A stretch of DNA of 64,000 nucleotides, taken from contig NC_091142.1 in assembly GCF_041381155.1 (NCBI RefSeq), positions 36,009,604 to 36,073,603 of the forward strand, read 5' to 3'. Positions 1-64,000 of the stretch are shown piece by piece. This DNA is from Argopecten irradians. Its lineage: Eukaryota; Mollusca; Bivalvia; Pectinida; Pectinidae. The notes beneath the pieces are model-generated. The model saw only the letters and a list, made by a program, of their open reading frames with translations, made no database searches and had not been told where the DNA came from. The position numbers and the translations under genes are program-made. Every line of letters begins with the position of its first letter. The stretch's first letter is position 1.

Positions 1-458
1 AAGCTAACTCTGTAATAAGCAAATACGGAATATCACATATTGGTCATTTGCCGTATTCAGGTGTCATAAACAAAATAAGCATGGAACATAATTTTATACA
101 TGGTAGGGGAAGTAACTCCCTGATGAGGAAAGATATTATCAATATTCTTATTTACTGTAACTCTTTAAATCGTCATTTTTAATCTTGTGATTCCCACATT
201 GATAGCGACATGGTGATAAATATATTAAACAGTATGTATATTTGGTGATATAATAGATTAACACTGATGATGTAGGAAATGTTTACTGTGACTAACTTGT
301 ATTTAAATAGGCACATTTTAATGTTACATATATATTTGTAGATAGAGTCAAATATATTTTACTTCAGCGATATGGTTATATAATATTTCACTTTAGACCA
401 GGCAATAGAAATTCGAAAAACCTGTGATGAATCAACATGAATTCAATATTTTTTCCAG
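1..458. other. Upstream intron of the FN3-like gene
   Basis: AT-rich sequence with no supported exon. It ends in a pyrimidine tract and AG at 457-458, which serves as the acceptor of the first exon in the window. It is therefore read as intron, and the 5' part of the gene lies outside the window. Confidence 0.5.
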
Positions 459-2889
459 GTGATGATCTGGTATCTAATATGAACATTGGACTTAACACAT
501 TGATGTCATGGAGTGATTTGTCTCTCTCACCAGGCACAAAGTATTACGTTACGGTCACGTGTATAAACAATGTAGGGATACAACAAAAGCTTGTCTCGGA
601 CGGCTTTGTAGTAGACAACGAACATCCATACGCAGGCATTGTATACAATACTGACCGTTACCATAACGCCCATGTACACAACTCTCGAGATATCGGGGTA
701 TCCTTCCGCGGATTCCACGACCGACATTCGGCAATAACTCGATTTTCAGTCGCCTATGAAATACTAGACCAAGGCTTATTAAAGGACAACATTGGACTGG
801 AATTTGCAGATATAGGTTTTCAGACTTCATTTGTGTTTTACAACACATCTCTCGTTACTGGACAATGGTTTAGATTTGCAGTAAAAGCCAAAGATTCTGC
901 AGGTTTTGAGAGTAACATCGTGTATTCCCCTCCTGCCTTGCTTGATTCTACACCACCTGTCCATGTTAAGATCAGTTCGGTGTCGGAAGTAGACAACATA
1001 ACATCTGTAAACGGTACTGTGTGCTGGACAAAATATCTAGGACATCCAGGTCCAACTGTGTACAAGTTATATATTGCCTTATCGAATATGACTTCATTTA
1101 ATGAGTTTGAAGTTTCCTTTGAAAACAAGAAACAGATCCACTCCGTATCATTAGAAATAGGTGGTATATATTCGGCAGCTATTTCTCTTGTCACCTCCCC
1201 GTTTTATGATGGTAACCGCTCATTATCTGTACTTGCGTATGACATACCTATAAACACAACAGTAGATGTCACTTTGTCAGTATCCGACAATATCACAGAA
1301 ACAGGTCTTACGGATGATGTAGTCGCAGTCCACCAGGTGTCGCTCACAGAACTCAACATCAACACTGATATCATGGACCTGGAGAGTGGAATGAGGGAAA
1401 TCTATGTTGGGGCAGGAACATCGAAAGGTGGGTTCCAATTACATCCGCTAAAACGTGTTCCCGCGTCCTATAATATACTACTTCCGGTTGAGGCACCTCA
1501 TGGACAAGCCGTACACGTAACAGTTACTGCAGTAAACCAAGCCGGCACGTGGAGTCATTTTTACTCAAGCTCTCTGCTGATGGACCACACACCACCATCC
1601 ATAGCAAACGCATCTATGAGCATAACCTACAAAGATTTTGGAGATCGAATTCTAACCAAAGTCAAGGTCAGGTGGGAGGTCATTGAAGATGAAAGTTCTG
1701 AAGTTGCCTGTTCTTGTGAGATAAGTAAGTAAATTTGATGTAAATGTAAAATGCTCCGTAATGTAAAACTTGGAATGAACTGATATTCATTCATTAACTT
1801 ATTTCGAGTGTTTCAGAAGAATTACACGTATTTTGTAATACATTACAGGTAAAAACAAAGCAACCCGGATGTTACACTATGGTAACAGCGAAACAGAACT
1901 CGAGACACCGTTTCTGGTGATAGACCATGGCACTGATATCTCTGCACGTATCACATGTTTTAATATTGCGAATCTACAAGAGTCCACCTTGGTAGGGCCT
2001 GAAACTGTAACTTTATTTGCCCCCAATGTCAGCGATGCAAGAATTTCTTTTGACACCGCTCTGGCAACATCTTCTGGACTACCGGTAATTCAATCATCTT
2101 CCGGTGTGATGTTTTCCTGGGAAATTCCCCATGACACTTCAGGAATAAATGGCAATTCTTACAGAATCCGTCGAGGGGCTAATATTTTAACGCAATGGGA
2201 AAATACTGAGCTTCGTAATTATGCTTCGTTAGACTATGTCCTGCCAGATCAAGATGGTATTTATACCGTGGAGATTCAGGCGTGTGGTCAGGATAATATG
2301 TTCTGCCAACTAGTCAATGGAACCTTTCTGATTGCGAGGACACCACCAACTCTTACAGGTAAAAAAATAGTTTGTCTACAGGAAGGCAAATGCCATAATG
2401 GATTTTTGTATTACATTTCCTATCATTCTGATAATATGCTTTAAAGCATACAAATTATTTAGTGTGTTCTCGCGCGGAACTTAATGTTTCCGACATTACT
2501 AAAATCATTTAAGTTTTCTACCAATTGTTGAAAGTTACAATAATCTTTTTACAATTTTTATATAGATGTTTGTCACATCACCCTACATTTTGCTTATACA
2601 ATGAGTTTTTATTACTTTTTCAGGACTCAGTCCATCACTTTCTAGACTTGGTGATGCTATCGTCCTTACATGGAATGGTGTCTTCAATGTTCATGCTGAA
2701 CTTCTACCAAGATACACAGTGACAGTTGGTACTGACCTAGGCTTTTCGGACCTGGTGCGTCTTGTACAAACTACCGACCGTCACGTGACTTTCAAAGACT
2801 TCAAAGGAAGTGACGCATACGTTACAATCACGTGTTCCTACGTCACTGGATTATTTACAAACTTCGTCGATAAAGTGACCATGGTGTAG
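459..2889 (+). CDS. Large secreted FN3-like module protein, 3' end (three exons)
   Basis: Exons are 459-1724, 1849-2358 and 2624-2889, ending at TAG 2887-2889. They encode 679 residues plus a split first codon. Acceptors at 458, 1848 and 2623 and donors at 1725 (GTAAGT) and 2359 (GTAAAA) are canonical. All three introns are phase 1, so the reading frame runs through without a stop. The protein is a chain of beta-rich modules. Successive modules are linked by short D-x-T-P-P-like connectors (around nt 950, 1585 and 2340), with several N-x-S/T sequons. Spacing and phase-1 boundaries resemble fibronectin type III or related extracellular modules common in large uncharacterised mollusc proteins. 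No transmembrane helix or GPI-like tail follows the last module, so secretion or matrix location is inferred. The N-terminus and signal peptide are outside the window. The in-frame ATG at 437 lies in the intron and is not the start. Exact family unknown. Confidence 0.8.
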
Positions 2890-2910
2890 AACTGTTGTAT
2901 TACTCGGCGC

Positions 2911-2916
2911 AATAAA
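2911..2916 (+). terminator. Polyadenylation signal of the FN3-like gene
   Basis: AATAAA lies 22 nt after the stop codon of the FN3-like gene. A T/A-rich stretch with a 9-A run follows at about 2945. The predicted 3'UTR would be very short. Confidence 0.55.
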
Positions 2917-2929
2917 TATAGTCAAGATG

Positions 2930-3769
2930 TTATATCATATAGCACAAAAAAAAAGAAAAAAAAATACTTTTCAGTAATTTAACTTTAATTAATGTTAGTT
3001 TCAAATCTACGTTTCTATAGGTCGTTAGCATAACACGAATACTACTACTTAAGTTAGGTTTGATCTAAATGTGTTTATTTCTAAGTATGATTCTGTGATG
3101 GTTTTCATTACTTTCGTTCAATTTCATTTTCAATTAGAAAAAAATATAAATGTTTTCTGTTGACGGTATTATGGCAATTAAAAATTTGAGGTCAAATGTT
3201 ACATACCAATGTTTCCATATCTACGGGTAACGTATTCGGATTTTTTTCTATTAACGTTCTTGTTCACTCGAATATTCTTCACATCCAGCAACTCCGCATT
3301 TACAAGGTAATTCACCAAAAGATATTTGGTAAGATTAACAAATCATTTCCAAGTAAGTATATATTTTGGAATTGGATGAATTGTCTCCTATTCCAACACT
3401 AGGATACCTAAACTATGACGAACGGCTTTCCTGCCCAGGTGGCGGAGTTTATTGTTCTATATTTACAATTGCCACTGTTTCTGTATCGATAAACTATGTT
3501 GGAACAGATCTGTTTATTTCCCAATAAAGTGAGTGCAGAACGTGACCCGATTCGGTGCGTATGGATACATGTAAACATTTGCGGACTTCATTTGACATTC
3601 CACAAAATCGCGTGTCAGTGTTTACAAATAACACATGTACGAGAAAATCGTTTACGCAATTTACCTCGTGCTCCATTGGGTTTATCATCTCATAAACTAA
3701 ATGAAGTAAGAGGTGAATCCTTAAGTGTATATGTTCATCGGAAAAGACAGACTTCAATACTGTTTAACA
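2930..3769. other. Intergenic, no supported gene
   Basis: AT-rich spacer. Open frames here and in the next 300 bases lack splice context, family resemblance and coding-like composition. Nothing else is seen. Confidence 0.5.
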
Positions 3770-3870
3770 GAAGACGAGAAATGTTGCGACCAGATCAGGA
3801 TTCGAACTGCTCTACCAAATGAGCTACCTGGTCACCGATGATCGACCCAGTCCAATCCCGCCAATATTCG
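3770..3870 (-). repeat. tRNA-derived SINE fragment or tRNA pseudogene
   Basis: Read on the minus strand, the segment contains a pol III box A-like TAGCTCATTTGG followed by GTAGAGC, then a box B-like GTTCGAATCC. Box A and box B are almost adjacent, with the anticodon arm missing, so it cannot be a functional tRNA. The sequence continues on both sides, as in a tRNA-derived SINE rather than a tRNA gene. The boundaries are approximate. Confidence 0.5.
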
Positions 3871-4204
3871 CACTCAAAGACATACGATACCGTTATACAA
3901 CCACCGTGGGCATTTGAGTTGGGCGCAAATGTAGAGGAACAGAGACAATTACACATTATCCCTGTCAAGTGTCATGAACCGCGGATCTCCAAAGTAAAAA
4001 TCTACGGCTCTACTACATAGTCTGTCAGCTGAGTGACAGATGTCGCATTTAACCCTGTACAAACCACATCGACCCGATCATTTTACAGCTGTACACCAAC
4101 TTAATAGCTGTTACAAAATCGTTAGACATGATAAAAGAAATTGATTCCGTGGTGCTAATAGTTTTAAAGAATTGAATAGCAATTTATTTATTTATATATA
4201 TTGT

Positions 4205-4345
4205 GATGGTCAAGTGGTCAGGAGTCTATATCCTGAACCGACTTGAAAATAACCAGTGGTAGCGCGGCTACCGCCACATAAGCATTTCAGGGGTAGAAGA
4301 CTCTTGCCTAACTACCCTAACCATTGACGACTTAGTTACACCATG
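4205..4345 (+). repeat. Possible tRNA-headed repeat
   Basis: GGTCAAGTGGTCAGGAG resembles a tRNA D-arm/box A. It is followed by GTGGTAGCGCGGCTACCGCC, which contains the hairpin GGTAGCGCGGCTACC. A related arrangement (GTGGTCACGTGGTC, then CCGCGGCTAC) occurs near 13505-13550. Only two weakly similar copies are visible, so the SINE reading is tentative. Confidence 0.25.
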
Positions 4346-6119
4346 GTTTCATCTGAATAGTTCTAAAATCCTCCAAGAAACAGCCAGGATTCCAAAATAC
4401 AGGTACAAACTTAGACATTTATTAATAAGATACATTAAATAAAGGTTCACAATATCAGCAATATTTCACCATATCTCCAAACATACTCAAGATTCCATTC
4501 CAACTATCTATCGACTTCTTCATTATAATCCAGACTTCACATCAATAAATAAATCTAATCCAATAACAACTGAGCCTAACGTAACAGTAACAGATGCATC
4601 TTTACAAAGTATTTCCAGCTTCTCAGTACCAAATAAATTCCTAAAATTAACATGAATAATCCCATAATTCCATTCCCACATATATAAACTACATGTAACA
4701 TGATACACAAACATTACAAACTCAGGAACTGAGGAAATCGCCTCTCTGTCCATCGATACACACTAACAACAACAAACACAACCGACCTCGGACACAGACA
4801 GACGCAGACTGACTGGTTTCAAAGATCACGTCATCTATAGAATATTAGCACGTGAGCGATCGCTGGATTCGCTGGAAATTGCTGGATCACTCGCTGGATA
4901 ATCTCTAACCAACATCAATAATCATACAAAACAATGTTTGTCTTCTATAAACATTAATACACGTAATATAACTCTAATAACTCACTTTTCCTTCGCATCA
5001 CATGTTCAAAACATCGTCTGCAACAACCGGAAGCACTGGTAATGCAAAATACGAAACTAATTATAAGCTATCGGCTAGCTCCGCAGCTGTCATAACAATA
5101 ATGGCTGCACTCTGTAGCAGAAACATGTGCTTCAATACATCGATTACTTGACATCTTTACACAATAAACAGATCTCGTGAGTAATCAGTTATCAGTAGTA
5201 GCATCTCTCTATCAATCAACCGTAAGTGATACATCCTTATCATAAATATGATATAACTGAATCCGCTGACAAAACATCGTGTTGTCACAATATATTCATA
5301 TTTTTGGAGGTGTGTGTGTGTTTTTTATTATTTAGTTATTATGTGGAATTTAATCACATTGCAAACCATCAATTATTATAATAATAGATTACACACAACA
5401 CGAAATGTCGTCAAAGCATTATCAGTCACGTGACATTATAGAACATTATCTCTACTTAATATTGTTCTTATCTCATTGAATGCTTTTTTTGCATTGATTT
5501 ATCAAACTTTCATAAAATACTACAAACTTAATATGATTCGTGAACATCATATGTATTTATATATAAAAAAAATTCAAATAACTTTATTTTCCCAATATAG
5601 TTCAAACTATGACACAATGTAGAAATTTTGATTTGTAGCGATTTTGATAAAATTTTGATAAATTGATTTAAAATCATTTTGATGTTACACGAATTATGAC
5701 ACTATATGGTAGAAACATTTTGTAATTAAACACACTTTCCTTATTATCTACATACCGTAATCCATATACAAATATCAAAGCTGTTAACCTGATAGGTAGG
5801 TGTCTCATATATATATCCAAAAATCATCACTACTGTGTTCAAGACTGCATGCAGAGCTACATATGTATGGTCTTCTATGTTGAAAAATGAAAACTAAACT
5901 GAGCAAATGTTTCAATGTGAGTACCATATAGTACCTGTGCATGAATATTTCAAGAAGTTCATGCAAATCATGATGCATGCTCTCTTAGTGAGGCAATGGA
6001 ATGCATCATGAACATATCTCATTGTCTTATATGGGTTTACCTGACGCTGTGGAATAGTTAAACAATACCCATGTAATAGTGGAGAGTACCAATGACATTC
6101 GATGCCATGTTTTAAGTAT
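4346..6119. other. Intergenic, no supported gene
   Basis: AT-rich spacer. It contains short reiterations of CGCTGGA at about 4860-4900 and a short TG run near 5315. No coding exon, RNA gene or complete mobile element could be supported. Confidence 0.45.
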
Positions 6120-6227
6120 GAGAAACACCTCAAACTGTGGAATAGTCAAAATAATGAATAGTTTTCGGCCCTTACGGACCTCGAACACTTCATTTTCTTG
6201 ACTATTCCACAGTTTTCGGTGTTTCTC
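6120..6227. repeat. Inverted repeat (30-bp arms)
   Basis: The left arm, starting GAGAAACACC and including ACTGTGGAATAGTCAA, pairs with the right arm TTGACTATTCCACAGT...GTGTTTCTC with only a few mismatches. The ~50-nt spacer holds TTCGGCCCTTACGGACC. A third copy of the arm core (CTGTGGAATAGTT) sits at about 6047-6059. The structure resembles a foldback/MITE remnant. Confidence 0.6.
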
Positions 6228-8007
6228 CTATATGTATCAACATTAGCAGTTAGGTTCTGGTTTACCAATACCTTCATCAGAGAATAAAGCAGTTGTTGAA
6301 TGTCCGAATACTGAACATCACACACACCTCACGGTCGTTTTATTTACAATCTATATTCTCTGACTATACTATTTACTCACCCACACATTTCTCATTCTAC
6401 ATATTACATTATTTTTTCATCACATCCCCATAAAAACAACACGGGAGCCCTGAGTCGTTCACCTTAAATCAAGTCCTGATTATGTTATTTTTACGTAAAT
6501 ACTCAGTATTTAATTAACTAAAAATGATATCGTATTATCGTTAGAAGCAAAAACTCCTTAATTAATACAAAACCATTCACATCATCAAAGTGATGTATGG
6601 ACAAGAAATTTGAATAACTCTATTAATCGCAATGAGTATTGTCCGTATTTTTAATATAGCTTGAATCATGTTTGACTACATCGATTTCTCATCTAATGCT
6701 CAAAAACAAGAAGTAAATTGTCAATCACACGTCGATTGGAATGGTTTTTATTCCATATAATTGTAATCGCATTCAATTTCGGGTTTTATAAATACTCAAA
6801 TACTGCGCAACGTTCATGTCTGCTTACTTTTTCTTAAATATGAATTAATATATACATATGTATATATCATTTTGTCTCTTATTAAATTTATAAATATGAG
6901 ATTATTTAATATTAACATATATGTAAGTGGTTGATACACAATTGTGTATTTACAATTGATAAATAATCAGTTACTTGTTATTTTCATATCTAATTTTAAG
7001 TTTATTTCTACTGCTAATCATGTATTTATAACATAAATTCTAGGTATGGGGCATTGAGAAGTTGACATATAGGTAAATGCTGTTCTAAAAGTATTTGCTC
7101 ACAACTAGTTATTTTATCTCGTGTTCATAGTTTTCTATGGTTCTTTGCTACTTACTCTTTTGTTTGACTTTGATAAAATTAACATTATATGGTTAATTTA
7201 CTGTATTTTTCTGCACAAATTTAACTCAATTTTTTTGTTTCATAAGTGTTCCTTATGTGATTGATTACTGTTCTATTCGTTCTCATTGTTTTTTCTTGAC
7301 GTATCGAATTTCAACAAAATTTGCTGACTAATATCAATATATATTATGCATCGTCACACGGCAATCCCTTTTAGTAGGTTCGAAATAAAATTTTACTGTT
7401 TAAAAATAATATTTTGTTAATTCTAAACATTAAGTTGTCACAACAGGTGATGTTTTCATGCAATTCCAATATCACAACCGTTTCCCTTGTGTAATAAATA
7501 GTTATATACTTTTTAATTAATTGTGATTAGGTTATTTTTTTAATTAAAATCATACATTCAGCCATGTGTACATCTTTGATATCCTCTCATAATACCAGTC
7601 AATTTCCTATTACTTACTAAAGAAGAGGCCACACTACCACTTTACGTATTGCTTTTTTATCCTCAGTAGTGCAGAGGGTTTTTCGATTTATTCTGTAGCT
7701 ACATAACATTTCCTCACACAGGACATTTTTAGTTTAATAATTTTCTCTTTGTTTATTCAAGTGTTAGGAAGGCGTGGCCTATTAGATTGTAATTTCTCAA
7801 TGAATGTGTTAAATTCACATTTTTGTACTATATTGCATTGTTAATGTGATTGTAGTCCTATAGTATCAATGCGTTTTATTACCATCGGTGCCAGCCGCCA
7901 TATTCCCATATCTAATAGAATAATACTCTAAATTAGACTTATAGTTTGGAAGGTTAGCCAGATCAATACTTTTCTGTTTTCCCCAAATTTATTAAGTATG
8001 TTTCTTA
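6228..8007. other. Intergenic, no supported gene
   Basis: About 1.8 kb of AT-rich sequence with frequent stops in all frames. No gene or complete repeat structure was recognised. Confidence 0.45.
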
Positions 8008-8274
8008 TAGATGACCACACCGCCAGACAGTGCATTATTGTATATTCTTCTCACTTAAACATAATTGTGATATAGTGCCACGGATTTTTTTCGGGTATGC
8101 AATTAATTTTTTTTTTGTAATTTTAACTTGTAATAAAATTATAAGCTCAAACTTTTCAATGGTTGTAAATGGTATAATGTAAGTAACTTTTGTTAACTCA
8201 ACAAAAATAGTTAATCGTCTGCTGTTGTTTTTTGATAGTGAAAATAAACATTTGTCAGCGATGGAGGCATCTTT
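8008..8274 (+). mobile_element. MITE family M1, copy 1
   Basis: The left end GATGACCACACCGCCAGACA and right end TGTCAGCGATGGAGGCATCT form imperfect terminal inverted repeats. The interior (TGGCAC-like block, AATTAATT, AAGCTCAAAC, TTTTTGATAG) matches copies at 26117, 48057 and 62945. This copy is shorter and lacks the GCATGYGC block near one end. TTAA follows the right end. It has no coding capacity. Confidence 0.6.
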
Positions 8275-8520
8275 AATTGTGGATGTCTATGTCAGGAGAG
8301 GATCCATAATGAACTGTTTAATAGTGTATCCTTAGAGTCCTATAAACCCATTACACACAGATAGTGTGACTTCGATAAACAATTTATATTATTATCAGGG
8401 AGATACTACCTAAGGTAATGTTAGGATAAAAACTACATAATGTTTTACCTTTTAACTATGTGATGGTATCGGAGCCAAAAAGAGGTAGGAGTTTTACTTC
8501 TAAAGCTTTATCAACTGAAA

Positions 8521-10215
8521 GCGCTATAGACCGAAGATCCGATAGCCCGATAGCCCGTATAGTCTGATAGTCAGAAATGCTATTGCTTTCTGATAGTCAG
8601 AAACGCTTTAGAAAGATCCGATAGTCCGTATGTCGAATAGTCCAAAGGCCCTATTAGTCCGAAAATCCGATAGGCCGAAGGCCCGATAGTTCGAAGGCTT
8701 TATATCCAAAGGCTTTTATAGTCCGAAGGCTTTATAGTCCGAAATCTGATAATCTGAAGGCTTTATAGTCCAAAGGCCATATAGTTCGAAAGTCCGATAG
8801 TCCGAAGGTTCTGTAGTCCGAAGGTCAGATAGTCTAAAGGCTTCATAGTCCGAAGGTCCGATAGTCTGAAGGACCTTAATAGCCCGAAGGCCATATAGTC
8901 CGAAGATCCGATAGTCCAGAAGGCCATATAGTCCGAAGACTATATAGTCCGAAAATCTGATAGTTTGGAAAGGCTTTACTGTCCAAAGGCCATATAGTTT
9001 GTAAGTCGATAGTCCAAAGGTTCTGTAGTCAGAAGTTCAGATAGTCTAAAGGCTTCATAGTCCGAAGGTCCGATAGTCTGAAGGCTTTATAGCCCGAAGA
9101 GCATATAGTCCGAAGGTCCGATAGTCCAAAGGCCAAATAGTCCGAAGACCAAATAGTCCGAAGACCTCATAATCCATAAAAGTTCCGATAGTTCAAAGGT
9201 TCTGTTAGGCCAAAGGTTCCGATTGCCTGATGGCACTTTTTGTCCGTTTCAGGTCCGATAGTCTGAAGGCTTGATAGCCCGAAGGCCATATAGTCCAGAA
9301 GGGTCCGATTAGTCCAAAAAGGCCATTTTAGTGCGAAGACCATTATAGTCCGAAGACCTTATAATCCGATAAACGACTAGTTCAAAGGTTCATGTAGAGC
9401 CAAAGGTCCGATAGTCCCTGAAGGCTTTATAGTCGAATGGTCCATCGATAGTCTGAAGGGCTTTATTAGTCCGAAGGTCCGATAGTCTGAAAGCGCTTTA
9501 TACAGTAGTCCGTGGGTCCGATAGTCTGATAAGCTTTATAGGCCGAAGACCATTTAGTACCGAAGGTCCAATAGTTTGAAAGTTCTGTAGTCCGAAGGTC
9601 CGATATTAGTCTGAAGGCTTTATAGTCCGAAGGTCCGATAGGTAGTCTGGAGGCTTTATAGTTTCGAAGGTCCGATAGTCTGAAGGCTTTATAGTCCCGA
9701 AAGCCATATAGCCTGAAAGTCCGATAGTTCGATGGCCATATAGTCGGAAGACAATTTAGTCCGAAGGTCCGATAGTTCGAAAGTTCTGCAGTCCGAAGGT
9801 CAGATAGTCTGAAGGTTCTTTAGTCCGAAGGTCCGAGAGTCTCACGGCTTAATAGTCCGAAAGTCCGATAGTCTGGAGGCTTTATAGTTCGAAGGTCCGA
9901 TAGTCTGAAGGCTTTATAGACCGAAAGCCATATAATCTAAAAGTCCGATAGTACGAAGGCCATATAGTCGGAAGACAATATAGTCCGGAGGTCCGATAGT
10001 CCGAAAGGCCTGTAGTCCGAAGGTCAGAGAGTCTGAAGGCTTCATAGTTCGAAGGTCCGATAGTCTGAAGGCATTATAGTCCAACGTACTTTAGTATGAA
10101 GGCTTGATAATCCGAAGAGTCTGCGTAGTCTGATAGGCCCATAGATTCGAAGCGCCCGATAGTGCAAAGGCCGATAGTGCGAGGCCCGATAGTGCAGGAA
10201 CAGGCCCGATTAATG
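8521..10215. repeat. Degenerate 16/32-bp tandem satellite
   Basis: About 1.7 kb of tandem variants of a ~16-bp monomer (consensus CCGATAGTCYGAAGGC). It often alternates with TTTATAGTCCGAAGGT to give a ~32-bp dimer. Units are heavily diverged with frequent 1-3 bp indels, which marks an old array. The dimer pattern is clearest at 9600-9700 and decays at both edges. No protein is credible here. Confidence 0.9.
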
Positions 10216-13200
10216 CAAACGGCCACGACAATACGGAAAACAGAATTAATATTGTAAATGGACTCATAATGTAAGGTTATAATTACGGAGTATCGTGGCA
10301 TTAGTTTATTACATTGTTTTACAGTTACAAATTGTCATGCGTGAAGTTCGGAAAAAAAACTAAGCCTTAAAAAAATATTTTTATTGGTTCCAAATAGATT
10401 CGAATGAGTAAGCTAAGGTATTGCTCGCATTAATATACGCGGAATTTAGTTACCTGACTTTACTATATAATTTCCCGGTTACAGTTTATTAGCATTCTCC
10501 CTGTATTAAAAAGTTTGCATTTCGGCATATAACTGGAGCGACATGTTTAGTACTGTTATATAGAAAAATGGCTATAGAAATATATATTAGCATGCTACCA
10601 AGAAAATATTCTCCTAATGAGCAAGAAAAATTGAAACGTACAGTCTTGTGCATTCGTGTTATAATATTACCATTATATCTTTTCGCGATGATATTTTTTA
10701 TGTTGATTATCGTACAGACCGTTCTTTTAGATACACTATCTTCTATATTTGAATTATGTTGTTTGTTTACGGGACTCGGACATTGCCCAGGAAATACTTG
10801 AACAATTTGCGCCTTTTGCCCTATACAACACACACTATAAGCTACTAAAAGATTTATTGGTTCCTTATCTGGAGATGGTCGATTGTCTTGTGTATATTAG
10901 TTTATATTAGCTAAGATATCAGATGAAATGGAAATGGTATAATCTTTATAGGCTTTAATATAACCGTTAGATAGAATCATCATTACTTACAAGCTAAGGT
11001 GGGAGGTGACATGGTGTTGCTTTAAGATATATACCACCTAATCAGATCCCCCTAACCCAAAAATACATCAGTGCGCGGAAGGGGGAACGGTACGGATATT
11101 TGTCATATACATGCAGACTATAGAATCTTTCTGCGGAACAGCTGAAAATAGAGGATAAATTAACACTTTTAATCGCTACTAATCATCAGATAGTTCTTTC
11201 TTACACTAAAGTACACTCAGCTGTAGAAACTCATATATTGTGTTACTAGATATTTTTGTTTGAGCCGCCACTCACTCCTGTTCTCGAGAGCGAAGGTGTG
11301 AACAGTTATATTTTATTTCTTTTAAAACTTCAGCTAACTAGTCATAGATATTTCTTGCCATATATTGTATCTCAAGGCGCAGTAAACATGCGAAGATGTG
11401 GGACTGGGGACCAGAGTTTTGAAACTCTTATCTCCGAATTCCACACCATCGGGAAGCGAGATTGGTGGTCCCCCCAATATGGAAAAGAACAAGTAAATCA
11501 TTAAAATCACTGAAGAAATACACATTGAACCTGTATTAAGATCATTTCTTGGCATAACAAACCAGGTGAACGATAAAGCAGCTCTCTTGGCCTCTTGTAA
11601 TACATGTGATATAAGTAATCAACGTTGGTGATGGACTATTTTCAGTTTTTGTCTTTATATCAATGATAATAAGCTGCAAACATTTCTTTCGTAAACAAGA
11701 GGTCTTGCTTCAATGACCACTATTTTCGGAATTTACACAGTACTGTTCGAGCACTCATATGATTGGTCAATTTCCCAAGTTTATAAACCTAATTGGATGT
11801 TGTCAGATCCACTACAAAAACAAGTAGGTATAATTACATGTAATTTAATTTGATTGCTAACGGCGGGTTCAATTCTTTTTTATATTTCTTTCTTGCAGTG
11901 ATGTACATATAAATACAAAAATGTAATCCTCTATTTTTTAAATGCCTCCTACTTTAGTATTAAGCTTAATTTACATATCAATGGTCTTCATTCCTTCATA
12001 TCTACAGTTAATGCTCTGTCATTGAATTTGTTTTACGGTATACTCCGACTCACCTTTTATTTTAACTGAGGGTTTACAAATACAAGTAGATATTTATATC
12101 AATGGGTAAATACGAATTATATAACCGAAGTTCAAAATTCTGCTCAAAAGAGGACGTTTTTAATGCTTTTTTGTTTACAAAGTGGGGTACGGGCATGAAA
12201 TTGGATCATTTTCATTTTGATTGGTGCTCAAAACTTACTATGTTTTCGTTAAATAGGATCCAAGTTCTAAAATCATGAAAGCAGTGGATGAATGTCCACA
12301 TGATTGGCAAGATAAAGGCAAGTAAATATATGTATACAAACATATATTTTTGTTTTCTTTTGAAAAGTATGTACATGTATGCATTTTTACCCTTATCATG
12401 CAAATGGATACGCATGCAAATATGTATTCTGTGTGCACAGTAAAAGTAGAAATGTATTGTGTTTGCTTGCTTGTAGGGATTTGTATGTGTATTGTGGGTT
12501 TTTTTTCAGAATAACTAATAATATTATTTTTCTTGATGACACTATTAAGGTTTCTGTGTGACGAATATTCTATGACAGATGTACAGAAATGCTTACATTC
12601 TTTTGATTTAATTTAATCTGTCTTACATTATTTTTAATTCAAAACAATTTTACGTGTCAATAATGTTTTCAAAAGAAATTCCCGTATGCATAGAGTTATT
12701 TTCTATAATAATTATCATCTTTTTGGATATATTTATTTATCAATGTATTAATTTATTTCTCAAACGACTCTATGTTTTGTTTATGACTTCATCGTAATTT
12801 CCATGTTTTATTATCATCATTATTCTCATAAAAATAGTATAAACCCCACTGCAAGTCTAGAAAGTCAGAATACGTCTTAGCTCTGTCGTGATGTGTTAAT
12901 ATTACATTTTATAACACCACGTGAGAAAATACTGACCTCTGGATTAGCTACACACATAGAAACTATTTGTAATAGTTGCCGTTGCCCCGGGCACTATCGA
13001 AGTGTGTGCGACGTTTGGCGTGACTCTATTGTGACAAGACATCATTTCAACGTGGTGCTTAAATAAGACGGCAAAGATGGCGGACAGGCAGGGTGTATGG
13101 GGAAGAAAAACAAAATTTAATATCCTGCAAAAGACGGGTTCATTTGTTCTCCACCGGTTTACTTTCAACCTTCCGGAAACGTAATTTCTTTGAGAAAACA

Positions 13201-13255
13201 CAGATTTAGGACAATTGATTTGTTGTATTTTATGATGCAGCACCATCGTGGTGAA
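10216..13255. other. Intergenic, no supported gene
   Basis: AT-rich spacer. The overlapping opposite-strand frames at 10.5-10.8 kb show no family features and no splice partners. A possible translation-start context (AAGATGGCGGAC) occurs at 13075 but opens only a 36-codon frame. Confidence 0.4.
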
Positions 13256-13288
13256 TGAAGGCTTCATAGCTCGAAGGTCCGATAGTCT
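13256..13288. repeat. Displaced copy of the 32-bp satellite unit
   Basis: GAAGGCTTCATAG followed by CTCGAAGGTCCGATAGTCT is one dimer of the 8.5-10.2 kb satellite, standing alone 3 kb away in unrelated sequence. Confidence 0.75.
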
Positions 13289-14800
13289 ACAGCGTTGGAA
13301 TATGTCCATTCAAGTGTTTTTGTGATGATTAAAGGATTTGTGCAGCCAAAAAATGTTTTTGATAATACGTCAGGATATTGCTTTGGATGAATGAAAAATT
13401 AAGTCCCACCCCAACGAATCGCCTAGCTTTTAGCGCTATCGGTTGGTTTTGAGCTCGTGATTTACGGGTAGTGTCGACTACGGGTTCAGAGATAATGAGC
13501 TAGGTGGTCACGTGGTCTTGTGATGTCAGAGTAGTCCCGCGGCTACACAAAGTAAGCCTTGTACTATACATGTGTACAGCATATATATACATATACGTTA
13601 TATCTACAATTTGAGTTTTTCGAGTAAATGGTTATTCTAGCTTTATGATGTAGATATTTTCAGTTTCAAAACATTCCATTTACACCACTTCAAAAATTCG
13701 AACAAGCATATATCTAACTTTAGTTTAGATAATCAGTCCAATTTGATAGCGATATCAAAATGATGTTCGGATCAGTCTGGACTGAGATTTAGATAGCATA
13801 TGATGTAAATTTCAGTGTAATAAAAAAAACAGTATAATGTAACACTATCTTTTTACGAGTAAAATCCCAAAATTTAGCATGAATATATCTAGAAATCCGT
13901 GTTTTTATTTCATTCAAACTTCTGCTATAACGATGCAAACACGGCACAGTTTTTGAGTAAAAATAACATGTGGACGGTTATCAGTTATGTGATATTGGAG
14001 TTACAGTACCGAACTTATACCGAAAATAATATGTATATCTATATTGTTGCCTCTGAAACTTTATCCATAACGTTTACTAAAAAGCAAAAATACATCAATG
14101 GTATTTTCTGACGTTTGTTCCTATATTACAGTTTAAGTGTAGATTCAAAATTATACTAAATCCTTAAAATAGTATATTCATTGTCGACCGTTTTGTATAT
14201 CATACCGAGATTTAATAGTATGATATATGAACATTTATCGTATAATCCAAAAAGTAACCACATAAAGTGTTTAAATGAAAATTGAAATTACTTGTATGCA
14301 GGCATTAAAAATAGATATAATATCTTGTACCTTTTTAAAAATATACTAAGTGATATTTAAATAAGTATATTTAGTGTGATAATGTTGTAACCCTTCTTGT
14401 ATGACTATACATGTACATTTAGATTCGAAACGGTGAAAATACATGCTTAGAATATTTACTAATACCTTAGAAATTACGGAAGATTGCTATATGCCACGAT
14501 TCCGTAATTACAGTTCTAGACTGGAATGATTTTTAAGGTTAAATCTTTAGTTGAAATAATTCTTAGAACCATTTTTGTTTCTGAATAAGTCACCTTCCAT
14601 TTTTTGTTTTACCTGTGTACGACATATATATATATGCGTGTATGTAATATGTATTCCTAGGTATGATCAGGTATATTTTATTTCCATTTGCTTTTACATC
14701 TTCTTTTAAAAAATGGAGGTGACAATAAAAAAACCTAGAGCATAGATGTACGGGGGTTCCATAATTCAAATCACAATCCAATTAACGGATGTCCTAACCT
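13289..14800. other. Intergenic, no supported gene
   Basis: AT-rich. It holds a weakly tRNA-like segment around 13500-13550 and several short open frames without support. Confidence 0.4.
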
Positions 14801-14955
14801 GGATTGACAGTAAGACAATAGCAAATACCCGATATAGTCCACCGAATAGCAAATTGCCCGCGGCCAGGTAATTACAGGTGAGGTCGATGAATGGCGTTGT
14901 GTACAGGTAAACAACATCCTGGTCAAGGTATTACATAACCATCACCAACACAGGA

Positions 14956-14979
14956 CCCCCCCCCCCCCCCCCCCCCCCC
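14956..14979 (+). repeat. Poly-C tract (24 C) before LINE ORF1
   Basis: An uninterrupted run of 24 C, three bases before the ORF1 ATG, which itself sits in a strong CGCCATGG context. Homopolymers of this length are rare in such AT-rich DNA; length error in assembly is possible. Confidence 0.9.
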
Positions 14980-14982
14980 GCC

Positions 14983-15762
14983 ATGGGCGCCAAAACCTTG
15001 ATATCCAAAGTGGACAGTCTCAGTAGTAAATTGTCTAAGCTTGATACCATTGAACGTGCTATTCAAGATATGTCTGACGATGTTAAAATTTTGAAAATTC
15101 GAGTCGACGAGGTTGAAAAATCACAACAATTTCTTGACTCCAAATTTGAAAAACAACGTAACCTCGGTGACCTTGAAGGTTTACACAGTGCCCTTGAACG
15201 GGCCGCTGATGATATCGTAGATCTGAAATGCCGCTCTATGCGAAACAATTTACTATTTTTCGGTATCGACGAGCAGGATGGTCCGGATTTCGACACGGTC
15301 GACACTAGTGGGGGAGGAAGGGTTAGATCCCCGACTGAAGATTGTATAGCTAAGATTCAAACATTGGCTCGCGACACATTACTGATACCTGATAGTCTTG
15401 CCATAGACAGTGCACATAGGATCGGGGAGAAAGGAAGGGGCAAGACCCGTCCAATCGTCGCCCGTTTCAACAGTAGATACCGCCAACAAAAAGAGGAGGT
15501 GAAGCAGAGATCCAGTAAGTTGAGGGGCACGAACAAATACATCACCGACCAGTATCCTCCCGAAGTTCAGGAAACTAGAAAACGACTCTGGCCCATATGT
15601 AAAAAGGCGCGGGAGGAAAACAAGAAGGCCTTTATTAAACGCGATAAACTCTATATTGATGGGGTACTGCACGTAGAGAAAACTTCGGATTCACGCGCTA
15701 CAATGAAAAAAACCCATACGGACCCCGCCCGTCAGGGAGCGACCGGTAGAGGACGACGTTAG
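14983..15762 (+). CDS. LINE ORF1 protein (L1-like nucleic-acid chaperone)
   Basis: A 259-residue intact frame. Residues ~1-85 are an acidic/basic heptad-like region (DSLSSKLSKL...DEVEKSQQFLDSKF) expected to form a coiled coil for trimerisation. The segment DLKCRSMRNNLLFFGI (about residues 80-95) is the hallmark start of the RRM-like domain of L1-type ORF1 proteins. The stretch AHRIGEKGRGKTRPIVARF (about 145-163) matches the family's R-I-G...R-P-I-V-F core, and the tail is strongly basic. In L1-type elements this protein coats the element RNA and acts as a nucleic-acid chaperone in the ribonucleoprotein. The stop is TAG at 15760-15762, and the ORF2 frame continues directly after it without a frame change. 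Confidence 0.75.
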   Translation: MGAKTLISKVDSLSSKLSKLDTIERAIQDMSDDVKILKIRVDEVEKSQQFLDSKFEKQRNLGDLEGLHSALERAADDIVDLKCRSMRNNLLFFGIDEQDGPDFDTVDTSGGGRVRSPTEDCIAKIQTLARDTLLIPDSLAIDSAHRIGEKGRGKTRPIVARFNSRYRQQKEEVKQRSSKLRGTNKYITDQYPPEVQETRKRLWPICKKAREENKKAFIKRDKLYIDGVLHVEKTSDSRATMKKTHTDPARQGATGRGRR

Positions 15763-16755
15763 GACAGTCACACACATATAGAGAGTGAGACAATTTCTGT
15801 ATTATCCTGGAACATTAATGGTGGTTTAGACACAAAGTTGAAGATAAATGATTTTAATTCTTATATAAAAAAAATATGATATTGTATTTCTTTCAGAATG
15901 TTGGATTCCAAATGATTACTCTGTAGAAATTGATGGTTTTAAGTCTTATTTCATACCTAGAAAACGAACGGCTTACGTACAAGGAGGTGGTATATGTATT
16001 TTGATCAATTCAAAATTAAAAGATTATGTTTCTTTATGCGAGATTATTTTTGACTCAGTAGTATGGGTAAAGATATCCAAAACATTGACAGGTAAAGATA
16101 AAGATATTTTTCTTGCGTGTGTTTATATGCCCCCTGTTGGCTCTCAATATTACAATCAATATAATTGTGATTTATTTTATGAATTGGAAACAAGTATAAG
16201 TAAATATACCCAGGACGGTGAAATTATGTTATTAGGCGATTTTAACAGTCGCACAGGTAGTTTAAATGACTTTATTCAAAATGATAGCTTGCATACTAAT
16301 GTTACAAGACAACTTTCTAATTTAATTCCGTATATACCTGACGTTGACATTCAGAGGCGGGTCAACCCCGACAGTGTAGTAAACCAGTTCGGTAATCGTT
16401 TAATTGAACTCTGTAAAACATGTGGTGTACGAATTTGTAATGGAAGAGAAGGTTTATGTTCTAAAAATGGTTACACATATTGTGGACACAATGGATCGAG
16501 TGTAATTGATTATCTTTTAATGAGTCCAACCTTATTCACATGTGTACATAAGTTTTTTGTTGGAAATTTTAATATGACATCTGACCACGCCCCCCTACAC
16601 GTGCAAATTAATACAGTTTCCCGATTGGTCGATAGTAGCGACACACGCGAGGACACGTGTGCCTACAACACACGTACCGTCTATCGATGGAATGATGATT
16701 TGAAAAATCAGTTTTTGGAAAATTTGGAATTTAATATAACGGAAATTAATAACTC
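15763..16755 (+). pseudogene. LINE ORF2 fragment: APE-type endonuclease, frameshifted
   Basis: The frame just after the ORF1 stop codes for SVLSWNINGG, the N-terminal strand of an AP-like endonuclease. It is broken by one extra base in an 8-A run at about 15867-15874. The next frame then carries VFLSECW, GGGICILI, VYMPP, LLGDFNSRTG (catalytic D and N), VIDYLL and SDHAPL (catalytic D-H), the ordered motifs of LINE endonucleases that nick target DNA. Coding similarity fades after about 16750 and the frame stops at 16804. No RT motif follows. No ATG precedes the endonuclease in its frame, so translation would have needed readthrough, reinitiation or another start. Inactive as it stands. Confidence 0.75.
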
Positions 16756-16811
16756 GGTGCGCATTGAAGGTATTGTAGGGCGGCGTATTAGGGCCACTAT
16801 ATAATTTAATT
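16756..16811 (+). other. Junction segment between LINE and palindromic array
   Basis: It contains TAGGGCGGCGTATTAGGGCC, which looks like the end of an inserted element rather than LINE sequence. No matching inverted terminus was found in the 250 bp beyond the array. Confidence 0.3.
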
Positions 16812-17277
16812 TATCTTGTACGTACAAGTTAGTATCTTGTACGTACAAGATAGTATCTTGTACGTACAACTTAGTATCTTGTACGTACAAGATAGTATCT
16901 TGTACGTACAAGTTAGTATCTTGTACGTACAAGTTAGTATCTTGTACGTACAAGTTAGTATCTTGTACGTACAACTTAGTATCTTGTACGTACAACTTAG
17001 TATCTTGTACGTACAAGATAGTATCTTGTACGTACAAGTTAGTATCTTGTACGTACAAGTTAGTATCTTGTACGTGCAAGATACTATCTTGTACGTACAA
17101 GTTAGTATCTTGTACGTGCAAGATACTATCTTGTACGTACAAGTTAGTATCTTGTTCGTACAAGTTAGTATCTTGTACGTACAACTTAGTATCTTGTACG
17201 TACAAGATAGTATCTTGTACGTACAAGATAGTATCTTGTACGTACAAGTTACTATCTTGTACGTACAAGATAGTATA
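16812..17277. repeat. 21-bp palindromic minisatellite (~22 units)
   Basis: Each unit contains TTGTACGTACAA, often extended to ATCTTGTACGTACAAGAT, an 18-bp perfect palindrome. Units are spaced exactly 21 bp with linkers of the type AGTTAGTATC, AGATAGTATC or ACTTAGTATC. Sequence identity is very high, so the array is young or homogenised. Because 21 is divisible by 3 and the unit lacks stops in several frames, long repetitive open frames on both strands are by-products. Confidence 0.95.
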
Positions 17278-17480
17278 ATGTTGAAACTCTCGGTATTAAA
17301 GGCTGTGGCTGATTTACTGTCACCATGGTATCGCATGAAGCTATACGTATATTACGTACCCTTTGTATAAGCCAAAGGGAAAAAAGAATACCTTGCCACA
17401 TGTTGTGGAGTTGTAATGCTGTGATAAGTTTCCGAACATATAGATGTAAATGTTTATAACAGAGTATTAACTATGATCAT
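17278..17480. other. Unassigned spacer between repeats
   Basis: Short non-repetitive stretch following the palindromic array. It is possibly the remainder of the element that carried the array. No ORF or terminus identified. Confidence 0.3.
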
Positions 17481-19335
17481 CATTTTGACAATAAATGATG
17501 TGTGTATATATGTCTAATAAACACAATCAAAGTACTGAAAGTACTAAATGGCTCGGTCTCAATGATTGGAGGATATATTTCTAAAGTCAACATTTTTTTG
17601 GACAATAAGAAATAAAGTTTGCTAGTGTTCCTTCCAGTTTGGACTTTTGAGGATTCCTTGGACACCAAGGTGTTAAATAAGAAACATATACTAAACTCTT
17701 AGGAGCCCATTCTAATATTTCCTATGGTGTTATATGCCAAATGACTTTATAGCATCTTTAACCTTTTCCTTGTTAATTTGATGTCAATTAAAATATCCAT
17801 TCTGAATTGCTATTCTCATTAAGTTCCTGGGACCAAAGTATCAGTTAACAAGTATTGTTTTGCAGAAGAGACAGACAAGAGGCATATTTTTCTATGCCAA
17901 AATGTCTTAAATATAGAATATGTCAGTCCTCAAGAAGACTTATCAATATAGTCATACCATTTCTGAATAAACTGGTCAATTGGTCTACTTTTAACAAGTT
18001 TTTGTAATTAGTCTTTTGTAAAACAGCAAGTTGATTGATATATCCAAACATGATTTAAACTAGCTCTGATAAAATATCTTAAACATCTTACAGCCATTTA
18101 AACAAGAGCTGTCGGAGAACAGTAAAGCTCGCCTATTCAGAAGAAGTTGTTGTTCAAGTATTTACTATTTAAACATGGAAATATGACAAATTAACAGACT
18201 AAAAAAAAAACTAAAGGGCCCCAAATTGGTTGTATTATCACGTTCAGCATCCATACACATTAGGAAAATAAAAATCATAAACATTTATGATGACTTAAGC
18301 TTAAACAATAGACAAAATAGAAACTTGCTCAAAAAACTTTAACGTGAAATATGACAAATTAACAGACTCAAAAAAAACCTAAAGGGCCCAAAATTGGTTG
18401 TATTATCACGTTCAGCATCCATACACATTAGGAAAATAAAATCAGAAACATTTATGATGACTTAAGCTTAAACAATTGACGAAACAGAAGCTTGCTCAAA
18501 AACTTTAACGTAAAATGGGACGCCAACGCTGACGCCGACGCCGACGCCGGGGGTGACAACATTAGCTCCCCTATTCTTCGAATAGGTGAGCTAAAAACGT
18601 CTGGTCTATTTTCATGTTAAGTATACATTATGCCAAAAAGTAATCATTCTACATTTTATTCCAATATCAATTGGGTATCTTGTTAGCTCGCCATAAACCA
18701 TGAATTGTTTTATACACTTTTTTAACTTGAGGAAATTACAAATGATTTTTTTCTACAATATTTGTATTTTCAAATCCCCATACTTCTGATGAGTATAATA
18801 AAACTGGCATTACAAGTGACTAAAATATTTTTCAGTTTTAAAATCAACAGGAAGGGATACATTTCTTTGTTTCTTAAAAATAGTAGACACTGATTTAATT
18901 GTTTGTTCAGCAGTTTTTTCCTTTTCTTTAAAAACGCTACCATTAATATTAAAAAATATACATAGATATGTATGCCCTTCTTATCAAAATAATTCTATAT
19001 CCCATAACGTAAACTGGTGTTGATGGGCCAATTTACGTTTTGAGAATATTACAACTTTTATCTTTCTGATATATTAGATTATAATTTCCATGTAATGCAA
19101 TAATGTAATGCAATATTATTCAAAATCCGTTTAACATTTGTTGTAGAACAGTGTCATCGCCATATAAAATGATAAAAGTTTGGGATACATTTCAATATTA
19201 TCTGTAAATAATTTGTCAATAGTTGTCAGACAATTAACATTCTTTTTCCGCAAGATAAGATTCTAAGTCATCAAGGTAGATTGAAAATAGGAAAGGAGAT
19301 ATAAAATAAGGTACCACACTGTGCATGTATATGTT
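17481..19335 (-). pseudogene. Decayed LINE, reverse transcriptase to C-terminus
   Basis: Read on the minus strand from about 19320, the sequence gives ISPFLFSIYLDDLESYL (RT motif), then after two frame breaks FIILYGDDTVLQ, the RT catalytic box (YGDD near 19153-19164; non-LTR RTs usually have YADD). Further downstream come FIQKWYDYID near 17.96 kb and a RIAIQNGYFN/CPRNPQ-type segment near 17.6-17.8 kb. These recall the C-terminal domain of LINE ORF2 proteins. Numerous stops and frameshifts show it is long dead. A Helitron-like element is inserted inside it at 18103-18594. It lies in opposite orientation to the + strand LINE at 14.8 kb and is far more diverged, so it is a separate insertion. 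The extent is approximate. Confidence 0.6.
18103..18594 (+). mobile_element. Helitron-like (pearl/HINE-type) non-autonomous element, copy A
   Basis: It starts with CAAGAGCTGTCGGAGAACAG and a subterminal AGCTCGCCTATTC. It ends with a CCTATTC-TTC-GAATAGG hairpin (7-bp stem) followed by TGAGCTAA, that is, a CTRR terminus shortly after a hairpin as in Helitrons. The interior holds two ~167-bp core repeats and a GACGCC microsatellite (18526-18550). The AGCTCGCCTATTC head is an inverted match to the GAATAGGTGAGCT tail. No coding capacity. It is nested in the decayed minus-strand LINE. Confidence 0.7.
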
Positions 19336-22300
19336 CAATGTAAATAAACAATGTAAGCTGATCTTGCAGAATTGCCTTACAGCGTTATAATAAATGCAGT
19401 TGTCTCATTGCATTGGATATAATTGATTTAAGGCAGTTCATGTGGCGACCGAAAAAGGTAAAATCACCATTTTCAGAGTGATCAGAGAAGATTGATAGTC
19501 AAGGAGGGAAAACATAAGACAACCTGTGTTATGCAAATTAATATCTAATTTATTTTGAATAAAGTATGCCGAAGATGATGATTAGTGTATTATTAACAAT
19601 AATCTTAATATGTTTTCTAAAAATATTAACAACTAATGTCATATTGTGTTATAAATTTAATGTTTTATTTATTCTTTTTATTTCAAGCATGTAGATGTCA
19701 TAGAAAATAAACAAATACCAAGTATATGCATATTAAAGTAAAATTCACAAATCACAACACTAATGTGTATTGTATATATGGAATGAAGATGATGATGGTA
19801 ATTATTTGGATCAAAAATGTTTACAACATTAAATGTATTATATATATGGAATTTGAATATGATGATAGTAATTATTTTTATATCAAAAACTATTACAGTA
19901 TTAAGCTACCACAGTTGAAAATGATTTCTTTCATTTTGTTCACACATTTTTTCTCCTGGACTGGTTCCAATTGAAATGATACTTGCATGTAGACATTCTG
20001 TAAAACATAGAAAACAATAAATGTATTAACAGAGTAATTACCGAAAAAGGCTAATATCATATATTTAAACATTTTTTTATAAATAACAATACCAGTTTAG
20101 AGTAAATATTATTGAAATTTATTTTCTGTTGTTCTTTAGTCCTCCTGTTCTTTGGAGTTTTGTCCTTCATAAATTGATTAATACTAATACAGCAGTTGTC
20201 ATATAATGTATCTGATAATGTGCACACAGAAGTATAAGTATATGCATATGCATGTGTGCATGGGCACGGTGATAAGTTTATTTTTGCCGAGTAAAAAGTT
20301 CAAAGAACTAGTATTGTTCATACTCAAAGATGTAATCGCACTAAAAACAGTGATCGTGTAGGCTTTTGTGTGATTGCATTTGTAAGGGGTGTATCTCTGA
20401 ACGCCAACATTTTGGATTTAGCTGTAGGGTAGTTTGTTTGTGACAGTGGTTATAGTCTTTTTTCCTAAAGGCAGACCCAATGCCACAGGTAAATTTACCT
20501 GTAAAAGTTACCTGTGTTGATACTTATCTAAGTGTATTATTGATTAATTTTCATTTCAATAAGTGTTCATATGTAATATCAGATACATATATACATAATA
20601 TATGTTTCTGTTAATATCTATGAAAATATAACAATAGAATCTATGAATGAAATTAAATTAAATTAAATTCACAATGATTTTATTTCAAGAATTTTAAAGA
20701 TTTTCTTGATATATCTAAAATATCTGGTATAAATCTCATTAGATTTTCAATAGATTGATACTAAAATCAAGCAAAATTCTTTGAAACTTATTTCACATGG
20801 AAGTAACTTTACCATTCAGTAATATCAAAAGAAAAAATCCAAAAAGGAATTATCCAGTTTCAACTTAGTGTAACACTAATTTGATTAAAAGTTTGAAATA
20901 ATATAAGCCTTTTTTTTGCCTGTTGAAAAGTGATATATTTCCACAAGGTCTTCCATATATGTCTGTTAAGTGACCTTATATACATATATAGTACATGTAC
21001 ATGTAACATCTGCGTTAATAACCTACCAAAGAGTAAGTGAATTTATGTCAAATATGATGCATTTCAAATTTTACTTGTACTTGACTGACCTTTTTAAGTT
21101 AACAGAACATACAATATATTTTGAAAGTTGCATTATGATGCATCATTTATCATAATTTATATAATTTTCCTGCTTTCTTATCCTATGATGGTATTTTCTA
21201 GATCAGCGTGATGCTACATTATAATGTAAATGTACATTGTAACATTTGTATATCATTATAGCAAAAAAGCACCCAATAATTAAACTGTTGTCCGTTAACA
21301 GCGCAGTAAAATTATATATTTTTGTGCATGTTAGAAATAACATATAAATTTCTTTCCTATGGTTGAATTTCGGTCAAACATTGTTACTAGATACAAATTG
21401 GTATATGTACTATAATCTTTAAACAGAAAAAATTAGAAAACTGTTAATTTGGTATTCTGAGCAATAAAAGTTTGCAACATTTTGAGAATTACAAGACCTT
21501 CAACATATGGACTTGAAATAATTTTTGCCAGTATTGCAACATTAACATCTACAATGTGTATTAAAATGAATATGGTTAAGACCCTAAGTAACAGTCTTCA
21601 ATCTCATTTCATTTTAGTATTTTTACATTATTAAGTGACTTCTAAAAATATTTTGTATCAAAAATACATATAGAGCATTAAACCCCAATGATATATTATT
21701 ACCAATGTTTATAAAACATCATAATGTGTGTTTGTGTCGGCTTCAATAGATTACCAACTTAAACTATAATCAACAGGTCAAAATTTCCGACAATATTAAT
21801 TTTAAACTTTTGCTTGATATTGTTTTTCTCCACTCATTTTCTAACCAAATACTTCACGGTGTACGTCTATGCGATAAGAGAAATCATGCGCAACTATGCA
21901 CGGTCACAAGAAATGAAAGTTGGCTAAGAATGTAGCCCTACTGGAACTCCTATGTCAAAACAGAATACTGTTACATTAGAATATACACTGATCAAGAAAC
22001 CTGTTTTTTTCTGAAAAAATTGAGATATGATTTGTAAAAAAATATTTCACCTGGAACTCAAAATGCATCGTTCTTGATAATCCACATGTAGCTCCATATT
22101 AATTCTTAGCATATATATATTAAAGCACTGATTATCTTTTGATTAATAATTTACGTTGTATATAATACGGAATATATTGAATGAATTTTTATCCAAAACC
22201 CACCACATGTTACCTATGATACTGATTGAAATACAGGTATATCTCAAGTGACTTTACAGGTGAAAATAAAGACAGCTTATATGAAACAGTATATAATTGC

Positions 22301-25190
22301 CTTCCTATTGTTTCCTAAAACAACACCTACCTGTTGTTGATAAATATGTTGGCGTTAAGAGAACACCCCTTTGTAAGACTGTGCCAGGTGGTAGAGATTA
22401 GTTCCGCTCGAGTGATCACACAATGCAAGTGAGAATCGGGAGTACGTTTATCTAAGTTTTTAATTACTAATCTCTGATGATTGTTGATAAAATATAAACT
22501 CAGGATAATTGCTAAACATTTAACCGCTTTTTCTCCACGTTTGTTGTAGATTGAAACAGCTTTTTAAGTGCCGTTCTACGGAAGAATTATGAAAAAGAAA
22601 TCGGCATTTTCATCGATCTACAAATGAAGTAGTCCAAAAAAAAATCTCACTTCGAGTGTATACGAACATTTTATGTATGATTTTTGTCATTCGGACCAAG
22701 AATACGGTTATATATTATATCAGAACGTCAAGCTCCTGTAGGCCTACATGTGATGAAAGTGGCTAAAATGTTTTTAGTGACAACCTCTATACGTGCTTTA
22801 ATATGTATATATAATCTGATAATGTATACATGTGCTTATAAAAATTATCGATAATTATGGATTGTGGTAAAATATTCATACCTTATTAACTGCCGTAAGT
22901 TGGAAAGATTACGCCAGCTTGGACATTTAGAAAATGTTCATCGCTCTCTCACGCGCTATTTTTGATCAGTTTACAAAGTTTATCCTAAATTTTCTTAGAG
23001 TTGTCTTTCTTCCATTGTGGATTTACACGTACATGTAGCATAACGCAGCCGTGATAAACAAATCTCCATTTCGTCCTGAGATTTATTTGCTCCCGAACTA
23101 ATGTGATTCAAATTACAAAAATCATTATTGTTAAAATTTTGATGTTTGAGGTGAAACATTGATTTCATTTTTTCCGTTGCGCGGGGGATAATTGTCACTA
23201 GTAGGGACAAAACGCGTGGGGGCGAAGCGAAGCATTTTCGGGACGAAACGTCTTCATGCATTGTTAACAACATTTTCGGGACGGAAAGTCTAGATACATT
23301 GTAAACAATTCAAGTGAAAAATTTTCCAACCTAAGATCATTTGGATAGTGTTTATGGTAAGGATATGAAAGCAGTTATCTACTTCTCCTATTTCAACATT
23401 ACAGATACGCTTATTTCAGTAACTTTCATATTCAAAATTTGCTATTTAAAATTCCCGGTAAAATCAAAGTTGTTGAATACACTGCCGTTAGGAGCGCTAG
23501 TATCTGCGAGCAAGTTCTAAGCCAATCATATTGAGGAAATTGACTGAAAGAGAATTTTGCAACCACGATCACAATGGCGAGGTGATCCTCGCCAAAAAAT
23601 ATCTCGTTTTCAGCATCTGGAGACAAAGTTTTAGCTGTAGCAGGATCACAGGTTCAAAAGGCCAACCAATGAGGATAGTTCTGATGACAATACTTACAAC
23701 TATGAAGATCAATTGTGTTGAAAATTTGCTCCTCACGCAAGTTAACTTAAATCTGTTGCTTTAAACATTTTATGTTTTCCTGTTCCATGAACTTGTAATT
23801 GATCACTTTGCATTTATGGAATGAAATTTCATGTTTATTGATGAATGTAAAACTTTTGATATTGAAGTTATTTCCAGGATCATTACAAAATTTTAGCTAT
23901 TGTCCAATTTTATCTATCTGTATTCTAGAGGACTGAAAACATTTAAAGCCAGAATGAGTATTTTGAGATCAAACATATTTCATTCCCCATCCCTCACACT
24001 TGAATAGTGCTGCTAATGTATTTCTTCTAGTTCTTACTGTTACCAGATAGCCCTATGCCATTGTTTTTCATTAAATATACTTCCCTACTTAATCTAAATA
24101 TTTAAATAGAACTTCAGCTGAATCAGAAACGTAAGTGTTCAATAATATTTAGTGATCTTTAATGACAATCTTGATGTTCATGAGTTAGAATAGTCAGAAA
24201 TGTAATTGAAGCTGTATATGAGATTTATGTTTTATCATACTGTAAAAATCTACGAGAGTGATAAAGGGGAATAGTGTAATATGGCATCATCTGTGAGATT
24301 TTTATGAGCTTTATAAGCAAAAGATGCACTTATAAAAATGTATGTGTCATATTATTCTAGAGAATGCTGAATGTGAGAGCTGCCATGAAAAATTGATTGG
24401 ATTAATTAGCCTTAAATTGTTACATCTATAAGTGAGATTCGAGAGGATGAATAGAGATACTTGTGTGTGCCCTATTTAATGTAGAAAGATATGGGGTCGA
24501 TTGTCTAAATACTGTATTTCATCATACAAATACTATACTTAATAGTAATGGTTAATCCTTCAAGTGCATACAGAATAGTTTTATGTAGAGATGCATGCAT
24601 GATAATGAAGATGATGTTTTGTTGCATGCATTGCCTTTCAAGACTTTTGTCTATGATCAAAATATAAAGGAAATTTTCCAATGCATATAAATGGAAGGAA
24701 TTATAGTGAATAAAAATAATATTACAAATTGTAAATACATGTACTAATTTTAACAACCGAACCTCTTTCCAGATGCACGTCTTTTCCAGTGCTATATATA
24801 TACAGTTGTACTTAGTACATTTGTATATTTCCTGTTAATTTAAGTATGAATGGTTGTGTGAGAAGTAAATAATTTTATGGTTTATCATAAGTATATGTTT
24901 ATATCTACACAGTTAATGTCTGATACAGTATTCTACATGTATGCATGATATAGATAATTATGATAATATAAATTAACAATTAAAAATGTGAAAATATGAC
25001 GTTTTCATGTATTTGATGATTTAGAATTTTAATTGTCAACAGTCTTGTTGATTTGCATGGTTATGTATTGTCATGTACATATATGCACATATACTGTACA
25101 TTGTAGATTTAACTTATTTATACAGTAAAACGTGTTTATAATGAACATGCTTACAGCAGATTCATGGTTATAACAGTAATTTTCATTCCC
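19336..25190. other. Intergenic, no supported gene
   Basis: Nearly 6 kb of AT-rich sequence with only short, unsupported open frames. ACATTTTCGGGACG is locally duplicated near 23235-23285. No RNA gene or intact mobile element was recognised. Ancient repeat remnants are likely but not demonstrable by eye. Confidence 0.4.
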
Positions 25191-26035
25191 CATCAGGGCT
25201 ACCATGTTTGTTCAAATGAATGACCTCGACCTTCATTTAATGTCTCAGTGTCAAAAAAGGTTAAAATCTTTAAACGATCTCTTGTGAATAACTAAAAGGC
25301 TTAGAGACCTGATATTGGGCCTGTGACATGCTTAGATAAAGTGCTAACAAATTTGTTCAAATGAATGACATTGATCTTCATTCATGGTCATGGGTCAAAT
25401 AGGTTAAAAACTGCAAACAATTTCTTGTGAATAACAGCGGCCTAGAGACCTGATATTAGGCATGTGACACGCTGGGATGAAGGGATACTATGTTTGTTCA
25501 AATGAATTACCTTGACCTCCATTTAAGGTCACAGGGATCAAATAGACTAAAATTTTTAAATGACTTCTTCTCAAAAACCAAAAGGCCAAGGGTACTCATA
25601 TTGGGCCTGCAGCATGCTGGGATAAAGGCCTACCAAGTTTGTTCAAATAAATGACAATGATCCTCATTAAAGGTCACATTGGCCAAATAGCCGGAAATCT
25701 TTAAGTGACTTCTTGAGAATATCTAAGAAGCCTAGAGACCTGATATTGGGCTTGTGACGTACATTTATCTGTATTGGGATGAAGGGCTACCAAATTTGTT
25801 TAAAATAATTATCCTGACCTTTATTCAAGGTATTCAAGGTCACAGGGGCCAAATAACTAAAATCTTTAAACAACTTCCTGTGAATAACCAAGAGGCCTAG
25901 ATACCTGATATTGGGCCTATGACATGCTGGGATGAAGGACTACCAAATTTGTTCAAACGAATGACTTGATCTTTAGGGATCGAATAGCCTAAAACCCTGG
26001 GTACTGATGGTCGGCCTGTAGCATGTTTATAATAT
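25191..26035. repeat. Tandem array of a ~141-158-bp unit (six copies)
   Basis: Starts of successive units (ACCAAGTTTGTTCAAATG-like) fall at about 25201, 25348, 25489, 25632, 25790 and 25943. Each unit carries a GAATGACCTTGACC-like block, AAGGTCACAGGG, and GAGACCTGATATTGGGCCTG. Copies differ by 15-25% by eye with indels. It is a diverged satellite-like array, possibly the interior of a larger element. Confidence 0.8.
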
Positions 26036-26116
26036 GTTAATGTGAATTTTAGGTGTACTATATATTGTATGAACAGTCAGATGGCAGTTAAGGCCCATTG
26101 GTTGTATAAATGTTAA

Positions 26117-26473
26117 AAGATGCTCCATCGCTGACAAGTGGTATTTTGTCACTATCAAAAACAGGAGCAGACGATTTTGTATTTTTCTTCAGTTACAAAA
26201 GTTACTTATTTTACACCATTACCACCATTGAAAAGCTTGAGCTTCTAATTTAACTTCAAGTTAAAAATATGAAAAATAATTAATTGCATCCCGAAAAAAT
26301 TCCGTGGCACTATATCTTATATAGAATGAAGTAATGATTGCGCATGCACCAAAGGCGAAATAGATTATTTTATGTTATTTTTTGTGTTAATTAGGCATAT
26401 ATATACACGATTAAACACCAATTATTGTTCAAATGATGAATATCATTTATGCTCTGTCGGCGGTGGAGCATCT
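26117..26473 (-). mobile_element. MITE family M1, copy 2 (best-preserved ends)
   Basis: The left end AAGATGCTCCATCGCTGACA and right end TGTCGGCGGTGGAGCATCT are ~19-bp terminal inverted repeats with three mismatches. The element is flanked by TTAA at 26113-26116 and 26474-26477, a likely target-site duplication. The interior, inverted relative to copies 1, 3 and 4, includes TTACAAAAGTTACTTA and GCGCATGCACC. No ORF. Confidence 0.7.
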
Positions 26474-26525
26474 TTAATGTGGTAGGAGGCAATACGGTTT
26501 GGACCAAGGTGATACGATACCGCGG

Positions 26526-26545
26526 CGTCCGTCCGTCCATCCGTC
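26526..26545. repeat. Short GTCC tetranucleotide repeat
   Basis: GTCCGTCCGTCCATCCGTC, within a GC-richer stretch. It is of the kind often found inside dispersed mollusc repeats. Confidence 0.5.
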
Positions 26546-27169
26546 AAAAAAGAACTTCTTCTCCATAACCGCTAGCCGGAATTTAACAAAATTTGGCTAG
26601 CTATTTTCAGTTACAAAAGTAGAAAAAAAGATCGATGGATTTTCATGAAAATTCATGCAATAATAGCTTATATTTTTATATGAGGTAACGTAGCTAGATT
26701 CAGATTGATTTCGGGGTTAAAGGTTCAAGTACAATGGTCACTGTTAATAACAATAGGATAAGGAATAGATTGTAGGGACCGTCTGGAGGCTTGTATAGCT
26801 TCAGCAATACCCTAAGAATGCTGGTCCTCCATTACGTGAGATAGGTGGTTCTTCTGAGCAAAGGACCACGATAACTCTCTCCTAATGGGTTTTGGGGTGC
26901 ACTTGAGAGCCTTAGGTCAAGAAGTCATATAAACCGTGCCATGCTTCAATTCCTCAAACTTCGAAAAAAAAATTCTTGCTAAACCGCCCCACCATATTAA
27001 GGGAGGGACACATCGAGTCTGAGATCTAATCGCTCCACTATATAAAACGCATCGAGTTTATCTTAGAACAGTTCTAAATTCGCCAAAACACTGACATAAC
27101 GTAAACTATATAATACTTGTGCATAACTGTACATTTTGGCATTTTATTTGCTTTTTGGGAATCTATTAA

Positions 27170-27569
27170 AGGCCCACTACCTTTCCGAAACGGCTTTTAA
27201 TTTTTAAAATAGAAATGTAAAACGAGATTGATAATTTTAAAAAGTCGCAAAAGTTATCAACTTACCGGTAATGCTACACTTATCATTATCTTCTGAACAA
27301 TTAAATTTAGATAGATAAAATGTTAATTTTCATAACGCGGGTCGTCTTATGTTTCCCGCCGTCGTCCTAAATACCGCGCGGTAGTTGATCATCACTGCGC
27401 CAGAAGGCACAACAGCGAAATGAAACCCAAATGTTATCAGGTATATTACACAGGACATCTTGCATAAACTTCATGTTGTAACCTCATCTTAGACCATCGA
27501 TATATATTTTCTTTTGTTATTTATGTTTTTAGAAACCTTTAATTTTTGCTCCGGAAAGGAAGTGGGCCT
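27170..27569. mobile_element. MITE family M2, copy A (400 bp, TTAA flanks)
   Basis: The element starts AGGCCCACTACCTTTCCG and ends CGGAAAGGAAGTGGGCCT. These are inverted repeats of ~18 bp with one mismatch, bounded by TTAA on both sides (27166-27169 and 27570-27573). It has no coding capacity. The TTAA duplication suggests mobilisation by a TTAA-specific transposase such as a piggyBac-type enzyme, although piggyBac ends usually begin CCC. A diverged second copy is at 57534. Confidence 0.8.
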
Positions 27570-28079
27570 TTAAAAACCATAGTTTAAGGAATAAAACCGT
27601 AAAAAATGTGGGAACCCGCAATGTGGATTCCATCTCCGATGAATTTAAAAAAAACAATGACATCAATGCTTAAAAACAAACACTATTATACTTATACAAT
27701 AGGAACATTATAATTGTACACTGTATGTCCACTACATAACTACGTAAACATAAAACCTAACTTTTAGCTCTGGATCACTGATCGGTAAAATTAAAACAAC
27801 TTTGAATGAAGTCAGTATGTTTGTTGATTCCATTGCCCTATAAATATTGTTTCAAAGTATTTATCTGAATAAAAATATAATCACCGAATCTTGAACGCAT
27901 GCGTTTGTTAGCCAAACGTTCGGACTTCTAAGCAAAATAATTAAACCAAGTTGAATTCGTAAAACATGAAATGTTTTCATATTTGTTTGCTTCTATGATG
28001 TATATAGTGATTTATTTTGTATTTTATTGTGGAATATGCATAAAATGCCTTTATTCCATCTTTGCATATTAAAGTTTTG

Positions 28080-28091
28080 CCCCCCCCCCCC
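28080..28091. repeat. Poly-C tract (12 C)
   Basis: Homopolymer of 12 C in otherwise AT-rich spacer. Confidence 0.8.
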
Positions 28092-28220
28092 TTGCGGGTA
28101 GGTCCATTGTGACGTCATTATTTTGTGAGCGCGATTCCGTCGTTACCCGCTAGGATGTACAATGCTATTATATACAAATACTGAATACAATTACATTTAG
28201 ACAGTTTTGAATAAAAAAAT

Positions 28221-29038
28221 CAAGAGCTGTTGGAGAACAGCAGAGCTCGCCTATTCAGAAGAAGTTGATGTTCAAGTATTTACTATTTAAACATTAAAAT
28301 ATGACAAATTAACAGACTCAAAAACCCGCTAAAGGGCCCCAAATTGGTTGTATTATCACGTTCAGCACCCATACACATTCGGAAAATAAAATCATAAACA
28401 TTTATGATGACTTATGCTTAAACAATTGACAAAATAGAAACTTGCTCAAAAACTTTAACATGGAAATATGACAAATTAACAGACTCAAAAACCCCTAAAG
28501 GACCCCAAATTGGTTGTATTATCACGTTCAGCATCCATACACATTAGGAAAATAAAATCCTAAACATTTATGATAACTTAAGCTTAAACAATTGACAAAA
28601 TAGAAACTTGCTCAAAAACTTTAACATTGAAATATGACAAATTAACAGACTCAAAAACCTCCTAAAGGGCCCCAAATTGGTTGTATTATCACGTTCAGCA
28701 TTCATACACATTAGGAAAATAAAATCATAAACATTTATGATGACTTAAGCTTAAACAATAGACAAAGTAGAAACTTGCTCAAAAACTTTAACATGGAAAT
28801 ATGACAAATTAACAGACTCAAAAAAAAAATAACCCTAAAGGGCCCCAAATTGGTTGTATTATCACGTTCAGCATCCATACACATAAGGAAAATAAAATCA
28901 TAAACATTTATGATGACTTAAGCTTAAACAATTGACAAAACAGAAACTTGCTCAAAAACTTTAACGTGAAATGGGACGCCGACGCCGACGCCGGGGTGAC
29001 AACATTAGCTCCTCCTATTCTTCGAATAGGTGAGCTAA
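28221..29038 (+). mobile_element. Helitron-like (pearl/HINE-type) element, copy B, four core repeats
   Basis: Same head (CAAGAGCTGTTGGAGAACAG) and tail (CCTATTCTTCGAATAGG hairpin, then TGAGCTAA) as copy A, in the same orientation. It has four core repeats where copy A has two. The core unit starts (ATGACAAATTAACAGACTC) fall at 28301, 28468, 28634 and 28801, so the unit is 166-167 bp. All but the first carry the HindIII site in ACTTAAGCTTAAAC. A GACGCC microsatellite precedes the tail. In bivalves, Helitron-like elements carrying ~160-170-bp satellite-related monomers are known. Membership in that group is inferred from architecture. Confidence 0.75.
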
Positions 29039-29272
29039 AGAATAAAAACACGAATAGCATACATTGTTGAAAGCTTCTATGGGGTAATACAAAGTTATCT
29101 GGCCTTGCGGATAGTTAAAGCAATTTATCGCACCTCGGGCAGAAATGTTCACAGATGATTGGCGGAGAGCCGTCACGTGGTGATCCCTAACACTTAATAC
29201 GGGATCAGAAAACTTTGGTATGGTGCAATATGGCGGCTGTCGCCCTCACTTCAAAATTAAAACTGACCCTCA

Positions 29273-29345
29273 ATAAAGGCATAGAGGGTCAGTAAGATAC
29301 GCCCTCGCCTCCTATAAATCTTACTGACTCTAGATATGCCTTTAT
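29273..29345. repeat. Inverted repeat with nested hairpin
   Basis: ATAAAGGCATAGAGGGTCAG (left) pairs with CTGACTCTAGATATGCCTT (right) with few mismatches. ACTGACCCTC at 29262 also pairs perfectly with GAGGGTCAGT at 29284-29293. It is probably a decayed foldback element. Confidence 0.55.
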
Positions 29346-30437
29346 ATTTACACTTGTTAGGCTTGGTCACTATACGCTAATACTAGCCGATTTTGTTTAC
29401 CATAACTGCATGGTAACATTGAACTTTGAACTTGCGTATGAAAATGTTCTATGCAATGTAAAAGGACTACTTTTTTTAAAGAAACGCATGGCTTTGTTTA
29501 CATTTTGACGCAACATTACGTGTATATTGTTGTTTTTCATAGAATTTTGAAAAAATGTAAACAATATATACATGTTTTATATTTATATATGATTCAAACA
29601 ATTTTTAGATTAACAATTGTATATAGAAACGGAAAAATATCCCGACCGGGGCGACGTGCTTTCATTTTTGTTAAAAATGATGGTCAAATGTAAACATTAC
29701 CTCTGTGCCTATGTTCGTCCTACGATCGAGTCTTTTGGGTGGACGGGCGTGAGACCCTCTGATAGAGGTCAGTTATAAACATATCCTCTTGTCTTTGTTC
29801 TTTGAGAATTTAATCATGTGTATTTATAAAACATGCACCCCTAGTAATTCACGTGTTTGACAGTTAGTACGCGTCACCACAAATACATTGTATCCATCGA
29901 ACACAAGTGAATTTGTTTCATCTATCGATGGCGATGGATCTAAGCGTAGATTATATAATCACATGGCTCCAAGGATGTAATATCGTCAAGTCAGACGACA
30001 TCTCAAACACATTGAGCTACTTGAAAATCGGTGTTTTTGACAACTTCGGCAAACTTAAGTGTGTAAGCGTGCGTCAGCTTCGCCTCGCTGCACAAGAACG
30101 GTCACCGAGTTCACACATGTGGCCGTGTACAAATTCTTTATTTTATTACGCTATATATTAACTTTTAGCAAAATTGAATATATATTTAAAGTTCTGATCT
30201 GATGAAATAAATTTTTTTCTGAAATTTACTTTGTTCGTCATGTTTATTTTACAATAAAATATTGATTTTTTTTGTCGTCGCGGATGAATAATTCTACCTT
30301 ACGTGAAGAGTCATCATTCGCTGTTCAATTGAGTAAGCTCCTCCCACTTTTTGACCGACTTTTATTGAATAATTACGTCACATTCAAATGACGATTTTAT
30401 TGCATAAAATATAAATAAAAATGTCGTTTGAGTGTTA
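29346..30437. other. Spacer with one unassigned open frame
   Basis: The frame at 29928-30161 (ATG in GCGATGGAT) reads smoothly through about 60 residues with a possible GTAAGC donor at 30063, but it matches no family known to me and no partner exon was found. The rest is AT-rich spacer. Confidence 0.2.
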
Positions 30438-30601
30438 ATATAGGGATTGGATTTCGCTTTTATGTTAACCATGCTTGTATGGAGCAATTCCTCTAAAAAT
30501 ATATTCAATATGGGGCGCTAACGCGCCCCATAGAATATATTCTTAGAGGAATTGCTCCATACAAGCATGGTTAACATAAAAGCGCAATCCAATCCCTATA
30601 T
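30438..30601. repeat. 164-bp near-perfect palindrome (long hairpin)
   Basis: The arms run outwards from a central GGGGCGC-TAAC-GCGCCCC stem-loop. They continue through AATATATTC, TAGAGGAATTGCTCCATAC, AAGCATGGTTAACATAAAAG and CCAATCCCTATA. Over ~80 bp per arm I see one 2-nt bulge near the centre and two single mismatches. TTAAC/GTTAA lies symmetrically in both arms. Confidence 0.9.
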
Positions 30602-32568
30602 AGGGGGCCAGTAACTGACTATATAACTCACTAGTTTCGACATACATTGAAATACATAATATACGAAATTTTATTGAATATGGATATCTTCTGTTTTGTT
30701 TACAGTAATTAAAATATCACGATGACAAATGAGGCACCTGGATCCCTGAGATCCGCCATCTTGGATCTAAATGGTAGACTGCAAGGTAGTCAGGTACGGC
30801 GCGCTCCATATCCGACTGTTTTGTACCGATCAGAAACCTTAAATCGATCTCAACGTCATATTTTACAGAAAACGACGTTATTTTTTCTCTAAAAGAATTT
30901 ACGTCATAAACGATATGTATATACAAGGGAGATAAACACTGTAAAAGCCAAAGATGGAATTCCTGTATGTAAGCAAACAATTTATATCGACCTTGACGCT
31001 GTGAGGCTTTTGACTATGTTTTACAATAATAATATGTATAGAAGATCTGCCCGGGGGACCATTTTTCTCTGGGAAGTTGTCAACACTGTCTTCATGTTTC
31101 TGTTAAGCTGAACTACCAGTTGGAGTAACTTATAAACATTGATCATATTACAGGTTTGGGTCCAAAATAAACAAATAACATTTCCCCAATCTTCCGTAAC
31201 ATTACAATGTCACATTCCGTGCCTGTACTTATAACTCGCTGTTGACATTCTCTTGACATCTGAGTCTATTAGAATCCATGTCCGGTGTAGATTTTTTACA
31301 TACTTCATACCTTTGGATAAACATGTCAACTTGTTTACCTGATGACCTGAAATTTATTGGCAAGTTATTGAAAAAACAAATGAATGTTTCGAAATCCTAA
31401 TCAAAGGAAAGTCATCGCTACATGTTCAACGTTAACATAGGTCGTTATCAATCATCCGTGAATTTAAATTAATAAATCGGCGGACAATCATCCCAAATCG
31501 CAATGGGTTCTGTTTACCACGGCTTGTATCCACTTTCAAAAAGCCAACATATTCTTAACTGCTCCAACAATATTAGTGGTATAGCAAGACGAGTCACTTT
31601 TGAAACATTGGGTCGTGTCTTACTTTTACTTCCGATAGGCGATTAATCTAATGCTGAGAGTTACATTTTCAAATGTAGGATTGTGACAATATAAAACATT
31701 TAAATTACATTTAAAAAAGCAATGATCTCAAATGCTTTCCTCTTTTTTGTTATAAATAAAGAAACATTTTTGACAAAAAAATCATGTAAAACAAATATTT
31801 ACATCTCCTAAATAAATTTTCATGGCCCAGACAAAACATTGATCAGCCATCACTTTTACTTGTGTTTTGTCCGCTCGAAATCACATTCCGTTTTTAGAAG
31901 TAGCCAATGTGCAATTCGCCATATTTAAAACTAGGTCAAAATGCTACTGAAAGGATGCATTATACTTAATCCGCTAAAATACTATTTCGCGATGTATGAA
32001 GTTTCGGTTTTACTATATAAATGGGGTAATTAATACATATATTGACTGTAAGTACTTCTTGATGTTAGCTTGGCATAAAATTATGGTTTAAGAGATGATT
32101 TATACATATACAGTAAGTACACGTTACCTTGGTTCGGGTTATGTATATTGATATTATTGCAGTTTTCCACAGGAGCTAGGCGTTCTGTCAGTAATATATA
32201 GCATAAATATATAAAAATATCCCCTATATACTATATAAAATCACCAGGAATGAAATGCATCGTTGGCCGCCTTTTTCGCCACTTTCGGTAAAAGTTCTGT
32301 ATGTAATGATACTATTTTGAAATGTATGCTAAATACGCGTGGAATAAAAAACACATTTTTAAAATTAATATCTAGAATGCATAGAGGAGGGAGCTTTTCT
32401 GTCCAGATCATATAATAGGTTACACATTATCTCCGGTGTGGTTTGACGTGAATAGCTCCGGACTGAACATCACAGTGACCGCTAGACCGTTATAATAAGT
32501 CTGTTTACAGCTGACCAAGTCATTCATAGTGCGAAAAGGTAAAACATCAATCTTGTTCTTTTCCCCCC
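30602..32568. other. Intergenic, no supported gene
   Basis: AT-rich spacer. No supported exon or RNA gene. Confidence 0.4.
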
Positions 32569-32643
32569 TTCTATCTTTTTTTTTTCTTTTTTTCTTTCTT
32601 TCTTTCTTTCCTTCTCTCTCTATCTCTTTCTTTCTTTCTTTCT
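32569..32643. repeat. Pyrimidine-rich microsatellite
   Basis: A run of T, CTTT and CT repeats (TTTC tetranucleotides predominating), almost purely pyrimidine over 75 bp on the + strand. Confidence 0.85.
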
Positions 32644-33459
32644 TAATGAGTGCCTAATTGACATTATGACATTTACATCGACGATTTCTTTAAATAAGTT
32701 ATTGGTTTAGACCATTTTTTTCAGATCGAATTGATAATTGATTAATATCTATAACAAATAAAGGTAAATATAATAAGATGTTGGCAGTTAACACATAAAA
32801 GAGCTTATTACGGTACATACTTATAAGAAAGCAATCAAAAGCCGTATCGTGTTGAAATGTTTAGAGGGTTACGTTCGATCAGAGAACAGAGTTCATAAAA
32901 TGTGTTATTAAAACGGGTTGTTTTCGTGATTGTCAATGTCAGAAATATATTATGAGATAAACATGGCATTAATTACAATGACAGATAAACCCATATCACT
33001 TATAGTATCTCATTACATATATATTACAGGAAAGAGCGAAATGTCTGGAGCAAGCTGGGCATGTCAAATGGCACAGCGAAACGTCAAGCCGGGCCAGGTC
33101 ACACCGCGGTCAACATAGCGGCCACAAAACACGTGTCGGGATTATGTTTTAAACTTTTAAACTCTTTTTTTTATCTGTGTGGCTAGTCTGACCTAGTTAA
33201 GGTTTGGTCAGTGACCGCGGCTATGGACAATGGATGGACAATGGACTGTATACTGGTATAGAAAAGCATTAGTGCACCGTGTACTCAACTGACAATAACT
33301 ACAGCACATGGATGGTATCTAGGAAATCATCATTGTCAGGATACAATTGTCTTACTATTCTATTTGAACCAATTATCATAAATTGTAATAAGCAATAATG
33401 AATCAATAGAGCTCAAACAAAAATCAATTTCGAGAGAAATAATAAGCCGTCCATACTGG
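32644..33459. other. Spacer before the 29-bp array
   Basis: No supported gene. An open frame ending at 33118 has an AG acceptor-like site near 33030 but no donor or recognisable product. Confidence 0.35.
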
Positions 33460-34870
33460 ACTCGATATAGAGAACAGACGTCAACAACACAAGATATAGA
33501 GAACAGACGTCAACAACACAAGATATAGAGAACAGACGTCAACAACATTCGATATAGAGAACAGACGTCAACAACTCTAGATATAGAGAACGAGCGTCAA
33601 TAACACTCGATATAGAGAACAGACGTCAACAACACTCGATATAGAGAAAAACCGTCAACAACACTCGATATAGAGAACAGACGTCAACAACAATAGATAT
33701 AGAAAACAGGCGTCAACAACACTCGATATAGAGAACAGACGTCAACAACACTCGATATAGAGAACAGACGTCAACAACACTCGATATAGAGAACAGACGT
33801 CAACAACAATAGATATAGAAAACAGGCGTTAACAACACTCGATACAGAAAATAGACGTCAACAACTCGATAGAGAACAGATGTTAACAACACTCGATATA
33901 GAGAACAGCCGTCAATAACACTGGATATAGAGAACAGACGTCAACAACACTCGATATAGAGAACAGACGTCAACAACAATAGATATAGAAAACAGACGTC
34001 AACAACACTCGATATAGAGAACAGACGTCAACAACACTCGATATAGAGACCAGTCGTCAACAACACTCGATATAGAGAACAGACGTCAACAACAATAGAT
34101 ATAGAAAACAGACGTCAACAACACTCGATATAGAGAACAGACGTCAACAACACTCGATATAGAGAACAGACGTCAACAACACTCGATATAGAGAACAGAC
34201 ATCAACAACACTCGATATAGAGAACAGACGTCAACAACACTCGATATAGACAACAGACGTCAACAACACTCGATATAGAGACCAGTCGTCAACAACACTC
34301 GATATAGAGAACAGACGTCAACAACACTCGATATAGAGACCAGTCGTCAACAACACTATATATAGAGAACAGACGTCAACAACACTCGATATAGAGAACA
34401 GACGTCAACAACACTCGATATAGAGAACAGACGTCAATAACACTCGATATAGAGAACAGACGTCAACAACACTCGATATAGAGAACAGACGTCAACAACA
34501 CTCGATATAGAGAACAGACGTCAACAACACTCGATATAGAGAACAGACGTCAACAACACTCGATATAGAGACCAGTCGTCAACAACACTTGATATAGAGA
34601 ACAGACGTCAACAACACTCGATATAGAGACCAGTCGTCAACAACACTATATATAGAGAACAGACGTCAACAACACTCGATATAGAGAACAGACGTCAACA
34701 ACACTCGATATAGAGAACAGACGTCAACAACACTCGATATAGAGAACAGACGTCAACAACACTCGATATAGAGAACAGACGTCAACAACACTCGATATAG
34801 AGAACAGACGTCAACAACAGTAGATATAGAAAACAGGCGTCAATATCACTCTATATAGAGAACAGACGTG
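33460..34870. repeat. 29-bp minisatellite, ~48 units, with higher-order repeats
   Basis: Unit: CTCGATATAGAGAACAGACG plus TCAACAACA. About 1.4 kb of near-identical copies. Variants recur with fixed spacing. The ACCAGTCGTC variant at 34281 recurs at 34571, and the CACTATATATAG variant at 34354 recurs at 34644, both 290 bp (10 units) apart. CAATAGATATAG variants at 33691/33807 and 33977/34093 are 116 bp (4 units) apart. So multi-unit segments have been duplicated. Most units carry GACGTC. Confidence 0.95.
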
Positions 34871-35299
34871 TTTGACGAAGACTGCAGTTTGCAAAGTCTT
34901 AAATGTAAAACAGAGTGACCGAGTTATAAATCGAAAGCTCATTTTTTATTCTTATTTTTCTATAGCGGAAATGTATCCTGCTTGGACCACTTCTAGTTTA
35001 TTTCACATTAAATGTCAATTGATAATTGTGTGACATGCTGTGGCTAGACAGACTTGACCAAGGACATGGATTTAGCCTTGACATGCAGAACACACGACAA
35101 AGAGATAAAAAAAAACCATCCCAAAGTATGTAAATCTGACCTCGCTTTGACATCCAGTGACCTGATGACCACAACAGCACGTGCAGATACTCGTGGTCAT
35201 TTGCATATTTCTTTGTTGGAAATAACAAAGCAATTTACATTTAAACCAGAAAAATAGAAGGGTTAGTTTAATTCTTTATTTAATGTTATGAATTCAGCC

Positions 35300-35300
<1 letters not shown>
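34871..35300. other. Spacer after the 29-bp array
   Basis: No supported gene. Overlapping open frames on both strands at 35.0-35.25 kb have no recognisable features. Confidence 0.35.

Positions 35301-35328
<28 letters not shown>
35301..35328. repeat. (TG)14 microsatellite
   Basis: Uninterrupted dinucleotide repeat. Confidence 0.95.
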
Positions 35329-35332
<4 letters not shown>

Positions 35333-38300
35333 ACAACATAGGTTAATTCGATTATCAAACGCCAGTTTAAATGTGTCAGGGGGAATATCGACCACCGCTA
35401 GGGTATCTTCGACCGTAACATTTCCCCTTGAATTGCTTGTTTTACTTTGTAAAGCCCTGGTCCCTTTCTTGGTTCAGACATTACTTGGTGAAAGCATAAA
35501 TTGTTTGCCTGTTTCATCAGCATTCCAAATCAGATGAGGTTTGCTTTGTATATTCAGCTCCGTAACAACTTAGATCGGCAAATGAGCTGTCATCGACGGG
35601 TTTGTTCAACATTCTGACCCGAGATGTTGATAGCCTCTCTGGTTTACGGGGTACTAATTAAGGGTGCCTTCGTTTCAAACCTCGCAATCAGTCATCCCCT
35701 GGTACATTTTTCTGCAGCGGAATCTGAGCAGATTGGCATAGACGGGCCGTTGTTAATATAAAATGTAGTCTCTATAAACTTATAATTATTGGCTTAATTA
35801 CTTCTTTCGTACTGATTTCAAGAAGTCGTAATATGAACCTGTTGGAAGAAAAAATCATCTGGATTTAAACCACTTGAAAACACTTATTGAATCAATATTT
35901 TTATGCTTGCATAACAAATCCAAAAAGAGACCGCAGCTGTTTGAATTACAGTACCAGATATTTTAAAGGGGAACAACTCTTACAGAATCATATTAGTTCC
36001 TACAGTTCTGTAATTACGTTCTATCGAGTATTGATCACATGATTTGATTTCTCCAAAAAATCATTCCTCTCTAATTCCATTTTCATAAATGGTATATATA
36101 GAGAGAGTATTCCTTTCTTCTTTTATGAATAACAGTTATAGAGAGTGCAGCTCGAACGGGTCTTTGCCGTTCGCAAAGCGAACTCTTGTGATAGAGGTAC
36201 CTCGGTAACGTTAACCTTTCTTATAAACAGGAAACGGAAATCACAACAAGATCAAGTGTTGCGCAAGACCGTAACCAAAGTCACACTCTCCCATTATAAA
36301 AAAAAAACATCAGTGAAACTTATACCTTCAAAAACGATTCTTAACAGAATCTTACATTTACACTTTGTCTTTAATCTTTAATGAACAGCCGTTTAATGTA
36401 ATTATGTGACATTACCGCTTCGGTGTTTCAGCCTGGACACGGAGAATGACCTTGTGATATTTGTAGCCGCAGTCACGTATTTTTGCATCAAGTGAAAGTA
36501 GAAATGTTCTGTTTTTGTTTTTGTTTTTTGTTTTCTTTTTTGTTATTGTTGTATTAAATAACGGTAATTCAGCAAGGCTATGATTCCAATATAAAAATAG
36601 TTTCCTGCCGTAATTCATTGTACACAATTTATGAAACCAGTCGTCTCAATTCAGATTGTCGCCGGGTAAGGGGAGATAACTCTTTTAAATTTATGTCATT
36701 TAAACTACATTTGAATCAATAAAATGAAATAATGAATCATCTGCTTCGCTCTCAAATAGGCTTTGCCTAAAATTATATTTTTCATCGAGTGAGATGGATA
36801 CTCTTATTTTTTTTTCATGGATTTTCATCAGTTTCCACCTCACGAGATGAAGTATTACTGGTATTCATCAAGAAACAAGTTTGTTTTCTCGCTTCCAATT
36901 AAAGAAGACTTTCACTACTAGGTCTACACTACTAGTTATTTTCCTGATAATAATATTACTAATTACGTAACAATCTAATATTTTCACTATCAATGCTGCA
37001 TTCCGATTCGTCAAAAGCGAGTGAAATTATCAAAATTTATATTTTCACTGAAATGAAGTATATTGTTTTTATGTTCACCGTAAAACATTATCTTTCACTG
37101 CGAAAAATGTCATAAAATACATATCAGTTTCATTTTCAGCGTAATTATTTACAACTGTACACGTACATAAGAATGTCTTATTTGCCCGCCACCCTGTTTA
37201 ATACATCTCATGTCCCAATCAGTGTAGAGATCAACAGTAATCGACTGATTACAGATAAAGGTGTTAGCAGGACAGTTGTCAAATGTCGGAAAATCAGAAC
37301 GCTAGTTTATATATAAACTTATAATAGTATTTAGATACAAATGATGTGGTCAAGTGATGAGAATACTTTTGTGTAAGATGAGAAAAACATCAAAGGCATT
37401 TTATGATAAATAGTATATATGTCTCCTATTATATAATTATGTGAATTTCTGACAGATAAGGTATAGTTGTTACAGGAGATGTGTCTTTACACGACGTAAG
37501 TGTGAGTGAGCTGTGCGTGTTTTTATTGTTTTTTGTTTGCACTGTGATCTTTTTGCATCAACGATGAACCATATGGTCCAAAATAATACAGCAGTGAACT
37601 CAGATGCATGCATTGATCATAGGGCTTTATTTTTCTCTAAACACTCAGTATTTGAATTTGTACAAAAACTTGTCATAGCATTAAACGACTGTGGGGAGTA
37701 TATCGTACACAACCCAAAAACTAGAGTCTAAAAGTACAAAATACCGGAGTCCGGATTACGACAGAATGCTGTTGGGAATACCTAAAACCAGACATTTAGT
37801 CGTCCACCGTATGAACTATAAGGTTGTATTTCCCTAACTTTGACATTTATAACAAGTTCCATTCCTTGATGAAGGAATGGAGATAATTAAGATTCCAGGT
37901 CAATCTTAAAATGTAGGTCACAGTGACTTACAATGTATATCGGGGGTGCCCTGTTTTGATACGCGATGTCAAGTCTTCTTATCTAAATGGATCCGTACAC
38001 CAAATACAAGTGATAGAGCCTGGAAGACTAACAAATGTACATGTACGGACGGAATGAAAGACAGACAGACGGAGGAACATGTTGGAATGTGGCAGACAAA
38101 CTAGGCAGCTGGTATGTTTATCGTCACCAAAACAAAATAGATTATTTTGGTTAAGAGTCAGATTTATTACGTAGCAAGACATGCTGTATAGCCTTCAAAT
38201 AAATGATGAGGATCTCGGTACACGTGCACTAAGAAACATAATGTACCTATACTGTATATAAAACAAGTATCCCACAGACACATCTACTGACCGGTGCTAC

Positions 38301-41300
38301 GCTTGGAAGGCGGGCAAAGGGAAACACTGATTTATGATTTGAATAAAAATGGTCTTCACCGGGCTGTGAATGCCACAAGCTTACTGTACAATTTGATCTC
38401 ATTTCACTACCTACCCATTTCCAACTCTCTCCTCAATAGACAATCTGTCATAAATAAACTTGATATTATGATTTTCTCTCGTTTTATGTAGAACCAACTG
38501 ATCTAGTAGATGACGTGTGCCATTTTACGATATTAAAAATGATAAAGACGTGAGTGACCAGTAACCAGGCATTTATCATTGGGGTCCATGAACGTACGAA
38601 GTCGGCGAAAAATGTTTCACCGATTGACATCAGTATTAAATACCCCTTATATATCAGTCTCCTAATATTTCATAGAACCTTCTCTATAACGCGAATCGAA
38701 TCCATGTTTTAAGACATTACTGTTATCCATATATTATACTTACATCAGTTACATTTATATATATGATACGAGATATCAATGTGGGGTCATATAGTTCATA
38801 AGGTATAAATATAGGCTAATTATTTTATTAATAATTTTCATTTAAAAATTTACTTTATCAGCCATTAAATGAAAAAAATAGCGTCGCTATTTGAATCGTC
38901 GCTTCTCATTGGCTGAAATAACGGAGATATGATTTCATAGAAAACAAAAGTTGAATAAATGAGCTGTTGTAAATTGAATTATATCAAGGATTATTGTTCA
39001 ATGCATGTTTTTATGCTATGGAGATGAGTGAGTGTGTAATCTCATCATAAGCCGCTTCACTACACTCAGATACAGCTATATAAACAAAATCTTTTCAGCT
39101 TAATCCTTAGTAGGCAATGAATCAGTCAGCCATATACACCAGGGAGTGTCTATTGTCTTTCAATATCTTTATCTGTCTGGAAAATTAAGTTAGGGATGTC
39201 TTAAAGTGAAGAGAGGGTGATTGGTACTATTCATGCGTTGCGTCTTACAGCCTACGACAATGGTAAATTCCGACTGAGAAAGTGTTACGCTACAACTTGC
39301 ATACCTCGATGTAAAGGTTTCAGATATCCCCTGTGATATCGGTGATGAAAACAACGGCACACTATAGCCAGTTACGGTATGATACACGTAACAGATATCG
39401 ACTAATTGAGTTGATAATGATACATGCTAATGATTAACTGACCATAAAGTACGAAAGGGTAAATTGTACTTTTCGTGTGATACACGGTCAGATAGTGTTT
39501 ATAAATTACGAAACTGACCATTCGCCAGTTACTCGAGTAATGGTCATTTCAGACTTGCCATAGGCTACTGGACGCTGATCAGAGAAGGACTTAAAGCTTA
39601 TTTAATTATGTGGACATGTTTCTGTGTGGTTAGGCAGCGCCATACATTGCCTCTTGGCGCTTGTTTACAGAAATATGTGCGTAATAATAAGGGGCGTATA
39701 TCTCTACAAATTATTAATAACGAGTTTTCAATTTTCTCTCACACATTGCAATAATAATCTTTAAGAAAACAGTGTCAGATATATTCACGGAAATATCAGT
39801 TTGATAATTATGACTAATGCATGATACAAACATTTAAACCGGTATTTTTCTTAGGATGTACTTATATACATGTACATGTATTATTATAATACAGAGTTAT
39901 CTCCCTTTACGTATTTTGCGTCGTAACATACATGTATACAAACAAAGCTATACGTATATCCAGGGTATCATTTCTTTCTCGTAAAAAGCATTTTCATTGG
40001 CTCAGAAATTCAAGTGATCAATCTATACAAAAAACATTACAGTTTGTAACGTCATTTCTGACTTAACGGCGTATTTTTTAATCAGCTAGATTTAATAAGA
40101 TCATTCATGTTTTTAAAGCTATAACACAAAAATCATAGGCTATAATGAATAAACTGTTAATGGATCATGGTGCCAGTGATTCTTAATTTTGGTGTAATAT
40201 CTCCATACCATAGCCAGAAAATGTAAATCAAACTACTTTATCTAAACAGTATAGATTAAAGCTATTCCTTATAATCAAATTTATTACAAGCAGTCTTTTG
40301 AAATTAGAAATTCTTTGAGGAATTAATTTGAAATAATTGCCTGTAATATCAGCGAATCAGAAGCGATGTCACAAATGGCGACGTCATTTTACGTGATATG
40401 ATATCAAAATAAACCAAAATGTCTGTTACAGCCAAGTAAAGTTTTCCTATAGTGGGTTGATGTTGACCCTGATACTGCGTCCCAATTAGTGAACAATGAA
40501 ATAAGTAAACTGGTTTTTTTCGCATTATTGTGCTGGATATATATTTATACTTATCTAATTGTAACATACATTGGCAGTCTTTTTATTTTACTTTACTTTT
40601 ATATTTCACAGATTCAGATATTTGCATATACTGACACCCTACACTGATTACATGTTATTGATCATGATTAGCCCGTTTTATGGTCCCCTGACTCGAGCGT
40701 GGACGGCAGACACATTTAACAAAGCGTGTCAGCATGCTCTCTTTTTATAGTATAGGTCTGTAACATAGGACGGATATGTGATAATACGTCGGTTAACATA
40801 ATTCACTAATGATATTTATTATGTTAAAATAATAAATATTTTTTCAGAAATTTCGACGGGACAGGTAATGGAACGGTCCATACAAAATCCCTCGTGAGAT
40901 TCGATGATGTCATAACAAGAGAGCGTTAACAAACGAGGTCGCATGGTTACACTGACCGACATCATATAATGTACTGTTTTACGACCGATCGGCATGTACG
41001 ATCATTCAGGGCCAAACTGTCATCTCAAAAATGCAGGAACAAAATGGTCAAACTTAAAAAAAAAAAAAAAAAACAGTTGAAATAATAACGCATACCTTCT
41101 AAGGACATTAAAAGTGTTGTAAGTAGTATGTTTTTTAAATTCTATAACTTATCAATGTGACAAGCGACATCGCAGATGTAAATACTTAAATTATTCTTTA
41201 CGAGTAATTTTGTCAACATGAATTGTATATTCTGTGGTAACAGGTAGAGTTATGTGTGCCGTTAATAGGCTAATGTTAAACCTGTGGAGACTTTTAGCCA

Positions 41301-44300
41301 AGACTGTGATCTTGTGACAAGTTTGTCTTCTTTTCTATACCTTTATAGACTTTTAAATGTACTACATACAAATTTACCATAATTAATTATATACATCATG
41401 TCAATTCAAAATATGATTGAATTAAAACGAATTAAAACAATGACAAAAATACATTTTTTTTTATTTTATTAATTATTATTTTTATTTATTCTAGAAGCTA
41501 GAACACATATGAAATTATTGTGAAAGACATCAATTCAAAACATGTGTGACCGGTCATCTCAATTTTGACCAGTTTGAGTTATTCTATAAAAATATCACTT
41601 TTCAATTTCCCTTGAGTGGTCTCTAAATACAGACTGAACGGTATTATTATTTCTTCAGTTATGTTTTGAAAACAACCAGGTTTGATAAATTAAGCTGTGA
41701 AAACCAAACAAATAGACATAAAAAAACATGTAAGATGCCTTGTAAACATTTGTTACAACACATTATTTCTGGTCTATACAATTATTGTCTGTTATGATGG
41801 AAACATGTCTGCAGAAATCAGTTTACAATCACAAATAACACTGTAAATATATGAAATAAAACCATACACAACAACTTGATTTCTTGAACGTATGTACATT
41901 GTATTCATTTCACTGCACTGTAGATGTTAATATAATGATTTTTAGCATTATTTGTAAACATCATTTTTAGCTCTTATTTCTATTTGTAAAATTGAAAATC
42001 TATACATTGTATTGTATTTTAATGTTTAACGTGATGGCAATGTTTGGTGATGAATACCATATTAAATGCCCTTCCTGATTCTTTAGTACGAAAATTGCGG
42101 CACAGATAACTTTAAGATTGACTTCTAACGTTTCACATTTTTATACTTTTATACATTAATTTGTCAAAATATCTTTAAATTCTAATATTGGTTGATAATT
42201 TTCTAATGATTCATTTTTTAAGAAGAACTAAGGACAATGTATAGGCTTTGTCCTCACGATGTCATTTAAAGACCAATATTTAGCAATTAAGGTTTCAGTT
42301 ATCTGTGACGTCTCTGATAGAATTCTAAATGAATATTTACACTATCGTAGATCTAATATTATATCCATTCATATTATCTATTCACTGCAAATGAAAAAAT
42401 GACCATTTCCATTCTTCTTTTAAATATCAAATATTTATTACTGTACAACAACTCAACTTTAAACAAGCCGATTACCTATTAAGAATATGTAAGTAAGTAA
42501 GGTACATCTATAAAAAAAAAAATTCTTCAATAATGACCTCTCCGATAAATAGCGCACAATGTTCAATTTTAACAAAAAAAATCACATTTGAATAATTTAT
42601 GTTCACTTAAGAATACTAGTCATGTTAACCACAATTACAACAGTAAAGTATGTAAGCATTGCATTCTAGAAGTTGTCAACATTTGATATGCAACAATTTA
42701 CATTGTTTATATTACTTAATGTCAACTATTAAAATTTGGAGACAAAAATAAAAGCCAAAATCGTATGGGCAAAAGTTGTAAGTTTCGGTCAATCAATTCA
42801 ATCAATTCCCCTCTACGCTGCTATAACTGAATATTCAATACCTCTTTCTTGCTGCTGTTATGGATATATAACGATACAGTTCGCGTGCCCCCTGGAGTAT
42901 CCTGGATGATGTCACTGTATTTAGTATTCCAATAACTGTAGTCGTCCCATTTCATGAAAAAAAACATTTTGTGCTATACTTTGAACCAAGTAATATTTCA
43001 ACTAAATTCTCAATAGTAAACAATAGCAAACTCATATTAAACCGGTCACTATGGTCACTAGGGGTCAACAGGACATCTGCCGCATTCCTGTGTACCGTAA
43101 CGCCATCATACTAACTGTACGGACAGCTGTCAGGTGTTATCGCCCTTTATCTGTAACTTCTGTCAAGTGTTACGATAGAACTGCTGACTTACACCATTTG
43201 TTAGTAGTCCTAAAACCTGTGACAATTTTCCTGTACAGTGCGGGAGTTATTTTGAACTATGATAAAAATAATGAAAGTTCTTTCATGATTTTGTTTCTAC
43301 AGTAGAATAGATTGAACTATAAATGGTGTTTCAATTTCAACAAATTTTTATTTCAAATAAATTGAAATGGGATCACACAGCAGGCAGTGTCTACGTAAGT
43401 TCTCTCCCTGGTAACAAAATGTATATATACAAATGACATGAAAGAGTATTTGAAAGCATTTGAAAGTATATGTTTCAGAAGTCATGACAGTATATGAAAT
43501 ATTATTAATGAGTTTACAGATAGTAATTTAGTTTTTCAAAAAGTATAATTTATAAAGAAATGAGAATGCAGCAGCCATGAAGAAATTACCTTCACCCACC
43601 AGATACAGGCAAGAAAGTCGATGTGGCTAATAAGCCGATGGTGTTTCTGAAATATATCCAATGGTAAAATTTAGGTATGCATGGATATCGCATCGTACAA
43701 ATGCCCATGCAAGATATTAAGTTTAAATAAATTTAAGTTTGTTACTTTATGGAAATGACAATCTGGCTATGAAATTAAATTATTTCTTTGAATTTGTGCA
43801 GTCATGCATTAAGTCCAACAGAATATTTTGAATATAATATTTAAGGATTAACTTGTATTCATATGTTTATATTATGGAGAAATAACACAAAAGATGTTAA
43901 TGTATTCTGCATACAGCGAGAACACTCAGTTTTGTTATAATCTAATTTATTAAGTTAATTTCATCAAAATTCAATTCCGAATTTATTTTAGCACATATTT
44001 TTTCTATGAAATTGTTACAGTGTTATATAGCCAGTTAATTGTAAGACAATTAATATATTCATTACAAGCAAACTTGAATTATAATTGAATATCTTTTTCA
44101 TACACAGATTCAATTGCATTCTCCAGTCTTCCCTCCCTAAATACATGTACGTATAAATTGTAAAAACCTGTGCCGTATGCTAATGTTTCGTACAGACAAA
44201 GAAATATGTTTAAAGTTTGACAAAGTTGTATTTTTCGTTAACTTTTCGTTATAATCTAATATATCATATCCAAATATATTTTGTATAATTTAAACAATTG

Positions 44301-46400
44301 ACTATATCTATTTGAAGATTTAGGTAATACGGTATCAAATTTTAAAGGTTGTTTGATAATATATTTGTATTTGCAACATATTTTTCGCTTTCACTTTTGT
44401 TTTTTAATTTTATCTGATTTTCTCATTTCCACATATGCCTTTTGTACACAATATTCTGAAATGAATAATTAAACTTGAATCAGATTTGAACTTTAGGATA
44501 AAGATTAATAAAAGTTTTAAACATGTTTCAAAATCCTATTTCTTTGTTGTTTATACTTGAAGATACTTTTGTAAATAATTGTACGGACAAAGAAACAAAA
44601 TAAAAGAAAGCTTATATTAAAATTGAAATTACCAACAAACCATAATAATCTAATTCATAATTTCACAACTCTAGTTATTTTTTTTTTTATTTTCAATACT
44701 TTTACGAAGAATATATTCATCATTGTCAGTTATTTTCTAAATTTTGTGGAAGATGTAAATCGGTAAAACATTCTATTGCTTAAAATGATTATATTTTTTC
44801 TAGCCTTCATATAATTATAGAGAATTTTCTATGCATATTTATATAGATTTGATTAAATATAACCATACATTGTTTCAATGTAGGTACAGAAAAAATAAAT
44901 TCATTTTCCAAAGTATTCAATGTATAAGCTTATAATCAATGTATGCATTTTGGTTACTTTCCGTAAATGTCAAGCCCTAACTACATTCGGAGGTATTATG
45001 TGTATTAGTACATGATTTATCGTTCCGAGGTGATTACGGAACTCTGCATTCCTCACTGACAACATGTAAACTGAGTATTAGCGAGATTTGACGGTACGGT
45101 GACAGTCACTGTGATGGCTGAGTGTCTGGATGTGGGTCAGTGTGTTTCGGTCTGGGGCAGACATTGTCGGCTCGAACTTTTCCTTCTTCATTCAAAACTA
45201 TAATTTAATCGCCATTCATTCAAATGGCCTAAAGTGTCAGTGTGTACACACGATCGCACTGATTCAATAAAAGGAGCAGTTCTAGAAACATCTCCTAGGA
45301 TAATAAATGTCATTACATCCACGTCACAATGAGTAGAAATTAAAGAAATTGTTATGTATTTCTTTTTATTTAAAATATTTTGACGACTCTTGAATCGCTG
45401 ATGATCTATAAAAATGATAAAACAAATTTAAGGCGGTTTATACCACAACGCTTAACTAGCCGTGCGCGTATTGTTGAATTGTTTCTTAAAGATTAATGTT
45501 GTCCATTATGTATTATCAGTCATACCTAATAGTGAGAGGTAACGTAAGATAATAAAAACTGAGTATCTTCGCGTCAATTGTTTTTTCTTCAATTGCCTTT
45601 TATTTCTGCTTTCACGGAAACATTTATTTTCATTTAACGGGAAACGTCGACCGATAACGCAAAACGTCAACCAGAAATGTAGCTCTGACATTTATGATAA
45701 CATGTAAAATAACACGACCAACCATCTAAGTCGTCTAAAAATCGTTAAACCTATGTTCACTTAACCTGCTCGTCTTTAGCCAGTCTGACCACAGTCCAGC
45801 GCCCGAGGGAATCCGAGTCCTGTCGGCGTTTGTCATCAGTGCCCTCTGACATAAGTGTTACGAAGAGGACTGATACACATAAATTGGGTTCCCTGAGGCA
45901 CTGAGCTCTCGTTATATTGCATGCATTGTTTGAATTTTTGAAACTAAAAATGAATTTACTTTTGCAATAAGAAATTAAGATATACACAATTTGTATAAAT
46001 AGGTTTGTATATTATAAAGTGATTCGATATTGCTTTCACAGAAAATGTAATGATCAAAATATTTACAAACAATAATTCGCATGTAGTGATTAAGAGAGAA
46101 ATTAGATTCAAAGTTTTTGTTACTAGTGTTTTATAATGTTGTTATATCAAATTCAGGTAACGCTTTTGATTAACTTTCATTTGCTTTTAAATGATACCGG
46201 TATTTCAAAGTTGAAAAATCGTATTTTTCCATCGCTTTTTCAAAGAATCGGTGTGGCCGTTCACAGAACTCTTTGTTCTTTGTTAGTTTTATTTTTTTGT
46301 TCACTGAGAATACTTTACTCACATCCATTTGACCTCAAAAGACAAGAGCTGTTTGCTGGACAAACAAAAATAAATTGAATATAAAATGGGAACATTTTCT
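35329..46400. other. Large intergenic region, no supported gene
   Basis: About 11 kb upstream of the monooxygenase gene. AT-rich, with only short open frames lacking splice partners. It includes an A18 run at 41056-41073, a GGGGAGATAACTCTT motif at 36670 and its inverted form GAGTTATCTCCCTT at 39893. Both resemble ends of dispersed mollusc repeats. Distal regulatory elements could be present but cannot be identified by reading. Confidence 0.4.
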
Positions 46401-46525
46401 TTGTTACTTATACAGCGGCAAGTACAATCAGCTGTGAGACCGGACAAGCGGTTGCTCCCCTACTTACACGCATGCGTGGTTTTAACAGCTGACTCCCTCT
46501 GTTGCTGTATTATGTTTTGGCTGAA

Positions 46526-46533
46526 TATATAAG
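46526..46533 (+). promoter_or_regulatory. TATA box of the FMO gene
   Basis: TATATAAG lies 61 bp before the ATG, with GC-richer sequence between (GGACCGGACTGTCAGTCGG). Initiation about 30 bp downstream would give a ~35-nt 5'UTR. No other promoter motif is claimed. Confidence 0.55.
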
Positions 46534-46593
46534 TGACCAGCCGGACCGGACTGTCAGTCGGTCGCACGCTACATCGACAGCCAGCCGAACAAA

Positions 46594-49500
46594 ATGAAAA
46601 CAATCGCCATCATTGGGGCTGGTTGTAGCGGACTGACGGCCATCAAGTGCTGTCTGGATGAAGACCTGACTCCCGTTTGTTTTGAACGGGAAAATGACAT
46701 TGGAGGATTATGGAATTACAAAGAAAACCCCAAAGTCGGGACTGGAAGTGTGTATCGTTCCTGTGTAATGAACACTAGTAAGGAAATGATGGCTTTCAGC
46801 GACTTCCCACCACCTGAAGATTTCCCAGTTTTCCTTCCACACAGATACGTTAATAAATATTTCCAACTTTACGCTGAAAATTTCGATTTACGGAAGCATA
46901 TAAAATTCCGTACGGAAGTCACTCGAGTTGTTCCGTCTCCGGACTACGAACAATCCGGGTGCTGGGATGTGACATACTGCTCTTGTTCAGGACCGGACAC
47001 TGAGAAAATTACCCAAAGATTCGACGGGATCTTGATTTGTACTGGACACCATACCTTTCCAATGATTCCGGAGTTTGAGGGAAAGGACCAGTTCCATGGT
47101 CAGACAATGCATACGCATAGTTATCGCTCCAACAGGGATCTGGCTGACAAGAAGGTTCTCGTTGTCGGTAAGTGTGATTTAAGTATTAATAGGGTGTTGT
47201 TGTTCTGCTTTATCAATATCTGCATGATTTACATAATTATGTTATTGTAAAATCTTACAACCCCGTATATGAATTTAGTCCTGTGCAATTTCACTAACAT
47301 TGTGTTTAATAGGCATGAGTGTGTTTTTATATGTTCGTTTTCCTCATATTCCAATGCATGGCCAGATAGATGTACATTTTACAATGTATGATTCAGAACT
47401 GTAAAATCGCACTATTCATCTTACATTTGATTACGGTCGGTGGTTTACCCCTTTACTACGTAACACAGTTTTTGGGACTCTGACGCTACTACTTTAACAG
47501 CTCTGAACGCGAAATTCCATAATGCATAACTACAAAATATTATACATGTTCTATATATCCAATTCCAAGCTTTTAAATACGTATTCTATAGTTTTTCTCA
47601 TTGTATAATATATAGCTTCTACACATGCAACCAATTTTTTTTATTATATTTTGTATGACAAACCAACTTACCAAATGCATGTACTATAGATTGTTTAATG
47701 CTTTAGAATGTGTACTGTCTTTGTGTTGTTGGACGTTAAATGCATGCACAAAATGTCTACCTAATCTCCAATATGCTGTTGTATAAGCGAGTATAGGAAA
47801 CTAACTACTCCCATACAAAACGGCATGGATCCTTACATAAGCATACGTACAAACCGTTATTACTTTTATTGAGATGTTCTGTAGTTTCATACGGGTTTAG
47901 TATGTCGAAATAAAAATAAAAGGGAGTGATGTAGGTAGTTTTAAGAAACATTTTCAGGTAAATATCACATATGGATCTTAGTACTAGGTTAATCACACCC
48001 TCGATACTCCGTCACTATCACTGTCATCGTAATCACAGGGGTTCGAGTTATCTAATAAAGATGTCCCATCGCCGACCGAGTAAAACGATACTCATCATTG
48101 GAACAATAACTTGTGTTTAATCGTGTATATATATTTTAATTAAAACAGAAATAATAAAATAATTCATTTTTCTTTTGGTGCATGTGCAATCAGTACTTTA
48201 TTCTATATATGACATAATGTAATTGAGTTTTTCGGACACAATTAATTATTTTGAATATTGTTATCTTGAAGTGAAATAAGAAGCTCAACCCTTTCAATGG
48301 TGGTAATGATGTAAAGTAAGTAGCTTTTGTAACCGAAGAAAAACACATTTCGCCTGCGCTTGTTTTTGATAGAGAAAAATACCATTCGTCAACACCGGAG
48401 CATGGTATTAATTTCTGAAAAAATCATTATTGCTTAAAGCGTCCAACACTTTTCAGATGTCAAAACGAAGGTAACCGCTTGTAAAAGTATAGGTTTTTTA
48501 AAATTTGGGTGTTGGCTATCATGGCTTTGCTTAGAAAGTTTCGTTTTGAATTGTAAATTTATCGCTTTATACATATTCATTATTTCTGAATAATAATTAT
48601 ATTCATTTCTAAGCTAAGGCCATCGGTTCTGAGATAAGATGGATGGTATAATTCATCAATTTTTAGTGTATTGTTCGAGTTTGTTTTAGTTCACTTTAAA
48701 TTGTGTCAATGTTCCACATTGAAAATTAAAAAAAAATGAAAATAATAAAGACACTGTAACAAAAACAATATGTGGGATCTTCTTCTGTTTTATGTTTTAA
48801 AGACCTTTTGAAAACCGTTTACAATTCTGGTTACGAAACGTGTGGAACATTGATTTAAATGTCATTTAAGATATGAAGACGGTAAAAAATTATTGACTGT
48901 CGGAACGGAGTTTTTCTCGAAATTGAAATTTGACTTTATTTCGTTTTCTTTAAAATACTTTGCAAGTACATCTGCACTGCAATATAAATATCATCGCCAG
49001 TGAAAATGATCCCACTGTGAAAAGTAACTATAATACATTGAAAACCGAAATTAACCCAAATCATGTATTGTAATTGGATTCACCGTAGACGGTTGTTTTC
49101 GCGGAGATGATATTTAAGCAATTTCGTCCAAATTAGGTCCGCGAAAAATGATAAATTGTTGAACGATATCTACCTTGAAACCAAAATCGCGAAAATTCTA
49201 AATCAATAATATATGATTTTCTCGTTTTTAGATCAAATCGCGAAAGTTTTTGTCGCGAAAATAACCGGCAATGCGGTATTAAATTTTATGAACAGAATGC
49301 TGAACATGCGTTTAAGTACTCGCTATTGTAATGCATGTCATCACAGTGTAGGATCATGCCACTATTAATCACCAGCCACATGGTAAAGTCATGTGTTTAT
49401 TTTACAAGACATTTATAACTTGAATAACACAAACTGTTATACAGGACCACATTTGTTTGTACTGTAAATAACCCACATGGGATGAGGAAATGGACATCCA

Positions 49501-52500
49501 CCTGCAAATATGCAAGTGGAAATAACAGAATCATACAATCAAAATACCCAGTGAGTACAAACAGCTGTTTTTATGTTTTATATTGATATACTTTATGGTC
49601 AATAACACACGTAGACACACACTCGTTACATAAATTAACGCGTTATCCCTAATGTGTCGTGTGTTAAAAGTATCATGACGTTTATTAGCGATATAAAATA
49701 AAGTCATTTTTGCAGGGTTTTTTTTCGTTAAAGACTAAGTCAATATTTTTTTTAATTGAAATGATTTTTTTTTATTTCCGATACTATAAAAATAATTATG
49801 ATAATCGAGTCTTAATCTGTGATCTTGCGCAGTATTCCATACCAAGCGATAAGTCACGCGCAAAAATACAACAATCGCTATAAGTAGTCAAATAGGTAAA
49901 CTTAATGAAAGTAAAAATGAGGTCCAAAGTACATTAAAAACTAGATTTCGTATTTGATGACATTGTTCGAATGTTTCTATTACTGAATAATGTGATATAA
50001 TGTTACGTTTTCCTGATACATTGGCGTTAACGCAATTAGCAACATCACTTTTCTATTATTGTATCGTTGTTTTTTAAGCAATATAATGTTATAATAGTTG
50101 CATTCTTTATGTGTTTATTTTTAATCGGGATGCAATATTCAAAAAATTACCTTTTATCGTTAACGTTTATGCATTTATAATATATAATAAAGACTAATGC
50201 ATCACGTTTGTCATTATGAATTAGCAGTTTTAGTCTGACTAACCACCATGTGGAAAAGATGCGTATTACACATCTACTTGGACATAACAAAGGGCAAGTG
50301 TGACACAGGTGTTTTACTCGGTTAACGTAGTAAATTGTCATCCATCAATCATCAGAATAACTTACACTTGCTTTATTCTGTATTTAAATATTACAGAGTT
50401 ATCTATCCTTGTGGTTAGTGTATTGATTGTGATGTCATGTGTTTGCGAGCGTAACGTCATATTATTTGTAGAAAACGACGGAAATTGCGCCCATAAAATA
50501 ATGACGTCACAATGGATACAGACCCGCAAAGGAGCTAATATTCAAAGACCTATTAGACGGTTATAGGTTATGAGTTATCGTTAATTGGCAGCTTTAATTT
50601 GTGTTTTTTTTTCTTATATCTGTTTTTTTGTTTTTGTTTTAGGAATCGGGAACTCCGGAGCAGACATTGCTGTGGACATCAGCCACGCGGCATCACAGGT
50701 AGGCTTCTATTGTCTTTAATCAACGGTATATCTATGGATGGACAAGATACTTCCTTTTGAGTACGATTACAGAATTATATTTCAATCAGCTCAAACACAT
50801 GTACACATTTTGTCGAACGAATATTATAATCACTTTGTCGTTTTTAAAATCAGTATATCTTTATTTTTTATCTTCGTAACTCTGAAAAAACACATTTCCA
50901 TGTTAGGATTTATGACTTGGATCTGAAACAATCTAAGCCGTTGACTGGAAAAAAATCTGATCAATAAAGTATTTTTTAAGTTTTCAGATTAAAAATGAAA
51001 AAAGATAGATAGATTAGTTTCAGTTGTCTTGTTGTGCTATTATAAGGTATTTCATTAGATTTGTAGGATCACATCATCCTATTACAGTAGTCAATGTGAA
51101 ATGTTCTATATTTAGAATGTAGAGTCAAAGATAGCATCCGGTTCTGTGATAAGAAAGAAATTTCAAGAAAATTGTTGTACCCAAATAGCATGTATCACAT
51201 CACTTTTCTATCTTTTTTAAGGATTTCTCTGTATTATCATAACATCACGTCTTAATGGTGCTTACAAGTTAACGTAAAAGAAAATAACAAAATGGAGTAT
51301 TACGTCTTAACATCTATATCGTAATAAGGACTTGACACACAACTTGTTATTGTTATTCTGTTCGGTTTGAACGCCTTGTGGTTTTCCTAGTTTTTCACTA
51401 CAATGTTTTTGATGTTTTGCTTTTATTTCAACTTGTTTATGAATAGTTCTCCGATATGTGACATTGTCGGGTACTGTCATTGACAAGATACTCGGAGTAT
51501 ATGTAAACTAAATTTTATTTGTTTCAAGGTGTTTCTTAGCACCAGAAGAGGGGCCTGGATTATAAACAGAAAGGGGTTTTGGGGACTTCCGGCGGATGCC
51601 ATGGCTAACAGTAGATTTGCGTTCATGTTACCAAAGAGCGCTCTGCAATGGGGAGTCGAGAAAATGTCCAATTTCAACTTCGATCACAAGAAATACGGCA
51701 TCAAACCGACAAACAGGTGAAAATTCCCAGATCATACACGATGTATTTCCCTTATTACACAACTGCTACTTTTTAAGCCGTCAATTCAACATAATGGATT
51801 GTTTTTCTAGTCATAGAAATACACACCATCACTGTCACTGCCGTTAATATCTTGGAATTAACAATGTGCTCATAAATTGGCACATAATTCCCGAATATCA
51901 CTTACCTCTGGAGCTTATTTTAAGCTTACAATTGTTTATTAATAAGGTAATGACTTTTGTTTTTATTACTATAGAGCGTTGCAGTCACATCCGACTATAA
52001 ACGACGAACTCCCACTTCGCCTTCTGACCGGAAGTATCAAGATCAAACCAAACGTCCGACAATTTTCAGCCGACAAAGTCTCTTTTGAGGACGGGAGTTC
52101 AGAACAGATCGACACAGTTGTTTTTGCCACGGGTTACAACTACACTATACCAATCGTGGACGAATCCATCACGAGGGTGAAGGATAATGAAACGTGTCTC
52201 TACAAGTTTATGTACCCCCCTCACCTGAAGCACCCTACCCTTGGTATTATTGGACTCGTGCAGGCGATCGGAGCTGTTATGCCAATATCGGAGATACAGT
52301 GTCGATGGTATGCTAGAGTCATAAAAGGTAAGGTTTATTTATATTTAGACTATCATAACGAATCACAACTAAATATTAAGTCCTGTTCTCCCTTATTATA
52401 TATTATTAAAGTATCCTTTTTCTACTGACTGGAACTTTACATCGGGCTATTTAATTGTTTGCCAAATACAACACAACAATTATTTACTTTAAAGTAGCGA

Positions 52501-54825
52501 ATTGGCAGAAGAATGTAAATAATTTTCACTAATCTGAAGTTAGTAATGTAAATAATTTTCACTAATCTGAAGTTAGTACATTTCATTTTAATGGTCACTA
52601 ATCTGAAGTTAGTACATTTCATTTTGATGGTCACTAATCTGAAGTTAGTACATTTCATTTTGATGGTCACTAATCTGAAGTGAGTACATTTCATTTTGAT
52701 GGTCACTAATCTGAAGTTAGTACATTTCATTTTGATGGTCACTAATCTGAAGTTAGTACATTTCATTTTGATGGTCACTAATCTGAAGTTAGTACATTTC
52801 ATTTTGATGGTCACTAATCTGAAGTTAGTACATTTCATTTTGATGGTCACTAATCTGAAGTTAGTACATTTCATTTTGATGGTCACTAATCTGAAGTTAG
52901 TACATTTCATTTTGATGGTCACTAATCTGAAGTTAGTACATTTCATTTGATGGTCACTAATCTGAAGTTAGTACATTTCATTTTGATGGTCACTAATCTG
53001 AAGTTAGTACACATTTTGATGGTCACTAATCTGAAGTTAGTACATTTCATTTTGATGGTCACTAATCTGAAGTTAGTACATTTCATTTTGATGGTCACTA
53101 ATCTGAAGTTGTACATTTCATTTTGATGGTCACTAATCTGAAGTTAGTACATTTCATTTTGATGGTCACTAATCTGAAGTTAGTACATTTCATTTTGATG
53201 GTCACTAATCTGAAGTTAGTACATTTCATTTTGATGGTCACTAATCTGAAGTGAGTACATTTCATTTTGATGGTCACTAATCTGAATTTGATTTGTACAC
53301 TAATCTTCGTTTTGATGGTCACTAATCTGAAGTTAGTACATTTCATTTGATGGTCACTAATCGAATTAGTCATTTTAGTTTGATGGTCACTTATCTGAAG
53401 TTAGTACATTTCATTTTGATGGTCACTAATCTGAAGTTAGTACATTTCATTTTGATGGTCACTAATCTGAAGTGAGTACATTTCATTTCGATGGTCACTT
53501 ATCTGAAGTTAGTACATTTCATTTTGATGGTCACTAATCTGAAGTGAGTACATTTCATTTTGATGGTCACTTATCTGAAATGAGTACATTTCATTTTAAT
53601 GGTCAATTTGATTTGGTCTTTCATCCCCTCCTGTGACTCGCCTACACAGGGTTATAAATTTGCATCTATTTCATGTTTATTGTATAAGCCCCTAGGTATG
53701 AAAGCCTTATTATGATGTCACAATGCTTATATGATTTTTAGTGCATTATAACGTCATTAAAAATGGCGCACTCAAGGGAGGAAAGCGGTTACATATGTTA
53801 CTGACACTTCGGATGGTCTATCTAATATCCTTCATACCATCATATTAAAGTCATATACTTTTTGTGAATTGTAGAGGGAAAATGTGTAAAATTATGCACA
53901 GACTCGCAATAGACAAAGAAATCACATTTCTGTTATTCTTAGGACAATGCAAGTTACCATCAGAAGAAGAAATGATGGCTGACATCGCACGCAAAAGAGA
54001 GACGGTTGCCAGTGGTTACTATACAGCCAAACGTCACACAATCCAGGTAAGCTTACTATCTTAATATGTTATATAGGAGCCAAGTTCTTCAATCTGATTT
54101 GAGAGCTTGATGCTTAATGTTCTTCAAAGGGCGTGGTTGAAATATGTTGATATGTCATGGGTTGATGATATTGATGTTAAATAATCTTTCCAAAATAAGT
54201 CTTATGGTTATAATATGTGTGGCACTTTACTGCTTAACTAGCAGTCATTTTAATAGTTGTATGTTTTCCCATCCTTATATATAAAGATGCAAATCATTCG
54301 GCTACTTTTACCAAGCATTTATATTTCAAATTTTATTTTATATTTTAACAGACATTCTGGATAGACTATATGGACGATGTCGCTTCACAATTTGGCGCTA
54401 AACCAAACTTATGTCGGATGCTTTATGAAGACCCGTATTTGGCCATCAACTGTATATTTGGCCCCTGTCTACCAGCACAGTATCGTATTGAAGGTCCAGG
54501 GAAATGGAATGGTGCTAAATCATCCATCCTTAATGCAATGGGCCGGTACAGTGCCTCTATGAAATCAAAGGTCATGCCAAAGAACCATAACTCCGGGTCC
54601 GTAGATATAAACAGCAGTTCTACTGAAACGCAGTCCACTGACATCTGGTCCTATGTAGGGATCAGAAAAAGTTGCTCTGCGTTGACACTAAACAAGAACA
54701 ATAATTCATCTCTGAGAGCAAATGTCCCTAGCGTTATTTGTATTGGTGGTCTGCCAACCTTTCTGAAATCCTTTTACACACTATTTATTGTCATGTTTCT
54801 GTTCTTTTGTATGTGTCTTGTTTGA
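46594..54825 (+). CDS. Flavin-containing monooxygenase (FMO), complete, six exons
   Basis: Exons are 46594-47167, 50643-50698, 51529-51716, 51975-52327, 53943-54046 and 54352-54825. All introns are GT-AG and phases join (1, 0, 2, 1, 0), giving 582 residues. The protein oxygenates nitrogen- or sulfur-containing substrates with FAD, NADPH and O2. FAD motif GAGCSG is at 8-13, the ENDIGGLW segment at 33-40, the FMO signature FHGQTMHTHSY (FxGxxxHxxxY) at 167-177, the NADPH motif GIGNSGAD at 192-199 encoded by the 56-bp exon 2, and ATGY at 324-327. The N-terminus has no signal peptide, since the Rossmann fold starts at once. The C-terminal ~22 residues are hydrophobic (FLKSFYTLFIVMFLFFCMCLV), the ER-membrane tail typical of animal FMOs. 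Length exceeds the usual ~530 because of a Ser/Asn-rich insert at about 490-550. Start: first ATG after the TATA box, with AAAATG context. Which FMO paralogue it is cannot be told. Confidence 0.95.
48057..48404 (+). mobile_element. MITE family M1, copy 3 (in FMO intron 1)
   Basis: It begins AAAGATGTCCCATCGCCGAC and ends with a CACCGGAGCAT end that matches the inverted terminus. The interior shares GGTGCATGTGCAATCAGTAC, TTTCAATGGTGGTAATG and TTTTTGATAGAGAAAAATACC with the other copies. No ORF. Confidence 0.65.
49081..49278. mobile_element. Short MITE with TCGCGAAAAT ends (family M3)
   Basis: The left end CACCGTAGACGGTTGTTTTC and right end GAAAATAACCGGCAATGCGG are imperfect inverted repeats of ~24 bp. 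The interior repeats the motif (A/T)CGCGAAAA. Related fragments appear at 54955-55145. Non-coding, inside FMO intron 1. Confidence 0.55.
52328..53942 (+). other. FMO intron 4
   Basis: Donor GTAAGG, acceptor ATTCTTAG. Two thirds of the intron is the 36-bp tandem array. Confidence 0.85.
52511..53606. repeat. 36-bp minisatellite in FMO intron 4 (~30 units)
   Basis: Unit: ACTAATCTGAAGTTAGTACA plus TTTCATTTTGATGGTC. The first two units carry a variant spacer (ATGTAAATAATTTTC). Units at 53280-53400 are damaged by small deletions, and the rest are nearly identical. Each unit has the small dyad ACTAA-TCTGAAG-TTAGT. A unit length divisible by three makes long spurious frames on both strands. Confidence 0.95.
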
Positions 54826-54954
54826 ACGCCAAGTTTTGAAATTCTTCAGAAGAAACTGTCCCTATATTTCTGTGTTTAGTGATTGTCTATGATTTGACTT
54901 GATACACAGTTGTGTTACCTATATCAACAGATATAGAATTTCGTTATACCAAGT
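54826..54954 (+). other. FMO 3' flank
   Basis: No AATAAA was seen within about 100 bp of the stop, so the polyadenylation site of the FMO transcript is not assigned. Confidence 0.3.
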
Positions 54955-55145
54955 ATCGATAATTTTCGCAGGAATATATTTGCAATATCGCGGTACATTG
55001 TTGTGGTCGCGACAATTTGGTTCATAAAACAATAAGTACATACTCTTACATGTCGATAACTCAATTTGAATCGCTGAAATTAAATTTTCTAAGTTTAAAT
55101 GCAAATAGTGAAATTTTACTCGAGAAAATAACCGACTGTACAATG
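54955..55145. repeat. Diverged fragment related to M3
   Basis: It starts TCGATAATTTTCGCAGG and ends GAGAAAATAACCGACTGTAC, with ATCGCGGTAC and GTCGCGAC inside. This resembles the M3 element at 49081 but is more decayed. Confidence 0.35.
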
Positions 55146-57533
55146 ACATTATTCCTGGATTTGATATAATGCTTGAGATATTATGATTTGATCAGCTTGA
55201 AACTCCAGCTCGTAAGCACACAAACAGTATTCATGTGCTTTTCTCAATCTTGTTAAATTCTTAAATTACTTTCCCCTTCATTAACCGTCCTTTTCATGGA
55301 TTTTTTTATGAACACTATTGAAGTCCAAGAGTGCTGTATTAAAATAATTAACTGTATTCAATTTGTTTTCTTTGAATCATCCCTCTGTATTCCTTTCCCG
55401 TAAACTGACGGGTTAATTCATGTGTTCTTTCGTGTTGTAGACATTAAGCAATACAATTGCACATACCTAAAATGGGATAAATGCTCTCTGAAAAAACTCA
55501 TGTGTTAAATTTCTACCTTGGTGGTGTGATGTATTCTGTAAATTGACAAACATGTCCTATGCATAATTTTACTAGGTATCTAACAACTGTCTGCTTTCAG
55601 TATTGTGTTCGAGCTTAAATGTCTTGATGTTGTTAAAGTAGGTATTTTTGATGTGCTAACTAGTGTTTTACATTGCTTAGATATAATAGTTAAAACTATT
55701 TTTTTTGTTAAGTTCGGTTATTACTTTTTGTTGATTTGGATGGTTGGTGTTTTCGTTATTGTTTTATTCCTTGGGTTAATATTGTCATTATCACACGCAA
55801 TGTTGATTACTTCTTGTACTAGGGTTATTTAGGATATAAACACGTATATCGTATTCTTTCAAAAAGAGGGGAAAAAACACATACATTTTATTATCAATGG
55901 TTTTCGTATAAATTTGAGAATTGTCCCGTATCAAATACGACAGCATTCTGTACATTATTTTAATTAAAGGGGTCAATTTTTAACGTTACCTCACGCAGCA
56001 TAATCGAATTTATTTTTTCAGTTCACTTTTGAAAATTTCGTTGATGTTTAAAATTCGCAGGTTTTAGTGAAAATGTGAATGTAACATGTAGTGAAAAATA
56101 AACCATCCGCGAAGTGTAACCGTTATACAGTGTATTTTAGAACACGTCGAACCTTATACAATACTCAACAGAATTAAGGCTTTTATCTCATAATGCATCA
56201 TACATTAATGTTTTTTATACCTTAAAAACTAACGCTATTATTTTTTTATTATCAAACTTATGTTATAATAATTCATATATAAAACTATATTCACGATATT
56301 CCACTAGTTCTTACAATAGATATTTGATAAAGCAGCTTTGCTTTTGATACATGTTTCTATAAAGATTATTTAATCAAATTTACATTTTTATGATATTCAC
56401 GATATCTCATCTGATCTTTCATTATATATCGCTTTGGAATTGTCCTCTCAAAGGAACAAGTAGCTGATGCTGTCCTATTGATTTGTATTACTAAGGTTAT
56501 CGGAGTTCTCTAAGCATTTATTTCTGTAATCGCTTAAATCATATAACATATTTAACGGCAATAATTGGTGCAACTTATTATCATAACGGTGATCGATATA
56601 TAACATTTTAATCGCCTTCAATTAAAAGTCTTTTTCTTTTTCGTTTTACACCAATCTATCATGCTGACAATTTGATATACTGTAAACACAAAACTTAGCG
56701 CAAAAAAGATTAGCGCGCTGATGAATTTGCGCATAATAAATTGTTCTACAATCACTATAAAAACGATTTCCAGAAAATAAAAATTGCGTATTCATATCAT
56801 AGCACTAAAATACGTTTCACTAGGTTATGTACGTTAAAAAACCTTAAGTGTAAATGTTAATTAACATAATTTTACATCGCATAATCCGCATGATATCCAG
56901 TGATTGTGCCCGTATAATATTTCTGCATACATCACCAGTGCCTCTCTAGTCACTATGACCTGAAGCGATTTTCATTAGCGTTGCTGGGCAGGAAATCCAT
57001 TGTTACGTCATGAGAGAAACAATAAAGTGACGTCAGAGCTTCAAGGACGCCGGGAAAAGACGACTTGTGGTGTATTTTTGCATAGATTTAATTAACATGA
57101 GAGTCATCAAATTGTAGGTTAATTTGTGTGGTTTTTTTTCATATGAAAATTTATAAAACACCTCTCGCCAAGGCTCGTAAAAAACAAAAAATTCTTTATC
57201 TCCTAACGTAAAATCATATATGAAATGAACACTCACCTAAGATCCTATGTATCCAGTATATTTTTCTAAGCTAAGTGTATCTGTATTTTACACATTGTAT
57301 ACTGTGCCATATTTACATTAAACTGTTATTAAATACTCATTGGTTGTCTTTTTCAACTTATGTAGATATTTATTATGCAATACAGATAAACGCAAAGCAA
57401 TCCTTTTGATGTATTTTATTATGGGAATGATGGGATATATATTGTAAATATAAAAAGCACTTTTGGACGGAAAAGGAAGGTTATTTCGGAATTAAATAGT
57501 AATCCATTTGGAAAGTCGGTTAGTATTATTCAA
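55146..57533. other. Intergenic, no supported gene
   Basis: AT-rich spacer between the FMO gene and the PLD-like gene. Further faint CGCGAA/TTAGCGC motifs at 56.05-56.15 and 56.68-56.76 kb may be old M3-like remnants. The hydrophobic open frame at 55605-55832 is not supported. Confidence 0.4.
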
Positions 57534-57924
57534 AGGCCCTGTACTTTTTACGAAACGACTTTTAATTTTCAAAGTGAGACTGTAAAACGTGAATGATAAT
57601 TTGTCGAGTTGCAAAAGCTATACTCTTACCGTTAATACTACAATTATCTATACCTTCTGAACAATTAAATCACAATAAATATAATGTCAATTTTTATAAT
57701 GCGAGTCGCGTTATGTTGTCGGTCGTTGTCCTAATTACCACACGTGAGCTGACGATCACTGCGCCAGACGACAAAACAGCAAAATGAATCTCCAAATCTT
57801 GCATTTGTTTCGTGTCATAACCTCATACAAGGGGATCGATATAAGTTTTATTAAATTATATATGTACATGTAATTGCTTTTAAGAAACTTTGGATGTTTT
57901 TTTTATCGGAAAAGTAGTGGGCCT
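57534..57924. mobile_element. MITE family M2, copy B
   Basis: Co-linear with copy A over the full length: CGACTTTTAATTTTC, ACAATTAAATC, CGATCACTGCGCCAGA and TAAGAAACTTTGGATG all have counterparts. Ends are AAGGCCCTGTAC and GTAGTGGGCCTT. The TTAA flanks are no longer recognisable, so this copy is older. It sits between the FMO and PLD-like genes. Confidence 0.7.
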
Positions 57925-58547
57925 TGAAGTATATCTCCCTCATAACTACGATTTTCTACGTCGTAATTACTGTTAACCACTTTTCTCGTATTCAATAATT
58001 TCAACGTATTGGCTAACATATAAATTCATCATCAACTTACTTTTACCGATAATTGTGCATTCATGTATAGTAACGTCTTAAAAATTCACAGAACATTTGA
58101 TTACGTGTTTGAGCTCTCGATAACTAAAGTGGTTTACAGAAATGCAGTAAGTACGATATGGTGAGTAAACATTACGACATATCAAGTCATAAGATACGAA
58201 ATAAAAGCTACATCATGTTGCACTTACTGGCTTTCGTACTCTATAATATCGTAAGATCCGAAAAATAATATCATTATGAGGTCAGACGAATTATCGATAT
58301 CATTTGAGAAAAGATCGAATGCATTAATAATAAAGAAAAATGTAACATTGCACATTAATCAACTTATCAAATTTTAAACTACATCGATGGATTATATATT
58401 GGTAGCTGCAATACGATCGACTTCATCTCATAAATACATTTATAATAAAGAATAAATGTAACATTGCACATGAATCAATTTATCAAATTGAAGACTACAT
58501 ATATAGGTTATAAATTGGTAGCTGCCGTACATAAAGAATATAAAATG
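57925..58547. other. Spacer and 3' flank of the PLD-like gene
   Basis: Contains a short duplicated segment (ATAATAAAGAATAAATGTAACATTGCACAT-type, copies near 58328 and 58442, about 110 bp apart). No gene. Confidence 0.4.
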
Positions 58548-60029
58548 TTATTCAATTTGTATATTATTAAGAAACCTTTCTTCAAACTCAGGTTTTGTCA
58601 TAGAGGAATAACAGACTGTTTCGTAATTATTGTGATCAAAATGATGACCCTGAAAGTTAGCACTCGTAATTAAAACTTGGGCAGTTTTAGACCTGACACC
58701 AGCCGCAAACTTTCCATGAAATGTTGACTTAGGATTGGTTATTTTACTCATCACGTGATCTCTGACGTAGCTTCGATACTTTGGAGAGAATGCATCAGTG
58801 ACTGCCTTAATTAATGACGCATAAGCTTCGGGATCATCAGGCTTGTAACCAGGACCAAACTTCCAGTACGGAATGAACTTCGGAGGATTTTTTTTCGGAA
58901 CCTTCACGTTTGCGATTTCCCTGACGTAGATTGCATTCAAATTGGCAGTTGACTGATTGTCAAGGGCGAAAAAGCAGATTTCAAGTAGACGCTCGATGTC
59001 CATAAATGGTGTGACTATGTAGACTTCTGTAGACGACTCCGAAAACCAACGCTGGAGAAGGGACTGCCATACGGGGTATATGTCTGTTCGTCCGTTCACA
59101 AAACGACCGATAGATATTTCCTCTGGTGTCTTAATTACTCTCGTCTCCTGAAAAAGTATCGAACTGAATTAATGCGTTACGTTAGCATTTTGATGTAAAT
59201 GAATTATAGTATCATTATATTTTATATTCCTGAAAAATAATCTTAAGCAGATACAAGTTTGATACAAGTGTCTCAGTCGACTAAATGATTGTGAGAAATG
59301 GCATTGCTTTTTATCTCACGATTCAAACACTTACAACTCTCAAATTATGTCGAAAAACATCATGTTCCCGATCTGAAGTCCAACGACAACAGTTTAATAC
59401 TCAACAGAACTACTTAATTGAATTCAATGAATAGCAGCAGGTCGATTGAAACAATCTTCATCGACTAATGCTGATACATCCGTCATATCGAGTAATAGTT
59501 TATTGTATATACTAGCGAATCAATCTGCCTTATAAATGTGAATACAGATCTTACATTGATATGAAACGATATTGCGATAGAAGAGAGGTAACTCGTGAAC
59601 ATTGATATCCCGACGTAATGAATGGACATGAAACAAAACTTGATTTGATAATACAATGTAAAGTAATGGAACCTCAATAAGTGAATTGATTTGGTATGGA
59701 GAGTAGGGAACATTTCATTTGCAGGAGGCATTTACATATCAATTAATTTGTGATATGCACAATTTCTAACCAAACTTTTTCTAGGGAAAGAGTAACGCCA
59801 GGACACATTGGACATTTGTGTAAATGAAAGGAAACAACATTCTTAGTTACCTGGATGGACATATTTACGCTTCTGTTACCATCAATTCTGAAACATCCAT
59901 TTGACAGACAGGTATACATTTAAACGAAACAAACTTACTTCCGAGGAGGCGTTGTCTTGTGTTTCTCTTTTCTTCGATTTAACCACCACCTTGGTGTCAG
60001 TGGTATCGTCTGCTTTCCTTTTTGGCGGC
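58548..60029 (-). CDS. Phospholipase D-like (HKD domain) protein, last two exons
   Basis: On the minus strand the exons are 60029-59939 and 59147-58548. Donor GTAAGT follows 59939, and acceptor TTTTTCAG precedes 59147. The junction is phase 0 and the frame is open to the stop at 58550-58548. The first exon encodes a Lys/Arg- and acidic-rich linker (PPKRKADD...VVVKSKKRE) that could act as a nuclear localisation signal. The second carries a PLD-type domain: strand VYIVTPF, then HGKF with the H-x-K pair, and ITSANFQGHHF, where S-A-N follows as in HKD enzymes. Only one HKD half is in the window, so the protein may have an earlier one or work as a dimer. Activity (lipase, nuclease or phosphodiesterase) cannot be decided. 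An ATG-less frame begins at 59099 with GTG inside the exon and is not a start. Upstream exons are unresolved. Confidence 0.7.
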
Positions 60030-60040
60030 CTGATAAATTA

Positions 60041-60137
60041 GGTTTATCGAATTATTAAATGAGATAAATTAGCGTTATGATAACTCGTAGCTACGTAATA
60101 TGGAATTTATCTATCTCATTAAATAATTCGATAAACC
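60041..60137. repeat. Inverted repeat beside the PLD-like exon
   Basis: GGTTTATCGAATTATTAAAT at 60041 pairs with the inverted copy ending 60137 (ATTAAATAATTCGATAAACC). The arms are ~30 bp with few mismatches, and the spacer is 33 nt. It begins 12 bp upstream of the 60029 acceptor (in transcript order), so in pre-mRNA it forms a hairpin next to the splice site. Confidence 0.8.
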
Positions 60138-60814
60138 ACTCGCCTAAAGGCTCTTGGCATATCAAATTACTGAAGTCGTTCAATAAATCTCATATAAAAT
60201 AGCCACTCATGCAAGGTCCTCTATATCTATATCTTAATAATGGCGAAAGATTCTACTTCTAATTGCTGTTTCATCGAATCTTTTGTCACATGATATAATT
60301 CAAATATTTAAATAAAACGTGGTATATTTGATTTGCGTGTGAGAGAAAAAAAGGGTTAAAATCGTAATGGTAAAATGGGTGTACCATATAAAAGGCATTT
60401 AATGAATTACTGCCTTAGTATTCAAAATGTCAATTCTAAATTGATATCATGAGAAAACTGCCCCATATTCAATATTTATGTCAAACATGTATCCTTTCAA
60501 AGTCACGTATAATACCTTTTCAGCAAACCCTTATTCAGTGCCAAGTACGTTTTCAGTGTCAAAAATGTTTTCAATGGAAACGCATAAGAATATATTATAC
60601 ACAAAATGTAAATCAATAAGGACAACAAAACACTTTTGAACTGTGTAATACTGAAAAGAAAAGTATTTGTATGACGTAAATGCCGATGAATAGGTTGAAG
60701 TGAAAAGAAAAAAAATAGAAGTGAAAGAAAAGAGTTTCTATTGACTTGTCACTTGTTTACTGTGTTGAATATATTATGAGTGACTGTATTAAATCATTAC
60801 ATGATAAAACTTAC
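60138..60814. other. Probable intron of a minus-strand gene
   Basis: AT-rich, without a supported exon. An exon of length 3n+1 would be needed here if the 60815-60842 candidate belongs to the PLD-like gene. Confidence 0.3.
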
Positions 60815-60842
60815 CATACTTATGATAAATGCTTAACACAGA
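60815..60842 (-). other. Possible 28-nt micro-exon
   Basis: Minus strand: acceptor ATGTTTCAG, then SVLSIYHKY plus one base, then donor GTAAGT. Strong splice signals around a short open stretch. It joins in phase with the 61243-61314 candidate but not with the 59939-60029 exon. Confidence 0.3.
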
Positions 60843-61242
60843 CTGAAACATTATACATTGTAAATTATAAAGACATGGTATCTAGTCTATTTTAGTTCAT
60901 TTTAATTTGATTCAGATATTGATGTTCGTCTTAAAGCACGAATTCATTTTCCTGTTCAAATTAAATGAACTTAACATATGAATTGATTATTGATTAGCAA
61001 GGCATACCTGTACACATGTTTCAGTGTATCTTACGGGAAAGAAATGATGTCAAGAATTTAGTAATTTTGTTTCACAGATAATCTCGAACTCTCGTTATTC
61101 TATTTTACACTGTATTACCCTGTCAGGATTTCTATTTATTTAGACAAAAAGCAAATTTGCGTTACATGCTATTATTGTCACAATAAATGTCCATTTCTTT
61201 AATATAGATACCAATTTTGTAAGATTTAAGTATTGTACTTAC

Positions 61243-61314
61243 CCCATATTGTGATAACGTCTGCTGCCTGCCTACATTTAATAATGCAATAAACATACTC
61301 ACATCTCTATACCC
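61243..61314 (-). other. Possible 72-nt coding exon
   Basis: Minus strand: acceptor TGTTTTGTACAG, then 24 codons (GYRDVSMFIALLNVGRQQ...SQYG), then donor GTAAGTAC. The only open frame is phase 0 at both ends. Likely an upstream exon of the PLD-like gene or of another minus-strand gene. Confidence 0.4.
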
Positions 61315-62944
61315 CTGTACAAAACAAACGATCGAACATGAATGAACATGTTTTGTTTACAAACACGGTCATATTTACTTTCAGTGGGGGCGGGGGGATG
61401 AAGAAATATTTGATATGATTTAACTTAGATCGATAAGTTAATAGTTTGCCTATTACTACACGATTCAATTCCAATACATTATATTACAGATACAGGCATC
61501 TAGTCAATCGGGTACTGACCATAGGCACATGCTGGTCAACATTTTATCAGACATTCCTTACGATGGTGTCAATGTGGATGTGAATTTGTGGTCAGTTTTG
61601 TGTAACATTTGATAACAGTAAAACATGAAAAGTATCAATATTACCGTTTATAACGGGTTAGTTTCGCCACTCGGGTGTTTTCGCAACTTGTACCCGAAAT
61701 AGAATATGTAATATACGCCACATGATATTTTCGCTTAAGAGGAAAATGGATTGAAATTAAAATATGTACTATATCATATATCATATTTGGCAGGTGTTGT
61801 ATTTATCTTGTTTAGTAACGTTGACGTATCGTAGTAGACGTGTTTATAACGCCTACTGACGTCAGTAATAAACGTATTACACAGGCGAGATTGTCTTTAA
61901 TGATCACTGGTGAACCGCCATGCTTATTTCATACAATAAAGACAACGTAGTGATAAAAAAGTATTCGTGTTTTATTTTTTTTCATACTGTCCACAGGTAG
62001 ACCCATTAAGTAATATCAGCTAATTTAGACTTACTCTTACTAAACTATATTCGCCAGTTAAAATATGTTATGATCAAAAAACGAAATTTAGACACTGGCG
62101 AATAAAAATCTTATCTTACCTCAAATCTCTAACTAAACTTTGATTGATAACAAATCTGCAAGTTCGTTTAATTGGTATTTTTTAATTTTTGTTGTGTTAT
62201 AATGTAACAAACCATTAAATGATGGACAGAGTTTACATTTAATATCGATACAAAATCATCAACATAATAAGGTAATTATACATCAAAAGTTTCCACATTT
62301 ATGTATAGTTTATATTGTAAATTACAGTTAAATATGAATAAACATAAGTAATTAGAACATACACATGATCATAGAATCATATATAACACAAAAAATAAAA
62401 TAAAAACAATTGAAAACCGTATTCCGAAAACAACTGAAAATTGATCGTTTTAGCGTTATGATAATGACGCGATACATATGGCCGTTATGTAAGTCAGGTA
62501 GAACGTACATTCAACATAGTCGGTATCAGGTACATGTCGCTTACACCTCATAAATTACCCTGACAGTAATAAAATAAGTCAACAAAGCCCAGCGGTAATC
62601 TACACCACGGTTTAAAGGGCCAGTATGCCCCGATCCATTAGGATCAGGATTTGGGTTAAGCTCTGATATACGGTCATTAAAGTATTTTTATTACATTACG
62701 TTCCGTGCATTGCCTACTGATGATATTTACCTGATTGTATAGAACATCTATAATATATTGATACGATTATTCCTTTGTTCTAATATGCAGCTAATGTGTT
62801 TCTCCAAAAAAATCCCTTTAAGACCAAAATATACATACGTTGTAGGCATAACTAACTAAAGTCGTATGCGATTCTATATTGGATCGTGATCAATTATACA
62901 AAGAAGTGCGTTTTCTGATATTATGCTCTACAATCTTTAAAATT
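61315..62944. other. Spacer or intron, no supported exon
   Basis: AT-rich sequence without recognisable coding exons. Confidence 0.35.
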
Positions 62945-63254
62945 GCTCAACTGCCAACAGAGCATACACGATACTCATTATTTGAACAATTTATATGCCT
63001 AATTAACACAAATTTTTTTTTTAATATTTAGTTTTTTGCTTTTTGTACATGCACAATCAGTACTTCATTCCATATGTGCCACACATTTTTTCGGGATGCA
63101 ATTAATTATTTTTGATATTTTAATCTTAAAGAAAAATTAGAAGCTTAAAAGTTTTAATGGTGGTAATGGTTACTTTTGTAACTGAAGAAAAATACTCATT
63201 TGTTTGCTCCTGTTTTGATGGAGAAAAATACCATTTTTCAGTAATGCAGCATTT
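62945..63254 (+). mobile_element. MITE family M1, copy 4
   Basis: Co-linear with copy 3: GTACATGCACAATCAGTAC, TTCGGGATGCAATTAATTA, TTTAATGGTGGTAATGG and GATGGAGAAAAATACCA are shared. The ends GCTCAACTGCCAACAGAGCA and CAGTAATGCAGCAT are diverged; TTAA follows the right end. Confidence 0.6.
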
Positions 63255-63618
63255 TTAATTGTAGTCTAGTCCTTTACTCTTCACAATGAAGTTTCCTTTT
63301 AGCTAGAGCGCTGACTTGAATGGAAGGGATTTTCTAGAAACAGACATACATAGAGATTTGAAACTACATACCTCTTTATCTTTTATGACAGGAGTGGTAC
63401 CTCCAGTTTATAAGCATTTTCCCTTGGCTAACTAGGTACATTATACTTGGGGAGGGTTTTGCGATCCCGAGAGTAGAATATTCCTATCCTTCATATCCAC
63501 TTATAAAGAAGTATTTTTCTCTCATTTTTGACGATTTATTGCAATTTTACAACTATGATATTCCTCCATCTTGAAATAGGTTCGAAGGAAACCACGACTT
63601 CAAGTCAATTCTGCATAC

Positions 63619-63676
63619 CTGAAAATTGTGTGAAATTGTCAACGCAAGTACCATTGATTGCAACCCCGCCTAGTTT
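63619..63676 (-). other. Possible 58-nt coding exon
   Basis: Minus strand: acceptor ATTTTTTCAG, then KLGGVAINGTCVDNFTQFS plus one base, then donor GTATGC. It looks exon-like but is not in phase with the candidate at 61314, so at least one exon is missing between them or it belongs to another gene. Confidence 0.35.
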
Positions 63677-64000
63677 CTGAAAAAATGATAAAATGGTACC
63701 GAGAGAGTAGTAATTGTGTTGATGCTGTAATGTCAGGCGACATGAGTGTATTGCCCTGGACCAGCCAGTGTTACACCCGTAGGTATAAAGTGTTGCAAAA
63801 TAGAATATACACAAATTGGCCAATATATTAATTTAATGCAGACGATTGAGTTATCAGGTCTGCCAACCACATTCACGACTCTTATTATATTCTGATGTTC
63901 AAAACGGCCGAGGTCTAAATATAATACACTAAAGGAGAAAAGTAATTAAAATCATATAGATGACAACAATATTGTCCTCTCAGATGTCCTATTAAAAAAA
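63677..64000. other. Window edge, nothing supported
   Basis: No feature seen. The sequence ends in an A run at the window boundary. Confidence 0.3.

Follow-up and report, generated by a model that had tools for sequence, protein, structure and literature searches.

A palindromic 21-bp array in Argopecten irradians is probably a terminal arm of a non-autonomous IS3EU-like transposon

An array of palindromic 21-bp units in the genome of Argopecten irradians very likely forms one arm of compound terminal inverted repeats, the ends of a cut-and-paste DNA transposon that is non-autonomous and of the IS3EU type; its units are candidate grips for the transposase. The array lies in a 64,000-bp stretch of DNA (the window), which is C9:36009604-36073603 of the assembly (G000). 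The element is a known kind of mobile element with unusually regular palindromic ends, and an apparent stand-alone minisatellite is hereby corrected to a transposon end. The initial annotation had recognized the symmetry, the period and the break in a neighbouring LINE, all of which stand, but it did not identify the array as a terminal arm of a DNA transposon. The case shows how a young "satellite-like" array of palindromes can be dispersed by forming the ends of a transposon, and this recently mobile family, with a natural site number of 2 to 42 per end, is a ready series for testing whether Foldback-like repeat-rich transposon ends are needed, helpful or inhibitory. The relevant features of the window are the following.

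14973..16775, + strand: young LINE, 5'-truncated, the insertion target (ORF1-like frame, endonuclease domain, start of ORF2)
16770..16775, + strand: presumed left copy of the 6-bp target duplication, GTATTG
16776..16811, + strand: outer terminal inverted repeat, 36 bp, TAGGGCGGCGTATTAGGGCCAC..., with 243 + and 247 - genome matches; TA start in the family
16812..17276, + strand: array of 22 palindromic 21-bp units, polarity TATC-TTGTACGTACAA-(G/C)(T/A)TA-N inward; inverted at the other end of other copies
17277..17526, + strand: internal sequence beside the array, no recognised gene, ending at 17526 (99.2% identity to L049; 98.8% to L006, L043 and L061)
17527..18100, no strand assigned: start of a different young high-copy repeat, which replaces the remainder of the element

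All 21 steps between the 22 units of the window array are exactly 21 bp, in agreement with the earlier description of about 22 near-identical units at a constant period. A length of 21 bp is two helical turns, which puts all sites on one helix face. Of the 22 units, 19 have an exact copy of the 12-bp core TTGTACGTACAA, a count that favours the core because units here and in the other copies were found partly by it. With up to one mismatch, the core has 22 matches inside the array and 1 outside it in the window, where shuffling expects 0.28. The outer arm is TATC in every unit and the inner arm is GTTA, GATA or CTTA, and because of this variation in the inner arm the length of the palindrome differs among units. 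The perfect palindrome is 26 bp in the last unit, 20 bp in five, 14 bp in nine and 12 bp in four, and a core change breaks it in three (units 13, 15 and 17), so that the original statement that each unit is an 18-bp or 12-bp perfect palindrome was inaccurate. Nevertheless, the palindromy is not ordinary for a tandem array. Only 57 of 20,000 shuffled 21-mers of the unit had a palindrome as long as 14 bp, and in four of the window's other tandem units, picked for comparison, the palindromes are only 6, 6, 4 and 2 bp.

Elsewhere in the window there are tandem arrays at 8637-10082 (16 bp x 87, degenerate), 33460-34869 (29 bp x 48.8) and 52526-53605 (36 bp x 30.1), the last adjoining exons of a flavin-containing monooxygenase gene (exons at 46594-54825, + strand). 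A tandem unit of about 168 bp is common to 18178-18516 (2.0 copies) and 28290-28972 (4.1 copies).

Two tandem cores occur 4133 times in the window's own assembly (845.8 Mb), compared to 0 for the reversed control. The sequence at 16778-16797, which is outside the array, has 243 forward and 247 reverse genome matches at up to two mismatches, and its reversed control also has 0. Whole copies (e.g. L006 and L007) have such termini at both ends with a palindrome array inward of each, and the inverted match between the ends extends over 358-471 columns in L006 and 182 in L007. The loci fetched were 31 +/- terminus pairs and nine loci of listed single termini. The 36 paired copies described here are the 31 pair loci, L006 and L007, and the three of the nine single-terminus loci where a partner was present (L062, L069 and L070). 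These copies were drawn from the first approximately 100 listed of the 490 termini (contigs C1-C3 and C11), and all per-copy counts are therefore counts for a sample.

The family termini are TACGG..CCGTA, and TAGGG stands at the single end of the window copy. The copies were selected by terminus pattern, and the conservation of the termini is therefore partly by construction, but the outer TA was outside that pattern and is found at both outer ends in 35 of the 36 paired copies. Beyond the outer TA there is an exact direct repeat of 6 bp in 24 of the 36 pairs, of 7 bp in one and of 5 bp in one. An exact duplication of at least 5 bp is absent in the other 10, though four of them come within one mismatch of a 6-bp repeat. 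Since the exact 6-bp repeat lies outside the TA, the TA is part of the element and the duplication is 6 bp; the element starts TACGGCGGCGTATTAGGGCCAC and duplicates 6 bp of its target. One flanking sequence is common to 7 of the 24 copies with exact duplications (L007, L033, L038, L046, L050, L052 and L062), and counting these seven once leaves about 18 independent 6-bp duplications.

The 36 copies range in length from 152 to 2587 bp (outer TA excluded), and near-identical copies are found at different sites. L041 and L055 have an identical 250 bp beside the array, yet their duplications are different (GAAACG and GTTTTC), and the window copy is 99.2% identical to L049 in the sequence beside the array. 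Eight copies (the seven named above and L040) lie in common flanking sequence that has CGGTAG/CTACCG on one side or both, and here a larger repeat seems to have carried the transposon along as it multiplied. Both flanks of L019 (the same locus as L031) are internal sequence of another family copy, near TCTAATAAACAC, which is apparently a self-insertion into a family member.

Arrays are present at both ends of all 36 paired copies. The 28 copies with separate arrays contain 987 units, with between 2 and 42 at each end, and of their 931 gaps 845 are exactly 21 bp, whereas the 8 copies whose two arrays meet contain 136 units, each counted once. Counting the meeting arrays twice gives 1259 units, 1089 of 1187 gaps and 782 windows; the recount without double counting is used here. 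Because the palindromic core alone cannot show polarity, the spacers were used, 678 of them between exact cores in 26 copies and the window (the 8 meeting copies and 2 more short ones were dropped). The spacer CTTAGTATC occurs 207 times and its reverse complement once, GTTAGTATC 175 times versus once, and the third commonest, GATAGTATC, 127 times versus once. With polarity this strict, the arrays are true mirror images. The outward arm TATC is retained in 639 of these 678 spacers and the inner arm is GTTA in 306, CTTA in 215 and GATA in 143. The range of 2 to 42 units per end means that a fixed number is not needed, and L067 has a perfect outer terminus with no array adjoining that end. The initial annotation had raised the prospect of an assembly artefact or of random copies without conserved flanks or period; both the flank and the 21-bp period are conserved across genome copies, and thousands of units arranged likewise across the assembly make an artefact unlikely.

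The window copy was inserted into a LINE. The LINE at 14973-16776, which contains an endonuclease domain (PF14529), matches L072 and L073 at 99.7% identity across 1804 columns. When 16300-16780 was used as the query there were 15 matches including the window, and in the 4 long ones (C216, C3, C5 and C2), at 99-100% identity, the match ends at 16776. L072 (C216) and L073 (C3) read GTATTG-TTACACAAG at the insertion site, which is the empty site, whereas GTATTG-TAGGGCGG stands in the window; L074 and L075 have small differences at this site. It should be noted that L072 and L073 have identical matches to the window and may be one locus twice. L073 also runs past the break point into a reverse transcriptase domain (RVT_1). 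From the empty copies and this continuation it follows that the LINE ran on beyond 16776 and that the transposon cut into it, which bears out the earlier remark that the array sits where a LINE ends. The right copy of the duplication is missing in the window, and GTATTG is therefore taken as the duplication by reference to the 6-bp duplications of other copies. A terminal arm of a transposon accounts for the conserved flanks, the mirror-image arrays elsewhere and the stop of the LINE all together. The window LINE copy is truncated on its 5' side beside a run of C at about 14957-14980.

The far half of the element is replaced in the window. Where the window changes after 17526, all 11 of the other copies printed continue with A-rich sequence. 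The repeat at 17527-18100 was at 99-100% identity in all 40 scored places (window included; 501 candidates), and since the query began at 17527 the repeat's own left limit is unproved. The remainder of the element and the next ~1.5 kb of the LINE could be located neither in the downstream part of the window nor in two neighbouring 10-kb stretches, and a search of the window for an inverted partner of the left flank gave nothing above shuffles. Loss by deletion or by exchange between repeat copies would explain the absence of both the far element half and the LINE 3' half. A retrotransposed LINE-plus-transposon transcript ending at the AATAAA at 17516-17521 was rejected, as the longest word common to the flanks is 8 bp (the top ten of 100 shuffles had 10-12) and only 5 bases follow the signal. 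Pfam searches with five minus-strand frames of 17483-20299 found nothing convincing for the repeat at 17527; the minus-strand frame at 19237-19404 has a 16-residue reverse-transcriptase-like motif in common with the LINE, a weak likeness. Older relatives of the internal part of the element are found in the window at 8626-8844 and 30625-30861 (~73%) and at 45646-45690 (84-87% over 45 bp).

Each end of the element has an outer terminus of ~36 bp (TACGG...), inward of which stands a ladder of 21-bp palindromic units, and the opposite end is its mirror image. In the model proposed here, a transposase supplied in trans would make its cut at the terminal TA, and the part of it that binds DNA, probably dimeric, would grip the 12-bp dyads. 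Repetition on one helix face could raise occupancy and specificity and help to bring both ends together, and slippage or unequal exchange would shift the number of units. The element entered the LINE of the window at GTATTG, and the far end and the LINE 3' half would have been lost later at the junction with another repeat. The most likely role of the array would be a ladder of transposase-binding sites. By analogy with the ends of Muta1, Galileo and piggyBac, each unit is a candidate dimer site, and the sites might either help or restrain transposition. Cooperative binding of a dimeric protein, which the initial annotation had put forward, is thus still the best guess for function. A stronger version, in which recognition and pairing of the ends are governed by the number of sites rather than by one unique site, with the transposase polymerising along up to ~42 dyads per end, is speculative and on balance doubtful. 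The accessible portions of two descriptions of IS3EU (PMC10045372, PMC12730594) do not describe such a site-number design.

Passive growth is a serious rival as an explanation of array length. The transposon would be the same, but the array would be a minisatellite produced by slippage or unequal exchange that is useless for transposition beyond the first one or two units, and this is a substantial possibility, though not the favoured one. The wide range of unit number is consistent with it, as are window units 13 and 15, identical copies at a distance of 42 bp such as a duplication of two units would leave, and the perfect terminus of L067 without an array. Core variation points the same way. 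In 590 middle units from 28 copies, chosen independently of their own core, the departure per site is 0.8% for the core against 9% for the spacer, but this gap stems from common alleles at three spacer sites. Rare variants per site number 4.7 in the core versus 5.75 at spacer sites 3, 4, 6 and 7, and because these are about equal, recent selection on the core is without support. When the middle units of all 36 copies were considered, 53 of 689 had a departing core, in 22 written forms, some of which are one change read from opposite arms. None of the 22 is palindromic, and there is therefore no compensatory change in this set. One unit of the short relative L063 has a symmetric core change, TTATACGTATAA; this is anecdotal, and L064, a duplicate of L063, is without the symmetry. 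Against passive growth stand the palindromic unit, so unlike the four other array units compared in the window, and the arrays at both ends of 36 pairs with mirror polarity and a mostly 21-bp step.

Other explanations fare worse. The array could serve the host, either as sites for a dimeric host factor or as a source of self-pairing small RNA, but this is improbable. The core does occur in the AraR operator of Geobacillus (PMC5289569), so the dyad can be a repressor site, but AraR is bacterial and the array travels with transposon ends. The self-pairing RNA suggested at the outset does have a strong predicted fold (-306.7 kcal/mol, z -33.6), but such folding is automatic for any array of palindromes and is worthless as evidence of function. 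A Tc1/mariner-type element with a TA target duplication, which would fit the TA at the outer ends of 35 of 36 pairs, is refuted and has next to no chance of being correct, because the exact 6-bp repeat in 24 of 36 pairs lies beyond the TA and the TA belongs to the element. Least credible of all is a stand-alone minisatellite or assembly artefact. The window by itself shows only an array, but the termini are conserved at hundreds of places and all 36 copies examined are built alike, which refutes the stand-alone reading.

The termini and the 6-bp duplication fit IS3EU and no transposase was found, and the family is therefore classed as probably IS3EU-like and non-autonomous. Its ends are Foldback-like, since tandem subrepeats make up the long inverted repeats. 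When the 36 copies were scanned for open frames no transposase was found, the longest frames being those of the arrays, and no autonomous partner was found among the copies examined. An autonomous copy could be among the 23 listed single termini that were left out, or among unlisted ones. A similar internal frame of about 113-118 aa is present in L046, L050, L057 and L060, and these four examples had no Pfam match below E 0.03; the recurrence is probably due to chance. Membership in Mutator/Muta1 was rejected because it requires an 8-9-bp target duplication and the family has 6 bp. Helitrons and Helentrons are not known to have inverted termini or a target duplication, and a Helitron-type carrier was rejected because both are present here.

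Outside this genome, the viral contigs scanned had 0 matches to the unit, to the tandem core and to the terminus. The sole match in the scan of bacterial and archaeal contigs was in Chitinophaga arvensicola (L001, 3969-4001), where two TTGTACGTACAA dyads exactly 21 bp apart lie directly upstream of a 344-aa frame and are perhaps a paired operator. Searches of the literature, Repbase and Dfam aside, gave one Geobacillus paper for the core, none for GGCGTATTAGGGCC and no account of the family.

Comparison with known systems draws on the available parts of the papers cited. IS3EU elements have TA..TA termini and usually 6-bp duplications (PMC10045372), with TAYGG..CCRTA ends and inverted repeats of over 30 bp (PMC12730594). 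The family resembles them in its TACGG..CCGTA ends and TA..TA termini, in the 6-bp duplication of its copies (24/36 exact, the window copy being one-ended) and in the inverted repeats of more than 30 bp in L006 and L007. It differs in that no transposase was found in the 36 copies and in its palindromic unit arrays, which are unmentioned in the available text of these two descriptions. Muta1 of Aedes aegypti, a Mutator-like "type2 Foldback" element, has inverted repeats composed of a terminal motif and nine 12-bp tandem repeats (PMC5225508), and the two are alike in having a short terminal motif with tandem subterminal repeats in long inverted repeats and derivatives of variable repeat number. 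However, Muta1 belongs to another superfamily and has 8-9-bp duplications, 12-bp units and 3-4-bp spacers.

Galileo (P superfamily) and Foldback-like elements also have long, internally repetitive ends. The long repeats of Galileo contain extra THAP sites for the transposase, and its authors propose that multiple sites give specificity (PMC3688188). Galileo differs in its 7-8-bp duplications (PMC4168063), long direct repeats and only few known sites. The ends of piggyBac contain 19-bp palindromes, and a palindrome is bound by two C-terminal domains of the dimer (PMC11707139), which provides a likeness for palindromes as a dimer target. However, these palindromes are asymmetrically placed and non-tandem, and the target is TTAA (PMC7351741). 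In piggyBat, subterminal sequence lowers activity (PMC11707139). The AraR operator contains TTGTACGTACAA (PMC5289569), but it is the site of a bacterial repressor and the match is a coincidence as far as can be seen.

A likeness in unit size is CgiSat43 of the Pacific oyster, a 21-bp satellite with 66.7% AT and about 3145-3416 monomers on all 10 chromosomes (PMC8268682). The unit here is also 21 bp with 14 of 21 positions A or T, a comparison made by description and not by sequence. In the portion of the oyster table available, CgiSat43 has no Repbase (transposon) match, and CgiSat35 and CgiSat47 are assigned to IS3EU (PMC8268682). CgiSat43 may be the same unit as the array described here, which is only a lead, and the family may therefore already be catalogued.
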